The notes beneath the pieces were generated by a model. The model did not search any database, had not been told where the DNA came from, and was given only the letters and a program-made list of their open reading frames with translations. A program made the position numbers and the translations under genes. From Branchiostoma floridae (lineage: Eukaryota > Chordata > Leptocardii > Amphioxiformes > Branchiostomatidae), in the NCBI RefSeq assembly GCF_000003815.2, contig NC_049992.1, forward strand, positions 6,547,081 to 6,611,080: DNA of 64,000 nucleotides, given 5' to 3'. How positions within the stretch are numbered: the stretch's first letter is position 1; each line of letters opens with the position of its first letter. Positions 1-64,000 of this stretch are shown here, one piece after another.

Positions 1-514
1 GTAAGGTACCGTACAGGTAACTATTGGATAGCTTGCTTGGATTAACAACAAGGCCAGCAAGAAATTGCAAAAACTCAGATTTAAATAAGGGCTAATACCA
101 AACATGAAGAATAATACATTGTCAGCTTGAAAAAAAGCAAACAAAAGCTACCTCTTTGCAGTAGCTGCACCTGTTTGTACAGTTTTAATGTATTTAACAT
201 GTCTTCATGATTGAAAAAATTCACTACAATGATGGATGTGCCAAGTAATGAGCTTATACTTACTTTGTAAGCCAATTTACCATACTGGAAAGTTATTTGT
301 AATGGTGACATGATAATATGCTGAATGGCAAGTGTGTTGAATTTTTTTTTTTCATTTTTGGAAAAATAGGAATAGACAATTCTGAGAACCAATTGCTTGA
401 ATTGGTGTGACCTTATAAACCTGAGAAAAAGATTGAATGGGTAACTGAGTGTTAGTGTTTGATCAGAAGTCACATGTCAGAAGTACATCACTGTGGACAG
501 ATTTTTTTTTTCAG
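1..514. other. Non-coding, no gene recognised
   Basis: AT-rich sequence with no convincing exon. The window happens to open on GTAAGG, which would read as a splice donor, so this stretch could be an intron of a plus-strand gene ending near 560-613. That is a suggestion only. Confidence 0.35.
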
Positions 515-613
515 GGCATTGATGTCTGAAAACGTGTATTGGCAGAAGTGGAGAAGCTGATTACACAGCAGGAGATGGAGCTCTTCATGCATCCCCCTGT
601 CATCTGTCCATAG
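515..613 (+). CDS. Possible terminal exon of a plus-strand gene, unrecognised
   Basis: A long T-run followed by TCAG at 511-514 makes a good 3' splice site. Two frames are possible after it. One opens with g|GCA TTG ATG and stops at TGA 558-560. The other is closed by a TGA near 527 but then reads AEVEKLITQQEMELF and on to TAG 611-613. The second reads more like protein but would need an acceptor inside the exon. No family is recognised. It could simply be chance. Confidence 0.22.
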
Positions 614-1861
614 AATGGTCAAAGCACCAGCTTAAGTTGTTAACAACATTTTGGGCTTGACAGAAGACTACATATGCATGTACATGTACTGTATATAGAA
701 AAAGTTGACATGTAGATTTGTTTAGAAGTAGAGTGTCCTGATGGTTTGTAAAATCTGTGTGGGGTTGTATAATAATTGGTTCCTTTGATGCCAATTCCAT
801 TTGATACCAAGTCATCTGACTCTGAGTGGTACATGTATATACAGTTGTCGCAATAAGCCTCTAAACCTGTATAAAGCTATAATAGTAGTGCCATAATGTA
901 TGCTGTATTTAGCACAATATTTTATATTCTTCGATACTGTAGTACTTTGTACTGATAAGTGTAATACTGTATGTTGAGTAACATTTGCATATGTTCAACC
1001 ATTTGTCTAGTTAGATGTACCTGCATTGAATTGTTCTGCCAGTTCATTCTAGCGACGCTGAAGAATAGTGATGGATGTCACAAAAAAGATATATGGAGAT
1101 AAATCTTTTTTTTACCTAGTTGTATAGACTGATTTGTATTTGAAGACTGTAAATGTCCTTCTCCAATAGGAGTACGATATTTACTGGGATACTGTATATT
1201 CATGATAGTTTGATACACCATATTTAGAACACTTATTAAAACTGAACAATACCTGTTTACTCATTTGTTTCAAATGTGTTTGATGTGCAGTGTACATAGG
1301 GTCATAGGTTCTTTTTTCAATGACCTTGCCCAACAAAGGTAATATACAGGCCAGAAAATGGAATTATTTTAGATTTCAAAGACGTTGACAGGTTAACCTG
1401 ACATGGGTATCATTGAGTCTTTCCCAACATACCATTCACTGAAGTGCACATTTGGATCGGAGAAACATACATTTTTAAGAAATAATCCACCCCACCCCCC
1501 CTACCACCAGCAATTCTAATATAAACCTTGGAAACACTTATCAATAGTCAAAATAAGTCTATTATCTTCACTTCATTTGTTTTACCAGGAACGTACACAG
1601 ATCAAGCTGGACCTGATTTTCAGGCAGTCCTGGATTTACATACTATCTAGTCTGACTTAGAATACTTACTCCACATTTTCTAGATTACTGTTTGTAGTAT
1701 GTTCTGCTATGTTCTGTTCTGCTATGAATATCCATCAGTAGTAGTTCTATACTTAGCTTTAGAAAACTTATTTTATAATACCATTATTTACAGTATCATG
1801 CCCATATAAAGCTACATTGTTAGACAGTGTATGTTGCCCATGCCTGGAGTGCTTGATAACT
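614..1861. other. Non-coding, no gene recognised
   Basis: AT-rich sequence without convincing splice-flanked open frames. It could include the 3' UTR of the possible exon just upstream. ATTAAA at about 1235 is a possible poly(A) signal. Confidence 0.3.
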
Positions 1862-2061
1862 TATCTCCAAGCAGATCCTAATCTCCAAGCAGATCCTACG
1901 GTGGCATAAGATAGTGTCATTAAGCTAGCCAAGGCATGTGGTCAGCCAAGGAGACAATTGACACCACATTGCCGGCTACACCCCTTGGCTACATGTAGCT
2001 AATGATACATGTACTACTACATTGTAGTATATTATGCCACCGTAGGATTTGCTTGAGATAA
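1862..2061. mobile_element. Non-autonomous TIR element, hAT-like (family also at 33092-33269)
   Basis: The ends are inverted copies of TCTCCAAGCAGATCCTACGG...GGCATAAGATAGT. The left end carries an extra partial copy of the terminal motif. The flanks share TGATAAC on both sides, consistent with a 7-8 bp target-site duplication. The same termini occur at 33092-33269, with decayed relatives at 33455-33640. No coding capacity is seen. The hAT-like label rests only on target-site length. Confidence 0.6.
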
Positions 2062-2129
2062 CCGTGATAACCATGAATGAATAACTTACGCCACTTCCTG
2101 TTCATCACATCCCTCACTTTGATTCTTAA

Positions 2130-3752
2130 GGCCTCTGTGCAAAGCCTTATATCTCCTAACAGAATCAAGCAACAGCAAAGTTATCAACACCACAGATTAG
2201 CGTATTAAACTACTTTCCTGAAAATTTCATTGAGATGTATCACTCGTCTTACAGAGAAAAACGCGATTACGTTTGATGCGGTAAAATTTCGCCCGAAATC
2301 GTCCACGCAAACAAGCGCAGTTGACACGCGGCCTCGCTTTGCGCGAGGCTAAAACGTCTCTTACTTTCGTATCTCCTTCAAACTACCACAGAATTACTTC
2401 AAATTTAGCTGAAATATGCATGAAAGTGTACTTAGCTAGGATCTGAAACGTCATGTGATGTTTGTACTTTGGTATTGAGATACGTGCAGTTGAACTTCTG
2501 ATAGGAAATCACGCATTTTTGACCTTGCGTCCAAATAAAAGTTCAAATATCTCCAAAATCTTTTATTGAAAGTAGTCAGAAAGAAAGTGGTGGCATCATG
2601 ACAATGTATTTGACAGACTTCTATGAAAAACTGCGTCCTTTTTACTTTATATATCTAACCCTACAGGGAGTTTGGGGTAAAACCTACTTTCCGAAGGTGG
2701 GCTTTTGAGCGGGGTGAAAATGACAATAGATCAAAGCCTTATATCTCCTAACAGAATAAAGCGAGAGAAAACCTATTAGGAACACAGCTAGATAAGCGTA
2801 CTAACCGGCTTTCCTGAAAATTTTATTGAGATATTTCACTCCTTTCTCGTCTTACAGAGAAAAACGCAATTACCTTTGATGCGGTAGAATTTCGCCCGAA
2901 ATTGTCCATGCGAACAAGTGCAGTTGACAAGCGGCCTCGATTTACGCAAGGCTAAAATGTCTCTTACTTAATTTCGTATCTCCTTCAAACTACCACAGAA
3001 TTACTTCAAATTTGGCTGAAATATGTATGAAAGTGTACTTAGCTAGGATCTGAAACGTCATATGATGTTTGTACTTTGGTATCGAGATACGTGCAGTTGA
3101 ACTTCTGATAGGAAATCAGCATTTTTGACCTTGCGTCCAAATAAAAGTTCAAATATCTCCAAATTTTTTTATTGAAAGTAGTCAGAAAGAAAGTGGTGGC
3201 ATCATGACAATGTATTTGACAGACTTCTATGAAAAACTGCGTCCTTTTTACTTTATATATCTAACCCTACAGGGAGTTTGGGGTAAAACCTACTTTCCGA
3301 AGCTTACTTACTGAGCGGGGTGAAAATGACAATAGTTCAAGGCCTTATATCTCCTAACAGAATAAAGCGAGAGAAAACCTATTAGGAACACAGCTAGATA
3401 AGCGTACTAACCGGCTTTCTTGAAAATTTCATTGAGATATTTCACTCCTGTCTCGTTCTACAGAGAAAAACGCAATTACCTTTGATGCGGTAGAATTTCG
3501 CCCGAAATTGTCCATGCTAACAAGTGCAGTTGACAAACGACCTCGCTTTGCGTGAGACTGAACGTCTCCGACGTTCGTATCTCCTCTAAACAACAACAAA
3601 TTTACTTCAAATTTGGCTGAAATAGGCATGAAAGTGTGCTTAGTTGTGATCTGAAATACCATATGATGGTTGTACTTTGGTATTGAGATAAATGCAGTTG
3701 AACTTCGGATAAGAACTCACGCATTATTGACCTTGTGTTCAAATATCTCCAA
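2130..3752. repeat. Tandem repeat, about 600 bp period, about 2.7 copies, running into the gap
   Basis: The phrase TTATATCTCCTAACAGAAT recurs near 2147, 2738 and 3345, with long similarity between copies. Landmarks recurring in each copy include AGAGAAAAACGC, TTCGCCCGAAAT, and GTCAGAAAGAAAGTGGTGGC (two copies). Spacings are about 592 and 606 bp. The third copy is cut by the assembly gap. No open frame is conserved across copies, so this looks like a satellite or amplified element and not genes. Confidence 0.8.
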
Positions 3753-4075
3753 NNNNNNNNNNNNNNNNNNNNNNNNNNNNNNNNNNNNNNNNNNNNNNNN
3801 NNNNNNNNNNNNNNNNNNNNNNNNNNNNNNNNNNNNNNNNNNNNNNNNNNNNNNNNNNNNNNNNNNNNNNNNNNNNNNNNNNNNNNNNNNNNNNNNNNNN
3901 NNNNNNNNNNNNNNNNNNNNNNNNNNNNNNNNNNNNNNNNNNNNNNNNNNNNNNNNNNNNNNNNNNNNNNNNNNNNNNNNNNNNNNNNNNNNNNNNNNNN
4001 NNNNNNNNNNNNNNNNNNNNNNNNNNNNNNNNNNNNNNNNNNNNNNNNNNNNNNNNNNNNNNNNNNNNNNNNNNN
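3753..4075. other. Assembly gap (323 N)
   Basis: A run of N. It lies inside repeat DNA: the 600-bp repeat on the left and the 146-bp repeat on the right. The gap is probably due to repeat collapse. Confidence 0.99.
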
Positions 4076-4104
4076 CATAGACCACGTTTCAATCAACACA
4101 GGAA

Positions 4105-4690
4105 CATCATTGTCGACATCTCATTTTTGGGTTGAAATCTGCTATTTTTGGTTCAAAGGGCCAAATTTAGCCTTTTTTGACAAAAAGAGGGTGAACGAGA
4201 TGTCAGGAAGTTATTCCGCACTCAGTAAAGTTGGTTCGAAGGAAATCGGACATCGTTTGTCGACATCTCATTTTTGGGTTGAAATCTGCTTTTTTTGGTT
4301 CAAAGGGCCAAATTTAGCTTTTTTGACAAAAAGAGGGTGAACGAGATGTCAGAAAGTTATTCCGCACTCAGTAAAGTTGGTTCGAAGGAAATCGGACATC
4401 GTTTGTCGACATCTCATTTTTGGGTTGAAATCTGCTATTTTTGGTTCAAAGGGCCAAATTTAGCTTTTTTGACAAAAAGAGGGTGAACGAGATGTCAGGA
4501 AGTTATTCCGCACTCAATAAAGTTGGTTCGAAGGAAATCGGACATCGTTTGTCGACATCTCATTTTTGGGTTGAAATCTGCTTTTTTTGGTTCAAAGGGC
4601 CAAATTTAGCTTTTTTGACAAAAAGAGGGTATACGAGATGTGAGGAAGTTATTCCGCACCCAATCAAGTTGGTTTGAAGGAAATCAGACT
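4105..4690. repeat. Tandem repeat, 146 bp period, four copies
   Basis: The block CATCGTTTGTCGACATCTCA recurs at 4251, 4397 and 4543, and a first copy with a variant start lies at 4105. The steps are exactly 146 bp. Copies are nearly identical, with occasional single-base changes, and the last copy decays after about 4640. Open frames through the array are a by-product of the repeat. Confidence 0.9.
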
Positions 4691-5488
4691 TTGTTTCGCG
4701 ATATCTATGTTTTATGGAAAAATTGCTGTTCTTGCGTCTGAATAGCAAATTTAGCTTTCTCTATAAAAAAAAGGAACATACATAGGCAAAATACCACTAA
4801 GAATATAGTTATTTGCAATGTCAGAAGATTCTGTGTCACTATTCAAAAACATGACAACTTCAACACCATGCATATGGTAGGCTTTCTTTTCAGTACTGTA
4901 AATAACCTTACGTCACCATGGTAACTTAAAGAAGCAACTGATTTACCCTTCACTCAAAAATATTGATGATGGCTGCTTAACTACCCTAAAAACCATGGAC
5001 CTCAGAAGCAGATTTTTTCCCAAAGACCACTGTTTATTTCTTGACGATTTGACTGCAGCAAAATAAAGCTTGACAAAAAGGATCTAGATCAATAACTGTC
5101 TACCTGCAAAATAGAGGCCAACTTGTTCATACCTTTATATACAATGCACAACTGGATGTTGTCCTGTGTTGGCACTTATTTTTGTATATGCATGCAAATA
5201 AGGAAAATTCATGAATTACCGTTATGTATCGTACAGACATGAACAGGTAAAGCAATAATGATTCAGATTATTAATTTCAATATGAAATGAAAGCTAAATA
5301 AAAGCTTTTATAAAAATAAAATCAATTTTGTTCTTCTTATCCCCATCATCGTGACATACTTTAAGTGTCTATGACACCAAAATACATAATTTTATTACTA
5401 ACTTTGCCGGTAATAGTATTCTTGCATGAACACAGACAGTTACAGTCGACTAGTCGTATGATGTTATAGAACATCAAACCCTGTCAAA
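4691..5488. other. Non-coding, nothing recognised
   Basis: AT-rich sequence with no exon, RNA gene or repeat structure that I can support. Confidence 0.4.
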
Positions 5489-5911
5489 GATCATACTTCA
5501 GCTCTTGTTTCCTGCCACCAGGTAATTGAATTGAGCATTGATTATTACTTCAATGACATCTCATTGAACACTGCGGCCGGTTCAGAACAAGACATTGAGT
5601 GTTGCTAAAAAGTACTGTTGATGAGCACACTGTGCTTAGTTTAAGGAGATAACACATACTTGCAAGATACAAAAATATTTGCTTAGTTTGCTTCCTAAAA
5701 TTATTTTTTCGCAAGCCACCGTGGCAAGTTAAGAATCATCGTGACATCATCAAAGTAATCCTCAACATCATCATCCTCATCATCAGTCGGTGGCAGAGCA
5801 CTTGATCACAAGTTTCATCCACAACTGACGGTCCGCACCCAGTGCAGCTACAATCAATGTTTAATTCAATTACCTGGTGACAACCTGGAAACAAGAGCTG
5901 GAAGTATGATC
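5489..5911. mobile_element. Foldback (long inverted-repeat) element
   Basis: About 55 bp at 5489-5543 (GATCATACTTCAGCTCTTGT onward) is repeated in inverted orientation at 5851-5911, with a small internal insertion in the right arm. The roughly 300-bp spacer contains a CATCAT-rich stretch. No ORF is seen. The termini do not match the other MITE families in the window. Confidence 0.6.
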
Positions 5912-6673
5912 TTCAATTGGTTTTATATTCAATAACACCAGGAGGGTTTATTTTAGTGCAAAGTTCTATTTTCAATTAGTAATTCTATCTCAATGGATTA
6001 CAATCACCAAAATGTTATACATTGCTATCATTGGTGTCATTAACACTTTAAGTCAGCATTGCATAGCAGGATACACACCAGGTCCCATCACATTGACAAT
6101 GATCTCATACATGTGTGTACAATGTAGGGTGAAAAGCTCTACACTTAAAGCATGAAATGTACTGTTTTTTTTTTTTAAAGAATCATTTCATCAGGAATTG
6201 CTCAACATTATATACCTAAACATTTCCTGGAGAGTATCTTAAACACACAATTAATTCACCCCTCTCCATAGCTACCTGTTCAATGGAGTTTTGATAAAAC
6301 ACAGAATTCGAACATCAGAAAGTGCTCTGCTTCCTTGGTCAATCAGTCATGCCTCAGGGACTTACAGTTACTGACAGCATACATATAGTCATGAAGTATA
6401 TAATTGCAAGATATTTGTAGATATGGATATGCAAAATGGCTCCTCACAACATTGCATCTAGGATACTGCATGCTACATATTAGCTTCAACATGACAATTA
6501 CATCTACAGTCCAAAGAGCTATGATTTCAAAGCATCTAAATCTGAGTCATAATAAATGCCATAGTACCACAGTGCATCACAGAAAGGCACGCTTCTAGTT
6601 CTACTAGCTGTTTATCTTTTTACAGACTCATTGTTTATGCATGTTAAAGAAATTGGGACTTGGTTAGTGTTCA
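5912..6673. other. Non-coding, nothing recognised
   Basis: No supported feature. If the minus-strand exon at 6674-6786 is real, its 3' UTR lies in the right part of this interval. Confidence 0.35.
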
Positions 6674-6786
6674 TTATAACTCTGCCATCTGCAGGTAGAA
6701 GCAGGTAATCCATTGCATAATCAGCTTCTCATCTGCTGTCATCTCATGTGCACTGATGGCCTTCCTGGGTTGAGTGTCATCAGCAC
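6674..6786 (-). CDS. Candidate terminal coding exon, unrecognised protein
   Basis: On the minus strand a clean acceptor (GTTGTTGCTATAG) is followed by a 2-nt partial codon and 36 codons to TAA. The peptide begins ADDTQPRKAISAHEM and ends CFYLQMAEL. It has the charged, helix-like composition of real coding sequence. No family is recognised. Upstream exons were not found with confidence. A separate candidate exon at 10019-10086 could belong to the same gene, but the phases (2 nt at its donor, 2 nt here) do not join directly, so at least one exon would be missing. Confidence 0.4.
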
Positions 6787-6923
6787 CTATAGCAACAACA
6801 ACATTACAAATTAAAATATTTCAGTGTTGTAATAGACATTATTCTGGTGAAGGTTGCAAAGCAAAGTCACTGTATAGCCTTGTTGTCAGTGCCTATTGAA
6901 ATACATCTGATATATACATGTAG

Positions 6924-7135
6924 TAAGTAAGTAAGTATCGTGTCCTGTGATCTTATGACAACAAATAAAGACCTAACTAATGAAATACAGGGAGTATTGT
7001 CAAAACACAAACACACATATACTCTCTCTCTCACACACACACACAAACACACTGTACACACAAATAGTATACACACACACTGTACACACAAATACACACA
7101 CAAACACACACACACACACATGCATGCATGCACAC
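6924..7135. repeat. Simple repeats: (AGTA)n then long (CA)n-rich tract
   Basis: Short AGTAAGTAAGTA at about 6924 is followed, after a gap, by CACACA-dominated sequence from about 7030 to 7135, interrupted by TGTACACACAAATA units. Frames through it encode only His/Thr or Cys/Val runs. Confidence 0.85.
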
Positions 7136-7140
7136 ACTCA

Positions 7141-8030
7141 TATTCAGTATATTGGTACCTATAGTAGTGAGTTTATCGCTGTCAAAATAAGCGATATTGG
7201 TGCTACCACACCCTTCGTATTAGAAAAAAAAGACTTATCTATTACACATATTGTTTCATTATTACTGTAAACACCAATGTCTTAAATCAATTATAAGGCA
7301 CTACATTTGATATTGTGGGGGGTGACTTCTCGTTGAAGGCAGTGGTTATGAACTGTCTTCCAAGTTCCATACTGAATAATGAGTGGGTAGATAAAAATCA
7401 ATGACAGATATAAAGAAAATATGGTGAATGTTTGAAAATTTGCTCTTTTCTGGAAAGAGGTTTTAGCATGTTAGTGTTACTGCTAGAGTCCTTCTGATAA
7501 TGAATATACTGCCTATAGTACACCAGAGTAGGCAGCTGCAATGTATTATTACACTGAAGGACTACCTAGTATTATACTCTGGATGAGAAACAGGCATTCA
7601 GATATATGTGCTAGGTAAACCAGATAGAGAGAGCAAGAAAAGACTAGCATAAAAACGACTTTGTTAGGATCTTAAATTCTAGTCTATTTTGGGACATTCT
7701 ATTTTTTTAAACACACAAGTGTGTACCTGTAGTACATTTTTGTGACAATGATACTAACACTAACAGACCTTGAAATGGGATTTACCCAGGTACAGGATTG
7801 ATCCAAATTTGCAAATCCTGGTATAACCAGTCAGGATCCAGATTGTCAGTAAATCTCCTTTTTGAGGTAAAATCAGCAGATTGGGATTGGCAATTTGCCC
7901 AACCTACACCTAATACTAGAACTAGTATATCATTAAGTATATGCCGCCTATATCATATGTGGTGACAAGAGTTAACGTGGCACTTTTGCCCAAAGGCGGC
8001 AAAAGGAAAAACACAGTCTTTCAAATATGT
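7141..8030. other. Non-coding, nothing firmly recognised
   Basis: No supported gene. A splice-like AG and a short open minus-strand frame (YGTWKTVHNHC...) near 7300-7370 lacks a good donor and was not called. Confidence 0.35.
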
Positions 8031-8068
8031 AACCTTTATTAATTTTATACACAAACTCCTATTAGTTT

Positions 8069-8239
8069 TCAAGATGTGCACCACCAAAATGAGAAAACTT
8101 GTCCATGCAGATTGACTGACTCAATAGGGAAATTCCCTTCTCCATTTAGCAGGAAAGGTTTGATCCACTCACGCCAGGAAGGTCCCCTACTCTTTTCAAT
8201 AAGTGTGACAGGTTCTTCTACACGCTCAGGGTGGGGCTC
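8069..8239 (-). CDS. Candidate terminal exon or element-derived ORF fragment, unrecognised
   Basis: A 57-codon open minus-strand frame runs from after a TGA to a TGA at 8069-8071. The peptide contains EEPVTLIEKSRGPSWREW and ends FSFWWCTS. On the same strand AATAAA lies at 8035-8040, about 30 nt past the stop, as expected for a transcript end. No good splice acceptor is visible at the upstream side. It may be a gene tail or a mobile-element remnant. Confidence 0.25.
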   Translation of the reverse strand, partial: EPHPERVEEPVTLIEKSRGPSWREWIKPFLLNGEGNFPIESVNLHGQVFSFWWCTS

Positions 8240-8269
8240 TCACAAAACACAGGATCTCCATTTGACCCT

Positions 8270-8575
8270 AGCAAGGACGTTACATCAGTAACGTCCTTGA
8301 CCCTAGGTACTCATTTTCACCTGAGTGAGTTTTGGGTTATAATCAAATCGGGTGACTCCACTTTTTTAACAAAAGTTAACATGATGTATCATGCTCAATT
8401 TTCTGGGTTCAACTTAAAAAATAATTTCCAGTCCATTACTGGATTGGCAAGAATTTCTTACGGGTACCGCATGAACTAGGGGTGGGTTACATAAAATTCA
8501 GGACCGTCCAGGTCCGGTTCAGGTCCAGAGGATCAGGTTCAGGTCCGGACCTGAACTTGGACCTGATTCAGTATG
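8270..8575. repeat. Short palindrome and GGTCC-rich low-copy repeat
   Basis: 8274-8301 holds the palindrome CAAGGACGTTAC...GTAACGTCCTTG. At 8508-8570 variants of CAGGTCCGGTTCAGGTCC occur in both orientations. This is probable element debris. No ORF of note. Confidence 0.4.
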
Positions 8576-8898
8576 TGAAAACTTGTGAATGGACGATACT
8601 CAAACCAATTGTCCATTTCACTACACAGAAATCTGTATTATTAGTCTGCCACTGGCATTTTGAAATCCTACAACGCTAAGTGCCTCTTTACAATTGGCTT
8701 TAAAACTTGGTAGGAATGACTCTAGACTCTACTCAACTTCACTCGTTATTTTCTTCGACCAGTAAGCCCCCAAACCTGTACAATCTAATTTTAAACATTA
8801 CTACTTAATAATAGATTATATAGCACATATGTGACACTAGATAATTTCTATGTGAACAACACATCATCCAAATATGTGTTTTCTCAGGTGGGTATAAC

Positions 8899-9046
8899 AT
8901 AATAAAAATACAACACGGTGTATTTAGCATCACCCTCCAGTCCCAGCCCTCCCACAGATCGGATTGCCCAACGGTCAAAGGCCTTCGACCGTCAGGCGAT
9001 CCGACCTGCGGGTCAAACGTAATACACCGTGTTGTATTCTTATTTT
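8899..9046. mobile_element. MITE with about 25-bp terminal inverted repeats
   Basis: The left end AATAAAAATACAACACGGTG and the right end CACCGTGTTGTATTCTTATT are inverted copies of each other with one mismatch. The interior is GC-richer and includes a nested partial palindrome around CCTTCGACCGTCAGG. No coding capacity. Confidence 0.7.
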
Positions 9047-9168
9047 CTATATATATATATCCCACAATCAAACACCAAACAGCCCAAACATCACAACAGA
9101 TCATTCAGTTGTGTCACTGTTTGCGCCTTTTTTTACCTCCTTGATTTTACCAATTGAGATATTTTGTG

Positions 9169-9395
9169 AGTCTCCAAGCAGACGTATTGCTGGATGAAAA
9201 AGAGAAAGATTTAGCCAAATAGGGACAAATAAGTTGCAATGGCATTTCAGTCAGTACTGTGCTATCTATCTACCCTACTCTACCCAGCTATCAGTCACAA
9301 GCTCATTATGTATACCTTTAGCCACCTGACTCCTATTTCAGTATTTGTTCAATATGTACAGTTTTTCCAGCGACCTCTGGAGTCTGTTAGAGACT
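9169..9395. mobile_element. Short TIR repeat (family also at 62540-62714)
   Basis: Begins AGTCTCCAAGCAGACG and ends with a degenerate inverted copy, GTCTGTTAGAGACT. The interior (GATTTAGCCAAATAGGG, AATAAGTTGC) matches the copy at 62540-62714 closely. No ORF. Confidence 0.65.
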
Positions 9396-9446
9396 AATAC
9401 TTAGTACTACTCATACTATTATGTAACACGGTACAAGTACACTGTA

Positions 9447-9654
9447 TACTGTAAATGCATTTAAGTTCGCGGGGATTTAATTTCGCAGTAGTGGGAAAAG
9501 GGACTTTTCGCGGTGGAAGTTCGCGGTAACACCATAGACTGTAGTCTAATATCATAATAGAAAAATGTTCGCGGTGGTTTTAAGTTTGCGGTGAAGTGGT
9601 CACCCCGAAAACCGCGAACATTAATCCACCGCGAACATTTCTGCATTTACAGTA
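9447..9654. mobile_element. CGCGAA-rich MITE, copy 1 of 3
   Basis: About 208 bp. The ends are TACTGTAAATGCA and its inverse TGCATTTACAGTA, followed inward by repeated TTCGCGG / CCGCGAA blocks. Inverted relative to copies at 22745-22956 and 28902-29113. The interior holds the conserved ACTTTTCGCGGTGG and ACCATAGACTGTAGTCTA blocks. It has no ORF of its own. Confidence 0.85.
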
Positions 9655-10018
9655 ATTTTAGTAACCGCAATCAGTATAACCTGTACTCTGAGGGCTTACA
9701 ATTGCAAACAAATTGTCCTTGTAACCTCGGATTTTCAAAACAAATGCAAGTATCAATGAGACAACTGGGCCCTGGAACCTATCATGTAACGTTATAATGT
9801 ACCTGCACCAGTAAAAAATATTAGTAACGTGGAAACAAGGTGGAAATTGTCAAGGAGGCCGGAGAGACCTCCGGGGTGAAAAATTGTTAAATCTGTTTAG
9901 AATGGATTATGATTTTTCTATGCCTCATTTATGATCAAGAAGGACAAAAACGATGCCTTGATGAATTAGACCTACCTTTAGAACGGGTTACGTGGAATGA
10001 ATACGTTTGGAAAGGTAC
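9655..10018. other. Non-coding, probable first intron of the 10 kb minus-strand gene
   Basis: No recognised exon. A strong minus-strand donor (CTAAAG|GTAGGT) near 9979 offers an alternative end for the exon annotated at 10019-10086. Confidence 0.3.
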
Positions 10019-10086
10019 GTTTCGAACGTTTCCAGGCGTGTTCGTGTGTAATCTCGTTCGATACGATAATCTGTGGAGGCCGCCAT
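10019..10086 (-). CDS. Candidate first coding exon of an unrecognised minus-strand gene
   Basis: CCAAGATGGCGGCC gives an ATG in a near-ideal start context. It is followed by MAASTDYRIERDYTRTRLET and a possible donor AAAC|GTACCT leaving phase 2. Read through, the frame reaches TAA after 10 more codons, so a splice is required. The AAGATGGCGG motif (YY1-like) and GC-rich, CpG-containing flank to about 10200 look like a housekeeping promoter. A stronger donor downstream (GTAGGT near 9979) would make this exon 5' UTR or a different frame. Its product is unknown. Confidence 0.35.
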
Positions 10087-10200
10087 CTTGGATCTTGGAC
10101 CGCTCATTCCCATGACGCATCGCGCCTGTCCAAGCCACGCTGATCACCGCGGGCTGTGCGCGCTTGGCGTTGTCCTCGACACAGCACTGCTGATAACGCA
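10087..10200. promoter_or_regulatory. Putative CpG-type promoter, possibly bidirectional
   Basis: Locally GC-rich and CpG-rich in an otherwise AT-rich region, with the NRF1-like TGTGCGCGCTTG and the ATGGCGGCC start just downstream on the minus strand. The LDL-A gene on the plus strand begins somewhere to the right, so this could serve both directions. Inferred from composition only. Confidence 0.35.
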
Positions 10201-11187
10201 GGTCATCCTAGGATGAAAGGACACGAACCTACCACAGCAACGACTGCCTAACGCCGTCCTTAGTTATACAGTTATTTCTATTAACGCTATGTGTATGGGG
10301 TGAATTGGGCACTGAGGTGAATCAATATCCAAATTTGCACTAAGTTCCTCAAACCTGGGTAATAATAGCACAGAAAAAATGACCACATTGTAAATATCAG
10401 TCAGATGATAGCACTATGAAATGAAAATCTTGTTCAGAATTCACTCTAAAATGGTTGTATGAGAAGCTATGCTACAACAGTCCCTCCCGCGATACTTATA
10501 GAACAGTCCCGCAAGGAGGTCACATGACTAGTGCCCGCCATTTTGAATTGCTATAGTTAAAGTATGGTAGTATCGTCGCCGTACATTTTGACCAAAAACA
10601 GGGACTTAAAATGCTTGTAAAGCACGGAAACTCCGTACACATCAATGGGACACCATCTTGAACATGTTTGTGGCGGTAGGTTTAGGTGTCGTTGCGCGAC
10701 GGCCGATATTTTTGTGGATATTGTGGGCATTCGCTAAAAAGACATTTTGCTGGGCGTTCGCTAAAAAGACCATCGAGAATCGAAAACTTTGATTTATGTC
10801 ACTTCGGGTCAATGGATTGACTTGAAACTCAGGATTAATACATGGGAGCACAACGTGGACATATTCCAAGCAAAAAAATGAGATTCGTGCAGCGCGGACT
10901 TCTCTAGAGTGGGCGTTTGTGGGCATTCGCTAAAAAGACCCTCCCTTTACGATTCAAAGTATTTTCACTATGTCATTGTAGCCATAGAGTGTTTGGTAAT
11001 AGTTGCAAACACATGTTTGAACACTTGTTTAAGTCTAACTCTATATCACTAGAAAAGACGATGGCGTTGTGACATCTACAACAATCATTGATATCAAGAA
11101 ACAAACTAGTACATAAAGTAGATACAAGTAGTCTTCTTTCTAAATTCATATCCCTCAGCAAAACTCTATGTTTATTTGTCCTTGCAG
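10201..11187. other. Non-coding; 5' exons of the LDL-A gene not identified
   Basis: The motif GGGC(A/G)TTCGCTAAAAAGAC occurs at about 10725, 10752 and 10921, bracketing about 180 bp. Otherwise no exon with a start codon and signal peptide could be identified, although the downstream gene needs one. Confidence 0.4.
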
Positions 11188-14100
11188 CGTCAACAACAAC
11201 AGCAGGAGTTTACACTTCAACAGTGCCAGCCACAACATTAGACGCATGTAAGATATCTTGATGTTGTATTAGGTATTTCAGTTTATGTAAATGTATCTAT
11301 GTAACCCGTATAGTGTGATCGTGTAACTGTACAGTATGTATTATAATAGTATCTTGATATGTACAGTATAGGGTATAACTACTAGTAGTATATTATGCTA
11401 ATATCTGTACTGTATATATCATTATTGAGCCAAACGACATTTAAAAAAGACGGAAAAAAGCATTTCGACATAGCAAGTCTTCTCTCTAAGGGTATTGTAG
11501 TATATGCATATTATATGTGTTTAATGGTTAAATAGGGCCTTGTAGATGCATTTGGGTTTCGAATGTATATCATTACCTTTGCCAAAATGGCTAAGGTTAT
11601 ACTTTCGGTCCGTTTGTGTGTTTTCCCCGTTTGTGAACAGCATAACTCGAGAAGACTGCGACGGATGCAGCTGATATTTGGTGGGTGGGTAGGGGTCCGG
11701 AGAACGAAGGGGGGGGGGGTCGATAATGGGCCCCCTAGCGGCTTGCTAAGGTACTGCAGCGGAACCTCCATGCTTGATATCTCGCGTTCTGGACATGCTG
11801 CGGTCGTTTTTGAGCGGTAGGGAGCCCTTAAAGCAGAGAGTGATTGCTGCGAGTTTGGGCCCCCTAGCGGCTTTGTTGGAAGTGCAGGCGCCGGTTTACT
11901 TGCAAACTTTTGTCCGTGGACAGCGGTTAATGGTTCGGTCCAATTTTTTTTAAACGGTTTGCGTGGATGGGAATTTGAATGTTCTAATGAATGAAGCTCA
12001 ATGGTGCTGGTAGTCTTTGGGCTGAAGGATTGTTATGTCCCAATTATTTTACTAATCAACTCCATCCTCAGTCATAGATGGACAGCCCATGGCATTTGTG
12101 ATATTGGTTCATCTTTAGGTAGCTTTCCATCTAACGCAATTTCTCTCATTGCAGTGAGTACAACTACACCAACACCGACACCAACAACCGTCCAGCCATT
12201 AGCTACTGCTACACAAGCAGGTGTGGAAACCATAAATCGTTTTTCTTTGGATATTGATTTAACGCAATGTTTCAATATTTTAAAGGGGTCGATGCAATGT
12301 TGAGAATGATCGTTACAATTATCATACTAGACATTTTAAATGTAGTGGCAAAAAATATCATGGTATCAAAGTATGATAGTTTACCTTAAATTTATTTTGT
12401 GTTCATTATCTTGATGCCAATTTCTGAAAGATCTAAAATTTTACCTGTCCTACATTAGAATGAAATCTGTAAGAAAGAAAATTAATAACTCGTCCAACAG
12501 CATGCCCAAGGGGACTTTTTCGATGTGACAGTGAACGATGTATTTCAAGTAACTGGCAGTGTGACGGTGATGACGACTGTGGTGACGGGAGTGACGAAAG
12601 AGACTGCAGTAAGAAAAGCCTGATTGCCAGCGATTGTTTTGCCAGCTAAGCTGCTTAACCCTTCCTTTCCACTTGCCCGCGAAAGCACTGCGCTCTCACT
12701 GTGAAAAACGAATGTGTATAGAGTTCGATTTCATACTGAGTACATCATGCAAAATGTACAAGTGTTTTAGACAAGAAAATATTAACACAGAATGTGTAAA
12801 AAGATTTTTTGTCTACACAATTCAAATTTTAGGTCGCAAAATTAGTGCGGTCAGAGAGCCGTCCTAGTGGAAAGGGGTATAATGGCGCGTGTGTGCTTTT
12901 GAAATTGCCGCGTTGTCGTTTCTCTTCCATCTTGCTTGTTATTTAACGTCTGCTTTCATTGGAGACTTATGAGTGAACAAAATGTTGACCGATAGTGTAT
13001 TGCATTGTGCTTGCAATTATAATCTAGCGCGTTGCCTCGTTCCAATTATAAACTCACGCAGATGCGCCTATCGCTGTTCAATGGAAAGCCGGGTTACACC
13101 TGAAGTGACAGTTTTCAACCTTCCGTGCACCATGCTTAGCATTGCTTGCGTTTCTTAACTAACCATATAACGTTATACACTTTCATTCAGTACTTATGAG
13201 AACGCTGCCAGCATCTAGCAAACGCACTCATCTTGCTGCCTCTGCAATATCAGAGTGACTGACATAATACATTGTAACATTCAATACAGAGTCTAGCTAG
13301 CGGATTTGCCTTTTCAGGCCTTTTCAAGCTTATTACAGCAGTTATCTTCAATCTGCTTATATATTATATCACTTAAACATTATGAATTTTTCTTTTACAG
13401 GTTCGACAGATTCATCAACTTCAAAGCCGGACACAACGTCACAAGGTGGTAAAGTCGTGGCGAATGGTGTTGATTGTGATTATGTGAATGTTTGCATGCT
13501 TGGAAAGAGTGGCTTGGAAAGAAGTGCGATGAGAATGCATCATTCTACCTTTTCGTGATTGAATGTGAGTCTCTCGTCTTCCACTAAAGAAAATGAAACT
13601 CTTGACGCACGCACGCACACACATGATTCAACATATGCATACACATGTATGGTACACACTTTTTAAAGCATAGGTACCCAGGTTTAGGAAGAAGAGGCTA
13701 GGAGCGCCACGAGGAGCTTGCCTTATGCCAGTCCGGACTGGATGATACGACATGCCTAGCGCAGGATTCACCTATGACAATCTCTGTTGCAGCATTGCTC
13801 GGGTATGGTTCAAAACAGATCTAGATGTGTTACGTTTGTTGGAACACTGGTTTGTAGAGATCCACTCAATATATGAAATACAATCCTAAAGCACGCCATA
13901 AAGCAAGACATACGTTGTTTATGAAATGATGATCAGATTTATCATAACAACTGTTGTAATCATTTCGTGATTACAAATCGCACATAGACAGATACAGCGA
14001 TTAGCAAGTCATTTTCCTTCAAGAAATTGCTCCTATAAAGTTTTATTTATTTTTGTAGGTTTAGGCTTTTAAAATTGTACAACATTTCACAGTCTGTGGT

Positions 14101-14236
14101 ATTAGATATTTTCTTGTGCTTGTGTACGAGTACATGTACGTCTTGCTGCATTTTTGACAATGTAATATGTTTTGTATTAGCAGAGGACACAGGCTCGGTT
14201 CGGATCCAGATATCCCCGGCACCAGAGGCACAGTGA
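11188..14236 (+). CDS. Ser/Thr-rich protein with one LDL-receptor class A domain (3' part, five exons)
   Basis: Exons: 11188-11247, 12155-12220, 12501-12608, 13401-13448 and 14184-14236 (TGA 14234-14236). All internal boundaries are phase 1, so the exons splice in one frame. Exons 1, 2 and 4 encode Thr/Ser/Pro-rich, probably O-glycosylated linkers ([14 protein letters not shown]). Exon 3 is a complete LDL-A module from CPRGLFRC to [10 protein letters not shown], with six cysteines and the acidic calcium-binding motif. The domain is extracellular in all known families. The 5' end (start codon, signal peptide) was not found, so the protein's full architecture is unknown. The exon 4 donor is ambiguous: reading through would add about 35 residues to a stop near 13557. 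The last exon ([17 protein letters not shown]) is the least certain. ATTAAA at 14415 could be the poly(A) signal. Confidence 0.7.
11565..11950. repeat. Intronic interspersed repeat with duplicated GGGCCCCCTAGCGGCT
   Basis: Within the intron between LDL-A gene exons 1 and 2. GGGCCCCCTAGCGGC occurs at about 11728 and 11858. The left part (CCGTTTGTGTGTTTTCCCCG then GAACAGCATAACTCGAGAAG) resembles a diffuse repeat also seen in the LamG introns (CGTGAAGACGATTACTCAAG). Confidence 0.4.
12658..12880. mobile_element. MITE (family also at 30107-30361)
   Basis: The ends are inverted: CCCTTCCTTTCCACTTG on the left and CTAGTGGAAAGGGGTA on the right. The interior shares GTGTAAAAAGATT and AATTTTAGGTCGCA-like blocks with the copy at 30107-30361. 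It lies in the intron after the LDL-A exon. Confidence 0.7.
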
Positions 14237-14731
14237 CACACCCCAGATCATCCTGACATTCGGAACCTCGTCACGAACATCACTCTATTTCATATGGCCT
14301 TGATTTTTGTTTCATACTTGTATTGTTCTTTTTAACTTTATCTGATGTATATTATTGATATCCTTTGACATGTATTTTCTTGCAATATAATCATTCAGAC
14401 ATTCTGTTAAATTCATTAAAAAGACATTATTAGTGCAATATGTTTGCACCCATTCACTTGTCATGGTATAAGATTATGAGTCTAAGAAAACAACCACCAG
14501 GCTTGGTAATATAAGTCGGTCCCTTTCTACCTCTTTAAACAAATTCTTTTTGTTCAAGGCGGCGAAGCACTCCTTGCACGATTGGTTGAAAAAAACAAAC
14601 TATATCAATACAATGTTTCTTTATAGCTTCTAGGTCTTACCATCCAGTAATATGATAAAGTTAATATTGCTTGAGTTACAAGTCCTTCTATGCTTGTTTT
14701 TGGCTGAACACAATCGGCTTTCCTGTCAGAA
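14237..14731. other. Convergent 3' intergenic region
   Basis: Lies between the plus-strand LDL-A gene and the minus-strand FAS1 gene. AT-rich, with ATTAAA at 14415 on the plus strand. Nothing else is supported. Confidence 0.5.
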
Positions 14732-17700
14732 CTATTTCGGAGGTATAAGGACATTGTCAATAATATGTATCACGCCATTTATGGTTGGAAACGCAAGTCC
14801 AGTAATCTTACCGTTGTTCACTGCTACCTGCGTGTCTGCAAGAAGGCGAAAATGAAGACATACAACAGTTAGATTTAATCTGAAAATAGACAAACTAACT
14901 TACATGATCGGTATAAAAAGGAATATCTGTTATATAGTTGGAAGATGACTCAGAATTAAAACAAAGAATGTCCCTTTTTAGGACACATATTAACGTGATA
15001 GAGCGATATACAGATCGTGACTTGTCTGTATTTCAGGATGATCTATTATACCGAGCTATCAATCAAATAAGCTTAAGAGTAAACCTACCTGCCCCCACTG
15101 TTCGATTGACGTGACAGACAAGTTTCTCGGTCTGCAAAGTCGTAAGCTCTTCTCTATCGGAAAGGCCAGCTTCATAATAAACGCCGTCAACAACATGGTA
15201 GTTTAAAACACGTGTCAATACCATTTGGTTGTTTAGAATATGATGTAAGGTGGCGTTAGGAAGCTTCTCAAAGGCGGCGTCAGTTGGAGCAAAGAGGCTG
15301 AAAGCGCCGTCATCTGGTGGGATAAAAATATATACTCAGATTCAGTTTACTGTTTTATAGCATTTTATCAGGCCTAGGCATGTTACACGTATATCATATA
15401 CATCATGAAGACTGTTAAAAGTTACAATTGCGGACATAGATCTTAACAATACCTAACAAAGCGTGTTGCATACATTCAGAAACAATGTACACAATAATGT
15501 AAAAGTCAATTATAAAACGTTAGAGAATGTAACCTTTGTAACTCTAAAGCTCATTGGCATTTAAGACACTTCTTGTCATTTTGTTATACTGTTTTCATCA
15601 TCATCATCATCCGGGCGTGCTGATTGCATGGATGGACATGACTCTCTTCCTCTACTGTACTACGTATCTTAATTGTTTTGTTCAAAGTTACAGATGTTGC
15701 CTAGTACCAAAACAAGATGCAACAAAACAAGACAACATCTCGCCATAAGCTTCGCAGGTCAGGAATCAAACCCTGACACTTATAGCATTTTACAGGACTG
15801 TACCTTTGGTAATCAAATTTTAACTCGGAATAACACCCACCATTCAGTAATTGTCCAAGATCAGTCTTCACGATAAGATCTCTCAACACAGAGAGCTGGT
15901 TCATGTACGGCATTTCACTGATGATCGTTCCAGCAGGAAACGGGTACAGGACCTGGTCGACGACGTGAACCACTCCTTTACCGGCAGTGTTGTCTGCATC
16001 ACTAATTAGACAACCGTTTGCCGTGATTACCTGTTATTTGAAAATGTGTAAATCAAATTATTGTTAATCAAAACAAGGGTATAGGTAGGCAGTGGATTGC
16101 TACCATCTGGGTGAGGTGAGAAAAGTCCTGTATAGTGTTGTGTGTTGAGTGGGACCCCCCCCCCCCCCCCACACACACACAAGTATGTGGAATGGTAGGA
16201 CCCCGAGGGGTCAGAGGGAAGAAAAGTAGGTCAGACAGGAGTCTGGAAGGGAGATCCAGAGAGGCGAGAGGTACTCCTGGAGGGAGGGAGGGGGAAGCTG
16301 GCCATGTGACGCGCGAGAGAAGAAGAATAAAATGCACTTATATCTAGTTCGTTTGTCTTGTGAACTTGACTGAGAATCTTACAAAGGCACAGTCTTGTAT
16401 TTTTTTAGCCTTGTATCTTTTAAATGTCATCCTGACAATGAAATCAAGAGTACCAAAAAAAAAAAAACAATTTCCGTCACAATACCGTCGCTCTGCGATC
16501 TACGTCTGGTGGAAAGGCGATCTTAATATTGTCCCACTTCAACGTTTAAGAGCATTATTAAATGACATAGAAGGGATAAAAACTAGAAAGGTGGCAGGAT
16601 GTGTCCTTTATAGTTTTACGAAAGAAGAAGATCAACGCAAGTCTTGACCTAGTTCTCGCAACTCTCGCGAGAACTAGGCCACTCCGTGAGCAATATGGAC
16701 TGGATAGCCATCGAAAATTTGGAGGTACGTGTCCTTAACTTTAATAACAGTCACTGATTGATGAAAAAATTCTATTAACTGTGAACATACGTGACTATTA
16801 ATTGTGAACATAGGGCTTGCTATGGAAAACATGTTCATATTTGCAGTAACAGCTAATATTCCGTTTAAATTTCGAAGAAGAGGACCAAAAAAGGGAGACA
16901 TAATAAACGGGAATAACCTCATTCATGCGTACCTTTCTCGACGGATATTTGTTGAGTCGGATGCCAAAACCCTCCAGAAGCGACGCCAGTACCTGGTTGT
17001 TCGTCATGTTGGTCGTTAAGACTTCGACAGGGCTTACGTGAAGAAACAGCACCTATCATATGTTGGTTTGAAAATGAATAAAAAACACATACACACCGAA
17101 ATTTTATATTTTCTGGCCAACGGTATGAAAACATTGTACTTAGTGACTTCTAAAAATATTTCTGGGATGCAACTTGCCATAAATCTTTAAGAATGATGAT
17201 TTATGGAGTAAGTTTTTAATCCCTAAACTATGAATTGATGTAAAATCGAGGCGAAGACAATATTTGTCAAGGTAGTAGACTCTACCGGAAGCTTTTGACC
17301 GCTTCCAAAATAATATCTAGTTGCTTGAGGAACCATTTGGCGTTTCGGTATCAATACATGGATGTCTAACCAATAGAGTGTGATTCGAATATGTAAGCAA
17401 CTAATAATAACCTCTAACATAAAGAGCTTGTGGTCCGATATGTTCTTCCTAACATCAGCTGGTAGTTTAGAAAATGCGTCGTCTGTCGGTGCAAACACAG
17501 TGCATGGATCTATAATAGGACAGAATAAGCGGCAATTTAATAAATTACATATTCCTTGTTATATTTGATATGTTGTCGTGTCTTCCCCATAGTTGTTGCT
17601 GTTGAGTTTTATAATTACGTGTTTTGATTCTGATTATTAAATAGACAAATAAATAAATTACAGGTAAGGCCGAAGAAGTAAATTTTATGGATGGCATCCT

Positions 17701-18546
17701 CTACATTCTAAAAATTTAACAATGCGAGAGGGCGAAATATGCAAGATGGCTATGTTTTCAAAATAGACACCATAAAAGTGACAGGAATTGAAGCGACAAA
17801 ACATGGAGTCATAGCCAAGTCTTTTACTTCTGTATTTAAGAGGAGCACCAGGTGACACTAGTGTGGCAGAATGGTATCACTTTCTACTAGAAGTATTACG
17901 TTGACAACTACAGTCATCGCTACGAGGGGTGATCGATAAGTCCTCGGCCTCACCCAGAAATAACAAGCACAACTCAGATTGTGAGGCACAACTTCATAGG
18001 TATGCGGGTCAAATTGCCTGCTGGAAGTCAGACACCCAATTCTTTTTGCTTGAAATAGGAAGAGAATCATTATCAAATATTTTGACAATGTCTTTTGTTA
18101 AATTACGGCATGGGGAACTCGACACACACATATCACTTTTTTCTCGCCACTTACCTTCTGATTTGCAAGAAACGAATGCCTGGAAAGTAATGAATGCAAT
18201 GATTTAAAATTTGGTGGATATTGATAAAAGGCTCCATATACTATGAAGTTGTGCCTCAAAATTTGAGTTGTGCTAACTATCTCTGGGTGAGGCCGAGAAA
18301 TTATTGATCACCTCTCGTATGTATACAGGTACGTACATACCACAATTGTTAGTGCAATCAATTTTCGTGCGGTGAGTGCTGATACATGTACGACGTACCT
18401 CCCTTTGCCAGAGTAGTGTTGAACCCGGATACCTCTAGCAGCTGAACCATGGTGTTGAGGCCGAGACTCTGCATGACTTCCATCACATTAGCCTGTGCAC
18501 TTGCTGAGTAGAACAGTGCAAGTAGGGCTACTACAACGAACCTCAT
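14732..18546 (-). CDS. Secreted protein with two FAS1 (fasciclin) domains
   Basis: Complete gene of seven exons, in transcript order: 18399-18546, 17412-17509, 16933-17052, 16683-16733, 15841-16030, 15089-15313, 14732-14835. Phases agree throughout and give about 311 aa. Residues 1-18 are a signal peptide (MRFVVVALLALFYSASAQA, N-terminus). Domain 1 carries TVFAPTDDAFSKLP, VLTTNMTNNQ and GVVHVVDQVLYP. Domain 2 carries SLFAPTDAAFEKLP, VLNYHVVDG and GVIHIIDNVLIPP before TAG. These are the FAS1 H1 and H2 signature regions. FAS1 proteins act in the extracellular matrix in cell adhesion. No membrane anchor or GPI-type tail follows the second domain. The exon 4 donor (GGA|GTGGCC) is weak but is the only choice that keeps frame. 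Which vertebrate protein is closest (periostin or TGFBI are larger) cannot be said. Confidence 0.92.
15735..15790 (-). repeat. Possible tRNA-derived SINE fragment
   Basis: On the minus strand GGGTTTGATTCCTGACC resembles a tRNA B-box, in the FAS1 intron between exons 5 and 6. The A-box is not clear. Not a functional tRNA. Confidence 0.3.
16648..16678. repeat. Perfect short palindrome next to a weak splice donor
   Basis: CCTAGTTCTCGC and GCGAGAACTAGG are exact inverted 12-mers separated by 7 bp. The hairpin lies just downstream of the FAS1 exon 4 donor on the minus strand. It could be structural or chance. Confidence 0.6.
17921..18319. mobile_element. Mariner-like MITE (family also at 50848-51732)
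   Basis: The ends are CGAGGGGTGATCGATAAGTC and its imperfect inverse ATTGATCACCTCTCG, flanked by TA on both sides. The subterminal sequence (CTCGGCCTCACCCAGAAATA, CACAACTTCATAG) is also inverted. The interior has no intact ORF. It lies in FAS1 intron 1. The TA target and terminal pattern suggest Tc1/mariner-type mobilisation. Confidence 0.7.
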
Positions 18547-18950
18547 TATACAAAATTTAATCCTGGTGTCGTGTTTTTAATTGAGTGGTTCGAATGGAGT
18601 CGACTGGAGGCTACGTCAATTGGAGATTTTATAACGACACGTATGATACGCAAGTGGCTAAAAGATGGTGACCTTTGGTCCCGGGGTTAAAGTTTAGGCA
18701 AGATATACGTACTCACTCACTTACGACCGACCGACCGACCTATGACCGCAGATAAGCTAAGGTTGATGTTTAATCAGTTATCGTAAATAGGATTCTACAG
18801 GTCCGGACCATCTTGCTGAGACGCGTGTTTTTTCTGACCTGATATCCTGTCTGTTCGTGGCCTAGTCAGGTTTCTGAAGCGGCAGATGAAGCTCTCTGTT
18901 GCCGGGTTGATCATTCCCACCGGATATTTATTTCAGATACGGCAGCCATT
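18547..18950. promoter_or_regulatory. Upstream region of the FAS1 gene
   Basis: The promoter of the minus-strand FAS1 gene must lie in the first part. No TATA box could be placed with confidence. A (GACC)n run at about 18724-18740 (CGACCGACCGACCGACC) is present. The LINE starts at the right end. Confidence 0.3.
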
Positions 18951-21011
18951 TTGGGTCATCCGGGGACATGCACCAAAAGCATCTTGGTTCCAATTCATAA
19001 AGGCGGTACTTCATCCAACCCGTCTAATTATAGAGGAATAGCCATATCCAGTTGTGTCGGTAAATTATTCACATTTATATTAAGCAGACGTTTTCAACAC
19101 TTCCTAGAGAATGACAACTCACTATCCCCTTTTCAGTCTGGCTTTCGTAAAAACTTCCGCACCAGTGACAACATATTTGTACTCAAAACGCTAATTGACA
19201 AGCAGACATCTGAACCCGGGGGTAAACTGTACGCCTGCTTTGTTGACTTCAAGAAAGCGTTTGATTCTGTTTGGAGAAATGGGCTATTTTATAAAATCTT
19301 ATCTTCTGGTATAGGGGGGAATTTCTTTAAAATCATCAAATCCATGTATTCTAACGTAGAATACTGCGTCAAAACGCCAAATGGACTCTCAGATTTCTTT
19401 CAGTCGACATGTGGTGTGCGCCAAGGATGTAATTTAAGTCCGCTCTTGTTCAACCTTTATATAAACGATCTCCCAGCCACTTTAATGTCACCTTTATGTG
19501 ATCCCGTCGTCCTAAAAGACACCCCCATAAGTAGTCTTTTATGGGCAGACGACCTTGTACTGTTGTCAAAATCAGAAACAGGCCTCAAAGAATGTCTCAA
19601 TAGATTAGATGACTTTTGCTCTCTTTGGAAACTATCAATTAACAGAGATAAGACTAAAATCATGATTTTCTCAAAACATGGCAGGACAAGTAAGCAACAG
19701 CAATCAACTTTCCGAACACAAGGGCACACAATAGACATCACTAAATTTTATACTTACTTAGGCATAGATATCACCCCATCAGGGTCATTCTCACGGGCTA
19801 CTAAACAGCTGCGACTAAAAGCTCTCAGGGCCTCCTTTAAACTCAAATCCTTACTAGCATCAAACCATAACCCATCAATTTCCCTTGCCCTTGATCTGTT
19901 CCATAGTTTAGTCAAACCTATATTACTTTACTGTGCTGAGGTACTAGGGACAAACATCCAATGTAGAGACTTGATCTTTAATGGAGTACAGGAATATCCT
20001 GCTGAAAATATACGGGAAGGAATTTATAACATCCTTTCTCCGATATTAGGTTCAAATATACAACTCCTAAAGGTTACACGATTAGGAAAGAAGAACGATG
20101 TGACATCGCCTCGTCCTGTTCTAGTCCGGTTTAAGAGATATAGTGACAAATTAAATATTCTATATCAATCGGAATTACTATCGAATCAAAATATTTTATT
20201 GACACATCCCAAATTCTCATATGAAGTGTCTGATCTAGAGCATGTTCTTCTCAATTACTGTAAAATCCTACTTCAAGTTCCCAGAAGTTCCGTTAATGCC
20301 GCCGTAAGGGGTGAACTCGGAACATTTCCATTATACATTGAAGCCCAATCTCAACTTATTAAATATTGGCTTAGACTACAAAACCTTCCAAACGATAGAA
20401 TAGTTAAAAAAGCTTACGATTTTGCTGTTGAACAAGAACAGGACTGGGCCGTACATGTACAAGACATATTGTGCAGACACGGTTTCCAAAATGTTTGGTT
20501 AAACCCTGCAGTTGACGCCAAACATTTTGGAAACGTGTTCAAGGAACGTCTGAAAGACACGTTTGTTTCTGGCTGGAGGCAAGAGATAAGAAATTATAGC
20601 AAATTGCAAACCTATTCTAAATTCAAGACCAACTTCACTCTCGAAAAGTACCTTTCATCAATTCAAAATAAATCATTTGTTGCTAACATAACAAAATTGC
20701 GAATTAGTGCACATTGTTTGGAGATAGAAAAAGGTCGATATAATAATATACCAGCCACTCAGAGACGCTGTCCTACTTGCAATCATGGTATCGAAGACGA
20801 ACTACACTTTCTATTATTATGTCCCACATATACTGAGGAAAGGCAGAAGCTTATGGACGTTATCAACAAGACTACAAACATAACATTACCTAAGACAAGT
20901 TCAGAAACTTTCAATTTACTTATGTCATGTCCTGATGCAATTTCCTTGTACATAGGCCAATACATATCTACTGCTTTTCAAAAAAGGAATCGTATTGACA
21001 CAAACAATTGA
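18951..21011 (+). mobile_element. 5'-truncated non-LTR retrotransposon (LINE), reverse transcriptase ORF
   Basis: A 686-codon frame without stops. It opens inside the reverse transcriptase domain (KSILVPIHKGG, NYRGIAI). It then shows the catalytic region FVDFKKAFDSVW, the GVRQGCNLSPLLFNLYINDL block, WADDLVLLSKS (the [FY]xDD position, here WADD) and LSINRDKTKIMIF. The C-terminus has a zinc-knuckle-like CPTCNHGIEDELHFLLLC. The apurinic endonuclease part expected upstream is missing, so the copy is 5' truncated. The open frame suggests recent insertion. The 3' UTR follows to about 21240, with AATAAA at 21230. The clade was not assigned. Confidence 0.88.
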
Positions 21012-21245
21012 TGTTAACTCTGTATCGTGTACCACTATGTTCTAGTAATACCTGTTTCCCATGAATTAATCCGCTCAGCTAAAGTAGCATAGCGACTAGT
21101 CATTTATTACATAGAACCCTCTATAGTTACCATTGTTATGTATAAGCAACCACGTAGATATTAGTTTTGATGTTCTGTACATGTATTACACCCGAACTTG
21201 CCATACATTGTACCCGTACAATTGTTGCGCAATAAAGATCACCAA
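21012..21245 (+). mobile_element. LINE 3' UTR and tail
   Basis: Ends GTACAATTGTTGCGCAATAA. The same end, GATACAATTGTTGCCCAATA, appears in the SLCO intron at about 24210, so both come from one family. Confidence 0.65.
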
Positions 21246-22391
21246 AACGAGACTGAAGCTGGCACTATGGCTGGCATAAAAATGAATAGGCAAACTGTGC
21301 CCTATAATCTTGATGGTATACAATCCAACGACGTTACAATAATTACCTGGAGGGGGAAATTACGAGACGGAGCTAAATTTTGTAATGGTTCAATATGTAT
21401 TTTTTGTGCGAATGCTGTCAAAATGTGTTCATAAGTGACAGAAACTACGGTTTTGTTGCATAGACCGTTTGTTTGTTTGTTTATTTCGATCTCCAATTAG
21501 AATTTAAAATGATTATCATAAACTCTATTCTTCCTGCAGTCGTCCATCAACATTATAAAAACACTATCAAATAACATTAAGTCGACAAAAGTATACAGTA
21601 TGACACAAAAAGAACTGAAGTAAACTGAATAACTAACCTGGTAGGCTTTACATAGTTTTCATTCAAACACAGGTTTGTTTTTCTATCTAGTTGATGTAAT
21701 ATATATGAGAATAACGCAAAAATGAACATGAAATACTTAAAGTCGTGATTATAATAGTATATGGTCAAGGACTATCATATGGTAACAGTACATGCATATC
21801 ATAAAGGTAAGAGAATAATACTTTGAAATGAATAAATGATCAAAATTTTTCAGTGCCACTGGGTACAATAATCGGCCACGTAAATTGGGTTATTAATTGA
21901 CAAAATACTATAGTAGTATAGAATAATGATTGTCGAATAACACATATCAACTATACATTAGAATTTTTTACATTTACATCTGATTCATGACATGACCTAT
22001 TACATTTCGTAGCAGTAAACTAGTAAACTTTGATACATGATAATGTAATAGAATGAACGTATTACGTATGGTATCACTATAATTTCCAATATATGACCAT
22101 TTTTACTCGCACAAATTACTATTGGACGTGCCTTATTGTATGGCACAATAATATTGATAATGAGGTCCAATACACATTCAAGAAGATATTGTTTTTAAAC
22201 TCGCACACAGTACTATACTATAATACGATCCTAATGATATATATCACTGTGAGCGAGTAGCTTGATAAAAGGCTACGGTAAAGCATTCTGCATTTTGCGA
22301 AAACTGTTGCCTCTCTAGTATTGTTACTATCATTTAGAAACGGTTTCATCTGAAATAAATTTTTGTGGTGTTAGCTAGCTATAGGTTTGAG
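21246..22391. other. Intergenic, AT-rich, nothing recognised
   Basis: Contains the 3' UTR region of the minus-strand SLCO gene, but no clear AATAAA close to its stop on that strand. No other exon or repeat is supported. Confidence 0.4.
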
Positions 22392-25300
22392 TTACATGTA
22401 TCCGTTACGGTTGCGCACACCGACGTTTGTCAGTGAAGGGATGGAGGAAGCCAAAGACCCCATCGATGTAGCAATATCTCTCGTAGTCAAACCTGGTGCC
22501 TGAGATTTCCCCTCGGCAGCCTCCCGGCGATTGTAGAGGTGAATGGCGATGCACAGAAGTATGATGCTGGCAGCTGTGAGCAGGGCCTGAACACCGACGA
22601 ACAGGAGGCGGTTCAGCGGCATGTTGTACAGGAGACATGCGCCCCGCACGCCGCAGCTGGAGGACCACAGCTCGCAGGACGAGTCGATCAGCGCTCCGAT
22701 GTAGATAGGCGCCGGGATATACGCTGGGAAAGATATCGATAAAATACTGTGAATGCAGAAATGTTCGCGGTGGATTAATGTTCGTGGTTTTCGCATCGAC
22801 CACTTCACCGCGAACTTAAAACCATCGCGAACATTTTTCTATTATGGTATTAGACTGCAGTCTATGGTATTACCGTGAACTTAAATCCACCGCGAAAAGT
22901 CCCTTTTCCCGCTGCCGCGAAATTAAATCCCCGCGAACTTAAATGCATTTACAGTAATGAATTTTTGCTGTCGCAACCAGATACATTGAACTGTATTTTG
23001 GCGACGCTATCAGGGGCCGAGCCGCTTAGTGTAGTAGTGTATGTTACCTGTGTTTACACAATCTCTCGCTAGCTGGGGTTAATGACCCCCTAACCCCTGC
23101 CCTCTTAAGGCGGCGGCAATTATAGGGCCGGCTGCTAGGAGCGCGATTTTAGCCAGGTTAGTAGTGTATGCAGTTTGCAAGGATTGCGGTTTCCGCCATT
23201 CAAGGCTACTCTGGGAAACAAACTTCTAGCCAGGGCTGGCAGAGAATTTGTACGGCAGCCAAGGCAGGTCTGCCTTAGATAAGCACTCCGGGGATTTGTT
23301 AGGCATGGAGAGTTTTAATGCCAGGTTCTCAGGGTACATTAAGGCGTTTGCACTTTTATTCTGAAACTACGTCGATGTAGGTTAGACATCCAGCTAATAA
23401 GATACACCAAAAAGTAGTTACTTGAGTAACTGAATATGGTTTTGGAAACGGTCAGACGTTTCGGATAGAATTCACTCAGTGTCACTGACGAAGGATAGGG
23501 GATTCTATCCGAAACGTCTGACCGTTTCCAAAACCATACCCAGTTGCTCGAGTAACTACTTTTTGGTGTATTCTGAAACTATCTTGTGACTGGCTTAAAA
23601 TCACATTATTTTTGGCGACGCATCCAGTGAGCGAGCCTCATAGTATACTTTTGTCTGCATGGATAGCGTGAATTCCACATGCATTAGAGTTTGAAAACAG
23701 ACAAGGTTGCTGAAGCAAAGATCGTTTTTAGATGTGAATCATGGTGGACTGAATCATTTTGATAAACATATACGCACAATCACATTAGTGAGCAGAGTTA
23801 TTAGTTATACTTAGTCTGTATGATTGAAAGATACTTATCAAAGATTCTTTTGAAAAGATAATCACATTCCTAAAAGAAATTGTTATTACAGTTTATTTCT
23901 AACAGGATATCTTTGTTGGATATTTCATAATATCACAGTTGGTTATAACTCACCAAGCAGCCTTGTAGTCAGGCTTTGCAATCCAACTCCAAACGTCTTA
24001 GTGTCTGGTGACAGCACCCTGATAGAGGTTAAATGAAGAGCATATAATAAATTTTAGCAGAAGTAGCATAGACATACTCTGATGTATGTAATAGTTCCCT
24101 TTATTACTTACCATAGATTCTACTCAATGTAGTCCAGTAATTGAAATTGCTGTCATATGATGTGTAGTATTAGACTGCACCTTTTGTTGTCTAAACACTG
24201 GCATACATTGTCGCTGATACAATTGTTGCCCAATAAACCATCTATCCATCTATCAATCTATAATTTAAAAAATCCTAGTAATAGCTACAGCGGCAACGTT
24301 TTCTTAACAGCTTCAAAATATAACATGTAAAAACGTACCTTTGTGCAATGAGGATTTTAAGGTATAATATTTGAAATATCTTAGATTAAGATTAAGGTAG
24401 TAAGAAGCTTCACACTAAATGTTTCTTTGTTATTGTCCTGCAAAGAGAGACCACTGACTTTATGTCTGAGGTGCTTTTTAGGTGCCCACGTTTTGCCAAA
24501 TGCTTCCTTTTTCCTTGCAGGCTTCATATTTCAATATATTTCATATAAAATAGGGGCCTAACTACAGGCTGTGCTTACCTGAGACTGGCCACGACAAGCA
24601 GCAAGGGAATCATCGCACGGCAAACAAGGTTTAGTGTCAGAAGGGCCAGGAAGGACCGCGAGGCGATGCATTTTGTGGGACATGGAATGGAAAAGGCGGA
24701 TGTGCTCGGTGTTATTTGTACTGAAGATGGGAGATTAGTGTAGGCGTTTGGCTCCGAAGTTACGGTAACGGTGCGAGCTTCCGTACGATTTGCTGCGTCT
24801 GTAACTCCGTCTGGTGTAAAGTTTTCAGGATTCGGGGTTGCCCAAACTGATGCAAAATATCCAGTCGACTCTTCCTTGGCAGCCATGATGGTCTGAGTGC
24901 CGGACAGCTGTTTGGTACTTCCTCCCGTGATGCTTTGTGGGTTGGATGTCACACAGCCACAGTTTGAATAATTCTACATTGACGACAAGACAAACTTAAC
25001 GTTAACGTAAGCTATAATTGACGTCTAACAAAAAAAAGGTAGAAGTTTGAACTTTTTATGTTGTAATCATGATCAGTTCCATCATGGGTGAATGATCATA
25101 ACGAGAATATGAATTCCGACACATTGAGATAAGCAGCACCGCAGTCGTATAAGGAGTGACTTAGAAATAAAATATGAAAAGAATAACAGTGTATTTTCCT
25201 GATGTAAATAAAGCTACAGATTCAATTTGAATATGACGAGGCGTCTTACGGCTAGTTTTATCCCTCTGGGGCCTTGAATGCTCTGACTCTCGCGACATCC

Positions 25301-28300
25301 CGCGTGACAGCCCGAGAAGTAAGTGATGCCATCAGACGCACAGACCGGCCGGTACCTGTCCAACGGGCAGCCACAGTCAGCATTGCAGGGGGATGTCAGG
25401 GCGATGCCGCCGGGGAGTCTGCCCAGGGAAACGTTAGCCGTCAAACTGCAACAACAAAAATTATATCTCATGTAGTGGAGTTATACGGAGTGCAAAGCAG
25501 AGAAAGCAGCATGTACCATTATACATGTACACATGACTGGGCTGGAGATCGAACTCAGTCGACCTACAAAAAATAAGGCGAGCACTTTTACCACCCGACA
25601 ATTGTATTGAAACTCGTTGACCTCTCCTCGTCGTTATAGATATCTTAGCAAGGTGTGTGATGATGGGTACGTGTCATACTATATTATTGTAATGTTAGTG
25701 GGCGATGGACGAAAATTTACGTCACAAAAGCAAAGGTTGTGTGGTACATCCATGCCGAAAGTTGCAAACGTTGTAAAAACGCTGATCAAGGATGGAATAA
25801 TGTAAAACAATAAGAACAGGGTGCATGCAAACATGTATGTAGTATGCACCCCAATTTTGACTTACCTGTGTCCGTAGGGAATATTGACCCCTGCGATGGG
25901 AGGGCGGGGGCAGCTGATGAATCCAGCTGGGACCAGGATGACCAGGGAAAGCACAGAAGCGCCTGTGGTCAAGTAAAGACAACCACGGGGTCCCAACTGG
26001 AACCGTCTCAATATGGCAACAGATGCGAACAGTCCGAATAGAGCAGACGGTAAAAAGACCAATCCTGTAAATAGATATATACGATGACTTTGTAAGGAGA
26101 GGCTCTGGGGTTGAAATAGGTCAATAGGTTTCTTATATCTGATATCAATCTGAAAAGATAAACATGCGGAATGCATAATAAGGCATTAATATCTAACACT
26201 GTGAGGTGTTGCTTAAAGTGCACTCTCACTGGACTTGCGTCACGCTTGCGTCACTGCTGGATATCAAAGACTGCTTTGCTATAGAAAGAGTAATGATTTG
26301 ATTGCATGGTCGAAATTGAATGACGCAGTCTATACTTATCGGAAACTTCCCCCATTTTAGGACGATTATACAGGCCATTTCTCCAGNNNNNNNNNNNNNN
26401 NNNNNNNNNNNNNNNNNNNNNNNNNNNNNNNNNNNNNNNNNNNNNNNNNNNNNNNNNNNNNNNNNNNNNNNNNNNNNNNNNNNNNNNNNNNNNNNNNNNN
26501 NNNNNNNNNNNNNNNNNNNNNNNNNNNNNNNNNNNNNNNNNNNNNNNNNNNNNNNNNNNNNNNNNNNNNNNNNNNNNNNNNNNNNNNNNNNNNNNNNNNN
26601 NNNNNNNNNNNNNNNNNNNNNNNNNNNNNNNNNNNNNNNNNNNNNNNNNNNNNNNNNNNNNNNNNNNNNNNNNNNNNNNNNNNNNNNNNNNNNNNNNNNN
26701 NNNNNNNNNNNNNNNNNNNNNNNNNNNNNNNNNNNNNNNNNNNNNNNNNNNNNNNNNNNNNNNNNNNNNNNNNNNNNNNNNNNNNNNNNNNNNNNNNNNN
26801 NNNNNNNNNNNNNNNNNNNNNNNNNNNNNNNNNNNNNNNNNNNNNNNNNNNNNNNNNNNNNNNNNNNNNNNNNNNNNNNNTCTTTGATATAGTGTTACAA
26901 CTCGGAGTTGGGCTATACATGAGATTCATTACTCTTTCTAATAGCAAAGCAGTCTTTGATATATTTGCCTATCCTTGCATTATGGGAGTCGTGGCATCCA
27001 AAGATATATACAAATCTGTCTGTAGCATCGAGTCTCTTGAAATCTGCTGTACTGGATTCGAGAAATGTAAATAGCTCATTACGTAAAATAGCGTATCTAG
27101 AGCATTCCATTAAAAAGTGAAATTCATCTTCAATATGCTTTGGACAGAAAGGACAGAACCTTTGGTCAGGGGCTACATTGTAATATCTACCTGTTTCAAT
27201 ATTCAATTTATGGCTGCTGATTCTTAACTGAGTAATCGCTTTTCGAATTTCAAAATTGTTTATATCATAAAGGTATGTTTCTTGTTCATAATATTCTTTT
27301 GACTTGCTAAGAAAAGACAGCTTTGAATTCTTTTCAATAGAATTAAACCACTTTTGTATATATGTATCTTGTAGCCGGAGGCGTAGTTGGTTGACAATAT
27401 AATCTATATTATAAGCCTCAGGTTTCATCCATATGTGTCCAAAGCCATGGAAACAGAGAATGTCCTTAACATGATTAATCCAGTCTTGATTATCAGTAAG
27501 TACAGTGTTGTATGCATCGCGAAGCAGAGAGTCCTCAGGTAAGTTTACCAAACGGTGCCAGTATTTAATGAGCTGAATTCTAGCAGGTATTATAATAGGA
27601 AAAGTTCCTAACTCTCCTCGCACGCCGTCATTAGATGATTTTGAATGAACACCAAGTAGAAATTTCTGAAAACGTGTGTCAAGTATGTCAAATTCCGGTA
27701 TATCTAAAGGGAGGCGTGTGTTATCGGTTGAAAAGCCATCCTTTTCTATATCAAGCCCAGACGCATATCTTAAGAACATGTCTTTGTCTGGTCTTCTCTC
27801 AAAATTAATGATATAAGAATGAGTTGCATCAGTGCAAGTGCTCTTTCGAATCGACAGTAGAATATTATTGTCGATCTGAAGTTTCTTCAATAAGAAAGAG
27901 AGAGTATTTTTTGGAGAAGATATAGGGATGTTTTTTGAGACAATAAGTTTCCGTGTTTTCGAGGTATGGTCAAAGCATGTTAACTCAGATCCATACATGA
28001 GGATAGGTTTTACAAATTTGTCGAAAAGAGTTTTACCTAGCGCTATGGAAATATTTTCGGAAGATAAAAGTGATTTTAATTTAAAGATAGCTCTCATAGC
28101 TTTGGTCTTTAGAAATTTTCTGGCTGTTTTAAATTTACCTGAGGACGTAAAAGGGATTCCAAGGTAGGTGTAACTGTCTGTAACTTCTATTTCACTATCA
28201 TATATGAAGAATTCTTTTGATATTTTTTTTGTATTGCTTTTAGAGAAGATAAGAACTTTTGTTTTAGATACATTGACAGTTAATTTCCAATTATCACAGT

Positions 28301-31300
28301 ATGTATACATTTCAAAGGTAAAGAACGAATTTTCTTACTTTTGTCGTCTCCTAAGTCATAAATTTACGCATTACGCAATGTCTAAATTATAAAATGACAA
28401 AACAGTGACGCAGTGATAGCCTGGTATCCAGCCGTAATATAGCTCCTGAGTCTCTTTTCTCCTCTTTGCAATTACGTAATTGCAAAGAGGAGAGAAGAGA
28501 CTCAGAAGCTATATTACGGCTGAATACCAGGCTAACGCAGTGAACGAACCCTGCAGTGACGTAAGCTTGAGGCAAGTGCAGTGAGAGTGAAACAATACCT
28601 AACTATGGGATAAACCACAGAGTGTGGTATGCGGACGAAGCGTTTTTGAAAGGTTGTTGTGGTGATGTCATCCCCACGGCATTGCTATATGATAAGAAGT
28701 GATACATACCTAGTAGATAGCTGGCTTGAGCATTGTGCATTCCGAGCTGTGTCTCCATGTATTTAGGGATGAAGGGACCGGTGCTTCCGCTCGCATTATA
28801 ACACACGAAAGCCATGGTTATACACATAAACAGCCAGTTGGTGAGGACCTTTTTTGTACCCAGGATGATATCTGTTGTGAAAACAATCAAAGATGTACGA
28901 GTACTGTAAATGCAGAAATGTTCGCGGTGGATTAATGTTCGCGGTTTTCGCCGTGACCGCTTCACCGCGAATTTAAAACCACCGCGAACATTCTTCTATT
29001 ATGATATTAGATTGCAGTCTATGGTGTTACCGCGAACTTAAATCCACCGCAAAGAGTCCCTTTTCCCGCTACCGCGAAATTAAATCCCCGCGAACTTAAA
29101 TACATTTACAGTATATAAAGATGTATATTAAACTGCAATTGCGGGAAAATTAAGCTTAAGCTCATATCACTCCATCTTCCTCCCAATGCAAGACATGGCT
29201 GTTCCAAAATTGAACTCATTATCTTTTAAATGAACTCTTCCGGCGGCACCTCTAGATGATTAGGACCAATTCAAAATACTTCTATACAAAAAGTCGACTG
29301 TGATGAAATCATTTCAATCCAAACTTGAATTCCCCTGTCAATTTTGGCAATTTTAGGCAAATTGTGTAGATATTTGTGGAAGTTTTAACCGCACCATTTA
29401 GATTTAGAAGGATAACTCAAATGGTCTCAAATGGGATTCTAACACTTTCAGTATTGTTTTAAAAAGGATATGACCACCCACCTTTTGCCTGTTGTTTCAA
29501 TGTTTTAGCAGGGTCAAAGGTCGAGGGGGGTTCTTGTGCTTCTGTTCCGGGAAGCATCTTGTTGCCGTCTTCCTCGTTGTTTTCATTTTCTTCCATCGGC
29601 TTTTTTAATGCTGAAAAGCAAGTGAGAATATTAAAAATGCTAATAGTCGAGTAGCTTTCTCCCTATAATAAATGTAGTAGAAGTCGAATTCTTTATTGTA
29701 ATTAGTTATGATTGCTATCGTAGCTACATGTTCGATCATTTATTTAGAAAGACGTCAAGCGTTACAAGAATAATCAACGTTACTATGTCCAATCTTCTGT
29801 TGCCAGCCCAACTGTGTATGGCGGAAGTGGATAACCAAACAACGGTCATGGCTAGCAATCAACCAATCGTATTCTCCCTGTATTTTTGGTGAGGGACAGT
29901 TATCAGCCGATCACGTTGCATTTTCGACTTTTTCTGACTGGTAATTGTCCATAAAGGCTAAAGCAACAGGCCAGGAAGGATCTGATTGCTCAGCGGCCGC
30001 AAGGGCGCGGACACAATGTCAATGGCAGGCTAGCTTACATGCAACGACCATCGCTTGTTAATGTGTCGTGCATGACACAGGATGTTCTATTCGTTTCATA
30101 AGGCTAGGCCCCATTTCCACTTGACGGCGATCGCGCTGCGGTCTCACTGCGACCTTAAAACGGACAAGTATGACCTTCGCTTTCACACTGGGTATATTAT
30201 ACTAAACGTAAGAGTGTGACTGAGAAGATAACATGTACAAAACACACAAAGTGTAAAAAAAGATTCGTTTCTTTTCTATATAATTATTCGCTGAGCCATC
30301 TGTCAAATTTTAGATCGCAGTGAGAGTGCGACGAGAGCGCCGTCATAGTGGAAAGGGGGTAAAACTAATAAATCTGTTTGAAAACTAATCGCAAAATCAC
30401 ACCTGCTGGGAAGAGAAGCAGCCAAAAGGCGACCAGCCCCAAGGTGCCCATCATGACGAAGTAGCCGAGCCACCAGGCGCCGACCCAGAGGGGGCTCCCC
30501 GGGGACAGCCCGAGGGCGGCAGGGTCGACTCCCTTGTCCATGTCCACGTAACGACTCAGGGTATATCCGCCGAGGAACAGCCCGGCTGAAGGCCCAACCC
30601 CGTACGTGATGTAAGAGAAACCTACAAAAAGAGCAGAATGGCACCACACTTAGTACTTCGCACTTTAAGTGAATCTTACCTCTTTGTGTGTCAAAGTGTT
30701 ATAGAATCCCGTGGGCATGCCATATGTTCTTGGCATCCCCATACCATTTTTCAGGTCCTTTGGTTCAAATACCAGGGAAAAGTACAACGCACATTTTTAA
30801 CCTGTAATCACTAAAAAAAATAAATAATTAGGAAGGAGCTTATGTCGCAAGAGTTAATTAAATCCTGATGGCATATATCCTAGACATACCTGTACCGAGC
30901 TTCAGATACGTTTAGGTAAAATACCATGGTACCAGGGAACTGGAGCAAATAAATACTTTATGGTATTAAATGGCGAAAAGGTCTATATGGCTTGAAGACA
31001 AATACATCACAATGTTGAAGACAAATATATCACAATGTGTCAATGATGTCGTCTGGGAATATGGTCAAATTGCATCTGCCAGGCTTAAAAAATTGTACGA
31101 GTCAAAGAAGATGCCTTCTGGAGAGGATTGTATGCTAAATATGGGAAAAACGGAATAAAGGAAGATTATGGAAGACTACGATAAGGAAATCAGTTTTGAA
31201 TGTACAACGACTCTGGTACACATATTTGTTGACATTCCGTTTTTGGACAAAATGAGCAGTACACATGGACAGTCACTCACCTAAGTAGAATGGAAGGGCC

Positions 31301-34300
31301 TTTTTTGTCACGTGATCGTCCACGTAAGTCGTTCCCAAAGGATAGGTGGGGGCAATGCCAATCCCCTGCAAAAACTTTTAAAGAAGAGAACGTGATTGTG
31401 CGAGCTGTTTGTCACTGGTTGATGGGTGCATTTGATGTAGTTTTTTTGTCTCTCTCTCCTTTACTCCAATGCCTGTCTCTCTCTGGCTGTCTCTCTGTCT
31501 CTGTCTCTCCGTCTCTGTGTCTCTCTCTTTCTGTCTGTCTCTCTGTCTCTGTCTTTCTCTGTCTGTCTGTCCGTCTCTCTGTCTCTGTCTATCTATCTAT
31601 CTCTATCTATCTCTGTCTCTGTCTGTCTCTCTCTGTCTGTCTTTCTGTCGCTGTCTCTGTCTCTCTGTCTCTCTCTGTCTCTCTCTGTCTGTCTTTCTGT
31701 CTCTGTCTGTCTCTACCTCGCTGTATGTTCGCAATGTTTCAGTAAACCAGTGTTCGCACGACAAGATGTCGTTTGTAAACATTTACTCAGACGTCCATTG
31801 GGCATCAGTTTTACTTAACTTTAAAATATTACATAAACCGTGGGTGATATTACCTGTGCAAAAAGGAGTACGGCGTACACGCCACCGTATGGCGAAGATG
31901 ATGATCCCTTGTTTGCTGCACACGTGGTTGATGTAGTTTGGTTAGAAGTGCAGACATCCTGCAAAAATAGTCCACATGGATTATTCTAAACTTCAGTTTT
32001 TATGCCCCTTAAAACCAAAAGGAACTGTTAAGAGATTTATAGGAGTCGAAATATAACTAGAAAGGCTTCTTTTTTCAAGGACACATTTCATAGTTAACTT
32101 CATCGCCCCTTTGCAAAAATTGAATGTTTCTTATTCACGTCTGTAAAAATGCAATGATAAGAACTTACTTCCGCTAAAAAGATAAAAGAACCCTATTGCG
32201 AATTCATACCTCACTGAAGAGTCCCTATTTGACCTCTATGCAAGTCTTGGAATGAATTGTTGCACAAACACACAGTTATATATTCGATCATTCCAAAAAC
32301 CTCGACTCAAAAATGTATATGTTTATATGGAATTGTAATGATGTACGATAATGTGACGATGATAAGGAGATATTCCACCTCTAGCTCACCTTGGGCATCT
32401 CTTGCGTCCCGTTTGCAGGTCCACCTGACGTGACCTCGTAGGCAGGGGTCATGAGATGGGGGAGGCCAAATGCGAACGTCCCAATGGCGAAAATTGATGT
32501 GCAGATTCCTGAATAGGAAATATAGAGATTGTTTCGATTCGAACCAGACTGATTTTTAATTCTTTGCGTATACGATTTGCAACGAACAGAATTTGCTTTA
32601 TGTTGCTTAAAATAATAGGATAAATCTGAAAATACTTGACAAAGAACAAGACAAAATGAGTGCAGTAGTAATACCTTCATTTAAAGCTAGATCCTTACCA
32701 AGTATTTTGGGTCGATTCGCTCCAGGTCTGCCTCCGTAGTAGGACAGCCAAAGTAACCCCAGGACACTCCCGATGTCGGCTGCACTGGCGATCATCCCGA
32801 GATCTTTACTTTCAAGTTGAAACCTGTAACGGAGCAACAACTATTCTAGAATGATCGACTTTAGTTGTGTATATTTAGTCGTATGTTCTATAGTGATTAG
32901 GTGATTATCTTTGAATGTTCTGTACTTTAGATTTATGACTTGAGAATAAAAGGTGAAAAAAACGTGATGCAGCAATCAATATACATATTCAGTTTCTGAA
33001 TTACCTCGCGACTGTCCTCTTATACCTAGTAAATGTAGCCCAAAACTGTTAAACCTAATTTCGAAGAACAAAGCTAAGTTTATCATAAACGTAATCTCCA
33101 AGCAGATCCTACGATGGCATAAGATAGTACTAAACTGGCCAATGAGTGTAGTCAGCTAAGAGCTCGAGGTGTACATTTGCCGGTAGCGAAACACACTCCT
33201 AAGCCGGCTTCACTCCTCTGCCAGCTTTTGATACAATCTTATGCTACCGTAGGATCTGCTTGGAGATTATGATAAACGTTCCCAGCAACACATGTTTTTA
33301 GCACAAACCAAATGCCTATAAGAAAAACATAATCGACCAGTTTTTGGATACCGTTAAATTATGTGACTAGAATGAGCTAATCTATTTTTGTCGCAGCTAG
33401 AATTGCCATTTTGCACATTTCCCTAGGAACGTATTAACTAATCTTCTGGTAGATTTTTGGTGGCATAAGAAAGCTGTGACTGGGGACACTCCTTGGCTGG
33501 TTACACTCCTTGACCGGCTTTGATACTATCTTATGCCACCGGTAAATCTGCCTGGAGATTTCGTTCCTTATGCCATCGGTAATTACTACTAGTATCTTAT
33601 ACCACCGGTCCAATCTGCCCGGAGATCACTATAGGAACGAACATTTGGCGCGCCCATTCACTGTAATTGTCATTGTCTTACATAAGAATTTATTTGTCAT
33701 GTGACAGATGCTTGCTATGTAGTCAACACATAGTTTTAGTACCGTATATCACGGAATGAGTGCACCTGACCATCGATTCAACAGCCACTGTACGAAACCG
33801 GACATACAGTAACCTCAGCAAGGTAAGTTTATTTTGGGGCCTTTGAGGAACTATGTTAAACTTTTGAAGAGAAACATGTCGCTTCTAAAGGCCCCTTTAC
33901 ACGAGAGCAAGAATGAGCTGGAATGCCGTCAGAATGAAAAATTCTTCTCTATTCCTGGGGATTCGTAGTGTATTCTAGATATTTTACTGCATTACAGATA
34001 TTTGTGTCCGTTTTCTCGGCTGGCCCGAAAGTTTTTGACGTTTTAAAAAATTTCGAGGTGCACTTGAAAGTACAGTGGATAAATATCGGACGGCATTCAA
34101 AGTGTATTATAATTGTGTTTTAAATATCATACAGTCTATCTGCAGTATGACCGCATTCTACGGAATTACAACATTATTCGAAACATTCTCATCTCATCCG
34201 ATGGAGAACCGAAACGGCAAGCCACCAGAATGTGGCCAAAAGAATATCTGGAATGCAGTGAGAATTTCTAGAATACACTACAAATTCACAGGAATAGAAA

Positions 34301-37150
34301 AGAAGTTTCATTCTGACGGCATTTTGGCTCATTCCATCTCGTGTGAAGAGGGATATAAAGTCTATTTGGAATTCCCATCCGAATGGCCGCGAATGTGGCA
34401 CGAATTTTGCAAATATTTCATTCTGGCTGGTTCTGCTTGATTCCTGCCAATTCGGTTTCAGTGTGAAGGCCGTATAAACAGAGCTATGCTTCATTATTTC
34501 CCACCTGCCAAGAGGCTATTTCCCCAGTTTGGCGTTTTTTTTCCGCTCACGATAGTCAAATATGGCACCAAAAGTCGCGAACAGTTTCATGTGGTTTAGA
34601 ATCTCAATGGTATTCGATCTGACGTATTAAATTCGAATCGAACTCAGGCGCTTTATTTCGGGTCACTCGCGGTCACCTACCGGTTTAACGTACAGTAAAC
34701 AACGAAGAATATGCCCTTAGTTTCTTGGATGCCTTGAGCCACAAAAAATGAAACCTTTTTTTGACAAAAAAAAGGGAACCTTTATCTGACAACATATTTT
34801 CAATCTTGTTTTGTATGGGAGAAGCGTAATGTAACGAGGCTTCTTGCGTCAAACTTGGTAACCTTTCATTGTAATAAATGTTAACGGTGGTATAAAGCGC
34901 CCCCTGGCACCATCCATGCCAAATGACATGCGCCCATACATGGGACACAAATCCATTTTCTGAAGAAACAAATCAACTTTGAGAAAGCATTTGCTTCACC
35001 TCGTATATCATGCACGAAAGGAACGCTGTCAGGATATCATCAGTTGGTTGAACATGAGACACGACAGCATCGACAAACTACGACTTGAGATTGTCCCCCA
35101 TCTGAATCACTGTGGGCAGTTTGAATTTGAAATCATAGTATTTACTTCAGTTGGTGTTTGTGTTTTTTCATTGATGTTTGGGCCCGTTTCTCCCATTTAA
35201 AGTTGATAACCAAAACACTATAGCTAAGAAACAAATCTCTGGGGTTAGTTAACGGAAGGTGCTGTAACTTCGGACGTAAATTAACGTGTTCGACATCGAA
35301 TTGTATCAGTGTCAGTTGTCTAAAAACTGTTGCGTTTTGACTAATGATAAATGAGAGTGGTGGTGTTTGGGAATTTTCCGTTCAGGAGTTTACTTTACAT
35401 CATCTGTGCACGATTTACACCATGAATCTCGGCCGGTAAAACAGAAAATTGTTGTTGTAAATATTGCGTTCCACATTGTTCCATTCTAAATAGGGTACCC
35501 TAACTTCGGATTACAAATACCTCTGTTTCTCTTTGACTCATTGGAACAATTTTAAGAAAACAGAAAGAAGAATTTTGTGTCAACTAACTTCAGCTTCCCT
35601 CTGGTTCGTATTTTTGGACCGTGCGTAAATTTCCGCCAATGCAAGGCCCGCTGTAACTTAGCGATTGTTTACGCCGCTTGTTGCATTCCAAGTCACTTCA
35701 ACGCTGACGATCTGTTGCTTCGTTTGGCGATGAGAGTAAATACTTCATTTCACACCCATGGCTCTTGAGTATGAGCGCACAAAATGCCACAAATTTGTTA
35801 CAAGAATGCCGAAAGTGTCGGCAGGCATGTTAACACCGGAAACAGATATGCTGACCCCTGCACGGCACCGCATGTGATCTCAAAGTATGCGGCAAATCCC
35901 TCCATCAGTTCAGTGCAAAGTCATTAATATATTTGAACCAAATCCTCGATTTTTTTGGGACCGCTAGATGTGTTTTACTTGGTTTATTTTAGGGCATGCA
36001 ATGACAAATTCACTTTCAATTATGTTCGTGTTATGATGCACTCAGCGATTTGCATATTGTCAGATGGGCGGGCCGCGCGCTGACTTCAAAGCCTGTCGCG
36101 AACTTTATGTGAGTCTAAGGTTTCATGCAGACATGAGTTTGCTACATCAATTATCCAGTCGCGTCGTGTTTCGTCAGCCGGTCACTGAGATTTTTCAAAC
36201 TCAAACTTATACGACGTGTATAAGCTAGATTAAATGCAATTTTACCGATTTGCGAGTCCTACTTGACTTATGTACAGCGCGACCAGAGGTACCTGCACTG
36301 TTGTAGGTACATTTCGAACAGCGGTCAACAGATATGTCCGTGACGTAACTTGGGGAGGGCGTTCGACGCCACGATTACTTCGTAATTTCAGGTCAGTTTG
36401 ATTGCCAGATAAACTCCCCAGTACCCAAGTTATTGGTGTTTTGTATAGCTTTATGCCTCATGTCTAAAACAACTAAATTTGCAAGGTGATTGTCGAGTAA
36501 GTTAGATGTAAGAGGCGCCACTACACAGTGACCTTGTTTCGAACGTAGCCATTTTAAATGCTCAAATTCCTTGGTTACGCAAAAATCGATTATTGTACAC
36601 AAAACCGTGTTTCATCCAGACGACAGCTGTGTGCATTAACGTGGGTTCTTCGCGATTTTATTCAGCACTATTGATGAAGACAAACATGCCTCATTTCTGC
36701 ATAAAGGGACAATCAAAAATTAATCCGAAGTTACAGCACATCCGAAGTTACAGCACCCCCCGTTAGTATTTTCATCAGATTCTATTTATTACAGTAAATA
36801 TGATACTCCATGCTTGTTCTAAATTCAAATATTTATTTTGTTGATACATACAAAGAAGAATTTGAACATATTTCGCAACATTCATAGAGCTAACATATGT
36901 TTGAAATACGCTAGCCGGTCAAAACAAGTAAACATATTCTGTTGCAAAATTGTGTACCTATAATCCAAACTTACCTCGTCTCTATTGAAGACAGCACTGC
37001 AGTGAGAAGACCAGCTCCAGCGATAGTTTGAGTCAAGATGGTCAGACACCAAACTACACAGAACAGTTTAGCATTGGCTAGTCTTCGGGCCCACCTAGGA
37101 TAATAACAAGCCACTCCGCACTTTACTGTGTTGTCTTCCTCTTCAGCCAT
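22392..37150 (-). CDS. SLCO: Solute carrier organic anion transporter (OATP/SLCO family), complete
   Basis: Exons in transcript order: 36975-37150, 32699-32823, 32390-32508, 31854-31958, 31281-31365, 30403-30621, 29482-29610, 28710-28871, 25866-26064, 25250-25445, 24579-24973, 23954-24018, 22392-22723. They sum to 2,307 nt (768 aa plus stop) with all phases matching. Family marks: PLWVGAWWLGYF at about residues 247-258 (OATP superfamily signature WxGAWWxG). A Kazal-like loop, CNADCGCPLDRYRPVCASDG, begins at residue 460 with later cysteines at 486, 490, 510 and 512. YIPAPIYIGALID lies near the last membrane segments. Twelve membrane helices are expected. OATPs carry amphipathic organic anions across the plasma membrane independently of sodium. 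Oddity: about 90 residues of Ser/Thr-rich sequence, with NFT and NRT glycosylation sites, separate the Kazal region from CPTKC, roughly 65 more than usual. The paralogue is not assigned. Confidence 0.95.
22745..22956. mobile_element. CGCGAA-rich MITE, copy 2 of 3
   Basis: TACTGTGAATGCAGAAATG at the left and AATGCATTTACAGTA at the right. It sits in the last SLCO intron, starting only about 20 bp from the exon 13 acceptor. Same orientation as copy 3 and inverted to copy 1. Confidence 0.85.
23050..23165 (-). repeat. Interspersed repeat (related copy at 38955-39065)
   Basis: TTTACACAATCTCTCGCTAG and GGGGTTAATGACCCCCT match, in inverted orientation, the sequence at 38955-39065. GCTAGGAGCGC is also shared. 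Family unknown. Inside a SLCO intron. Confidence 0.55.
23401..23573. mobile_element. Long-stem palindromic MITE
   Basis: Arms of about 75 bp: GATACACCAAAAAGTAGTTA on the left and TAACTACTTTTTGGTGTATT on the right. The inner arm is GGAAACGGTCAGACGTTTCG with its inverse. The loop contains CACTCAGTGTCACTGACG. It would form a strong hairpin. Inside a SLCO intron. Confidence 0.8.
24160..24262 (+). mobile_element. LINE 3' end fragment with (CATCTATC)n tail
   Basis: GCATACATTGTCGCTGATAC then CAATTGTTGCCCAATAAACC followed by CATCTATCCATCTATC. It matches the tail of the LINE at 18951-21245 apart from the terminal simple repeat. In the intron between SLCO exons 11 and 12. Confidence 0.6.
25535..25605 (-). 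repeat. tRNA-derived SINE head
   Basis: On the minus strand, GTGGTAAAAGTGCTCGCC resembles a Pol III A-box region, and GAGTTCGATCTCC is a good B-box match about 35 nt later. Not a tRNA gene: no acceptor stem is formed. In the intron after the SLCO Kazal exon's upstream neighbour. Confidence 0.45.
26387..26880. other. Assembly gap (494 N)
   Basis: A run of N in SLCO intron 8, directly at the 3' end of the minus-strand LINE fragment. The missing sequence probably includes the LINE's 3' UTR. Confidence 0.98.
26881..28325 (-). mobile_element. 5'-truncated LINE fragment (reverse transcriptase C-terminus)
   Basis: An open minus-strand frame of 465 codons, 26913-28310. It begins after the catalytic core (YCDNWKLTVNVSKTKVLIF, YTYLGIPFTSSGKFK) and continues through RKAITQLRISSHKLNIETGR and CPFCPKHIEDEFHFLMEC to the stop after NESHV. 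It is a relative of the 18951 LINE with substantially different sequence. Its C-terminus and 3' side match the small fragments inside LamG introns 47228-58985. It lies in SLCO intron 8, antisense to nothing else. Confidence 0.85.
28418..28533. mobile_element. Near-perfect 116-bp palindrome (foldback MITE)
   Basis: AGCCTGGTATCCAGCCGTAA at the left and TTACGGCTGAATACCAGGCT at the right. The arms meet at CAATTACGTAATTG with almost no loop, giving a stem of about 57 bp. In SLCO intron 8. Confidence 0.8.
28902..29113. mobile_element. CGCGAA-rich MITE, copy 3 of 3
   Basis: TACTGTAAATGCAGAAATG to TACATTTACAGTA, in the same orientation as copy 2. It inserts about 30 bp upstream (in transcript sense) of the SLCO exon 8 acceptor. 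Confidence 0.85.
30107..30361. mobile_element. MITE (family also at 12658-12880)
   Basis: Inverted ends: GGCCCCATTTCCACTTGACG and CGTCATAGTGGAAAGGGGG. Inner inverted CGCTGCGGTCTCACTGCGA with its counterpart TCGCAGTGAGAGTGCGACG. In SLCO intron 6. Confidence 0.7.
31440..31728. repeat. (TCTG/TCTC)n microsatellite
   Basis: About 290 bp of CTGTCTCTCTGTCT-type sequence with minor ATCT interruptions, in SLCO intron 4. Open frames here are artefacts of the repeat. Confidence 0.95.
33092..33269. mobile_element. Non-autonomous hAT-like TIR element with 8-bp target duplication
   Basis: Ends AATCTCCAAGCAGATCCTAC and its inverse GTAGGATCTGCTTGGAGATT, flanked on both sides by ATAAACGT. The interior has no ORF. 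In SLCO intron 1. A copy with the same ends lies at 1862-2061. Confidence 0.8.
33455..33640. mobile_element. Degenerate relatives of the hAT-like element
   Basis: GGTGGCATAAGAAAGC ... CTATCTTATGCCACCGGTAA at 33455-33560, and a second CTTATACCACCGGTCCAATC at 33595-33635, match the termini of 33092-33269 with many changes. Nested or tandem decay. Confidence 0.5.
33895..34346. mobile_element. Foldback element with about 100-bp inverted arms
   Basis: The left arm (TTTACACGAGAGCAAGAATG, ATGCCGTCAGAATGAAAAAT, GTAGTGTATTCTAGA) is repeated inverted at 34245-34346 (TTCATTCTGACGGCATTTTG, CATTCCATCTCGTGTG). The spacer of about 240 bp holds no conserved frame. In SLCO intron 1. Confidence 0.75.
34440..35248. 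other. SLCO intron 1, nothing recognised
   Basis: No exon or repeat that I can support. Confidence 0.35.
35249..36765. mobile_element. Candidate 1.5-kb DNA element with inverted ends
   Basis: Left end TAACGGAAGGTGCTGTAACT followed by TCGGACGTAAATTA. The right end is its inverse, with the core TCCGAAGTTACAGCAC present twice. A third, weaker CTAACTTCGGATTACAAA occurs near 35501. The interior has no ORF over about 65 codons, so it would be non-autonomous. In SLCO intron 1. Confidence 0.5.
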
Positions 37151-37440
37151 CTCTTCCTTCCTTCCTTGTGATCAAGATTCAGATGAAGCGAACGTTTCTT
37201 ACAGAAAGCAATGTCTTCAGATGTCTCCCTTGTCTAACCTAAATTGGGAGTGGTTGAACAACCTCAACACGTCTACAGGTGTGTACAATAATGACAGTGG
37301 CTAAAGAATTTCCTGACTTTTATGTAACCCTCACCAAGTCGTGCATTCGGCGACAGTACGGAAGGTGGAGCATGAAGCCCCAGTTTACAGTCGGTGCGAT
37401 AGTGACAGATGAGGTCAGAGCTGTCATGGGATGTGCTTTC
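37151..37440 (-). promoter_or_regulatory. 5' flank of the SLCO gene
   Basis: Directly upstream of the SLCO start codon (CTTCCTTCCTTGTGATC and beyond). Parts of this flank, for example CAAGTCGTGCATTCGGCGAC, have a diverged counterpart near 38240, so promoter and first exon appear duplicated together. No TATA box is clear. Confidence 0.45.
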
Positions 37441-37599
37441 ACATGACTGTACATCTTTTTATAAAGCTCTTAACTTAAAAGACATTTCGAGTGAGCTTTT
37501 TAACTAAGTTTGCCTTCTTTCTTTCATTCCTTCGAGGGGCAAATCAATAGTGTGCTCTGCTGAAGAAGAATATCTCAGAAAAAAAATCGGGGAGATGGA

Positions 37600-38270
37600 C
37601 CAACGTGTTGTGCACCAAACTTCACAAAACAGTTTAGGATTGGCAAGTCTCCGGGCATAAAGGCGCGGTCACATGTAGGTCGTTCGATTTTGATAATAGG
37701 ATTTTTAAGCAAGCAGTGACAGAGCCAAACACCCACAAGGTTCCAAGAGAGCGGTTTGTGCAGCAAGACAGCTGAACATTGTAGGACACATGCAAGGCTG
37801 TCCTAAAAATGCCCCAACGATCGCACCAACTATGTGACCGCGCCTTAAATTATATAACTAGGACAGAAATATGCGACTCTGCATTTTACCGTCACGTCGT
37901 CTTCTTCTCTCGATTAAAACTTAAAGTCTCAGACGTCGGATAGAGCGAATGCTTGTTACGTCCATGTGATAATGTCTAAAGAGGTGTCCCTGTCTTTCAA
38001 TCAACCTGGGGAGGGTTTAAGGCATTTACAACACGAGAGTCGCTGAAGAATCCTTGACATTGATATAACGCTGGTACACCTTTATCCGAGGGTAACCTAT
38101 ATTCGATGTTTCTAAAGACAATGTACTTATGAATACCATGTCGACGGACGGTAGTTTCAAGCTGTACAATTGTGAAAATGTTGCAATTTGAATTGGCGAA
38201 ATCACCTAGAGCAGGCACCACGAGATACTCCCTTAACTAAGTCGTGGCAAGACATCACGGAAGGCGAAAC
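37600..38270 (-). pseudogene. Decayed duplicate of SLCO exon 1 and its upstream flank
   Basis: The minus-strand sequence at 37610-37657 matches SLCO exon 1 (RLANPKLFCEVWC in the exon 1 frame against RLANAKLFCVVWC) and then loses similarity before the donor. The match is cut by a MITE at 37660-37846. It resumes at 37858-37910 (counterpart of the exon start: GCATTTTACCGTCACGTCGT against GCACTTTACTGTGTTGTCTT) and continues patchily to about 38270. The ATG region and donor are lost. It could be a dead alternative first exon or the relic of a tandem SLCO gene. Confidence 0.6.
37660..37846. mobile_element. MITE with AAGGCGCGGTCACAT ends
   Basis: Left AAGGCGCGGTCACATGTAGG and right CTATGTGACCGCGCCTT are inverted copies. 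About 187 bp. It interrupts the duplicated SLCO exon 1. Confidence 0.8.
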
Positions 38271-38954
38271 ATGAAGACATTTGGGGGAACGTTACGTTAT
38301 CTAATAGAACTCAAATTATATCTCAATCGTTTACCCGTCTATATCTGTATCACTAGAGTCGGTATAACTGCCCTTGGCGCAACTCATCGACAATTATATC
38401 TGCTCTTTGATTTTCTGGTTTAGCACTGCTCCAACGCACCCTACTTTTTTTACGAAAGCCCGCTAAGTTGTAAGTACTGTGTCATGTCAGTGGTGAAAAA
38501 AACGCATTAAAAGAGCCACTGTCCGGAAAGATCAAATCTGCCCAGTTACAATCCCTCTCTATGCCGATATTTGTCTCTCCAGGTCACGGTAATTCCACTA
38601 GTACTTCAAAACGCGACCAACCGTGAAACTGATTACAAGATATCGCTGGTGCATGCAGTGTGAAGTGTCTCAACAATTAGTAAAATGTCTTCAAAGTAGA
38701 CCAACACAGATGTTCCCCATTTAAAAGTAGGTTATGCGAATGACCTAACTCATTCATCCGGCCAACTTCCTTCCCCGGCATAGAGAACCTTAACCCAAGT
38801 TGAAAACTCCGAATTAGCGCTCCGCCAAAATAAAATCCACCGGTCCGAAAGGCTGCGAAAGCGGCTGCACATAAATACCTTTTAAGGTAATATCAAGCCT
38901 TTGGTGATTATGCAAAAAAAAAATGACCAAGGACGCCAAAGAAAGACGCCCATA
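38271..38954. other. Intergenic, nothing recognised
   Basis: No supported feature. Confidence 0.35.
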
Positions 38955-39065
38955 GCCTAACTGAAATAGCGCTCCTAGCGGTTGCCCGTACAGTTGCCAC
39001 CACCTAGGAGGGGGTCATTAACCCCAGCCAGCAAGAGATTGTGTAAACATAGGCTAGAGACTACC
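38955..39065 (+). repeat. Interspersed repeat (related copy at 23050-23165)
   Basis: AGCGCTCCTAGCGG, AGGGGGTCATTAACCCCAGC and AGATTGTGTAAACATAGGC are inverted counterparts of the block at 23050-23165. Confidence 0.55.
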
Positions 39066-39796
39066 AGTGCTGGAAAAATAGACCATGGGGGTTTCAGTGT
39101 TGGACAGAGATTGGTCCAGCGCTGAAGCTGCTTAATATTTAGTAATGTATAGGCTATTTCGTCTATTCGTCGTGTCTATGTGTTTATATGTGGGTACGGG
39201 TCACAGCACCAACAAGAGCTGCCTGTGATCCACGTGTATTGTACTGTTTACAATAGTGACCAATCAAATCAAATGGCTAGCACTACTACCGAAACATGCA
39301 ATCAAAGGTTATCTATCTTAGGTTGTCATAGGTTGCGAAGAGAGCGAGTGAAAAATTATAATCCGATGCAAGAGTGACTTTGACTTTAAATCCACAATTC
39401 CGTTGAAAACTTTCAAAGAGAAATATGATTGACATACTCACTCGCTCGAACAAAAAAAAAAAACAACAACAAAAAAACTGATACCAGATGTTATTTCTGT
39501 TGCAACATCAAACGGAATTTCTGTGATTTTGTAATCTCTCTACTTCATATTTTCCTCGTAAGTGGCTCACAATGTAGCAAAAACCAAGGCACATTTTTAG
39601 AAATACGTGGCGGACGTGGCCTACCCCCCCCCCCCACACACACAAACGTACGGACAAATTGCACGTACGGCGGGCTGTGCCCTTAACTTTGTGCAGTGTC
39701 CGAAAGACACGTGAGAGGTTAAACGAGAGGTCAGAGGAGGCGTGGTTTTAACACGAGTTCCTTCACCTTTACAGGTGATCAAGGTTAAAAGTGGTA

Positions 39797-39972
39797 CATC
39801 GAATAAATGAATGAATGAATGAATGAATAAATGAATGAGTGAGTGAGTGAGTGAGTGAGTGAGTGAATGAATGAGTGAGTGAGTGAGTGAATGAATGAAT
39901 GAATGAATGAATGAATGAATGAATGAATGAATGAATGAATGAATGAATGAATGAATGAATGAATGAATGAAT
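39797..39972. repeat. (GAAT)n/(GAGT)n microsatellite
   Basis: About 175 bp of GAATGAATGAAT with an internal GAGTGAGTGAGT block. It directly abuts a LINE-like 3' end, as a tail expanded after insertion would. Confidence 0.95.
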
Positions 39973-40110
39973 GGTTTTATTTCGCATCGAGCAACAAACA
40001 ATAACATACAGTGGCAGCCTTTATTTCTTCGGCTGAATTGCAATACGCTTTACACATGTTACAATTAAAATGAACAGCAATAGAAGTGCACAATTCCAAA
40101 CATTATAAAA
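39972..40110 (-). mobile_element. Probable LINE 3' end
   Basis: On the minus strand this ends GATGCGAAATAAAACCATTC and runs into the (CATT)n tail. An AATAAA followed by a tetranucleotide tail matches the arrangement at 61320-61450. Only the 3' UTR portion remains. Confidence 0.45.
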
Positions 40111-40571
40111 CATAGATTATTAACGGTCGGTAGTAACCTTAACTATGGTTCGATATACCAGTACAGCCCAAACCGTGTGACTGACGCGAGCGGTATCTAT
40201 TTTCAATTTATGTACCATATATTGCCGAGTAACGCACTTTACAATTTACAGTCAGGTGCCATACATATACAGTACCGGGTAATAGTACACATGATACCTC
40301 AAGGTTTCATAGCGTACCATGAAACACGCAGGTAACATATAGGTGCTTTTATAGGTTAGCGCGCGTGAGCCATGTAATGCTAGTTCACCTTTATCCGTGG
40401 GGTGACCTTTACCCGTTGTAAACTAATTACTCACTATTTGTCCACGACATACGTATACCGGGGGTTACAGTGGGACTTTTAAAGAGTCCAATGATATTAC
40501 GCATGTTGCGAAAACCGCCAATGCTAATTATCTCGTCCTCGAGAGGCCATGGGGACAGCATCACGGTGTGT

Positions 40572-40611
<40 letters not shown>

Positions 40612-41696
40612 GTGTGTGTGTGTTGGGGGGGGGGGGGCGTTCGCACCAAATCGATCAACTGGCATAACCTCTCCTCTTCATAACCTTACATGCACCACGA
40701 TGTGACAAAGATCAATGCACGTGCCTCGGGGTACAAGACATTTTAACTAAGCACGCATAGCCTTTAGCAGCATCTGTATAGGTGAAAACGTGAGATACTT
40801 GTTATAACAACGTTACAATAGAGGAGTGTTTAAACCACACCGCTATGACCTCTTGCGTAACCTCTCATGTGCCTTCCAGGCTCATACAGAATGTCCCGAT
40901 GTAACCTTAAAGTTTACCAACGGTTGTTACCAATATAACACAAACCGTGTGATACGCCTGGTATCTATTTTTAAGGCACTATAAAGTAGGCCAGGTAAAG
41001 TACTTTGCGATTAACATTCAGTTACCATATACGAGTACATTTGTAGAACCAGATAACACACCTTACTACTTCTATCCAGGTGGCATATAGGGTCAGATTA
41101 AATACCTTACGCCCTCCCCTCTCTGTACCCTTCATTAGTTTTGTAGATGGTATCGCCTCAATCTTTGTAATAATCTTTGTACCTCAACGAAAAAAAAATT
41201 TAGTTTGAAAGGCATAAACGCCAAGGTTTTCAGAAACTCAAGGTGATAAAAGATTTAGAGCCAGTGATAACTTAAAAGACGGTGATCTGTATTATTTCTT
41301 TTCATATTCTCTTTTCTGGTACCATCCTCTGGCGACGCTAACTAGCGATGGTACTTATATGTGCACGTTTTTGGCACAGACAATTAGAGGCAAGACGCTT
41401 TAACATGGAAACGTGTGAAATAACGTGATTTACGTTGATTGACAAACAGGATTTTACAGTACATTTGTTCCATTGTTGCACATCAAAGAGGGCATATCAG
41501 ACGTAACTGATGATTGGGCATTTTTTTAATTGCTGGACATTTTTGATTGGTTGAGCTGAAGCCTTCACCTTACCAAAGCTCCTCCCTGAATTCTACCCCA
41601 CGTTACTTTCACCAACCATAGAACTGCGTTCACTTACTACACAATAATGCGGAGAAATTTCCTTTAAAGGCATAAGAAAATTTGCATACGACGTGG
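40110..41696. other. Intergenic, with a (GT)n/G-run microsatellite at 40566-40637
   Basis: TGTGTGTGTG with a G-run (GGGGGGGGGGGG) lies at 40566-40637. Two similar short segments (GGTAGTAACCTTAACTATGG near 40130, and AACCTTAAAGTTTACCAACG near 40900, each followed by AAACCGTGTGA) suggest an old duplication. No gene. Confidence 0.45.
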
Positions 41697-41801
41697 TATA
41701 AATTTCTGAAACTGGCCACTAAACACCAGTGCGCCCCGGTACCAGAGAAGACAACAAGACTTCAGACAGACTTTCTGTGTGCAGCGAACTGAACAAATAA
41801 G
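41697..41801 (+). promoter_or_regulatory. Possible TATA promoter and 5' UTR exon of the LamG gene
   Basis: TATAAATT at 41697-41704 is followed about 25-30 nt later by a plausible start region. A purine-rich leader then ends AACAAATAAG|GTGTGT at 41801/41802. If spliced to the acceptor at 43055, the first coding exon would follow. Inferred from arrangement only; the donor is not strong. Confidence 0.3.
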
Positions 41802-41899
41802 GTGTGTCTGCTTTTCATTGATTCATGATTAACACGATCATTACAGAGAATATCATTTCCTAGCTAAGCAAGCTAAACAAAATTTTGTCACCATTTAAA

Positions 41900-42040
41900 A
41901 TGTTGGCGTCGCGTAGCGTCTAGGTGAGGTATTTGGCTCAAAGCCCATAGATCTGGTATTCGAGTCTCCTGATATGCCATTTTGTTGTGCCTTTGAGAAG
42001 GCCATATAGCAGTAAGTCCCTCACTTCACTATGGTGAAAA
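41900..42040 (+). mobile_element. tRNA-derived SINE
   Basis: TAGGTGAGGTATTTGGC (A-box region) and GGTATTCGAGTCTCC (B-box) are spaced as in a tRNA head. They are followed by TTGTGCCTTTGAGAAGGC and CCCTCACTTCACT, a tail style common in deuterostome tRNA SINEs. In the inferred 5' intron of the LamG gene. Confidence 0.6.
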
Positions 42041-42185
42041 TATTCACCTATCTTCAGTTAGAGGCGTCCTACGGAAAACACTTACCCTAAGGTTAACATT
42101 GCTTGAAGAGAGCCACACATCGAGCACGTAAAACAACAATTTGAACTTATCGAGAAGAGTAGGGGTAACGTCGGCTATCATAATT

Positions 42186-42372
42186 CCACCAGGTGCCATA
42201 ATACCGCCACCTCAAAAAAACGTTACTCTAGAGGTCTTCCAAAGATTGTCTTGAGCACCGAATCGTAAATATCCGAAATGTAATACATTTCAGATATTCA
42301 GGTGTTGACGACAATCTTGAGAAGTCCTCTATAACAACGTTATTGAGGTGGCGGTATAATGGCAACTGGTGG
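42186..42372. mobile_element. Long palindromic MITE
   Basis: CCACCAGGTGCCATAATACC at the left and GGTATAATGGCAACTGGTGG at the right, with arms of about 90 bp (CGCCACCTCA, AGATTGTCTTGAG and inverses). The centre is ATCCGAAATGTAATACATTT. Confidence 0.8.
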
Positions 42373-43055
42373 TATTATGCAAATGTATGTTTAGAGGTGA
42401 GAGTAGGTAAATCAAATTTGTATGCAGCTTGAACGTTTCATGATTAGTAGCACAAATCTGTTTTGTTACACCATGAGATGGTTTACCATGCATGTTTGTA
42501 ATACAAATAAATACAAACAAACCCATTTGCCGTGTAATGTATAGAACCCGTTTTCAGATGAATACTTAAACCCCTGACTCTTTCCAATAGATCGTCTTCC
42601 CAACTAACATGTACGGTGGCTTCTTTTATCACTCATTTTTCTATGATAGATAATCTAAGGGTTTGAAGGTCATGTAAAGTTCGCTCGTCACCTGCGAAAT
42701 AGCTGTTATATATACCCGTATATAAGTTTTTATTCGGTTTGAAATTCAACTTCGGCGTATATCGCCCAGCCAAATCATGTCTTAGTCAACTAAGGAATTT
42801 TAAAAATCATGACGCAGTTGAACCGATTACAATCTGTCTTACCTGTTAACCTGTTGTACGACGAATTCTAAGCTAAATGCTACTAATAGTACTATCAACT
42901 GATTGCCAGTCGAGCTAAGACCTGCCTTTTTTACGTCGTTCGTCATGATAATGTCAGCAGTATCACAAGCAAGCTGTGATGCTTATCGACCTCACATTTG
43001 ACATGATACTTCGGAGGTTAAGCTTCAATAGTTCACATGTGACCTCCCGCGTCAG

Positions 43056-43099
43056 AGTTGGAACCGTTTGACAGCTCAATGCCTCAGGATGACGGATGG
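43056..43099 (+). CDS. LamG gene, putative initiating exon
   Basis: Acceptor CGTCAG at 43050-43055, donor TGG|GTACGTG at 43099/43100. From the donor onward the intron is homologous to the introns that follow every exon E (GTACGTGTGACCTCACATGC), which strongly supports the donor. ATG at 43079 gives MPQDDGW in phase 0 into module 1. The open frame extends upstream to a TGA at about 43040, so a non-initiating reading is possible if the acceptor is right. Confidence 0.5.
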
Positions 43100-46000
43100 G
43101 TACGTGTGACCTCACATGCGGCTCTCCCTGTCAGAAGTAGAGCTTTGACAACCAAAACGTTTGCCTCGGGGTGCCCGCATCTAGCCAAGGCCACCTGGCT
43201 CCATATGTTCTACTTGTTGATTGTCTTGTTCTTCTGTTACAATGACTGTGAAACTATCAAATCATACGCGGATAACTTAATGTTTTTTTGGTGGAGATGT
43301 TCATTTGATTCGAAGCTCAGATTTTGTGAGCTCTGTGTTATCTTTTGAAACAGCTTCATTGCGCCACCATATTCCTTTGTTAAGATCTAACATTTGTGTT
43401 CTGAAAAAGAATTGAATACAATACTTTTTTCTATTTACAATTTGATCCGTGTTCACCATAGTGTTGGAAGAAAGGTTAGCATTATATTTATGATCACTAA
43501 CAACAGGGATACGCTTTCATGAAAACGGTTTGTCCCATTAGATGCATCATCAACTAATAAAAATACTGCAACTTGCAAAATGTGGTTCTCCAATGTTATT
43601 CTGTGTTGTTGTAGATGGCGTCTGGACTAGTCGGTCACTGGCCACTGAATTCTAAACATGGCGCCCGTGACGTCAGCGGCTATGGTAATCACGGCGTTCA
43701 GTTCGACACGGGGTTGGCGCAGGGGCCGGGGGGAGAGACTGATGTCGATGGAGCATTCTACTTCAAAGGAGCTGTTGGTAAACAATTATAGTTCTTTTGA
43801 ATGTATTATAGTCTTGCAACATCTTTGATTCTGTGGGGCACACATGACGCGGTGAAAATCCACATGTCTTCTGTTTAATAACTGTTGTTAGATTTGACAA
43901 AAGCAACGTGACCCTCAACATTCCACACACAGGTGATGCCAGATCCAAGTTGTAGATTGTGAATGTTTTAACCAACATGAATTTACTCCTCGGCATGAAC
44001 ATGAAGAAAACAAACTGTAAATGATCCAGTAAAAAAAAAACATTACAACATGCAACGTTACTTATGCTTTATGTAATTTATTTTTTTAATACCGAAGGCT
44101 CTAGGATCGAGTTTCCCAACAACGGAGCCCTGGCCCCAACATCCAACATGACCATGCAGGCCTGGGTCTACCCGGAGGGGCTAGCCGTCTCGCCCATCTT
44201 CAGCTACCAAACGGACCTGAAGAACGATCTCTACAAATATGGAGTCACCTTTTGGTTCCATAACACTGAAAGCAAGCTTTCTGCACAGTGAGATTTATTT
44301 CTCGTCACGAGATACTTTTTCGTCACGTACCCTTCTATAGGCTATCTATCCGAACTCATTGGGAGGCATATGTCTGTCTGTTTCTGTTTCTGGTATGTAA
44401 GGTCACTGTAAGTTTGAAAAGACCCTCTGGATTGAGAGAAGTGGAATATATTCTGGTCCATATAGTAGGTCACATAGTGGTTGCATGAGTAAAAAATCAA
44501 AGAGGACAACTGAAAGAAAGGAGAAATTAGTTTAGAGATGGATGTACAGAAATGTAATTGACCCGAATTAGGACTTTTATTGCGTAATTAATGATCTTAT
44601 TATTATTTCTTATGTGGTATTTTTTGGCATGACCAGCCCCGGGTTAATTTTAAGTCGGATTTAAAATCATCTTGGTAACTAATAGCCACTGTACTATGTG
44701 ACCTGTCCGTGAGAGGTACCCCGCCGGGACAAATTTGGGGCTTTGGGGCCAGCCAGAGCTACATCCCCTACGGGTACCGCTACAAATATGAGCAAAACAT
44801 AGCTAAGGATGTGGTTGCATTTCAGTTCTTTTTATTTCAATGTCTGCAGATTCGTTGACCAGGGTGGGAAATCATCAGCAGAAGTCAAAGCGGATGTGAT
44901 GACGGACGGAGAGTGGCAGTTCGTGACGGCCACCTACAGCAGTAAGACAGGCCTGGTGAAGCTGTATAGGAATGCCGAGGAGGTACAATGCCATTCCAAA
45001 TCATTATACTATACGTTTCTCTCATTTTTTTTATTCCACATTTAACACAACTGCTGACTGTGCAAACAAAACAATTTTTGGTTTGATATTCTTGATTTAT
45101 ATTTGCTGGATGGTTTGAATACTTTTGTTTGTTGAATAAAAGAAAAACCTTTGCCTTCACCTTCGGCATGGAAACTATGTTTTCGGTTGCTTATCTCTCT
45201 TCTCTTCTGTGTGTCCGTCCGTGAAGACGATTACTCAAGGATGCATCGGCGGATTGTCTTGATATTGGGGCAAGTTTTTATGAAACCAACAAATGTTTAG
45301 TTTTTGCCAGGTTATGTTTCACCAGGTTAACATCAATACGTTTATAAAATGTCTCCATGCAGGTTGCCTCCGAAGAAGTAGGGGTTCTGGATCTGGCCAC
45401 CAAGTATCCTGTGTGCATGGCCGGCAAACCGGCAGACGTCAATGGTAAAGAGGACAAGCGCTGCTTCAAGGGGCGTATTGCTCACATGCAGGTACAGCTT
45501 GTCTCGATCCTCAACTTTTCTTGTCCTGCTGAGTCCATATATATATACAGGTTGCACATCTATAATGCTTGTACTCGTATGTGTGTCCAGTATCTTTACG
45601 GGTTTGGGGTATTTCTCACTAAAATGCGGCATACCGCAGCAAACAGAATCATACCGAGAAGTAAATCTGCAGCAGCAGCACTGAATAGATCAAGTTTAGC
45701 GGGACAAGATTTAGAAAAAATCCATATCCACTTTTAGCAATGATGCTGAAAGTTTTAAAAAGAGTATCAATTTATAGTTGATAGTATGAATATATATATA
45801 CAATATACTGCTTTTCCCTCAGGTGTACAACACCGCCCTGACCCAGGAGGAGATCAAGGAAGTCATGGACCGTACCAGGGGGGTACGTGTGACCTCACAT
45901 GCGGCTCTCCCTGTCAGAAGTAGAGCTTTCTCACACGAAACGTTTGCTTCGGGGTCGCCACATCTAGTCAAGGCCGCAGAACTTCATACGTCTTACTTGT

Positions 46001-49000
46001 TGACTGTCCTGTTTCTCTGTTACAATCATGACCGAACATCTAACAACTAATATGTGGATAACTTAGCTCGGATTTCGGTCTCTGTGTTATTCGTTCCTTT
46101 TGAATAGAGCACATAGACTAGTAACTTCATTGCGTCACCATAATTATAGTAGCTAAGAATGTGTCAAGAAAAAGAATAGAATGCAATCTTGTTCTTCAGA
46201 GGATGTCGGTTTAGATCTAACAACTGAAGTATTTGAACCCAGTAGAACCATCGTTAACTACTATATGTGCTGTCGGTTGCAAATGTAATTGTCGAATGTT
46301 ATTCTGTGTTGTTGCAGATCGCGTCTGGACTAGTCGGTCACTGGCCACTAGATTCCAAACATGGCGCCCGTGACGTCAGCGGCTATGGTAATCACGGCGT
46401 GCAGTTCGACACGGGATTGGCACAGGGACCAGGGGGTGAGACTGATGTCGATGGAGCATTCTACTTCAAAGGAGCTGTTGGTAAACATTTTAAAACACAT
46501 TATAGTCTTATCATAGAAGTCCATCTGTTTTAGTAGTAATCGTAGTATAACGCTTAAATTTCTTCCAACTCAAAGGTATACACGGATCAATTCTTTAACG
46601 ACCACTGTCACCTTCTTCAGTAGAAGGCGACAGTGATCGTTGAAAATTTGATCCATATGTACCTTTGTGTTGAAAGAACGTTGACTATATTATAGTCTTG
46701 CCACACCTCTGATACTGTTGAATGGACCGTATGACACATGGAGCAGTGAAACCCCACATTTATTCGGTTAACTGATTTAAAAGTCTACAAAGGCATCATC
46801 ATCGCCAATATTCCACACACATGTGATGCGAGGTTTACAGCAAGTTATACATTAATATTGTAGATATTTTAAACAACATGAATCAAAGTACTCCTCGGCC
46901 TTAGGCAACAACATCAAGAACGAACTGTACAATGCTCCACCATCTAAAAAAAGGAAATGTTTAAATATGCAACGTTACTTTTGCTTATGCAATTGCTGTT
47001 GTGTTGAAAACCGAAGGCTCTAGGATCGAGTTTCCCAACAACGGAGCCCTGGCCCCAACATCCAACATGACAATGCAGGCCTGGGTCTACCCGGAGGGGC
47101 TAGCCGTCTGTCCGATCTTCAGCTACCAAACGGACCTGAAGAACGATCTCTACAAATATGGTGTCACCTTTTGGTTCCATAACACTGCAAGCAAGCTCTC
47201 TACACAGTGAGATATTTCTTCGTCACGTAGAAGAACTTAATTGCACGACAATTGTACATGATACAATATATGGCAACAGCCATTACATAAAGTACAAAAT
47301 CGAGGTATAGGATAAAGCTTAACAACCTAGTTAACATAACTAAAGGGCTAACATAATTCTCTGAGATAGTAATACAATGAAGTAGGCTAATCATCAGTTT
47401 GGGTATTCTTTCTAATAGCATAACGGTCCTTGATATATTTACCTATTATTGCATTATCGGAGTTCTGATATCTAAAGATATATACAAATTTGTTAAAAAT
47501 ATGACCAAAGCATAGCCATGAGTGTTGTTGCATTTATTGTTTTTATTTCAATGTCTCCAGATTCGTTGACCAGGGTGGGAAATCATCAGCAGAAGTCAAA
47601 GCGGATGTGATGACGGACGGAGAGTGGCAGTTCGTGACGGCCACCTACAGCAGCAAGACAGGCCTGGTGAAGCTGTACAGGAATGCCGAGGAGGTTCCAT
47701 GTCATTCAAAATCATTATAACAATACGTTTCCCTCATTTACCTTCGGCATGGGGACTATGTTTTCGGTTGCCTTTCTCTCTTTGTGTATCTGTCCGTGAA
47801 GACAATTACTCAAGGATGCATTGCTGGATTGTCTTGATATTGGGAAAGTTTTGATCAAACAACAAATGTTTAGTTTTTCCTGTTTGTGTTTTATCGGGCT
47901 AACATCAGGACGTTTATGAAATGTCTCCATGCAGGTTGCCTCCGAAGAAGTTGGGGTTCTGGAACTGGCCACCAAGTATCCTGTGTGCATGGCCGGCAAA
48001 CCGGCAGACGCCAATGGTAAAGAGGACAAGCGATGCTTCAAGGGGCGTATTGCGCACATGCAGGTACACCTGGTCTTGATTCTAAACTTTCCTTATCCTG
48101 TTGAGTCCATATATACACAGGTTGCACATATATAATGCCTGTACTCGTATGTGTGTCCAGTATCTTTACGGGTTTGGGGTGTTTCTCACTAAAATGCGGC
48201 ATACCGCAGCAAACAGAATCGAACGGAGAAGTAAATCTGCAGCAGCAGCACAGAATAGGTCAGGTTTAGCGGGACAAGGTTGAGGAAAAATCCATATCCA
48301 CTTTTAGCAATGATGCTGGTGAGCTTTAAATAGATTATCAATTTAAAGTTGATGGCATAAATATATATACAATATACTGCTTTTCCCCTCAGGTGTACAA
48401 CACCGCCCTGACCCAGGAGGAGATCAAGGAAGTCATGGACCGTACCAGGGGGGTACGTGTGACCTCACATGCGGCTCTCCCTGTCAGAAGTAGAGCTTTC
48501 TCACACGAAACGTTTGCCTCGGGGTGGCCTCATCTATTCAAGGTCGCAGGACCTCATACGTCCTACCTGTTGACTGTCCTATTCTTCTGCTACAATCGTG
48601 ACTGTACATCTAACAATTAATATGTGGATAACTTAGCTTTGGTCTCTGTGTTATTCATTACTATTGAACAGAACACAAAAACTAGTAACTTCATTGCGTC
48701 ATCATATTTATAGTCGCTAAGAATGTGTCAAGAAAAAGTCTTTGAATAGAATGCAATTTTGTTCTTCAGAGGATTTCGGTTTAGATCTAACAACTGAAGT
48801 ATTTGAACCCAAAAGAACCATCGTTAACTACTATAGGTGCTGTCGGTTGCAAATGTAGTCTCCAATGTTATTCTGTGTTGTTGTAGATGGCGTCTGGACT
48901 AGTCGGTCACTGGCCACTAGATTCCAAACATGGCGCCCGTGACGTCAGCGGCTATGGTAATCACGGCGTGCAGTTCGACACGGAGATGGCACAGGGGCCG

Positions 49001-52000
49001 GGGGGAGAGACTGATGTCGATGGAGCATTCTACTTCAAAGGAGCTATTGGTAAACATTTTAAAACACATTATAGTCTTATCATAAAAGTTCATCTGTGTA
49101 AGAAGTAATCGTAGTATAATGCAAAACTTTCTTCCAACTCAAAGGTATACACGGCCGGATCAAATTTTTAACGACCACTGTCACCTTCTTCAGTAGAAGG
49201 CGACAGTGATCGTTAAAAATTTGATCCATATATACCTTTGTGTTGGAAGAACGTTTAGCATTGTACTATATTATAGTCTTGCCACACCTCTGATACTGTT
49301 GAATGGACCGTATGACACATGGAACAGTAAAACCACACATTTATTCGGTTAGCTGATTTAAAAGTCTACAAAGGCATCATCATCGCCAATATTCCACACA
49401 CATGTGATGCGAGGTTTACAGCAAGTTATACATTAATATTGTAAATATTCTAAACAACATGAATCAAAGTACTCCTCGGCCTTGGGCAACAGAATCAAGA
49501 ACAAACTGTACAATGCTCCACCATCTAAAAAAAGGAAATATTTAAATATGCAACGTTACGTTTGCTTATGCAATTGCTGTTTTGTTGAATCCCGAAGGCT
49601 CTAGGATCGAGTTTCCCAACAACGGAGCCCTGGCCCCAACATCCAACATGACAATGCAGGCCTGGGTCTACCCGGAGGGGCTAGCCGTCTGTCCGATCTT
49701 CAGCTACCAAACGGACCTGAAGAACGATCTCTACAAATATGGTGTCACCTTCTGGTTCCATAACACTGAAAGCAAGCTTTCTACACAGTGAGATATTTCT
49801 TCGTCACGTAGAAGAACTTAATTGCACGACAATTGTACATGATACAATATATGGCAACAACTATTACACAAAGTATAAAATCGAGGTATAGGATAAAGCT
49901 TAACAACCTAGTTAACATAACTAAAGGGCTAACATAATTCTCTGAGATAGTAATACAATGAATTAGTTTCGGTATTCTTTCTAATAGTAGAACGGTCATT
50001 GATATATTTGCCTATTTTTGCATTATGGGAGTTCAAATATATCTTAAGATATATAAACATTTGTTACAAATATGACCAAACCATAGCTATGGATGTGGTT
50101 GCATTTAATTTTTTTAAATTTCAATGTCTCCAGATTCGTTGACCAGGGTGGAAAATCATCAGCAGAAGTCAAAGCGGATGTGATGACGGACGGAGAGTGG
50201 CAGTTCGTGACGGCCACCTACAGCAGCAAGACAGGCCTGGTGAAGCTGTACAGGAATGCCGAGGAGGTGCCATGTCATTCAAAATCATTATAACTATACG
50301 TTTCCCTCATTTTCCGCATAAAACACAACTGCTGACTGTGCAAAAAAACACTTTGCTTTTTGGTTTGATATTATTTCATACCTTCTTCTTTTCTACTTGC
50401 TGGATAGTTTTCATACTTTTGTTTTTGTTGAATAAAAAACCCTTTGCTTTTACCTTCGCCATGGGGACTATGTTTTCGGTTGCTTTTCTCTCTTCGTGCG
50501 TCTGTCCGTGAAGACGATTACTCAAGGATGCATTGGCGGATTGTCTTGATATTGGGGAAAGTTGTGATGAAACCAACAAATGTTTAGTTTTTGCCTGGTT
50601 GTATTTCATTGGGCTAACATCAATACGTTTGTGAAATGTTTCCATGCAGGTTGCCTCCGAAGAGGTTGGGGTTCTGGAACTGGCCACCAAGTATCCTGTG
50701 TGCATGGCCGGCAAACCGGCAGACGCCAATGGTAAAGAGGACAAGCGCTGCTTCAAGGGGCGCATTGCTCACATGCAGGTATACCTTGTCTTGATTCTAA
50801 ACTTTCCTTGTCCTGTTAAGTCCATATAGATACAGGTTGCACATATATACGAGGGGTGATCAATAAGTTCTCGGCCTCACCAAGAAATAATAAGGACAAC
50901 TCAAATTTTCATGCACAACATCATAGTATGAAGCCTTTTATCAATACCCACCAAATTTCAAATCATTGCAGTGATTACTTTACAGGCATTCGTTTTTGGC
51001 AAATCAGAAGGTAAGTGGCGAGAAAAAAGTGGTGTGAATTGTGATCAGACATGTGTGTGTCGAGTTCCCCATGCCGTAAATTAAGAAAAGACATTGTCAA
51101 GATATTTGATAATGATTCTCTTCCTTTTTCAAGCAAAAAAAATGGGTGTCTGCCTTCCAGCAGCGCAAATTGACCCGCACACTCAGGTCAGGTCAATTGT
51201 CCACGTTTTTTTCCTTCTCCCTTACCTAACATTACTGGGTGTCGCCTGCAAAGTAATGATCACAATAATTTGAATTTTGGTACATATTTATATAAGACTT
51301 TATACTTGACATTTATGCTTCGAAATCTGAGCTGTGCTTATTATTTCTCGGTAAAACCGAGGACTTATTGATAATCCTACGTACACGTATAAAGTCCTGT
51401 ATAAATGTGTACCAAAATTCAAATTATTGTGATCATTACCTTGTAGGCGACACCCAGTAACATTAGGTAAGGGATAACGAAAAAAAATGTGGACAATTGA
51501 GCTGCCACCTGAAGTGTACGGGTCAAATTGTTTGATCACACTTCACCCTTCTTTTTCTCGCCACTTACCTTCTTATTTAGAAAAAACGAATGCCGGGAAA
51601 GTAATGACTCCAATGATTTGTAATTAGGAGGATATTGATAAAAGGCTTCGTACTACGAAGTTGTGCCTCAAAGGCAGACTTGTGCTTGTCATTTATAGAT
51701 GAGGCCGAGGACTTATTGATCACCCCTCGTAATGCCTATACTCGTATGTGTGTCCAGTATCTTTACGGGTTTGGGGTGTTTCTCACTAAAATGCGACATA
51801 CCGCAGCAAACAGAATCAAACGGAGAAGTAAATCTGCAGCAGCAGCACAGAATAGGTCAGGTTTAGCGGGACAAGGTTGAGGAAAAATCCATATCCACTT
51901 TTAGCAACTATGCTGATGAGTTTTAAATAGATTATCAATTTAAAGTTGATGGTATAAATATATATACAATATACTGCTTTTCCCCTCAGGTGTACAACAC

Positions 52001-55000
52001 CGCCCTGAGCCAGGAGGAGATCAAGGAAGTCATGGACCGTACCAGAGGGGTACGTGTGACCTCACATGCGGCTCTCCCTGTCAGAAGTAGAGCTTTCTCA
52101 CACGAAACGTTTGCCTCGGGGTGGCCTCATCTAGTCAGGCCGCAGAATTTCATACGTCCTACTTGCTGACTGTCCTATTCTTCTGTTACAATCATGACTG
52201 TGCATCTAACAATTAATATGTGGATAACTTAGCTCAGATTTTGGTCTGTGTGTTATTCATTACTATTGAACAGAACACATAGACTAGTAACTTCTTTGCG
52301 TCATCATACTTATAGTAGCTAAGAATGTGTCAAGAAAAAGAATAGAATGCAATTTTGTTCTTCAGAGGATGTAGAATTAGATCTAACAACTGAAGTATTT
52401 GAACCCAATGGAACCATCTTTAACTACTATATGTGCTGTCGGTTGCAAATGTAATTGTCCAATGTTATTCTGTGTTGTTGTAGATCGCGTCGTCTGGACT
52501 AGTCGGTCACTGGCCACTAGATTCCAAACATGGCGCCCGTGACGTCAGCGGCTATGGTAATCACGGCGTGCAGTTCGACACGGGGTTGGCACAGGGGCCA
52601 GGGGGAGAGACTGATGTCGATGGAGCATTCTATTTCAAAGGAGCTGTTGGTAAACAATTTCAAAACACATTATAGTCTTATCATAGAAATCCATCTGTGT
52701 TAGCAGTAATCGTAGTATAATGCTTAAATTTCTTCCAACTCAAAGGTATACCGGATCAAATTTTGATTGACCACTGTCACCTTCTCCAGTAGAATGTGAC
52801 AGTGCTCGTTGAAAATTTGATCCATATATACCTTTGTGTTGGAAGAAAATTTAGCATTGTACTATATTATAGTCTTGCCACACCTCTGATGCTGTGGAAT
52901 GGACCGTATGACACATGGAACAGAGAAACCGCACATTTATTCGGTTAGCTGAATTAAAAGTCTACAAAGGCATGATCATCGCCAATATTCCACACACATA
53001 TGATGCGAGGTTTACAGCAAGTTATACATTAATATTTTAAATATTTTAAACAACATGAATCAAAGTACTCCTCGGCCTTAGGCAACAACATCAAGAACAA
53101 ACTGTACAATGCTCCACCATGTAAAAAACAAGAAATGTTTAAATATGCAACGTTCCTTTTGCTTATGCAATTGCTGTTTTGTTGAATCCCGAAGGCTCTA
53201 GGATCGAGTTTCCCAACAACGGAGCCCTGGCCCCAACATCCAACATGACAATGCAGGCCTGGGTCTACCCGGAGGGGCTAGCCGTCTGTCCGATCTTCAG
53301 CTACCAAACGGACCTGAAGAACGATCTCTACAAATACGGTGTCACCTTTTGGTTCCATAACACGGAAAGCAAGCTTTCTACACAGTGAGATATTTCTTCG
53401 TCACGTAGAAGAACTTAATTGCACGACAATTGTACATGATACTATATATGGCAACAACTATTACACAAAGTACAAAATCGAGGTATAGGATAAAGCTTAA
53501 CAACCAAGTTAACATAACTAAAGGGCTAGCATAATTCTCTGAGATAGTAATACAATGAATTAATTTCGATATTCTTTTTAATAGCAGAACGGTCCTTAAT
53601 ATATTTGCCTATTTTTCCATTATGGGAGTTCAAATATATCTAAAGATATATAAAAATTTGTTACAAATATGACCAAACCATAGCTAGGGATGTGGTTGCA
53701 TTTAATCTTTTTTTAAATTTCAATGTCTCCAGATTCGTTGACCAGGGTGGGAAATCATCAGCAGAAGTCAAAGCTGATGTGATGACGGACGGAGAATGGC
53801 AGTTCGTGACGGCCACCTACAGCAGCAAGACAGGCCTGGTCAAGCTGTACAGGAATGCCGAGGAGGTACCATCTCATTCAAAATCATTATAACTATACGT
53901 TTCCCTCATTTACCTTCGGCATGGGGACTATGTTTTCGGTTGCTTTTCTCTCTTTGTGCGTCTGTCCTTGAAGACAATCACTCAATTGATCAAGGATGCA
54001 TAGGCGGATTGTCTTGATATTGGGGAAAGTTTTGATGAAACCAACAAATGTTTATTTTTTGCCTGGTTGTATTTCATCGGGCTAACATCAATACGTTTGT
54101 GAAATGTTTCCATGTAGGTTGCCTCCGAAGAGGTTGGGGTTCTGGAACTGGCCACCAAGTATCCTGTGTGCATGGCCGGCAAACCGGCAGACGCCAATGG
54201 TAAAGAGGACAAGCGCTGCTTCAAGGGGCGTATTGCTCACATGCAGGTACACCTTGTCTTGATTCTAAACTTTCCTTGTCCTGTTTAGTCCATATATATA
54301 CACGTTGCACATATATAATGCCTGTACTCGTATGTGTACATATAGTATATACAGTACATACAGTATCCATATCCACTTTTAGCAATGATGCTGATAAGCT
54401 TTAAATAGATTATCAATTTAAAGTTGATGGTATAAATATATATACAATATACTGCTTTTCCCCTCAGGTGTACAACACCGCCCTGACCCAGGAGGAGATC
54501 AAGGAAGTCATGGACCGTACCAGGGGGGTACGTGTGACCTCACATGCGGCTCTCCCTGTCAGAAGTAGAGCTTTGTCACACGAAACGTTTGCCTCGGGGT
54601 GGCCTCGTCTAGTCAAGGCCGCAGCATTTCATACATCCTACTTGCTGACTGTCCTTTTCTTCTGTTACAATCACGACTGTGCATCTAGTAATTAATATGT
54701 GGATACCGTAGCTCAGATTTTGATCTCTGTGTTATTCATTACTATTGAACAGAACACATAGACTAGTAACTTCTTTGCGTCATCATACTTATAGTCGCTA
54801 AGAATGTGGCAAGAAGATGAATAGAATACAATTTTGTTCTTCAGAGGATGTAGGATTAGAACTAACAACTGAAGTACTTGAACCCAATAGGACCATCTTT
54901 AACTACTATATGTGCTGTCGGTTGCAAATGTAATTGTCCAATGTTATTCTGTGTTGTTGTAGATGGCGTCTGGACTAGTCGGTCACTGGCCACTAGATTC

Positions 55001-58000
55001 CAAACATGGCGCCCGTGACGTCAGCGGCTATGGTAATCACGGCGTGCAGTTCGACACGGGGTTGGCGCAGGGGCCAGGGGGAGAGACTGATGTCGATGGA
55101 GCATTCTACTTCAAAGGAGCTGTTGGTAAACATTCTTAAAACACATTATAGTCTTATCATAGAACTCCATCTGTGTTTTACTTAGCAGTAATCGTAGTAT
55201 GATGCTTAAATTTCTTCCAACTCAAAGGTATACACGGATCAAATTTTAGACGACCACTGTCACCTTCTTCAGTAGACTGCGACAGTGATCGTTGAAAGTT
55301 TGATCAATATATACCTTTGTGTTGGAAGAACGTTTAGCATTGTACTATATTATAGTCTTGCCACACCTCTGATACTGTTGAATGGACCGTATGACACATG
55401 GTGCAGTGAAACCCCACATTTATTCGGTTAGCTGATTTAAAAGTCTACAAAGGCATCATCATCGCCAATATTCCACACACATGTGATGCGAGGTTTACAG
55501 CAAGTTATACATTAATATTGTAAATATTTTAAACAACATGAATCAAAGCACTCCTCGGTCTTGGGCAACAACATCAAGAACAAACTGTACAATGCTCCAC
55601 CATCTAAAAAAAGGAAATGTTTAAATATGCAACGTTACTTTTGCTTATGCAATTGCTGTTTTGTTGAATCCCGAAGGCTCTAGGATCGAGTTTCCCAACA
55701 ACGGAGCCCTGGCCCCAACATCCAACATGACAATGCAGGCCTGGGTCTACCCGGAGGGGCTAGCCGTCTGTCCGATCTTCAGCTACCAAACGGACCTGAA
55801 GAACGATCTCTACAAATATGGAGTCACCTTCTGGTTCCATAACACTGCAAGCAAGCTTTCTACACAGTGAGATATTTCTTCGTCACGTAGAAGAACTTAA
55901 TTGCACGACAATTGTACATGATACAATATATATCAACAACTATTACACAAAGTACAAAATCGAGGTATAGGTCAAAGCTTTACAACCTAGTTAACATAAC
56001 TAAAGGGCTAACATAATTCTCTGAGATAGTAATACGACGAATTTGTTTCGGTATTCTTTCTAATAGCTGAACGGTGCTTAATATATTTGCCTATTTTTGC
56101 ATTATGGGAGTTCAAATATATCTAAAGATATATAAAAATTTGGTACAAATATGGCCAAACCATAGCTATGGATGTGGTTGCATTTAATTTTTGTTTAATT
56201 TCAATGTCTCCAGATTCGTTGACCAGGGTGGGAAATCATCAGCAGAAGTCAAAGCGGATGTGATGACGGACGGAGAGTGGCAGTTCGTGACGGCCACCTA
56301 CAGCAGCAAGACAGGCCTGGTGAAGCTGTACAGGAATGCCGAGGAGGTACCATGTCATTCAAAATCATTAAAACTATACGTTTACGTCATTTTCCGTATA
56401 AAACACAACTGCTGGCTGTGCAAAAAACACTTTGCTTTTTGGTTTGATATTATTTCATACATTCTTGTTTTGTACTTGCTGAATGGTTTTCATACTTTTG
56501 TTTTGTTGAATAAAAAACCCTTTGCTTTTATCTTCAACACGGGGACTATGTTTTCGGTTGCTTTCCTTCCTTTGTGCGTCTGTCCGTAAAGACGATTACT
56601 CAAGGATGCATTGGCGGAATGTTTTGATATTGGGTCAAGTTTTGATGAAACCAACAAATGTTTAGATTTTGCATGGTTGTGTTTCATCGGGCTAACATCA
56701 ATACGTTTGTGAAATGTTTCCATGCAGGTTGCCTCCGAAGAAGTTGGGGTTCTGGATCTGGCTACCAAGTATCCTGTGTGCATGGCCGGCAAACCGGCAG
56801 ACGCCAATGGTAAAGAGGACAAGCGCTGCTTCAAGGGGCGCATTGCTCACATGCAGGTACACCTTGTCTTGATTCTAAACTTTCCTTGTCCTGTTGAGTC
56901 CATATATATACAGGTTGCACATATATAATGCCTGTACTCGTATGTGTGTCCAGTATCTTTACGGGTTTGGGGTGTTTCTCACTAAAATGCGACATACCGC
57001 AGCAAACAGAATCAAACGGAGAAGTAAATCTGCAGCAGCAGCACAGAATAGATCAAGTTTAGCGGGACAAGGTTGAGGAAAATCCATATCCACTTTTAGC
57101 AATGATGCTGATGAGCTTTAAATAGGTTATCAATTTAAAGTTGATGGTATAAATATATATACAATATACTGCTTTTCCCCTCAGGTGTACAACACCGCCC
57201 TGACCCAGGAGGAGATCAAGGAAGTCATGGACCGTACCAGGGGGGTACGTGTGACCTCACATGCGGCTCTCCCTGTCAGAAGTAGAGCTTTCTCACACGA
57301 AACGTTTGCCTCGGGGTGGCCTCATCTAGTCAAGGCCGCAGGACCTCATACGTCCCACTTGTTGACTGTCCTATTCTTCTGTTACAATCACGACTGTGCA
57401 TCTAGCAATTAATATGTGGATAACTTAGCTCAGATTTTGGTCTCTGTGTTATTCATTACTATTGAACAGAACACATAGACTAGTAACTTCTTTGCGTCAT
57501 CATACTTATAGTCGCTAAGAATGTGTCAAGAAGAAAAATAGAATACAATTTTGTTCTTCATAGGATGTAGGATTAGAACTAACAACTGAAGTACTTGAAC
57601 CCAATAGGACCATCTTTAACTACTATATGTGCTGTCGGTTGCAAATGTAATTGTCGAATGTTATTCTGTGTTGTTGTAGATGGCGTCTGGACTAGTGGGT
57701 CACTGGCCACTAGATTCTAAACATGGCGCCCGTGACGTCAGCGGCTATGGTAATCACGGCGTGCATTTCGACACGGAGATGGCACAGGGGCCAGGGGGAG
57801 AGACGGATGTGGATGGAGCATTCTACTTCAAAGGAGCTGTTGGTAAACAATAGTTCTTTTGAATATATTATAGTCCTGCAACATCTTTGATACTGTGGGG
57901 CAGACATGGCGCGGTGAAAATCCACATGTATTCTGTTTAATAACTAGTGTTAGATTTGACAAAAGCAACGTGACCCTCAGCATTCCACAAACAGGTGATG

Positions 58001-61000
58001 CCAGATCCAAGTTGTACATTATGAATGTTTTAACCAACATGAATTTACTCCTCGGCATGAACATGAAGAAAACAAACTGTAAATGATCCGTTTAAAAAAA
58101 AGACAAATTACAAACATTACAATATTCAACGTTACTTATGCTTTACATAATTCATTTTTTAACACCGAAGGCTCTAGGATCGAGTTTCCCAACAACGGAG
58201 CCCTGGCCCCAACATCCCAAATGACAATGCAGGCCTGGGTCTACCCGGAGGGGCTAGCCGTCTGTCCGATCTTCAGCTACCAAACGGACCTGAAGAACGA
58301 TCTCTACAAATACGGAGTCACCTTTTGGTTCCATAACACTGCAAGCAAGCTTTCTACACAGTGAGATTATGTTTTCGTCACGTACCCGTCTATAGGCTAT
58401 CCATCCTAACTCATTGGGTGGTATCTGTCTGCCTGTCTGTTTGTGTTTCTGGTATGTGAGGTCACTGTAAGTTTTTTGACGGATGCACAGATGTAACGTT
58501 TGCCAATAAGACTATAATCGCGTAGATAATGATAAAATCATTATTTATTGTGTGGTAATGTTGGGCATGGCCGGGTTCCGGGTTGATTTTAAGCCGGATT
58601 TGAAATCAACCATGGACTTGGTAACAAATAGCCTCCGTGACCTGCCCGTGAGAGGTACCCCGCTGGGACAACTTTGGGGCCAGCCAGAGCCACATCCCCA
58701 ACGGGAAGCAGTACAAGGAGAAGAACTTTATTGCACGACCATTGTACATGATACAATGTATGGCAATAACTATTACACAAACTAAAAAATAGAGGTATAG
58801 GATAAAGCTTTAGAACCTAGTTAACATAACGATAAGGGCTAACATGATTCTTTGAGATAGTAATACAATGAAGTAGGCTAATCATCAGTTTCTGTATTCT
58901 TTCTAATAGCAGAACGGTCCTTGATATATTTACTTATAATTGCATTATCGGAGTTCTGATATCTAAAGATATATACAAATTTATTTAAAATATGATCAAA
59001 GCATAGCCATGAGTGTTGTTGCATTTCATTTTTTTTTTTATTTCAATGTCCCCAGATTCGTTGACCAGGGTGGGAAATCATCAGCAGAAGTCAAAGCTGA
59101 TGTGATGACGGACGGAGAGTGGCAGTTCGTGACGGCCACCTACAGCAGTAAGACAGGCCTTGTCAAGCTGTACAGGAATGCCGAGGAGGTACCATGTCAT
59201 TCAAAATCATTATAACCATACGTTTCCCTCATTTACCTTCGTCATGGGAACTATGTTTTCGGTTGCTTTTCTCTCTTTGTGTGTCTGTCCGTGAAGACTA
59301 TTACTCAAGGATGTATTGGCGGATTGTCTTGATATTGGGGAAAGTTTTTATGAACCTAACAAATGTTTTGTTTTTGCCTGGTTGTGTTTCATCGGACTAA
59401 CATCAACACCTTTATAAAATGACTCCATGCAGGTTGCCTCCGAAGAAGTTGGGGTTCTGGAACTGGCCACCAAGTATCCTGTGTGCATGGCCGGCAAACC
59501 GGCAGACGCTAATGGTAAAGAGGACAATCGCTGCTTCAAGGGGCGTATTGCTCACATGCAGGTACATCTTGTCTCGATCCTCAATTTTCCTTGTCCTGTT
59601 GAGTCCAATATAGATACATGTTGCACATATATAATGCCTATACTCGTATGTGTGTCCAGTATCTTTACGGGTTTGGGGTATTTCTCACTAAAATGCGGCA
59701 TACCGCAGCAAACAGAATCAAACGGAGAAAAACATCTGCAGCAACAGAATAGGTCAAGTTTAGCAAGATAATGTTTAGGGAAAATCCATATCCACTTTTA
59801 GCAATGATGCTGATGAGATTTAAATAGGTTATCAATTTAAAGTTGATGGTATAAATATATATACAATATACTGCTTTTCCCTCAGGTGTACAACACCGCC
59901 CTGACCCAGGAGGAGATCAAGGAAGTCATGGACCGTACCAGGGGGGTACGTGTGACCTCACATGCGGCTCTCCCTGTCAGAAGTAGAGCTTTCTCACACG
60001 AAACGTTTGCCTCGGGTGGCATCATCTAGTCAAGGCCGCAGAATTTCATACGTCCTACTTGCTGACTGTCCTATTCTTCTGTTACAAGCATGACTGTGCA
60101 TCTAACAATTAATATGTGGATAACTTAGCTCAGATTTCGGTCTCTGTGTTATTCATTACTATTGAACAGAACACATAGACTAGTAACTTCTTTGCGTCAT
60201 CATACTTATAGTAGCTAAGAATGTGTCAAGAAAAAGAATAGAATGCAATTTTGTTCTTCAGAGGATGTAGAATTAGATCTAACAACTGAAGTATTTGAAC
60301 CCAATGGAACCATTTTTAACTACTATATGTGCTGTCGGTTGCAAATGTAATTGTCCAATGTTATTCGGTGTATGTTGTTGTAGATCGCGTCGTCTGGACT
60401 AGTCGGTCACTGGCCACTAGATTCCAAACATGGCGCCCGTGACATCAGCGGCTATGGTAATGACGGCGTGCATTTCGACACGGGGTTGGCACAGGGGCCG
60501 GGGGGAGAGACGGATGCGGACGGAGCCTTCTACTTCAAAGGAGCTATTGGTAAACATTTGTTGTTGTTGTTGTTTACATATTACAGTCTTATCATGGAAG
60601 CTCATCTGTGCTGGTAGTAATCACAGTAGAATTTAAAGTATACGCGGATTAAATTTACAACAAACACTGGCGACAATAATAGTTGAAACTTTGATCAGTG
60701 TATACCTTTGTGTTGAAAGAAAGTTGAGCACTGTACTATATCATAGTCTTGCCACATCTTTAATACTGTGTGGCATACATTTAATGACTGCATGATACAT
60801 GGAGCGGTAAAAATCCACATGCACTTGGTTTAATAACTGATTATTAATTCTACAAAAAAGTTCGTAACACAGGTGGTGCCAGGTTTACACCAAATTGTAT
60901 ATGGAACTTGTAAATACTCCTCGGCCGTATGCAACAAAATCAAGGAAATAAACTGTATACAGCACAGAGTAGCTGTCACTAAACTCCGGATTAGTTGCCA

Positions 61001-63488
61001 CAAGTTACATATCGAAACTGGAAGGCACAACCGCACCCCTCTGCAGCATAGAGTCTGCCAATTTTGTGATCTACAACATGTAGAAGATGAACAGCATTTT
61101 ATTTTACACTGTAAATTGTACCATAATGAACGGATTGTGCTTTATGAATATATCAGAAAAGAGTTCCCATATTTTGAACATCTTAATGCAACGGATAAAT
61201 TTCTATTTTTGATACGCCTAGACAAACCCTGTATATCAAACATTATATGTTCTTATATCTACATCTGTACAAAGAAGCGAGAAGATGTCGACCATCCTGT
61301 TAGCTTAGTACCTTCAACTAGTTAAATTGTATCCTGTTTTTTTTTTCATATGTTTGTTATTCTGTTATCAGTCATGTCTGTTATCAGTGACCTGTACCTA
61401 GCCCGTCGAGGCATGAATGTACAATAAAGGTCTTTCATTCATTCATTATCCATTTGAAAAAGAAAACTTTAAAACATACAACGTTACATGCTTTACTTCA
61501 TGTAATTGTTCTTTTGTTGAATACCGAAGGCTCTAGGATCGAGTTTCCCAACAACGGCGCCCTGGCCCCAACATCCTACATGACCATGCAGGCCTGGGTC
61601 TACCCGGAGGGGCTAGCCGTCTCACCCATCTTCAGCTACCAAACGGACCTGAAGAACGATCTCTACAAATACGGAGTCACCTTTTGGTTCCATAATACTG
61701 CAAGCAAGCTTTCTGCACAGTAAGGTTTTTTTTCTTTGCATACCTTTCTTAATAATATATAGGTTGTTTATCTTAACTCCGTGGATAATATCTGTCTGCC
61801 TGTTTGTGATTCTGGTATGTGAGGTCACTGCCGTTTTTTAAAAGAACCTTTGGATAGGGTGAAGGAAAATAAGAATAAGTTCTGGTCCTTATAACAGTTC
61901 ATATGAATCTGAATGGGGTAAAAAAAATCAAGGAGGACAACCGAAAGAAAGGAGAATGAAATCCAATGTTTTTCAGCAGAAATTAGTTTAGAGGCGGATG
62001 TACACAGATGTAACGGACGCGAATTATGACTTTTATTGCGTAATTAATAATGAAATTATTACTTCTTGTGTGGTAATTTGGGGCATGACCGGGCCCCGGC
62101 TTACTTTCAAGTTGGATTTCAAATCAACTAGGGACTTGGTAACAAATAGCCGCCGTGACCTGCCACTGAGAGGTACCCCGCCGGGGCAACTTTGGGGCTT
62201 ATGGGCCAGTCAGAGCTACATCCCCTACGGGTAGCGCTACAAATATGACCAAAGCATAGCTATGGATGTGGTTGCATTTCATTTTTTCTTATTTCAATGT
62301 TCCCAGATTCGTTGACCAGGGTGGCAAAACATCGCCTGAACTCAAAGCAGAAGTGATGACGGACGGAGAGTGGCAGTTCGTGACGGCCACCTACAATGCC
62401 ACCACAGGCCAGGTCAAGCTGTACAGGAATGCCGAGGAGGTACGATACGGTATCATTCAAAATCATAATAACTATACGTTTCCCCTTTTCCCCCGTATAA
62501 AACACAGCTGCTGGGCTGTACAAAATCTCGCTTCATCTTAGTTTCCAAGCAGACGTTTTAGTTGGATGAAAAAAAAAAGAATTTGGCCAAATAGGGATAA
62601 ATAAGTTGCCATGGAATTTCAATCAGTCACTACTAGGCCAATTAACTCCTACTAGGCTTTTATTCCTAGAAGTCCCCTATTACTGTTCGGCCAGACCGGA
62701 GTCTGGTAGAAACTAGCCTCTTCTATTACCTTCGACAAGGGGGCAAATAAAGTAATCTAAGTTTAGGTACCCTATCCGCTGTTTTGAACCGCAGGGACGG
62801 ATTTTGTTTCGGAGTTTGAAAAATATAACTCAATGAGATGTTACCAAATTAACCTTATATGATGAATCACTGTTGTTATATTTTTGTCATGTTGTTTCAT
62901 TTTATGCCTGGAATTGTTACATTGGGTTGACATCAAGGCCTTTATGAAATGACTCCATGCAGGTTGCCTCCGAAGAAGTTGGGGTTCTGGAACTGGCCAC
63001 CAAGTCTCCTGTGTGCATGGCCGGCAAACCGGCAGACGCTAATGGTAAAGAGGACAAGCGCTGCTTCAAGGGGCGCATTGCTCACATGCAGGTACACTTT
63101 GTCTCGATCCTCAACTTAACAACCCTTGTCTTACTGAATCCGTATATACACGGGTTGCACACATGTATAATACCTGCTGTAGGTCGGCCCTGAATCTTTA
63201 CAGGTTTGGGGTATTTCTACGTACGTGCGGCATACTGCAGGTAACCGCATATACAGTGGAGAATAAATCTGCAGCAGCAGCACAGAATAGGTCCTGTTTA
63301 GCGGGACAAGGTTTAGAAAAAAATCCATATCCACTTTTAGCAATGATGCTGATGAGCTTTCAATAGACTTTCAATTGAAAGTTGATGATACATACAATAT
63401 ACTGCTTTTCCCTCAGGTGTACAACATCGCCCTGACCCCGGAGCAGATCAAGGAAGTCATGGACCGTACCAAGAAAGGGTACTACTAG
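43056..63488 (+). CDS. Gene of seven tandem LamG-like (jellyroll) domains
   Basis: One initiating exon (43056-43099, ATG at 43079, MPQDDGW) is followed by seven copies of a five-exon module (A-E) detailed in separate entries. All phases agree: A ends phase 1, B phase 2, C, D and E phase 0. The product is about 1,587 aa, ending at TAG 63486-63488. Each module reads GLVGHWPLDSKHGARDVSGY, TMQAWVYPEG, DGEWQFVTATYS, GLVKLYRN, RCFKGRIAHMQVYNTALTQE: the LamG-like/Laminin_G_3 fold, a beta-sandwich that usually binds glycans or proteins outside cells. PVCMAG and KRCFKG supply a likely disulfide. No signal peptide or membrane segment is visible, so either an upstream exon is missed or the protein is intracellular. 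The initiating exon is the least certain part; the 35 module exons are firm. Confidence 0.93.
43615..45882 (+). CDS. LamG module 1
   Basis: Exons A 43615-43777, B 44098-44287, C 44850-44982, D 45363-45491, E 45823-45882 (675 nt, 225 codons). Starts MASGLVGHWPLN. B has AVSPIF and the NMT glycosylation site; D has VLDLATKYP and PADVNGK. The B-C intron lacks the LINE tail found in modules 2-6. It carries instead an older segment (GACCAGCCCCGGGTTAATTT ... GAGGTACCCCGCCGGG) shared with modules 6 and 7. The C-D intron is the long form. Confidence 0.95.
46318..48452 (+). CDS. LamG module 2
   Basis: Exons A 46318-46480, B 47017-47206, C 47561-47693, D 47935-48063, E 48393-48452. A starts with ATC (IASGLVGHW). 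B has AVCPIF, introducing a third cysteine, and NTASKLST. The A-B intron holds the hairpin element (46562-46676) and the B-C intron the LINE tail (47228-47500). The C-D intron is the short form. The C donor is GAG|GTTCCA rather than GTACCA. Confidence 0.95.
46562..46676. mobile_element. Short hairpin MITE in LamG intron A-B, module 2 copy
   Basis: CTTCCAACTCAAAGGTATA and its inverse bound a stem-loop whose inner arms are GACCACTGTCACCTTCTTCA and AGAAGGCGACAGTGATCG. Parallel copies lie at 49131-49249, 52732-52845 and 55214-55328. A decayed one lies near 60640-60722 in module 7. None in modules 1 and 6. Confidence 0.8.
47228..47500 (-). mobile_element. LINE C-terminal/3' UTR fragment in LamG intron B-C, module 2 copy
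   Basis: The minus-strand frame reads NAIIGKYIKDRYAIRKNTQ then stop, aligning with the end of the LINE ORF at 26913-28310 (NARIGKYIKDCFAIRKSN). The 3' UTR runs to GTGCAATTAAGTTCTTCTAC. The same insertion is in modules 3, 4, 5 and 6. Confidence 0.8.
48887..52049 (+). CDS. LamG module 3 (with a MITE in its last intron)
   Basis: Exons A 48887-49049, B 49598-49787, C 50134-50266, D 50650-50778, E 51990-52049. A starts ATG and has FDTEMAQG and GAI. B has AVCPIF. E has TALSQEE in place of TALTQEE and RTRG from AGA. The D-E intron is lengthened by an 885-bp mariner-like element at 50848-51732. The C-D intron is the long form. Confidence 0.95.
49131..49249. mobile_element. Hairpin MITE, module 3 copy
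   Basis: Homologous position and sequence to 46562-46676. The arms are well preserved (GGCCGGATCAAATTTTTAAC). Confidence 0.8.
49808..50070 (-). mobile_element. LINE fragment, module 3 copy
   Basis: Same insertion and boundaries as 47228-47500. Confidence 0.78.
50848..51732. mobile_element. Mariner-like element(s) in LamG module 3 intron D-E
   Basis: Bounded by CGAGGGGTGATCAATAAG and TATTGATCACCCCTCG, with TA on each side. The other modules show the uninterrupted site CACATATATAATGCCT, so the TA duplication is directly visible. Inside, a second inverted pair around 51220-51300 and 51395-51470 (CAAAATTCAAATTATTGTGA and inverse) indicates two copies nested or fused head to head. No intact transposase. 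Confidence 0.85.
52484..54527 (+). CDS. LamG module 4
   Basis: Exons A 52484-52649, B 53195-53384, C 53733-53865, D 54118-54246, E 54468-54527. A starts ATC GCG TCG TCT (IASSGLVG), one codon longer than modules 1-3, a change shared with module 7. The D acceptor reads CATGTAG where the others have CATGCAG. The D-E intron has lost the block GTATCTTTACGGGTTTGGGG onward present in all other modules. Confidence 0.95.
52732..52845. mobile_element. Hairpin MITE, module 4 copy
   Basis: Homologous to 46562-46676, with a few arm mismatches (TAGAATGTGACAGTGCTCGT). Confidence 0.8.
53408..53665 (-). mobile_element. LINE fragment, module 4 copy
   Basis: Same insertion and boundaries as 47228-47500. Confidence 0.78.
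54963..57244 (+). CDS. LamG module 5
   Basis: Exons A 54963-55125, B 55677-55866, C 56214-56346, D 56728-56856, E 57185-57244. A starts ATG. B has AVCPIF and NTASKLST; D has VLDLATKYP as in module 1. Carries both the hairpin element (55214-55328) and the LINE tail (55878-56140). The C-D intron is the long form, as in modules 1 and 3. Confidence 0.95.
55214..55328. mobile_element. Hairpin MITE, module 5 copy
   Basis: Homologous to 46562-46676 (AGTAGACTGCGACAGTGATC). Confidence 0.8.
55878..56140 (-). mobile_element. LINE fragment, module 5 copy
   Basis: Same insertion and boundaries as 47228-47500. Confidence 0.78.
57680..59945 (+). CDS. LamG module 6
   Basis: Exons A 57680-57842, B 58171-58360, C 59056-59188, D 59433-59561, E 59886-59945. 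A has GVHFDTEMAQG. B has TSQMTMQ, so the NMT glycosylation site of modules 1-5 is lost. D has KEDNRCFKG, where the others have KEDKRCFKG. The A-B intron lacks the hairpin and matches module 1. The B-C intron holds both the older segment (58552-58710) and the LINE tail, the key intermediate state. Confidence 0.95.
58711..58985 (-). mobile_element. LINE fragment, module 6 copy with ancestral intron flank
   Basis: Same insertion as 47228-47500. Here the older intron sequence up to CAGTACAAGG precedes the LINE 3' end (AGAAGAACTTTATTGCACGA). In modules 2-5 that older sequence is deleted up to the same point. Confidence 0.8.
60384..63488 (+). CDS. LamG module 7 (terminal, most diverged) with stop codon
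   Basis: Exons A 60384-60549, B 61530-61719, C 62307-62439, D 62963-63091, E 63417-63488 (TAG). A has IASSGLVG, DISGYGNDGVHF and TDADGAF. B has TSYMTMQ (glycosylation site lost) and AVSPIF as in module 1. C is the most changed exon: GGKTSPELKAEV and YNATTGQVKLY, adding an NAT glycosylation site. D has KSPVCMAG. E has NIALTPEQIKEV and ends RTKKGYY before the stop. The A-B intron contains a private LINE fragment, and the C-D intron a private TIR repeat. Confidence 0.95.
60950..61450 (+). mobile_element. LINE C-terminal fragment with 3' tail in LamG module 7 intron A-B
   Basis: Open frame to 61325. RVAVTKLRISCHKLHIETGR and CQFCDLQHVEDEQHFILHC match the zinc-knuckle end of the other LINEs. The 3' UTR has AATAAA at about 61422 and a (TTCA)n tail, CATTCATTCATT. 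Same sense as the host gene and only in module 7, so inserted after that module separated. Confidence 0.8.
62540..62714. mobile_element. Short TIR repeat in LamG module 7 intron C-D
   Basis: Begins AGTTTCCAAGCAGACG and ends AGTCTGGTAGAAACT. The interior AATTTGGCCAAATAGGGATA matches the copy at 9169-9395. Confidence 0.65.
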
Positions 63489-63545
63489 ATCCTGACCAAC
63501 ATGCAGGTACAAAAAGGAGGAAAACGATACAGTTTAGATACATAT

Positions 63546-63602
<57 letters not shown>

Positions 63603-63905
63603 TTCGTGTGTGAATGTCATTATGATGCAATACACAATCAACTAGGTATATATAAATAAAGATAACTAACGTTTCACTCTGTTTCCCGTTTGCAGGCAAG
63701 CATGCAGTTTGCACAGAACAAATACAGCAATGCTTGAGCAGACTTTGCTACTTCGCAAGACTAGTGTTTTCCTTTAGGGGTGTGATTGGTGTAAAACGAA
63801 ATGTTTGATCATGAGCAATATGTTGTATTGATGTCATTATTTTTGGTGTATAAAATATGAAAGAGAGGGCATGACATTAGTTGATGATTGGTTTACCAAA
63901 ATAAA
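63489..63905 (+). other. LamG gene 3' UTR with a possible intron and poly(A) signals
   Basis: ATGCAG|GTACAAA at 63506/63507 and CCGTTTGCAG at 63686-63695 bound a possible 3' UTR intron of 189 bp containing a (CA)n tract (63548-63598). The donor is 18 nt after the stop, too close to provoke nonsense-mediated decay. AATAAA occurs at 63655 (inside the possible intron) and at 63900, the more likely end. Confidence 0.5.
63548..63598. repeat. (CA)n microsatellite
   Basis: About 50 bp of uninterrupted CACACA. Confidence 0.95.
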
Positions 63906-64000
63906 AAAAGCGAAAGACGTCACAAACAATAATTGCATGAAAATTCCAATAGACAATTAACTAGAACATGTTATGCCAATGTAAAAAAAATAGCATAAGG

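Follow-up and report, generated by a model that had tools for sequence, protein, structure and literature searches.

Multi-domain proteins grow by module duplication, and the founding event is seldom readable. Among the closest described systems, the kringle IV-2 (KIV-2) array of LPA (apolipoprotein(a)) is a few-kb multi-exon module repeated in frame, whose copies share sequence by duplication or conversion, and DMBT1 carries an array of tandem SRCR binding domains in one gene. For LPA, from 1 to >40 KIV-2 copies per allele are reported (PMC4378929), and DMBT1 is described as an innate binding protein whose SRCR number is variable between alleles (PMC4851238). Here, we describe a locus of the lancelet Branchiostoma floridae, contained in a window of 64,000 nucleotides (the whole stretch of DNA analysed), where we likewise found in-frame tandem multi-exon modules and exchange between their copies. 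Among the papers listed in literature searches, no account of this locus was found.

A preliminary description of this window had proposed seven copies of a five-exon module at 43615-63488, joined in one frame and encoding a single long multi-domain protein. The modules were borne out by a splice model and by exon-wise tblastn-type matches, and the reading that we favour, with a probability of roughly 0.72, is that the locus would be one gene for a chain of about 172 kDa with seven Laminin_G_3 domains and little else, originated by a founding join, exchange between modules and selection. The features of the window are listed below; module exons (A to E) are those of the splice model.

41560-41801, plus strand, candidate promoter and non-coding first exon (TATAAAT at 41697; no ATG in 41725-41800; donor-like AATAAG/GTGTGT)
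43056-43099, plus strand, possible small exon 0, of uncertain exon status (acceptor-like CAG at 43053-43055, by eye; ends ...MPQDDGW in frame, with donor GTACGTG)
43098-43614, plus strand, intron upstream of exon A of module 1 (A1), donor GT at 43100; homologous to all six E-to-A introns by blastn and alignments
43615-45882, plus strand, module 1: A 43615-43777, B 44098-44287, C 44850-44982, D 45363-45491, E 45823-45882; 225 codons, ATG first, also supported by tblastn-type matches
46318-48452, plus strand, module 2: A 46318-46480, B 47017-47206, C 47561-47693, D 47935-48063, E 48393-48452; 225 codons
48887-52049, plus strand, module 3: A 48887-49049, B 49598-49787, C 50134-50266, D 50650-50778, E 51990-52049; 225 codons
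52484-54527, plus strand, module 4: A 52484-52649, B 53195-53384, C 53733-53865, D 54118-54246, E 54468-54527; 226 codons
54963-57244, plus strand, module 5: A 54963-55125, B 55677-55866, C 56214-56346, D 56728-56856, E 57185-57244; 225 codons
57680-59945, plus strand, module 6: A 57680-57842, B 58171-58360, C 59056-59188, D 59433-59561, E 59886-59945; 225 codons
60384-63488, plus strand, module 7, terminal: A 60384-60549, B 61530-61719, C 62307-62439, D 62963-63091, E 63417-63488; 229 codons without the stop
60837-61325, plus strand, open reading frame within the module 7 A-B intron, similar to the C terminus of a non-LTR retrotransposon protein (compared by eye with the frame at 26913-28334)
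63477-63482, plus strand, GGGTAC of the terminal exon, proposed as microhomology with the GGGTAC at 43098-43103

Elsewhere in the window, long open frames at 18843-21011 and 26913-28334 resembled by eye the reverse transcriptase of a non-LTR retrotransposon and its C-terminal part, and an open frame on the minus strand at 17223-17558 resembled a fasciclin (FAS1) domain, also by eye.

The spliced open reading frame comprised 4743 nt from 35 exons, i.e., 1580 amino acids and a stop, opening with exon A of module 1 at 43615 and closing with the stop codon at 63488. Of the 70 exon edges, 69 showed AG or GT, and the remaining one was the TAG stop. Introns were in phase 0 before A, 1 between A and B, 2 between B and C, and 0 at C/D, D/E and E/A, and the proposed 0-0 symmetry of the modules was thus supported by the splice model. 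The distances from one exon A to the next were 2703, 2569, 3597, 2479, 2717 and 2704 bp; the D-E intron of module 3 was enlarged to 1211 nt, and modules 4 and 7 had an extra Ser codon in common. In the exon-wise tblastn-type search, exons A, B, C, D and E were each found seven times and in order, along with weak chance matches. In a repeat search, the families reached 300 nt in length and seven in copy number, at a spacing of about 2.5-3.6 kb; among the 20 families listed of 28, seven copies were seen for three families of 294-300 nt and for another of 162 nt, and such seven-copy families are far beyond chance. The frame contained no internal stop, and this speaks against the alternative of separate genes.

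Next, the domain class of the protein was assessed. Seven stretches matched Laminin_G_3 with 470 bits in total (E = 1.7e-142), and module 1 passed the PF13385 cut-off with 74.9 bits against 27.6, in a query one residue too long. For pentraxin (PF00354), module 1, the one scanned singly, reached 23.9 bits and stayed below the cut-off of 25, and the 142 bits obtained over seven stretches of the whole protein are a sum over repeats. The pentraxin signature is H-x-C-x-[ST]-W-x-[ST]; by eye, HxCx[ST]W was absent from the module proteins, and the corresponding stretch read GEWQFVTATY. Searches against solved structures gave weak matches, with PTX3 at 6e-5 for a single module, and an S-layer domain protein first at 2.4e-4, pappalysin-1 at 1.9e-3 and PTX3 at 4.3e-3 for a profile of five proteins. 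From its sequence, the module domain appears to be pentraxin-like, of the ConA/pentraxin-like class and sugar-binding type. The spliced protein had no strongly hydrophobic segment (best 19-residue mean 0.79) and contained six N-glycosylation sequons. A pair of cysteines was present in all seven modules and in none of the four paralogues compared, and a third cysteine was found in modules 2-6 only.

To place the array among its relatives, we searched the genome (513,431,437 bp, 431 contigs), and obtained 152 matches; 150 of 189 candidates were scored. Among the matches listed, the nearest exon-sized ones outside the window lay on C3 and C19.

C3:4596479-4601341, minus strand, C3 paralogue with one module
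C19:6942001-7031200, collagen-LamG cluster with eight exon-A matches, seven of them with matches to all five exons

The C3 gene had five exons with the phases of the array, an ATG at the start of exon A and the tail KGGYD before its stop, so layout, phases and tail type were alike and the difference was one module versus seven. Its protein was 60-62% identical to the modules and lacked the cysteine pair, and the synonymous difference (pS) of 0.46-0.54 indicated that the array is young relative to its split from this paralogue. The C3 gene likely shows the ancestral state, as judged from this shared organisation. In a small tree, the modules were separated from the C3 protein and from three proteins of C19; module 7 adjoined the paralogues (support 0.947 and 0.988), and branching among the other modules was weakly supported. 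The C19 genes were also single modules with exon A starting in phase 0 and the five-exon layout of the array, and the two copies read had the tail RSGYK before the stop. Five collagen-like stretches were found as exons upstream of the C19 modules, and this family is presumably extracellular for that reason; in contrast, no collagen-like G-x-y run of five or more (x and y not G) was detected on the plus strand of the window and the 39.6 kb downstream. Two of the C19 gene copies (at 31352 and 68134 of the joined stretch) were nearly identical and had many N runs nearby, possibly representing unresolved haplotypes. Another Laminin_G_3 array was observed at C14:3465407-3524810, with open frames of 100-339 amino acids and 13 of 130 matches. 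The window modules were absent among the open-frame matches listed, presumably because they are split over exons.

The promoter-like block at 41.6-41.8 kb had a similar copy about 4 kb upstream of exon A in C3, 68% identical over 180 nt to that of the array (C14). Nevertheless, its use as a shared promoter specific to these genes was weakened by a genome search that returned at least six further matches of 68-80% identity; the C3 copy was not among the matches listed, and it was closer to a C17 copy (77% over 476 nt) than to the C14 block. When four further copies were aligned with those of C3 and C14, TATAAAT was found in six of six, ATTTGCAT in five and a GTAAGT donor in four, namely the C3, L055, L056 and L058 blocks; the C14 block was without it. 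Collectively, these sequences suggested that the block may be a dispersed promoter-like element, and since it is not unique to the gene, it was used as a candidate promoter only.

If the protein starts at exon A, it would have no signal peptide, and this sits badly with the cysteine pair in seven of seven modules and with the collagen-bearing relatives. In an alternative reading, which we place a little short of even odds, the product would be secreted via an unrecognised signal-peptide exon, as an extracellular multivalent recognition protein of pentraxin or lectin type. The C19 relatives with the same exon layout and upstream collagen-like exons speak for it, as do the cysteines, gained together as a pair, and the six sequons; moreover, the possible exon 0 would run from phase 1 to phase 0, by eye like a C19 collagen exon. 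Crude scans upstream of A1 and in C3 returned a few hydrophobic starts: one at 39145-39189 (MYRLFRLFVVSMCLY), near donor-like sites of phase 0 and phase 1, one at 43205, with a donor in phase 1, and one in the C3 gene, in the interval from its promoter-like block to exon A, where the donor was in phase 2. However, the first of these sits 2.5 kb upstream of the TATA-like site, the second falls inside the intron before A1, and the remaining hits were mostly reading frames of CA repeats. Between block and exon A, C14 and C3 had no common stretch except an 18-nt match (E = 0.25). These scans therefore gave no convincing signal-peptide exon for either gene, and the same scan gave no good hit upstream of the collagen genes on C19, which leaves it without power in either direction. 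The pattern of the cysteine pair is compatible with an extracellular function.

The ends of the modules offered clues to how the array began. The intron upstream of A1 was 80-84% identical to the six E-to-A introns over 180-188 nt by blastn, and the homology opened at its donor, at 43098 in five of the six comparisons and at 43095 in the sixth. The first 47 nt were identical, with the frame open, in the introns at 45883, 48453, 52050, 54528, 57245 and 59946 and in that at 43100; as a whole, the pre-A1 intron, which carries GGGTACGTG at 43098, differed from the E-to-A introns by about a quarter. A coding role for this conserved intron start was discarded: the frame stayed open for 55 codons in four of the six E-to-A introns, but for only 27 and 39 in the other two. 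Exon E of module 7 ended in ACC AAG AAA GGG TAC TAC TAG (tail DRTKKGYY, TAG at 63486-63488), and resembled that of C3, which ended in ACC AAG GGA GGG TAC GAC TAG; both continued after the stop with ATCCTGAyCAACATGCAG/gtac. This sequence was not found in E1-E6, which ended in ACC AGG GGG/GTACGTG (AGA GGG in E3) and lacked a tail of the E7 or C3 type. Since the E-to-A introns are homologous to the pre-A1 intron from the donor on, the founding duplication seems to have swapped a stop-bearing end for a donor.

From the homology at these edges, we infer an ancestral one-module gene in which an intron would have immediately preceded the exon A start codon and exon E would have ended in GGGTAC, one further codon and a stop, as in the C3 paralogue now. 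A tandem duplication with breaks at the first-intron GGGTACGTG and at the GGGTAC of exon E would have removed the tail with its stop codon, and a splice donor drawn from the first intron of the same gene would have taken over that position; the duplicated unit would have reached from 43098 almost to the stop codon. The presence of GGGTAC at both breaks suggests a microhomology join. Nonetheless, an exact join of this kind places exon E in phase 2, and the exact version is weakened by its need for another change of 2 nt; the C3 sequence permits a net 2-base loss by deletion of two single A's. With a net loss of 2 nt near the join, exon E would end on a whole codon and the modules would be fused in frame. 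The unit is of phase 0-0 because exon A opens with the start codon, and this codon may have left a remnant: exon A starts with ATG in modules 1, 3, 5 and 6 and with ATC in modules 2, 4 and 7, and the internal M that opens modules 3, 5 and 6 (I in 2, 4 and 7) would be what is left of it. Further unequal exchange would then have led to the seven modules of this assembly.

The modules had been described as near-identical in exons and introns, and this held for part of the array only, since pairwise intron identity ranged from 57.4% to 98.6% over aligned positions. Whole-unit identity over the aligned positions of the 21 module pairs went from 79.0% (1 versus 7) to 94.9%; modules 2-5 were alike (93.3-94.9%), and modules 1, 6 and 7 carried other intron versions. 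The claim of a recent origin likewise stands for modules 2-5, which differed by 5-7%, slightly above the 3.2-4.2% given for amphioxus heterozygosity in a report that also describes non-crossover tracts of mostly <200 bp (PMC12500494). Modules 1 and 6 had a short A-B intron in common, 93.4% identical; modules 1, 6 and 7 had long B-C introns; and the C-D intron of module 7 was barely alignable. One deletion in the C-D intron, with the same edges, was common to modules 2, 4 and 6, and the E-to-A introns of modules 4 and 7 were 98.6% identical. Accordingly, the nearest neighbour of a module changed along the unit. We then analysed 139 informative sites, all without gaps and with two states, the rarer of which occurred in two or more modules, using 1000 permutations. 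The incompatibility of neighbouring sites was 0.365 versus 0.483 ± 0.013 in permuted data, none of the 1000 being as low, which is a mark of segmental exchange and supports the proposed exchange between modules. Among the 14 pairs listed, the longest shared run was matched by none of 1000 permutations in four of the 21 pairs, namely 3-7, 4-7, 5-6 and 5-7. A two-module higher-order unit was also considered and rejected: the split 2,4,6 was not among the 20 most common site splits, and the shared C-D deletion was therefore read as exchange. Collectively, these data showed a mosaic array built of exchanged segments. The modules at its ends had diverged the most, as is usual in tandem arrays under unequal exchange.

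The coding differences between modules, calculated over 223 codons after removal of the final codons and of the additional Ser in modules 4 and 7, gave pS of 0.040-0.174, pN of 0.002-0.050 and pN/pS of 0.02-0.42 in the 21 pairs. These ratios point to purifying selection that would keep all seven as putative binding modules, and a product so maintained would act by multivalency (avidity) on a repetitive ligand. Within the short exon E, mean pS was 0.000 and mean pN 0.027, and the constraint does not extend demonstrably to this exon. A fuller version, in which the array would be a length-polymorphic recognition protein born of one duplication with a borrowed first-intron donor, with 0-0 units that vary between haplotypes and are kept alike by gene conversion, is put forward as tentative, with the odds somewhat against it.

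The module count itself depends on the assembly. The genome used here appears to be the published B. floridae assembly, which has 19 chromosomal scaffolds and is described as about tenfold Sanger coverage of one diploid animal, with haplotypes assembled apart and then merged by HaploMerger2 (PMC7269912). For this reason the count of seven is not secure, and the number could be partly an assembly product, with haplotypes or reads of repeat copies merged or laid end to end and a true array that is shorter or longer. Some segments are as close as alleles (1.4% difference between the E-to-A introns of modules 4 and 7), and the C19 relatives show two almost identical copies amid many N runs. However, there is no N run in 26881-76306, shifts of one to five modules never gave the block-wise identity of alleles, and the best match outside the locus was 77% identical among the matches listed. 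In addition, all 21 pairs differed by 5-21% over the whole unit, above the heterozygosity given in the amphioxus report (PMC12500494). With every pair beyond the average allelic difference and no allelic block shift, wholesale haplotype doubling is unlikely, and we consider an assembly origin of part of the array improbable overall, at about one chance in four, although the count may be off by one or more modules. The suggestion that module number varies between haplotypes or isoforms is plausible, on a count taken from one merged assembly.

That the locus gives several short transcripts from separate promoters instead of one long mRNA is very improbable: an ATG opens exon A in four of the seven modules, but E1-E6 have no stop of their own, reading past them into the intron meets one only after 27-55 codons, and the promoter-like block occurs once in the 103.6 kb examined.

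We return to the favoured reading, a single gene for seven Laminin_G_3 domains. Its readable origin is the most interesting part of the locus: with the one-module paralogue, an unbroken tail exon and the donor taken from the first intron all present, the path from one to seven domains can be traced nearly base by base. If module number does vary between haplotypes, a highly polymorphic population of an invertebrate chordate would provide a natural range of domain valencies. When compared with known systems, the pentraxins (PTX3, SAP-like) and the LamG region of pappalysin are among the best solved-structure matches to the module, although the match to pentraxins is weak and module 1 falls under their cut-off. 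DMBT1, like this array, has tandem binding domains in one gene, but it is a secreted SRCR glycoprotein, and the lancelet product has no convincing signal peptide in the scans made. The LPA module is a kringle domain of two exons, whereas the lancelet unit is a LamG domain of five exons in a chain without other domains; LPA copy number varies between alleles, and the lancelet array is known from one merged assembly. In kind, the lancelet gene belongs with the in-frame tandem domain arrays of LPA KIV-2 and DMBT1.
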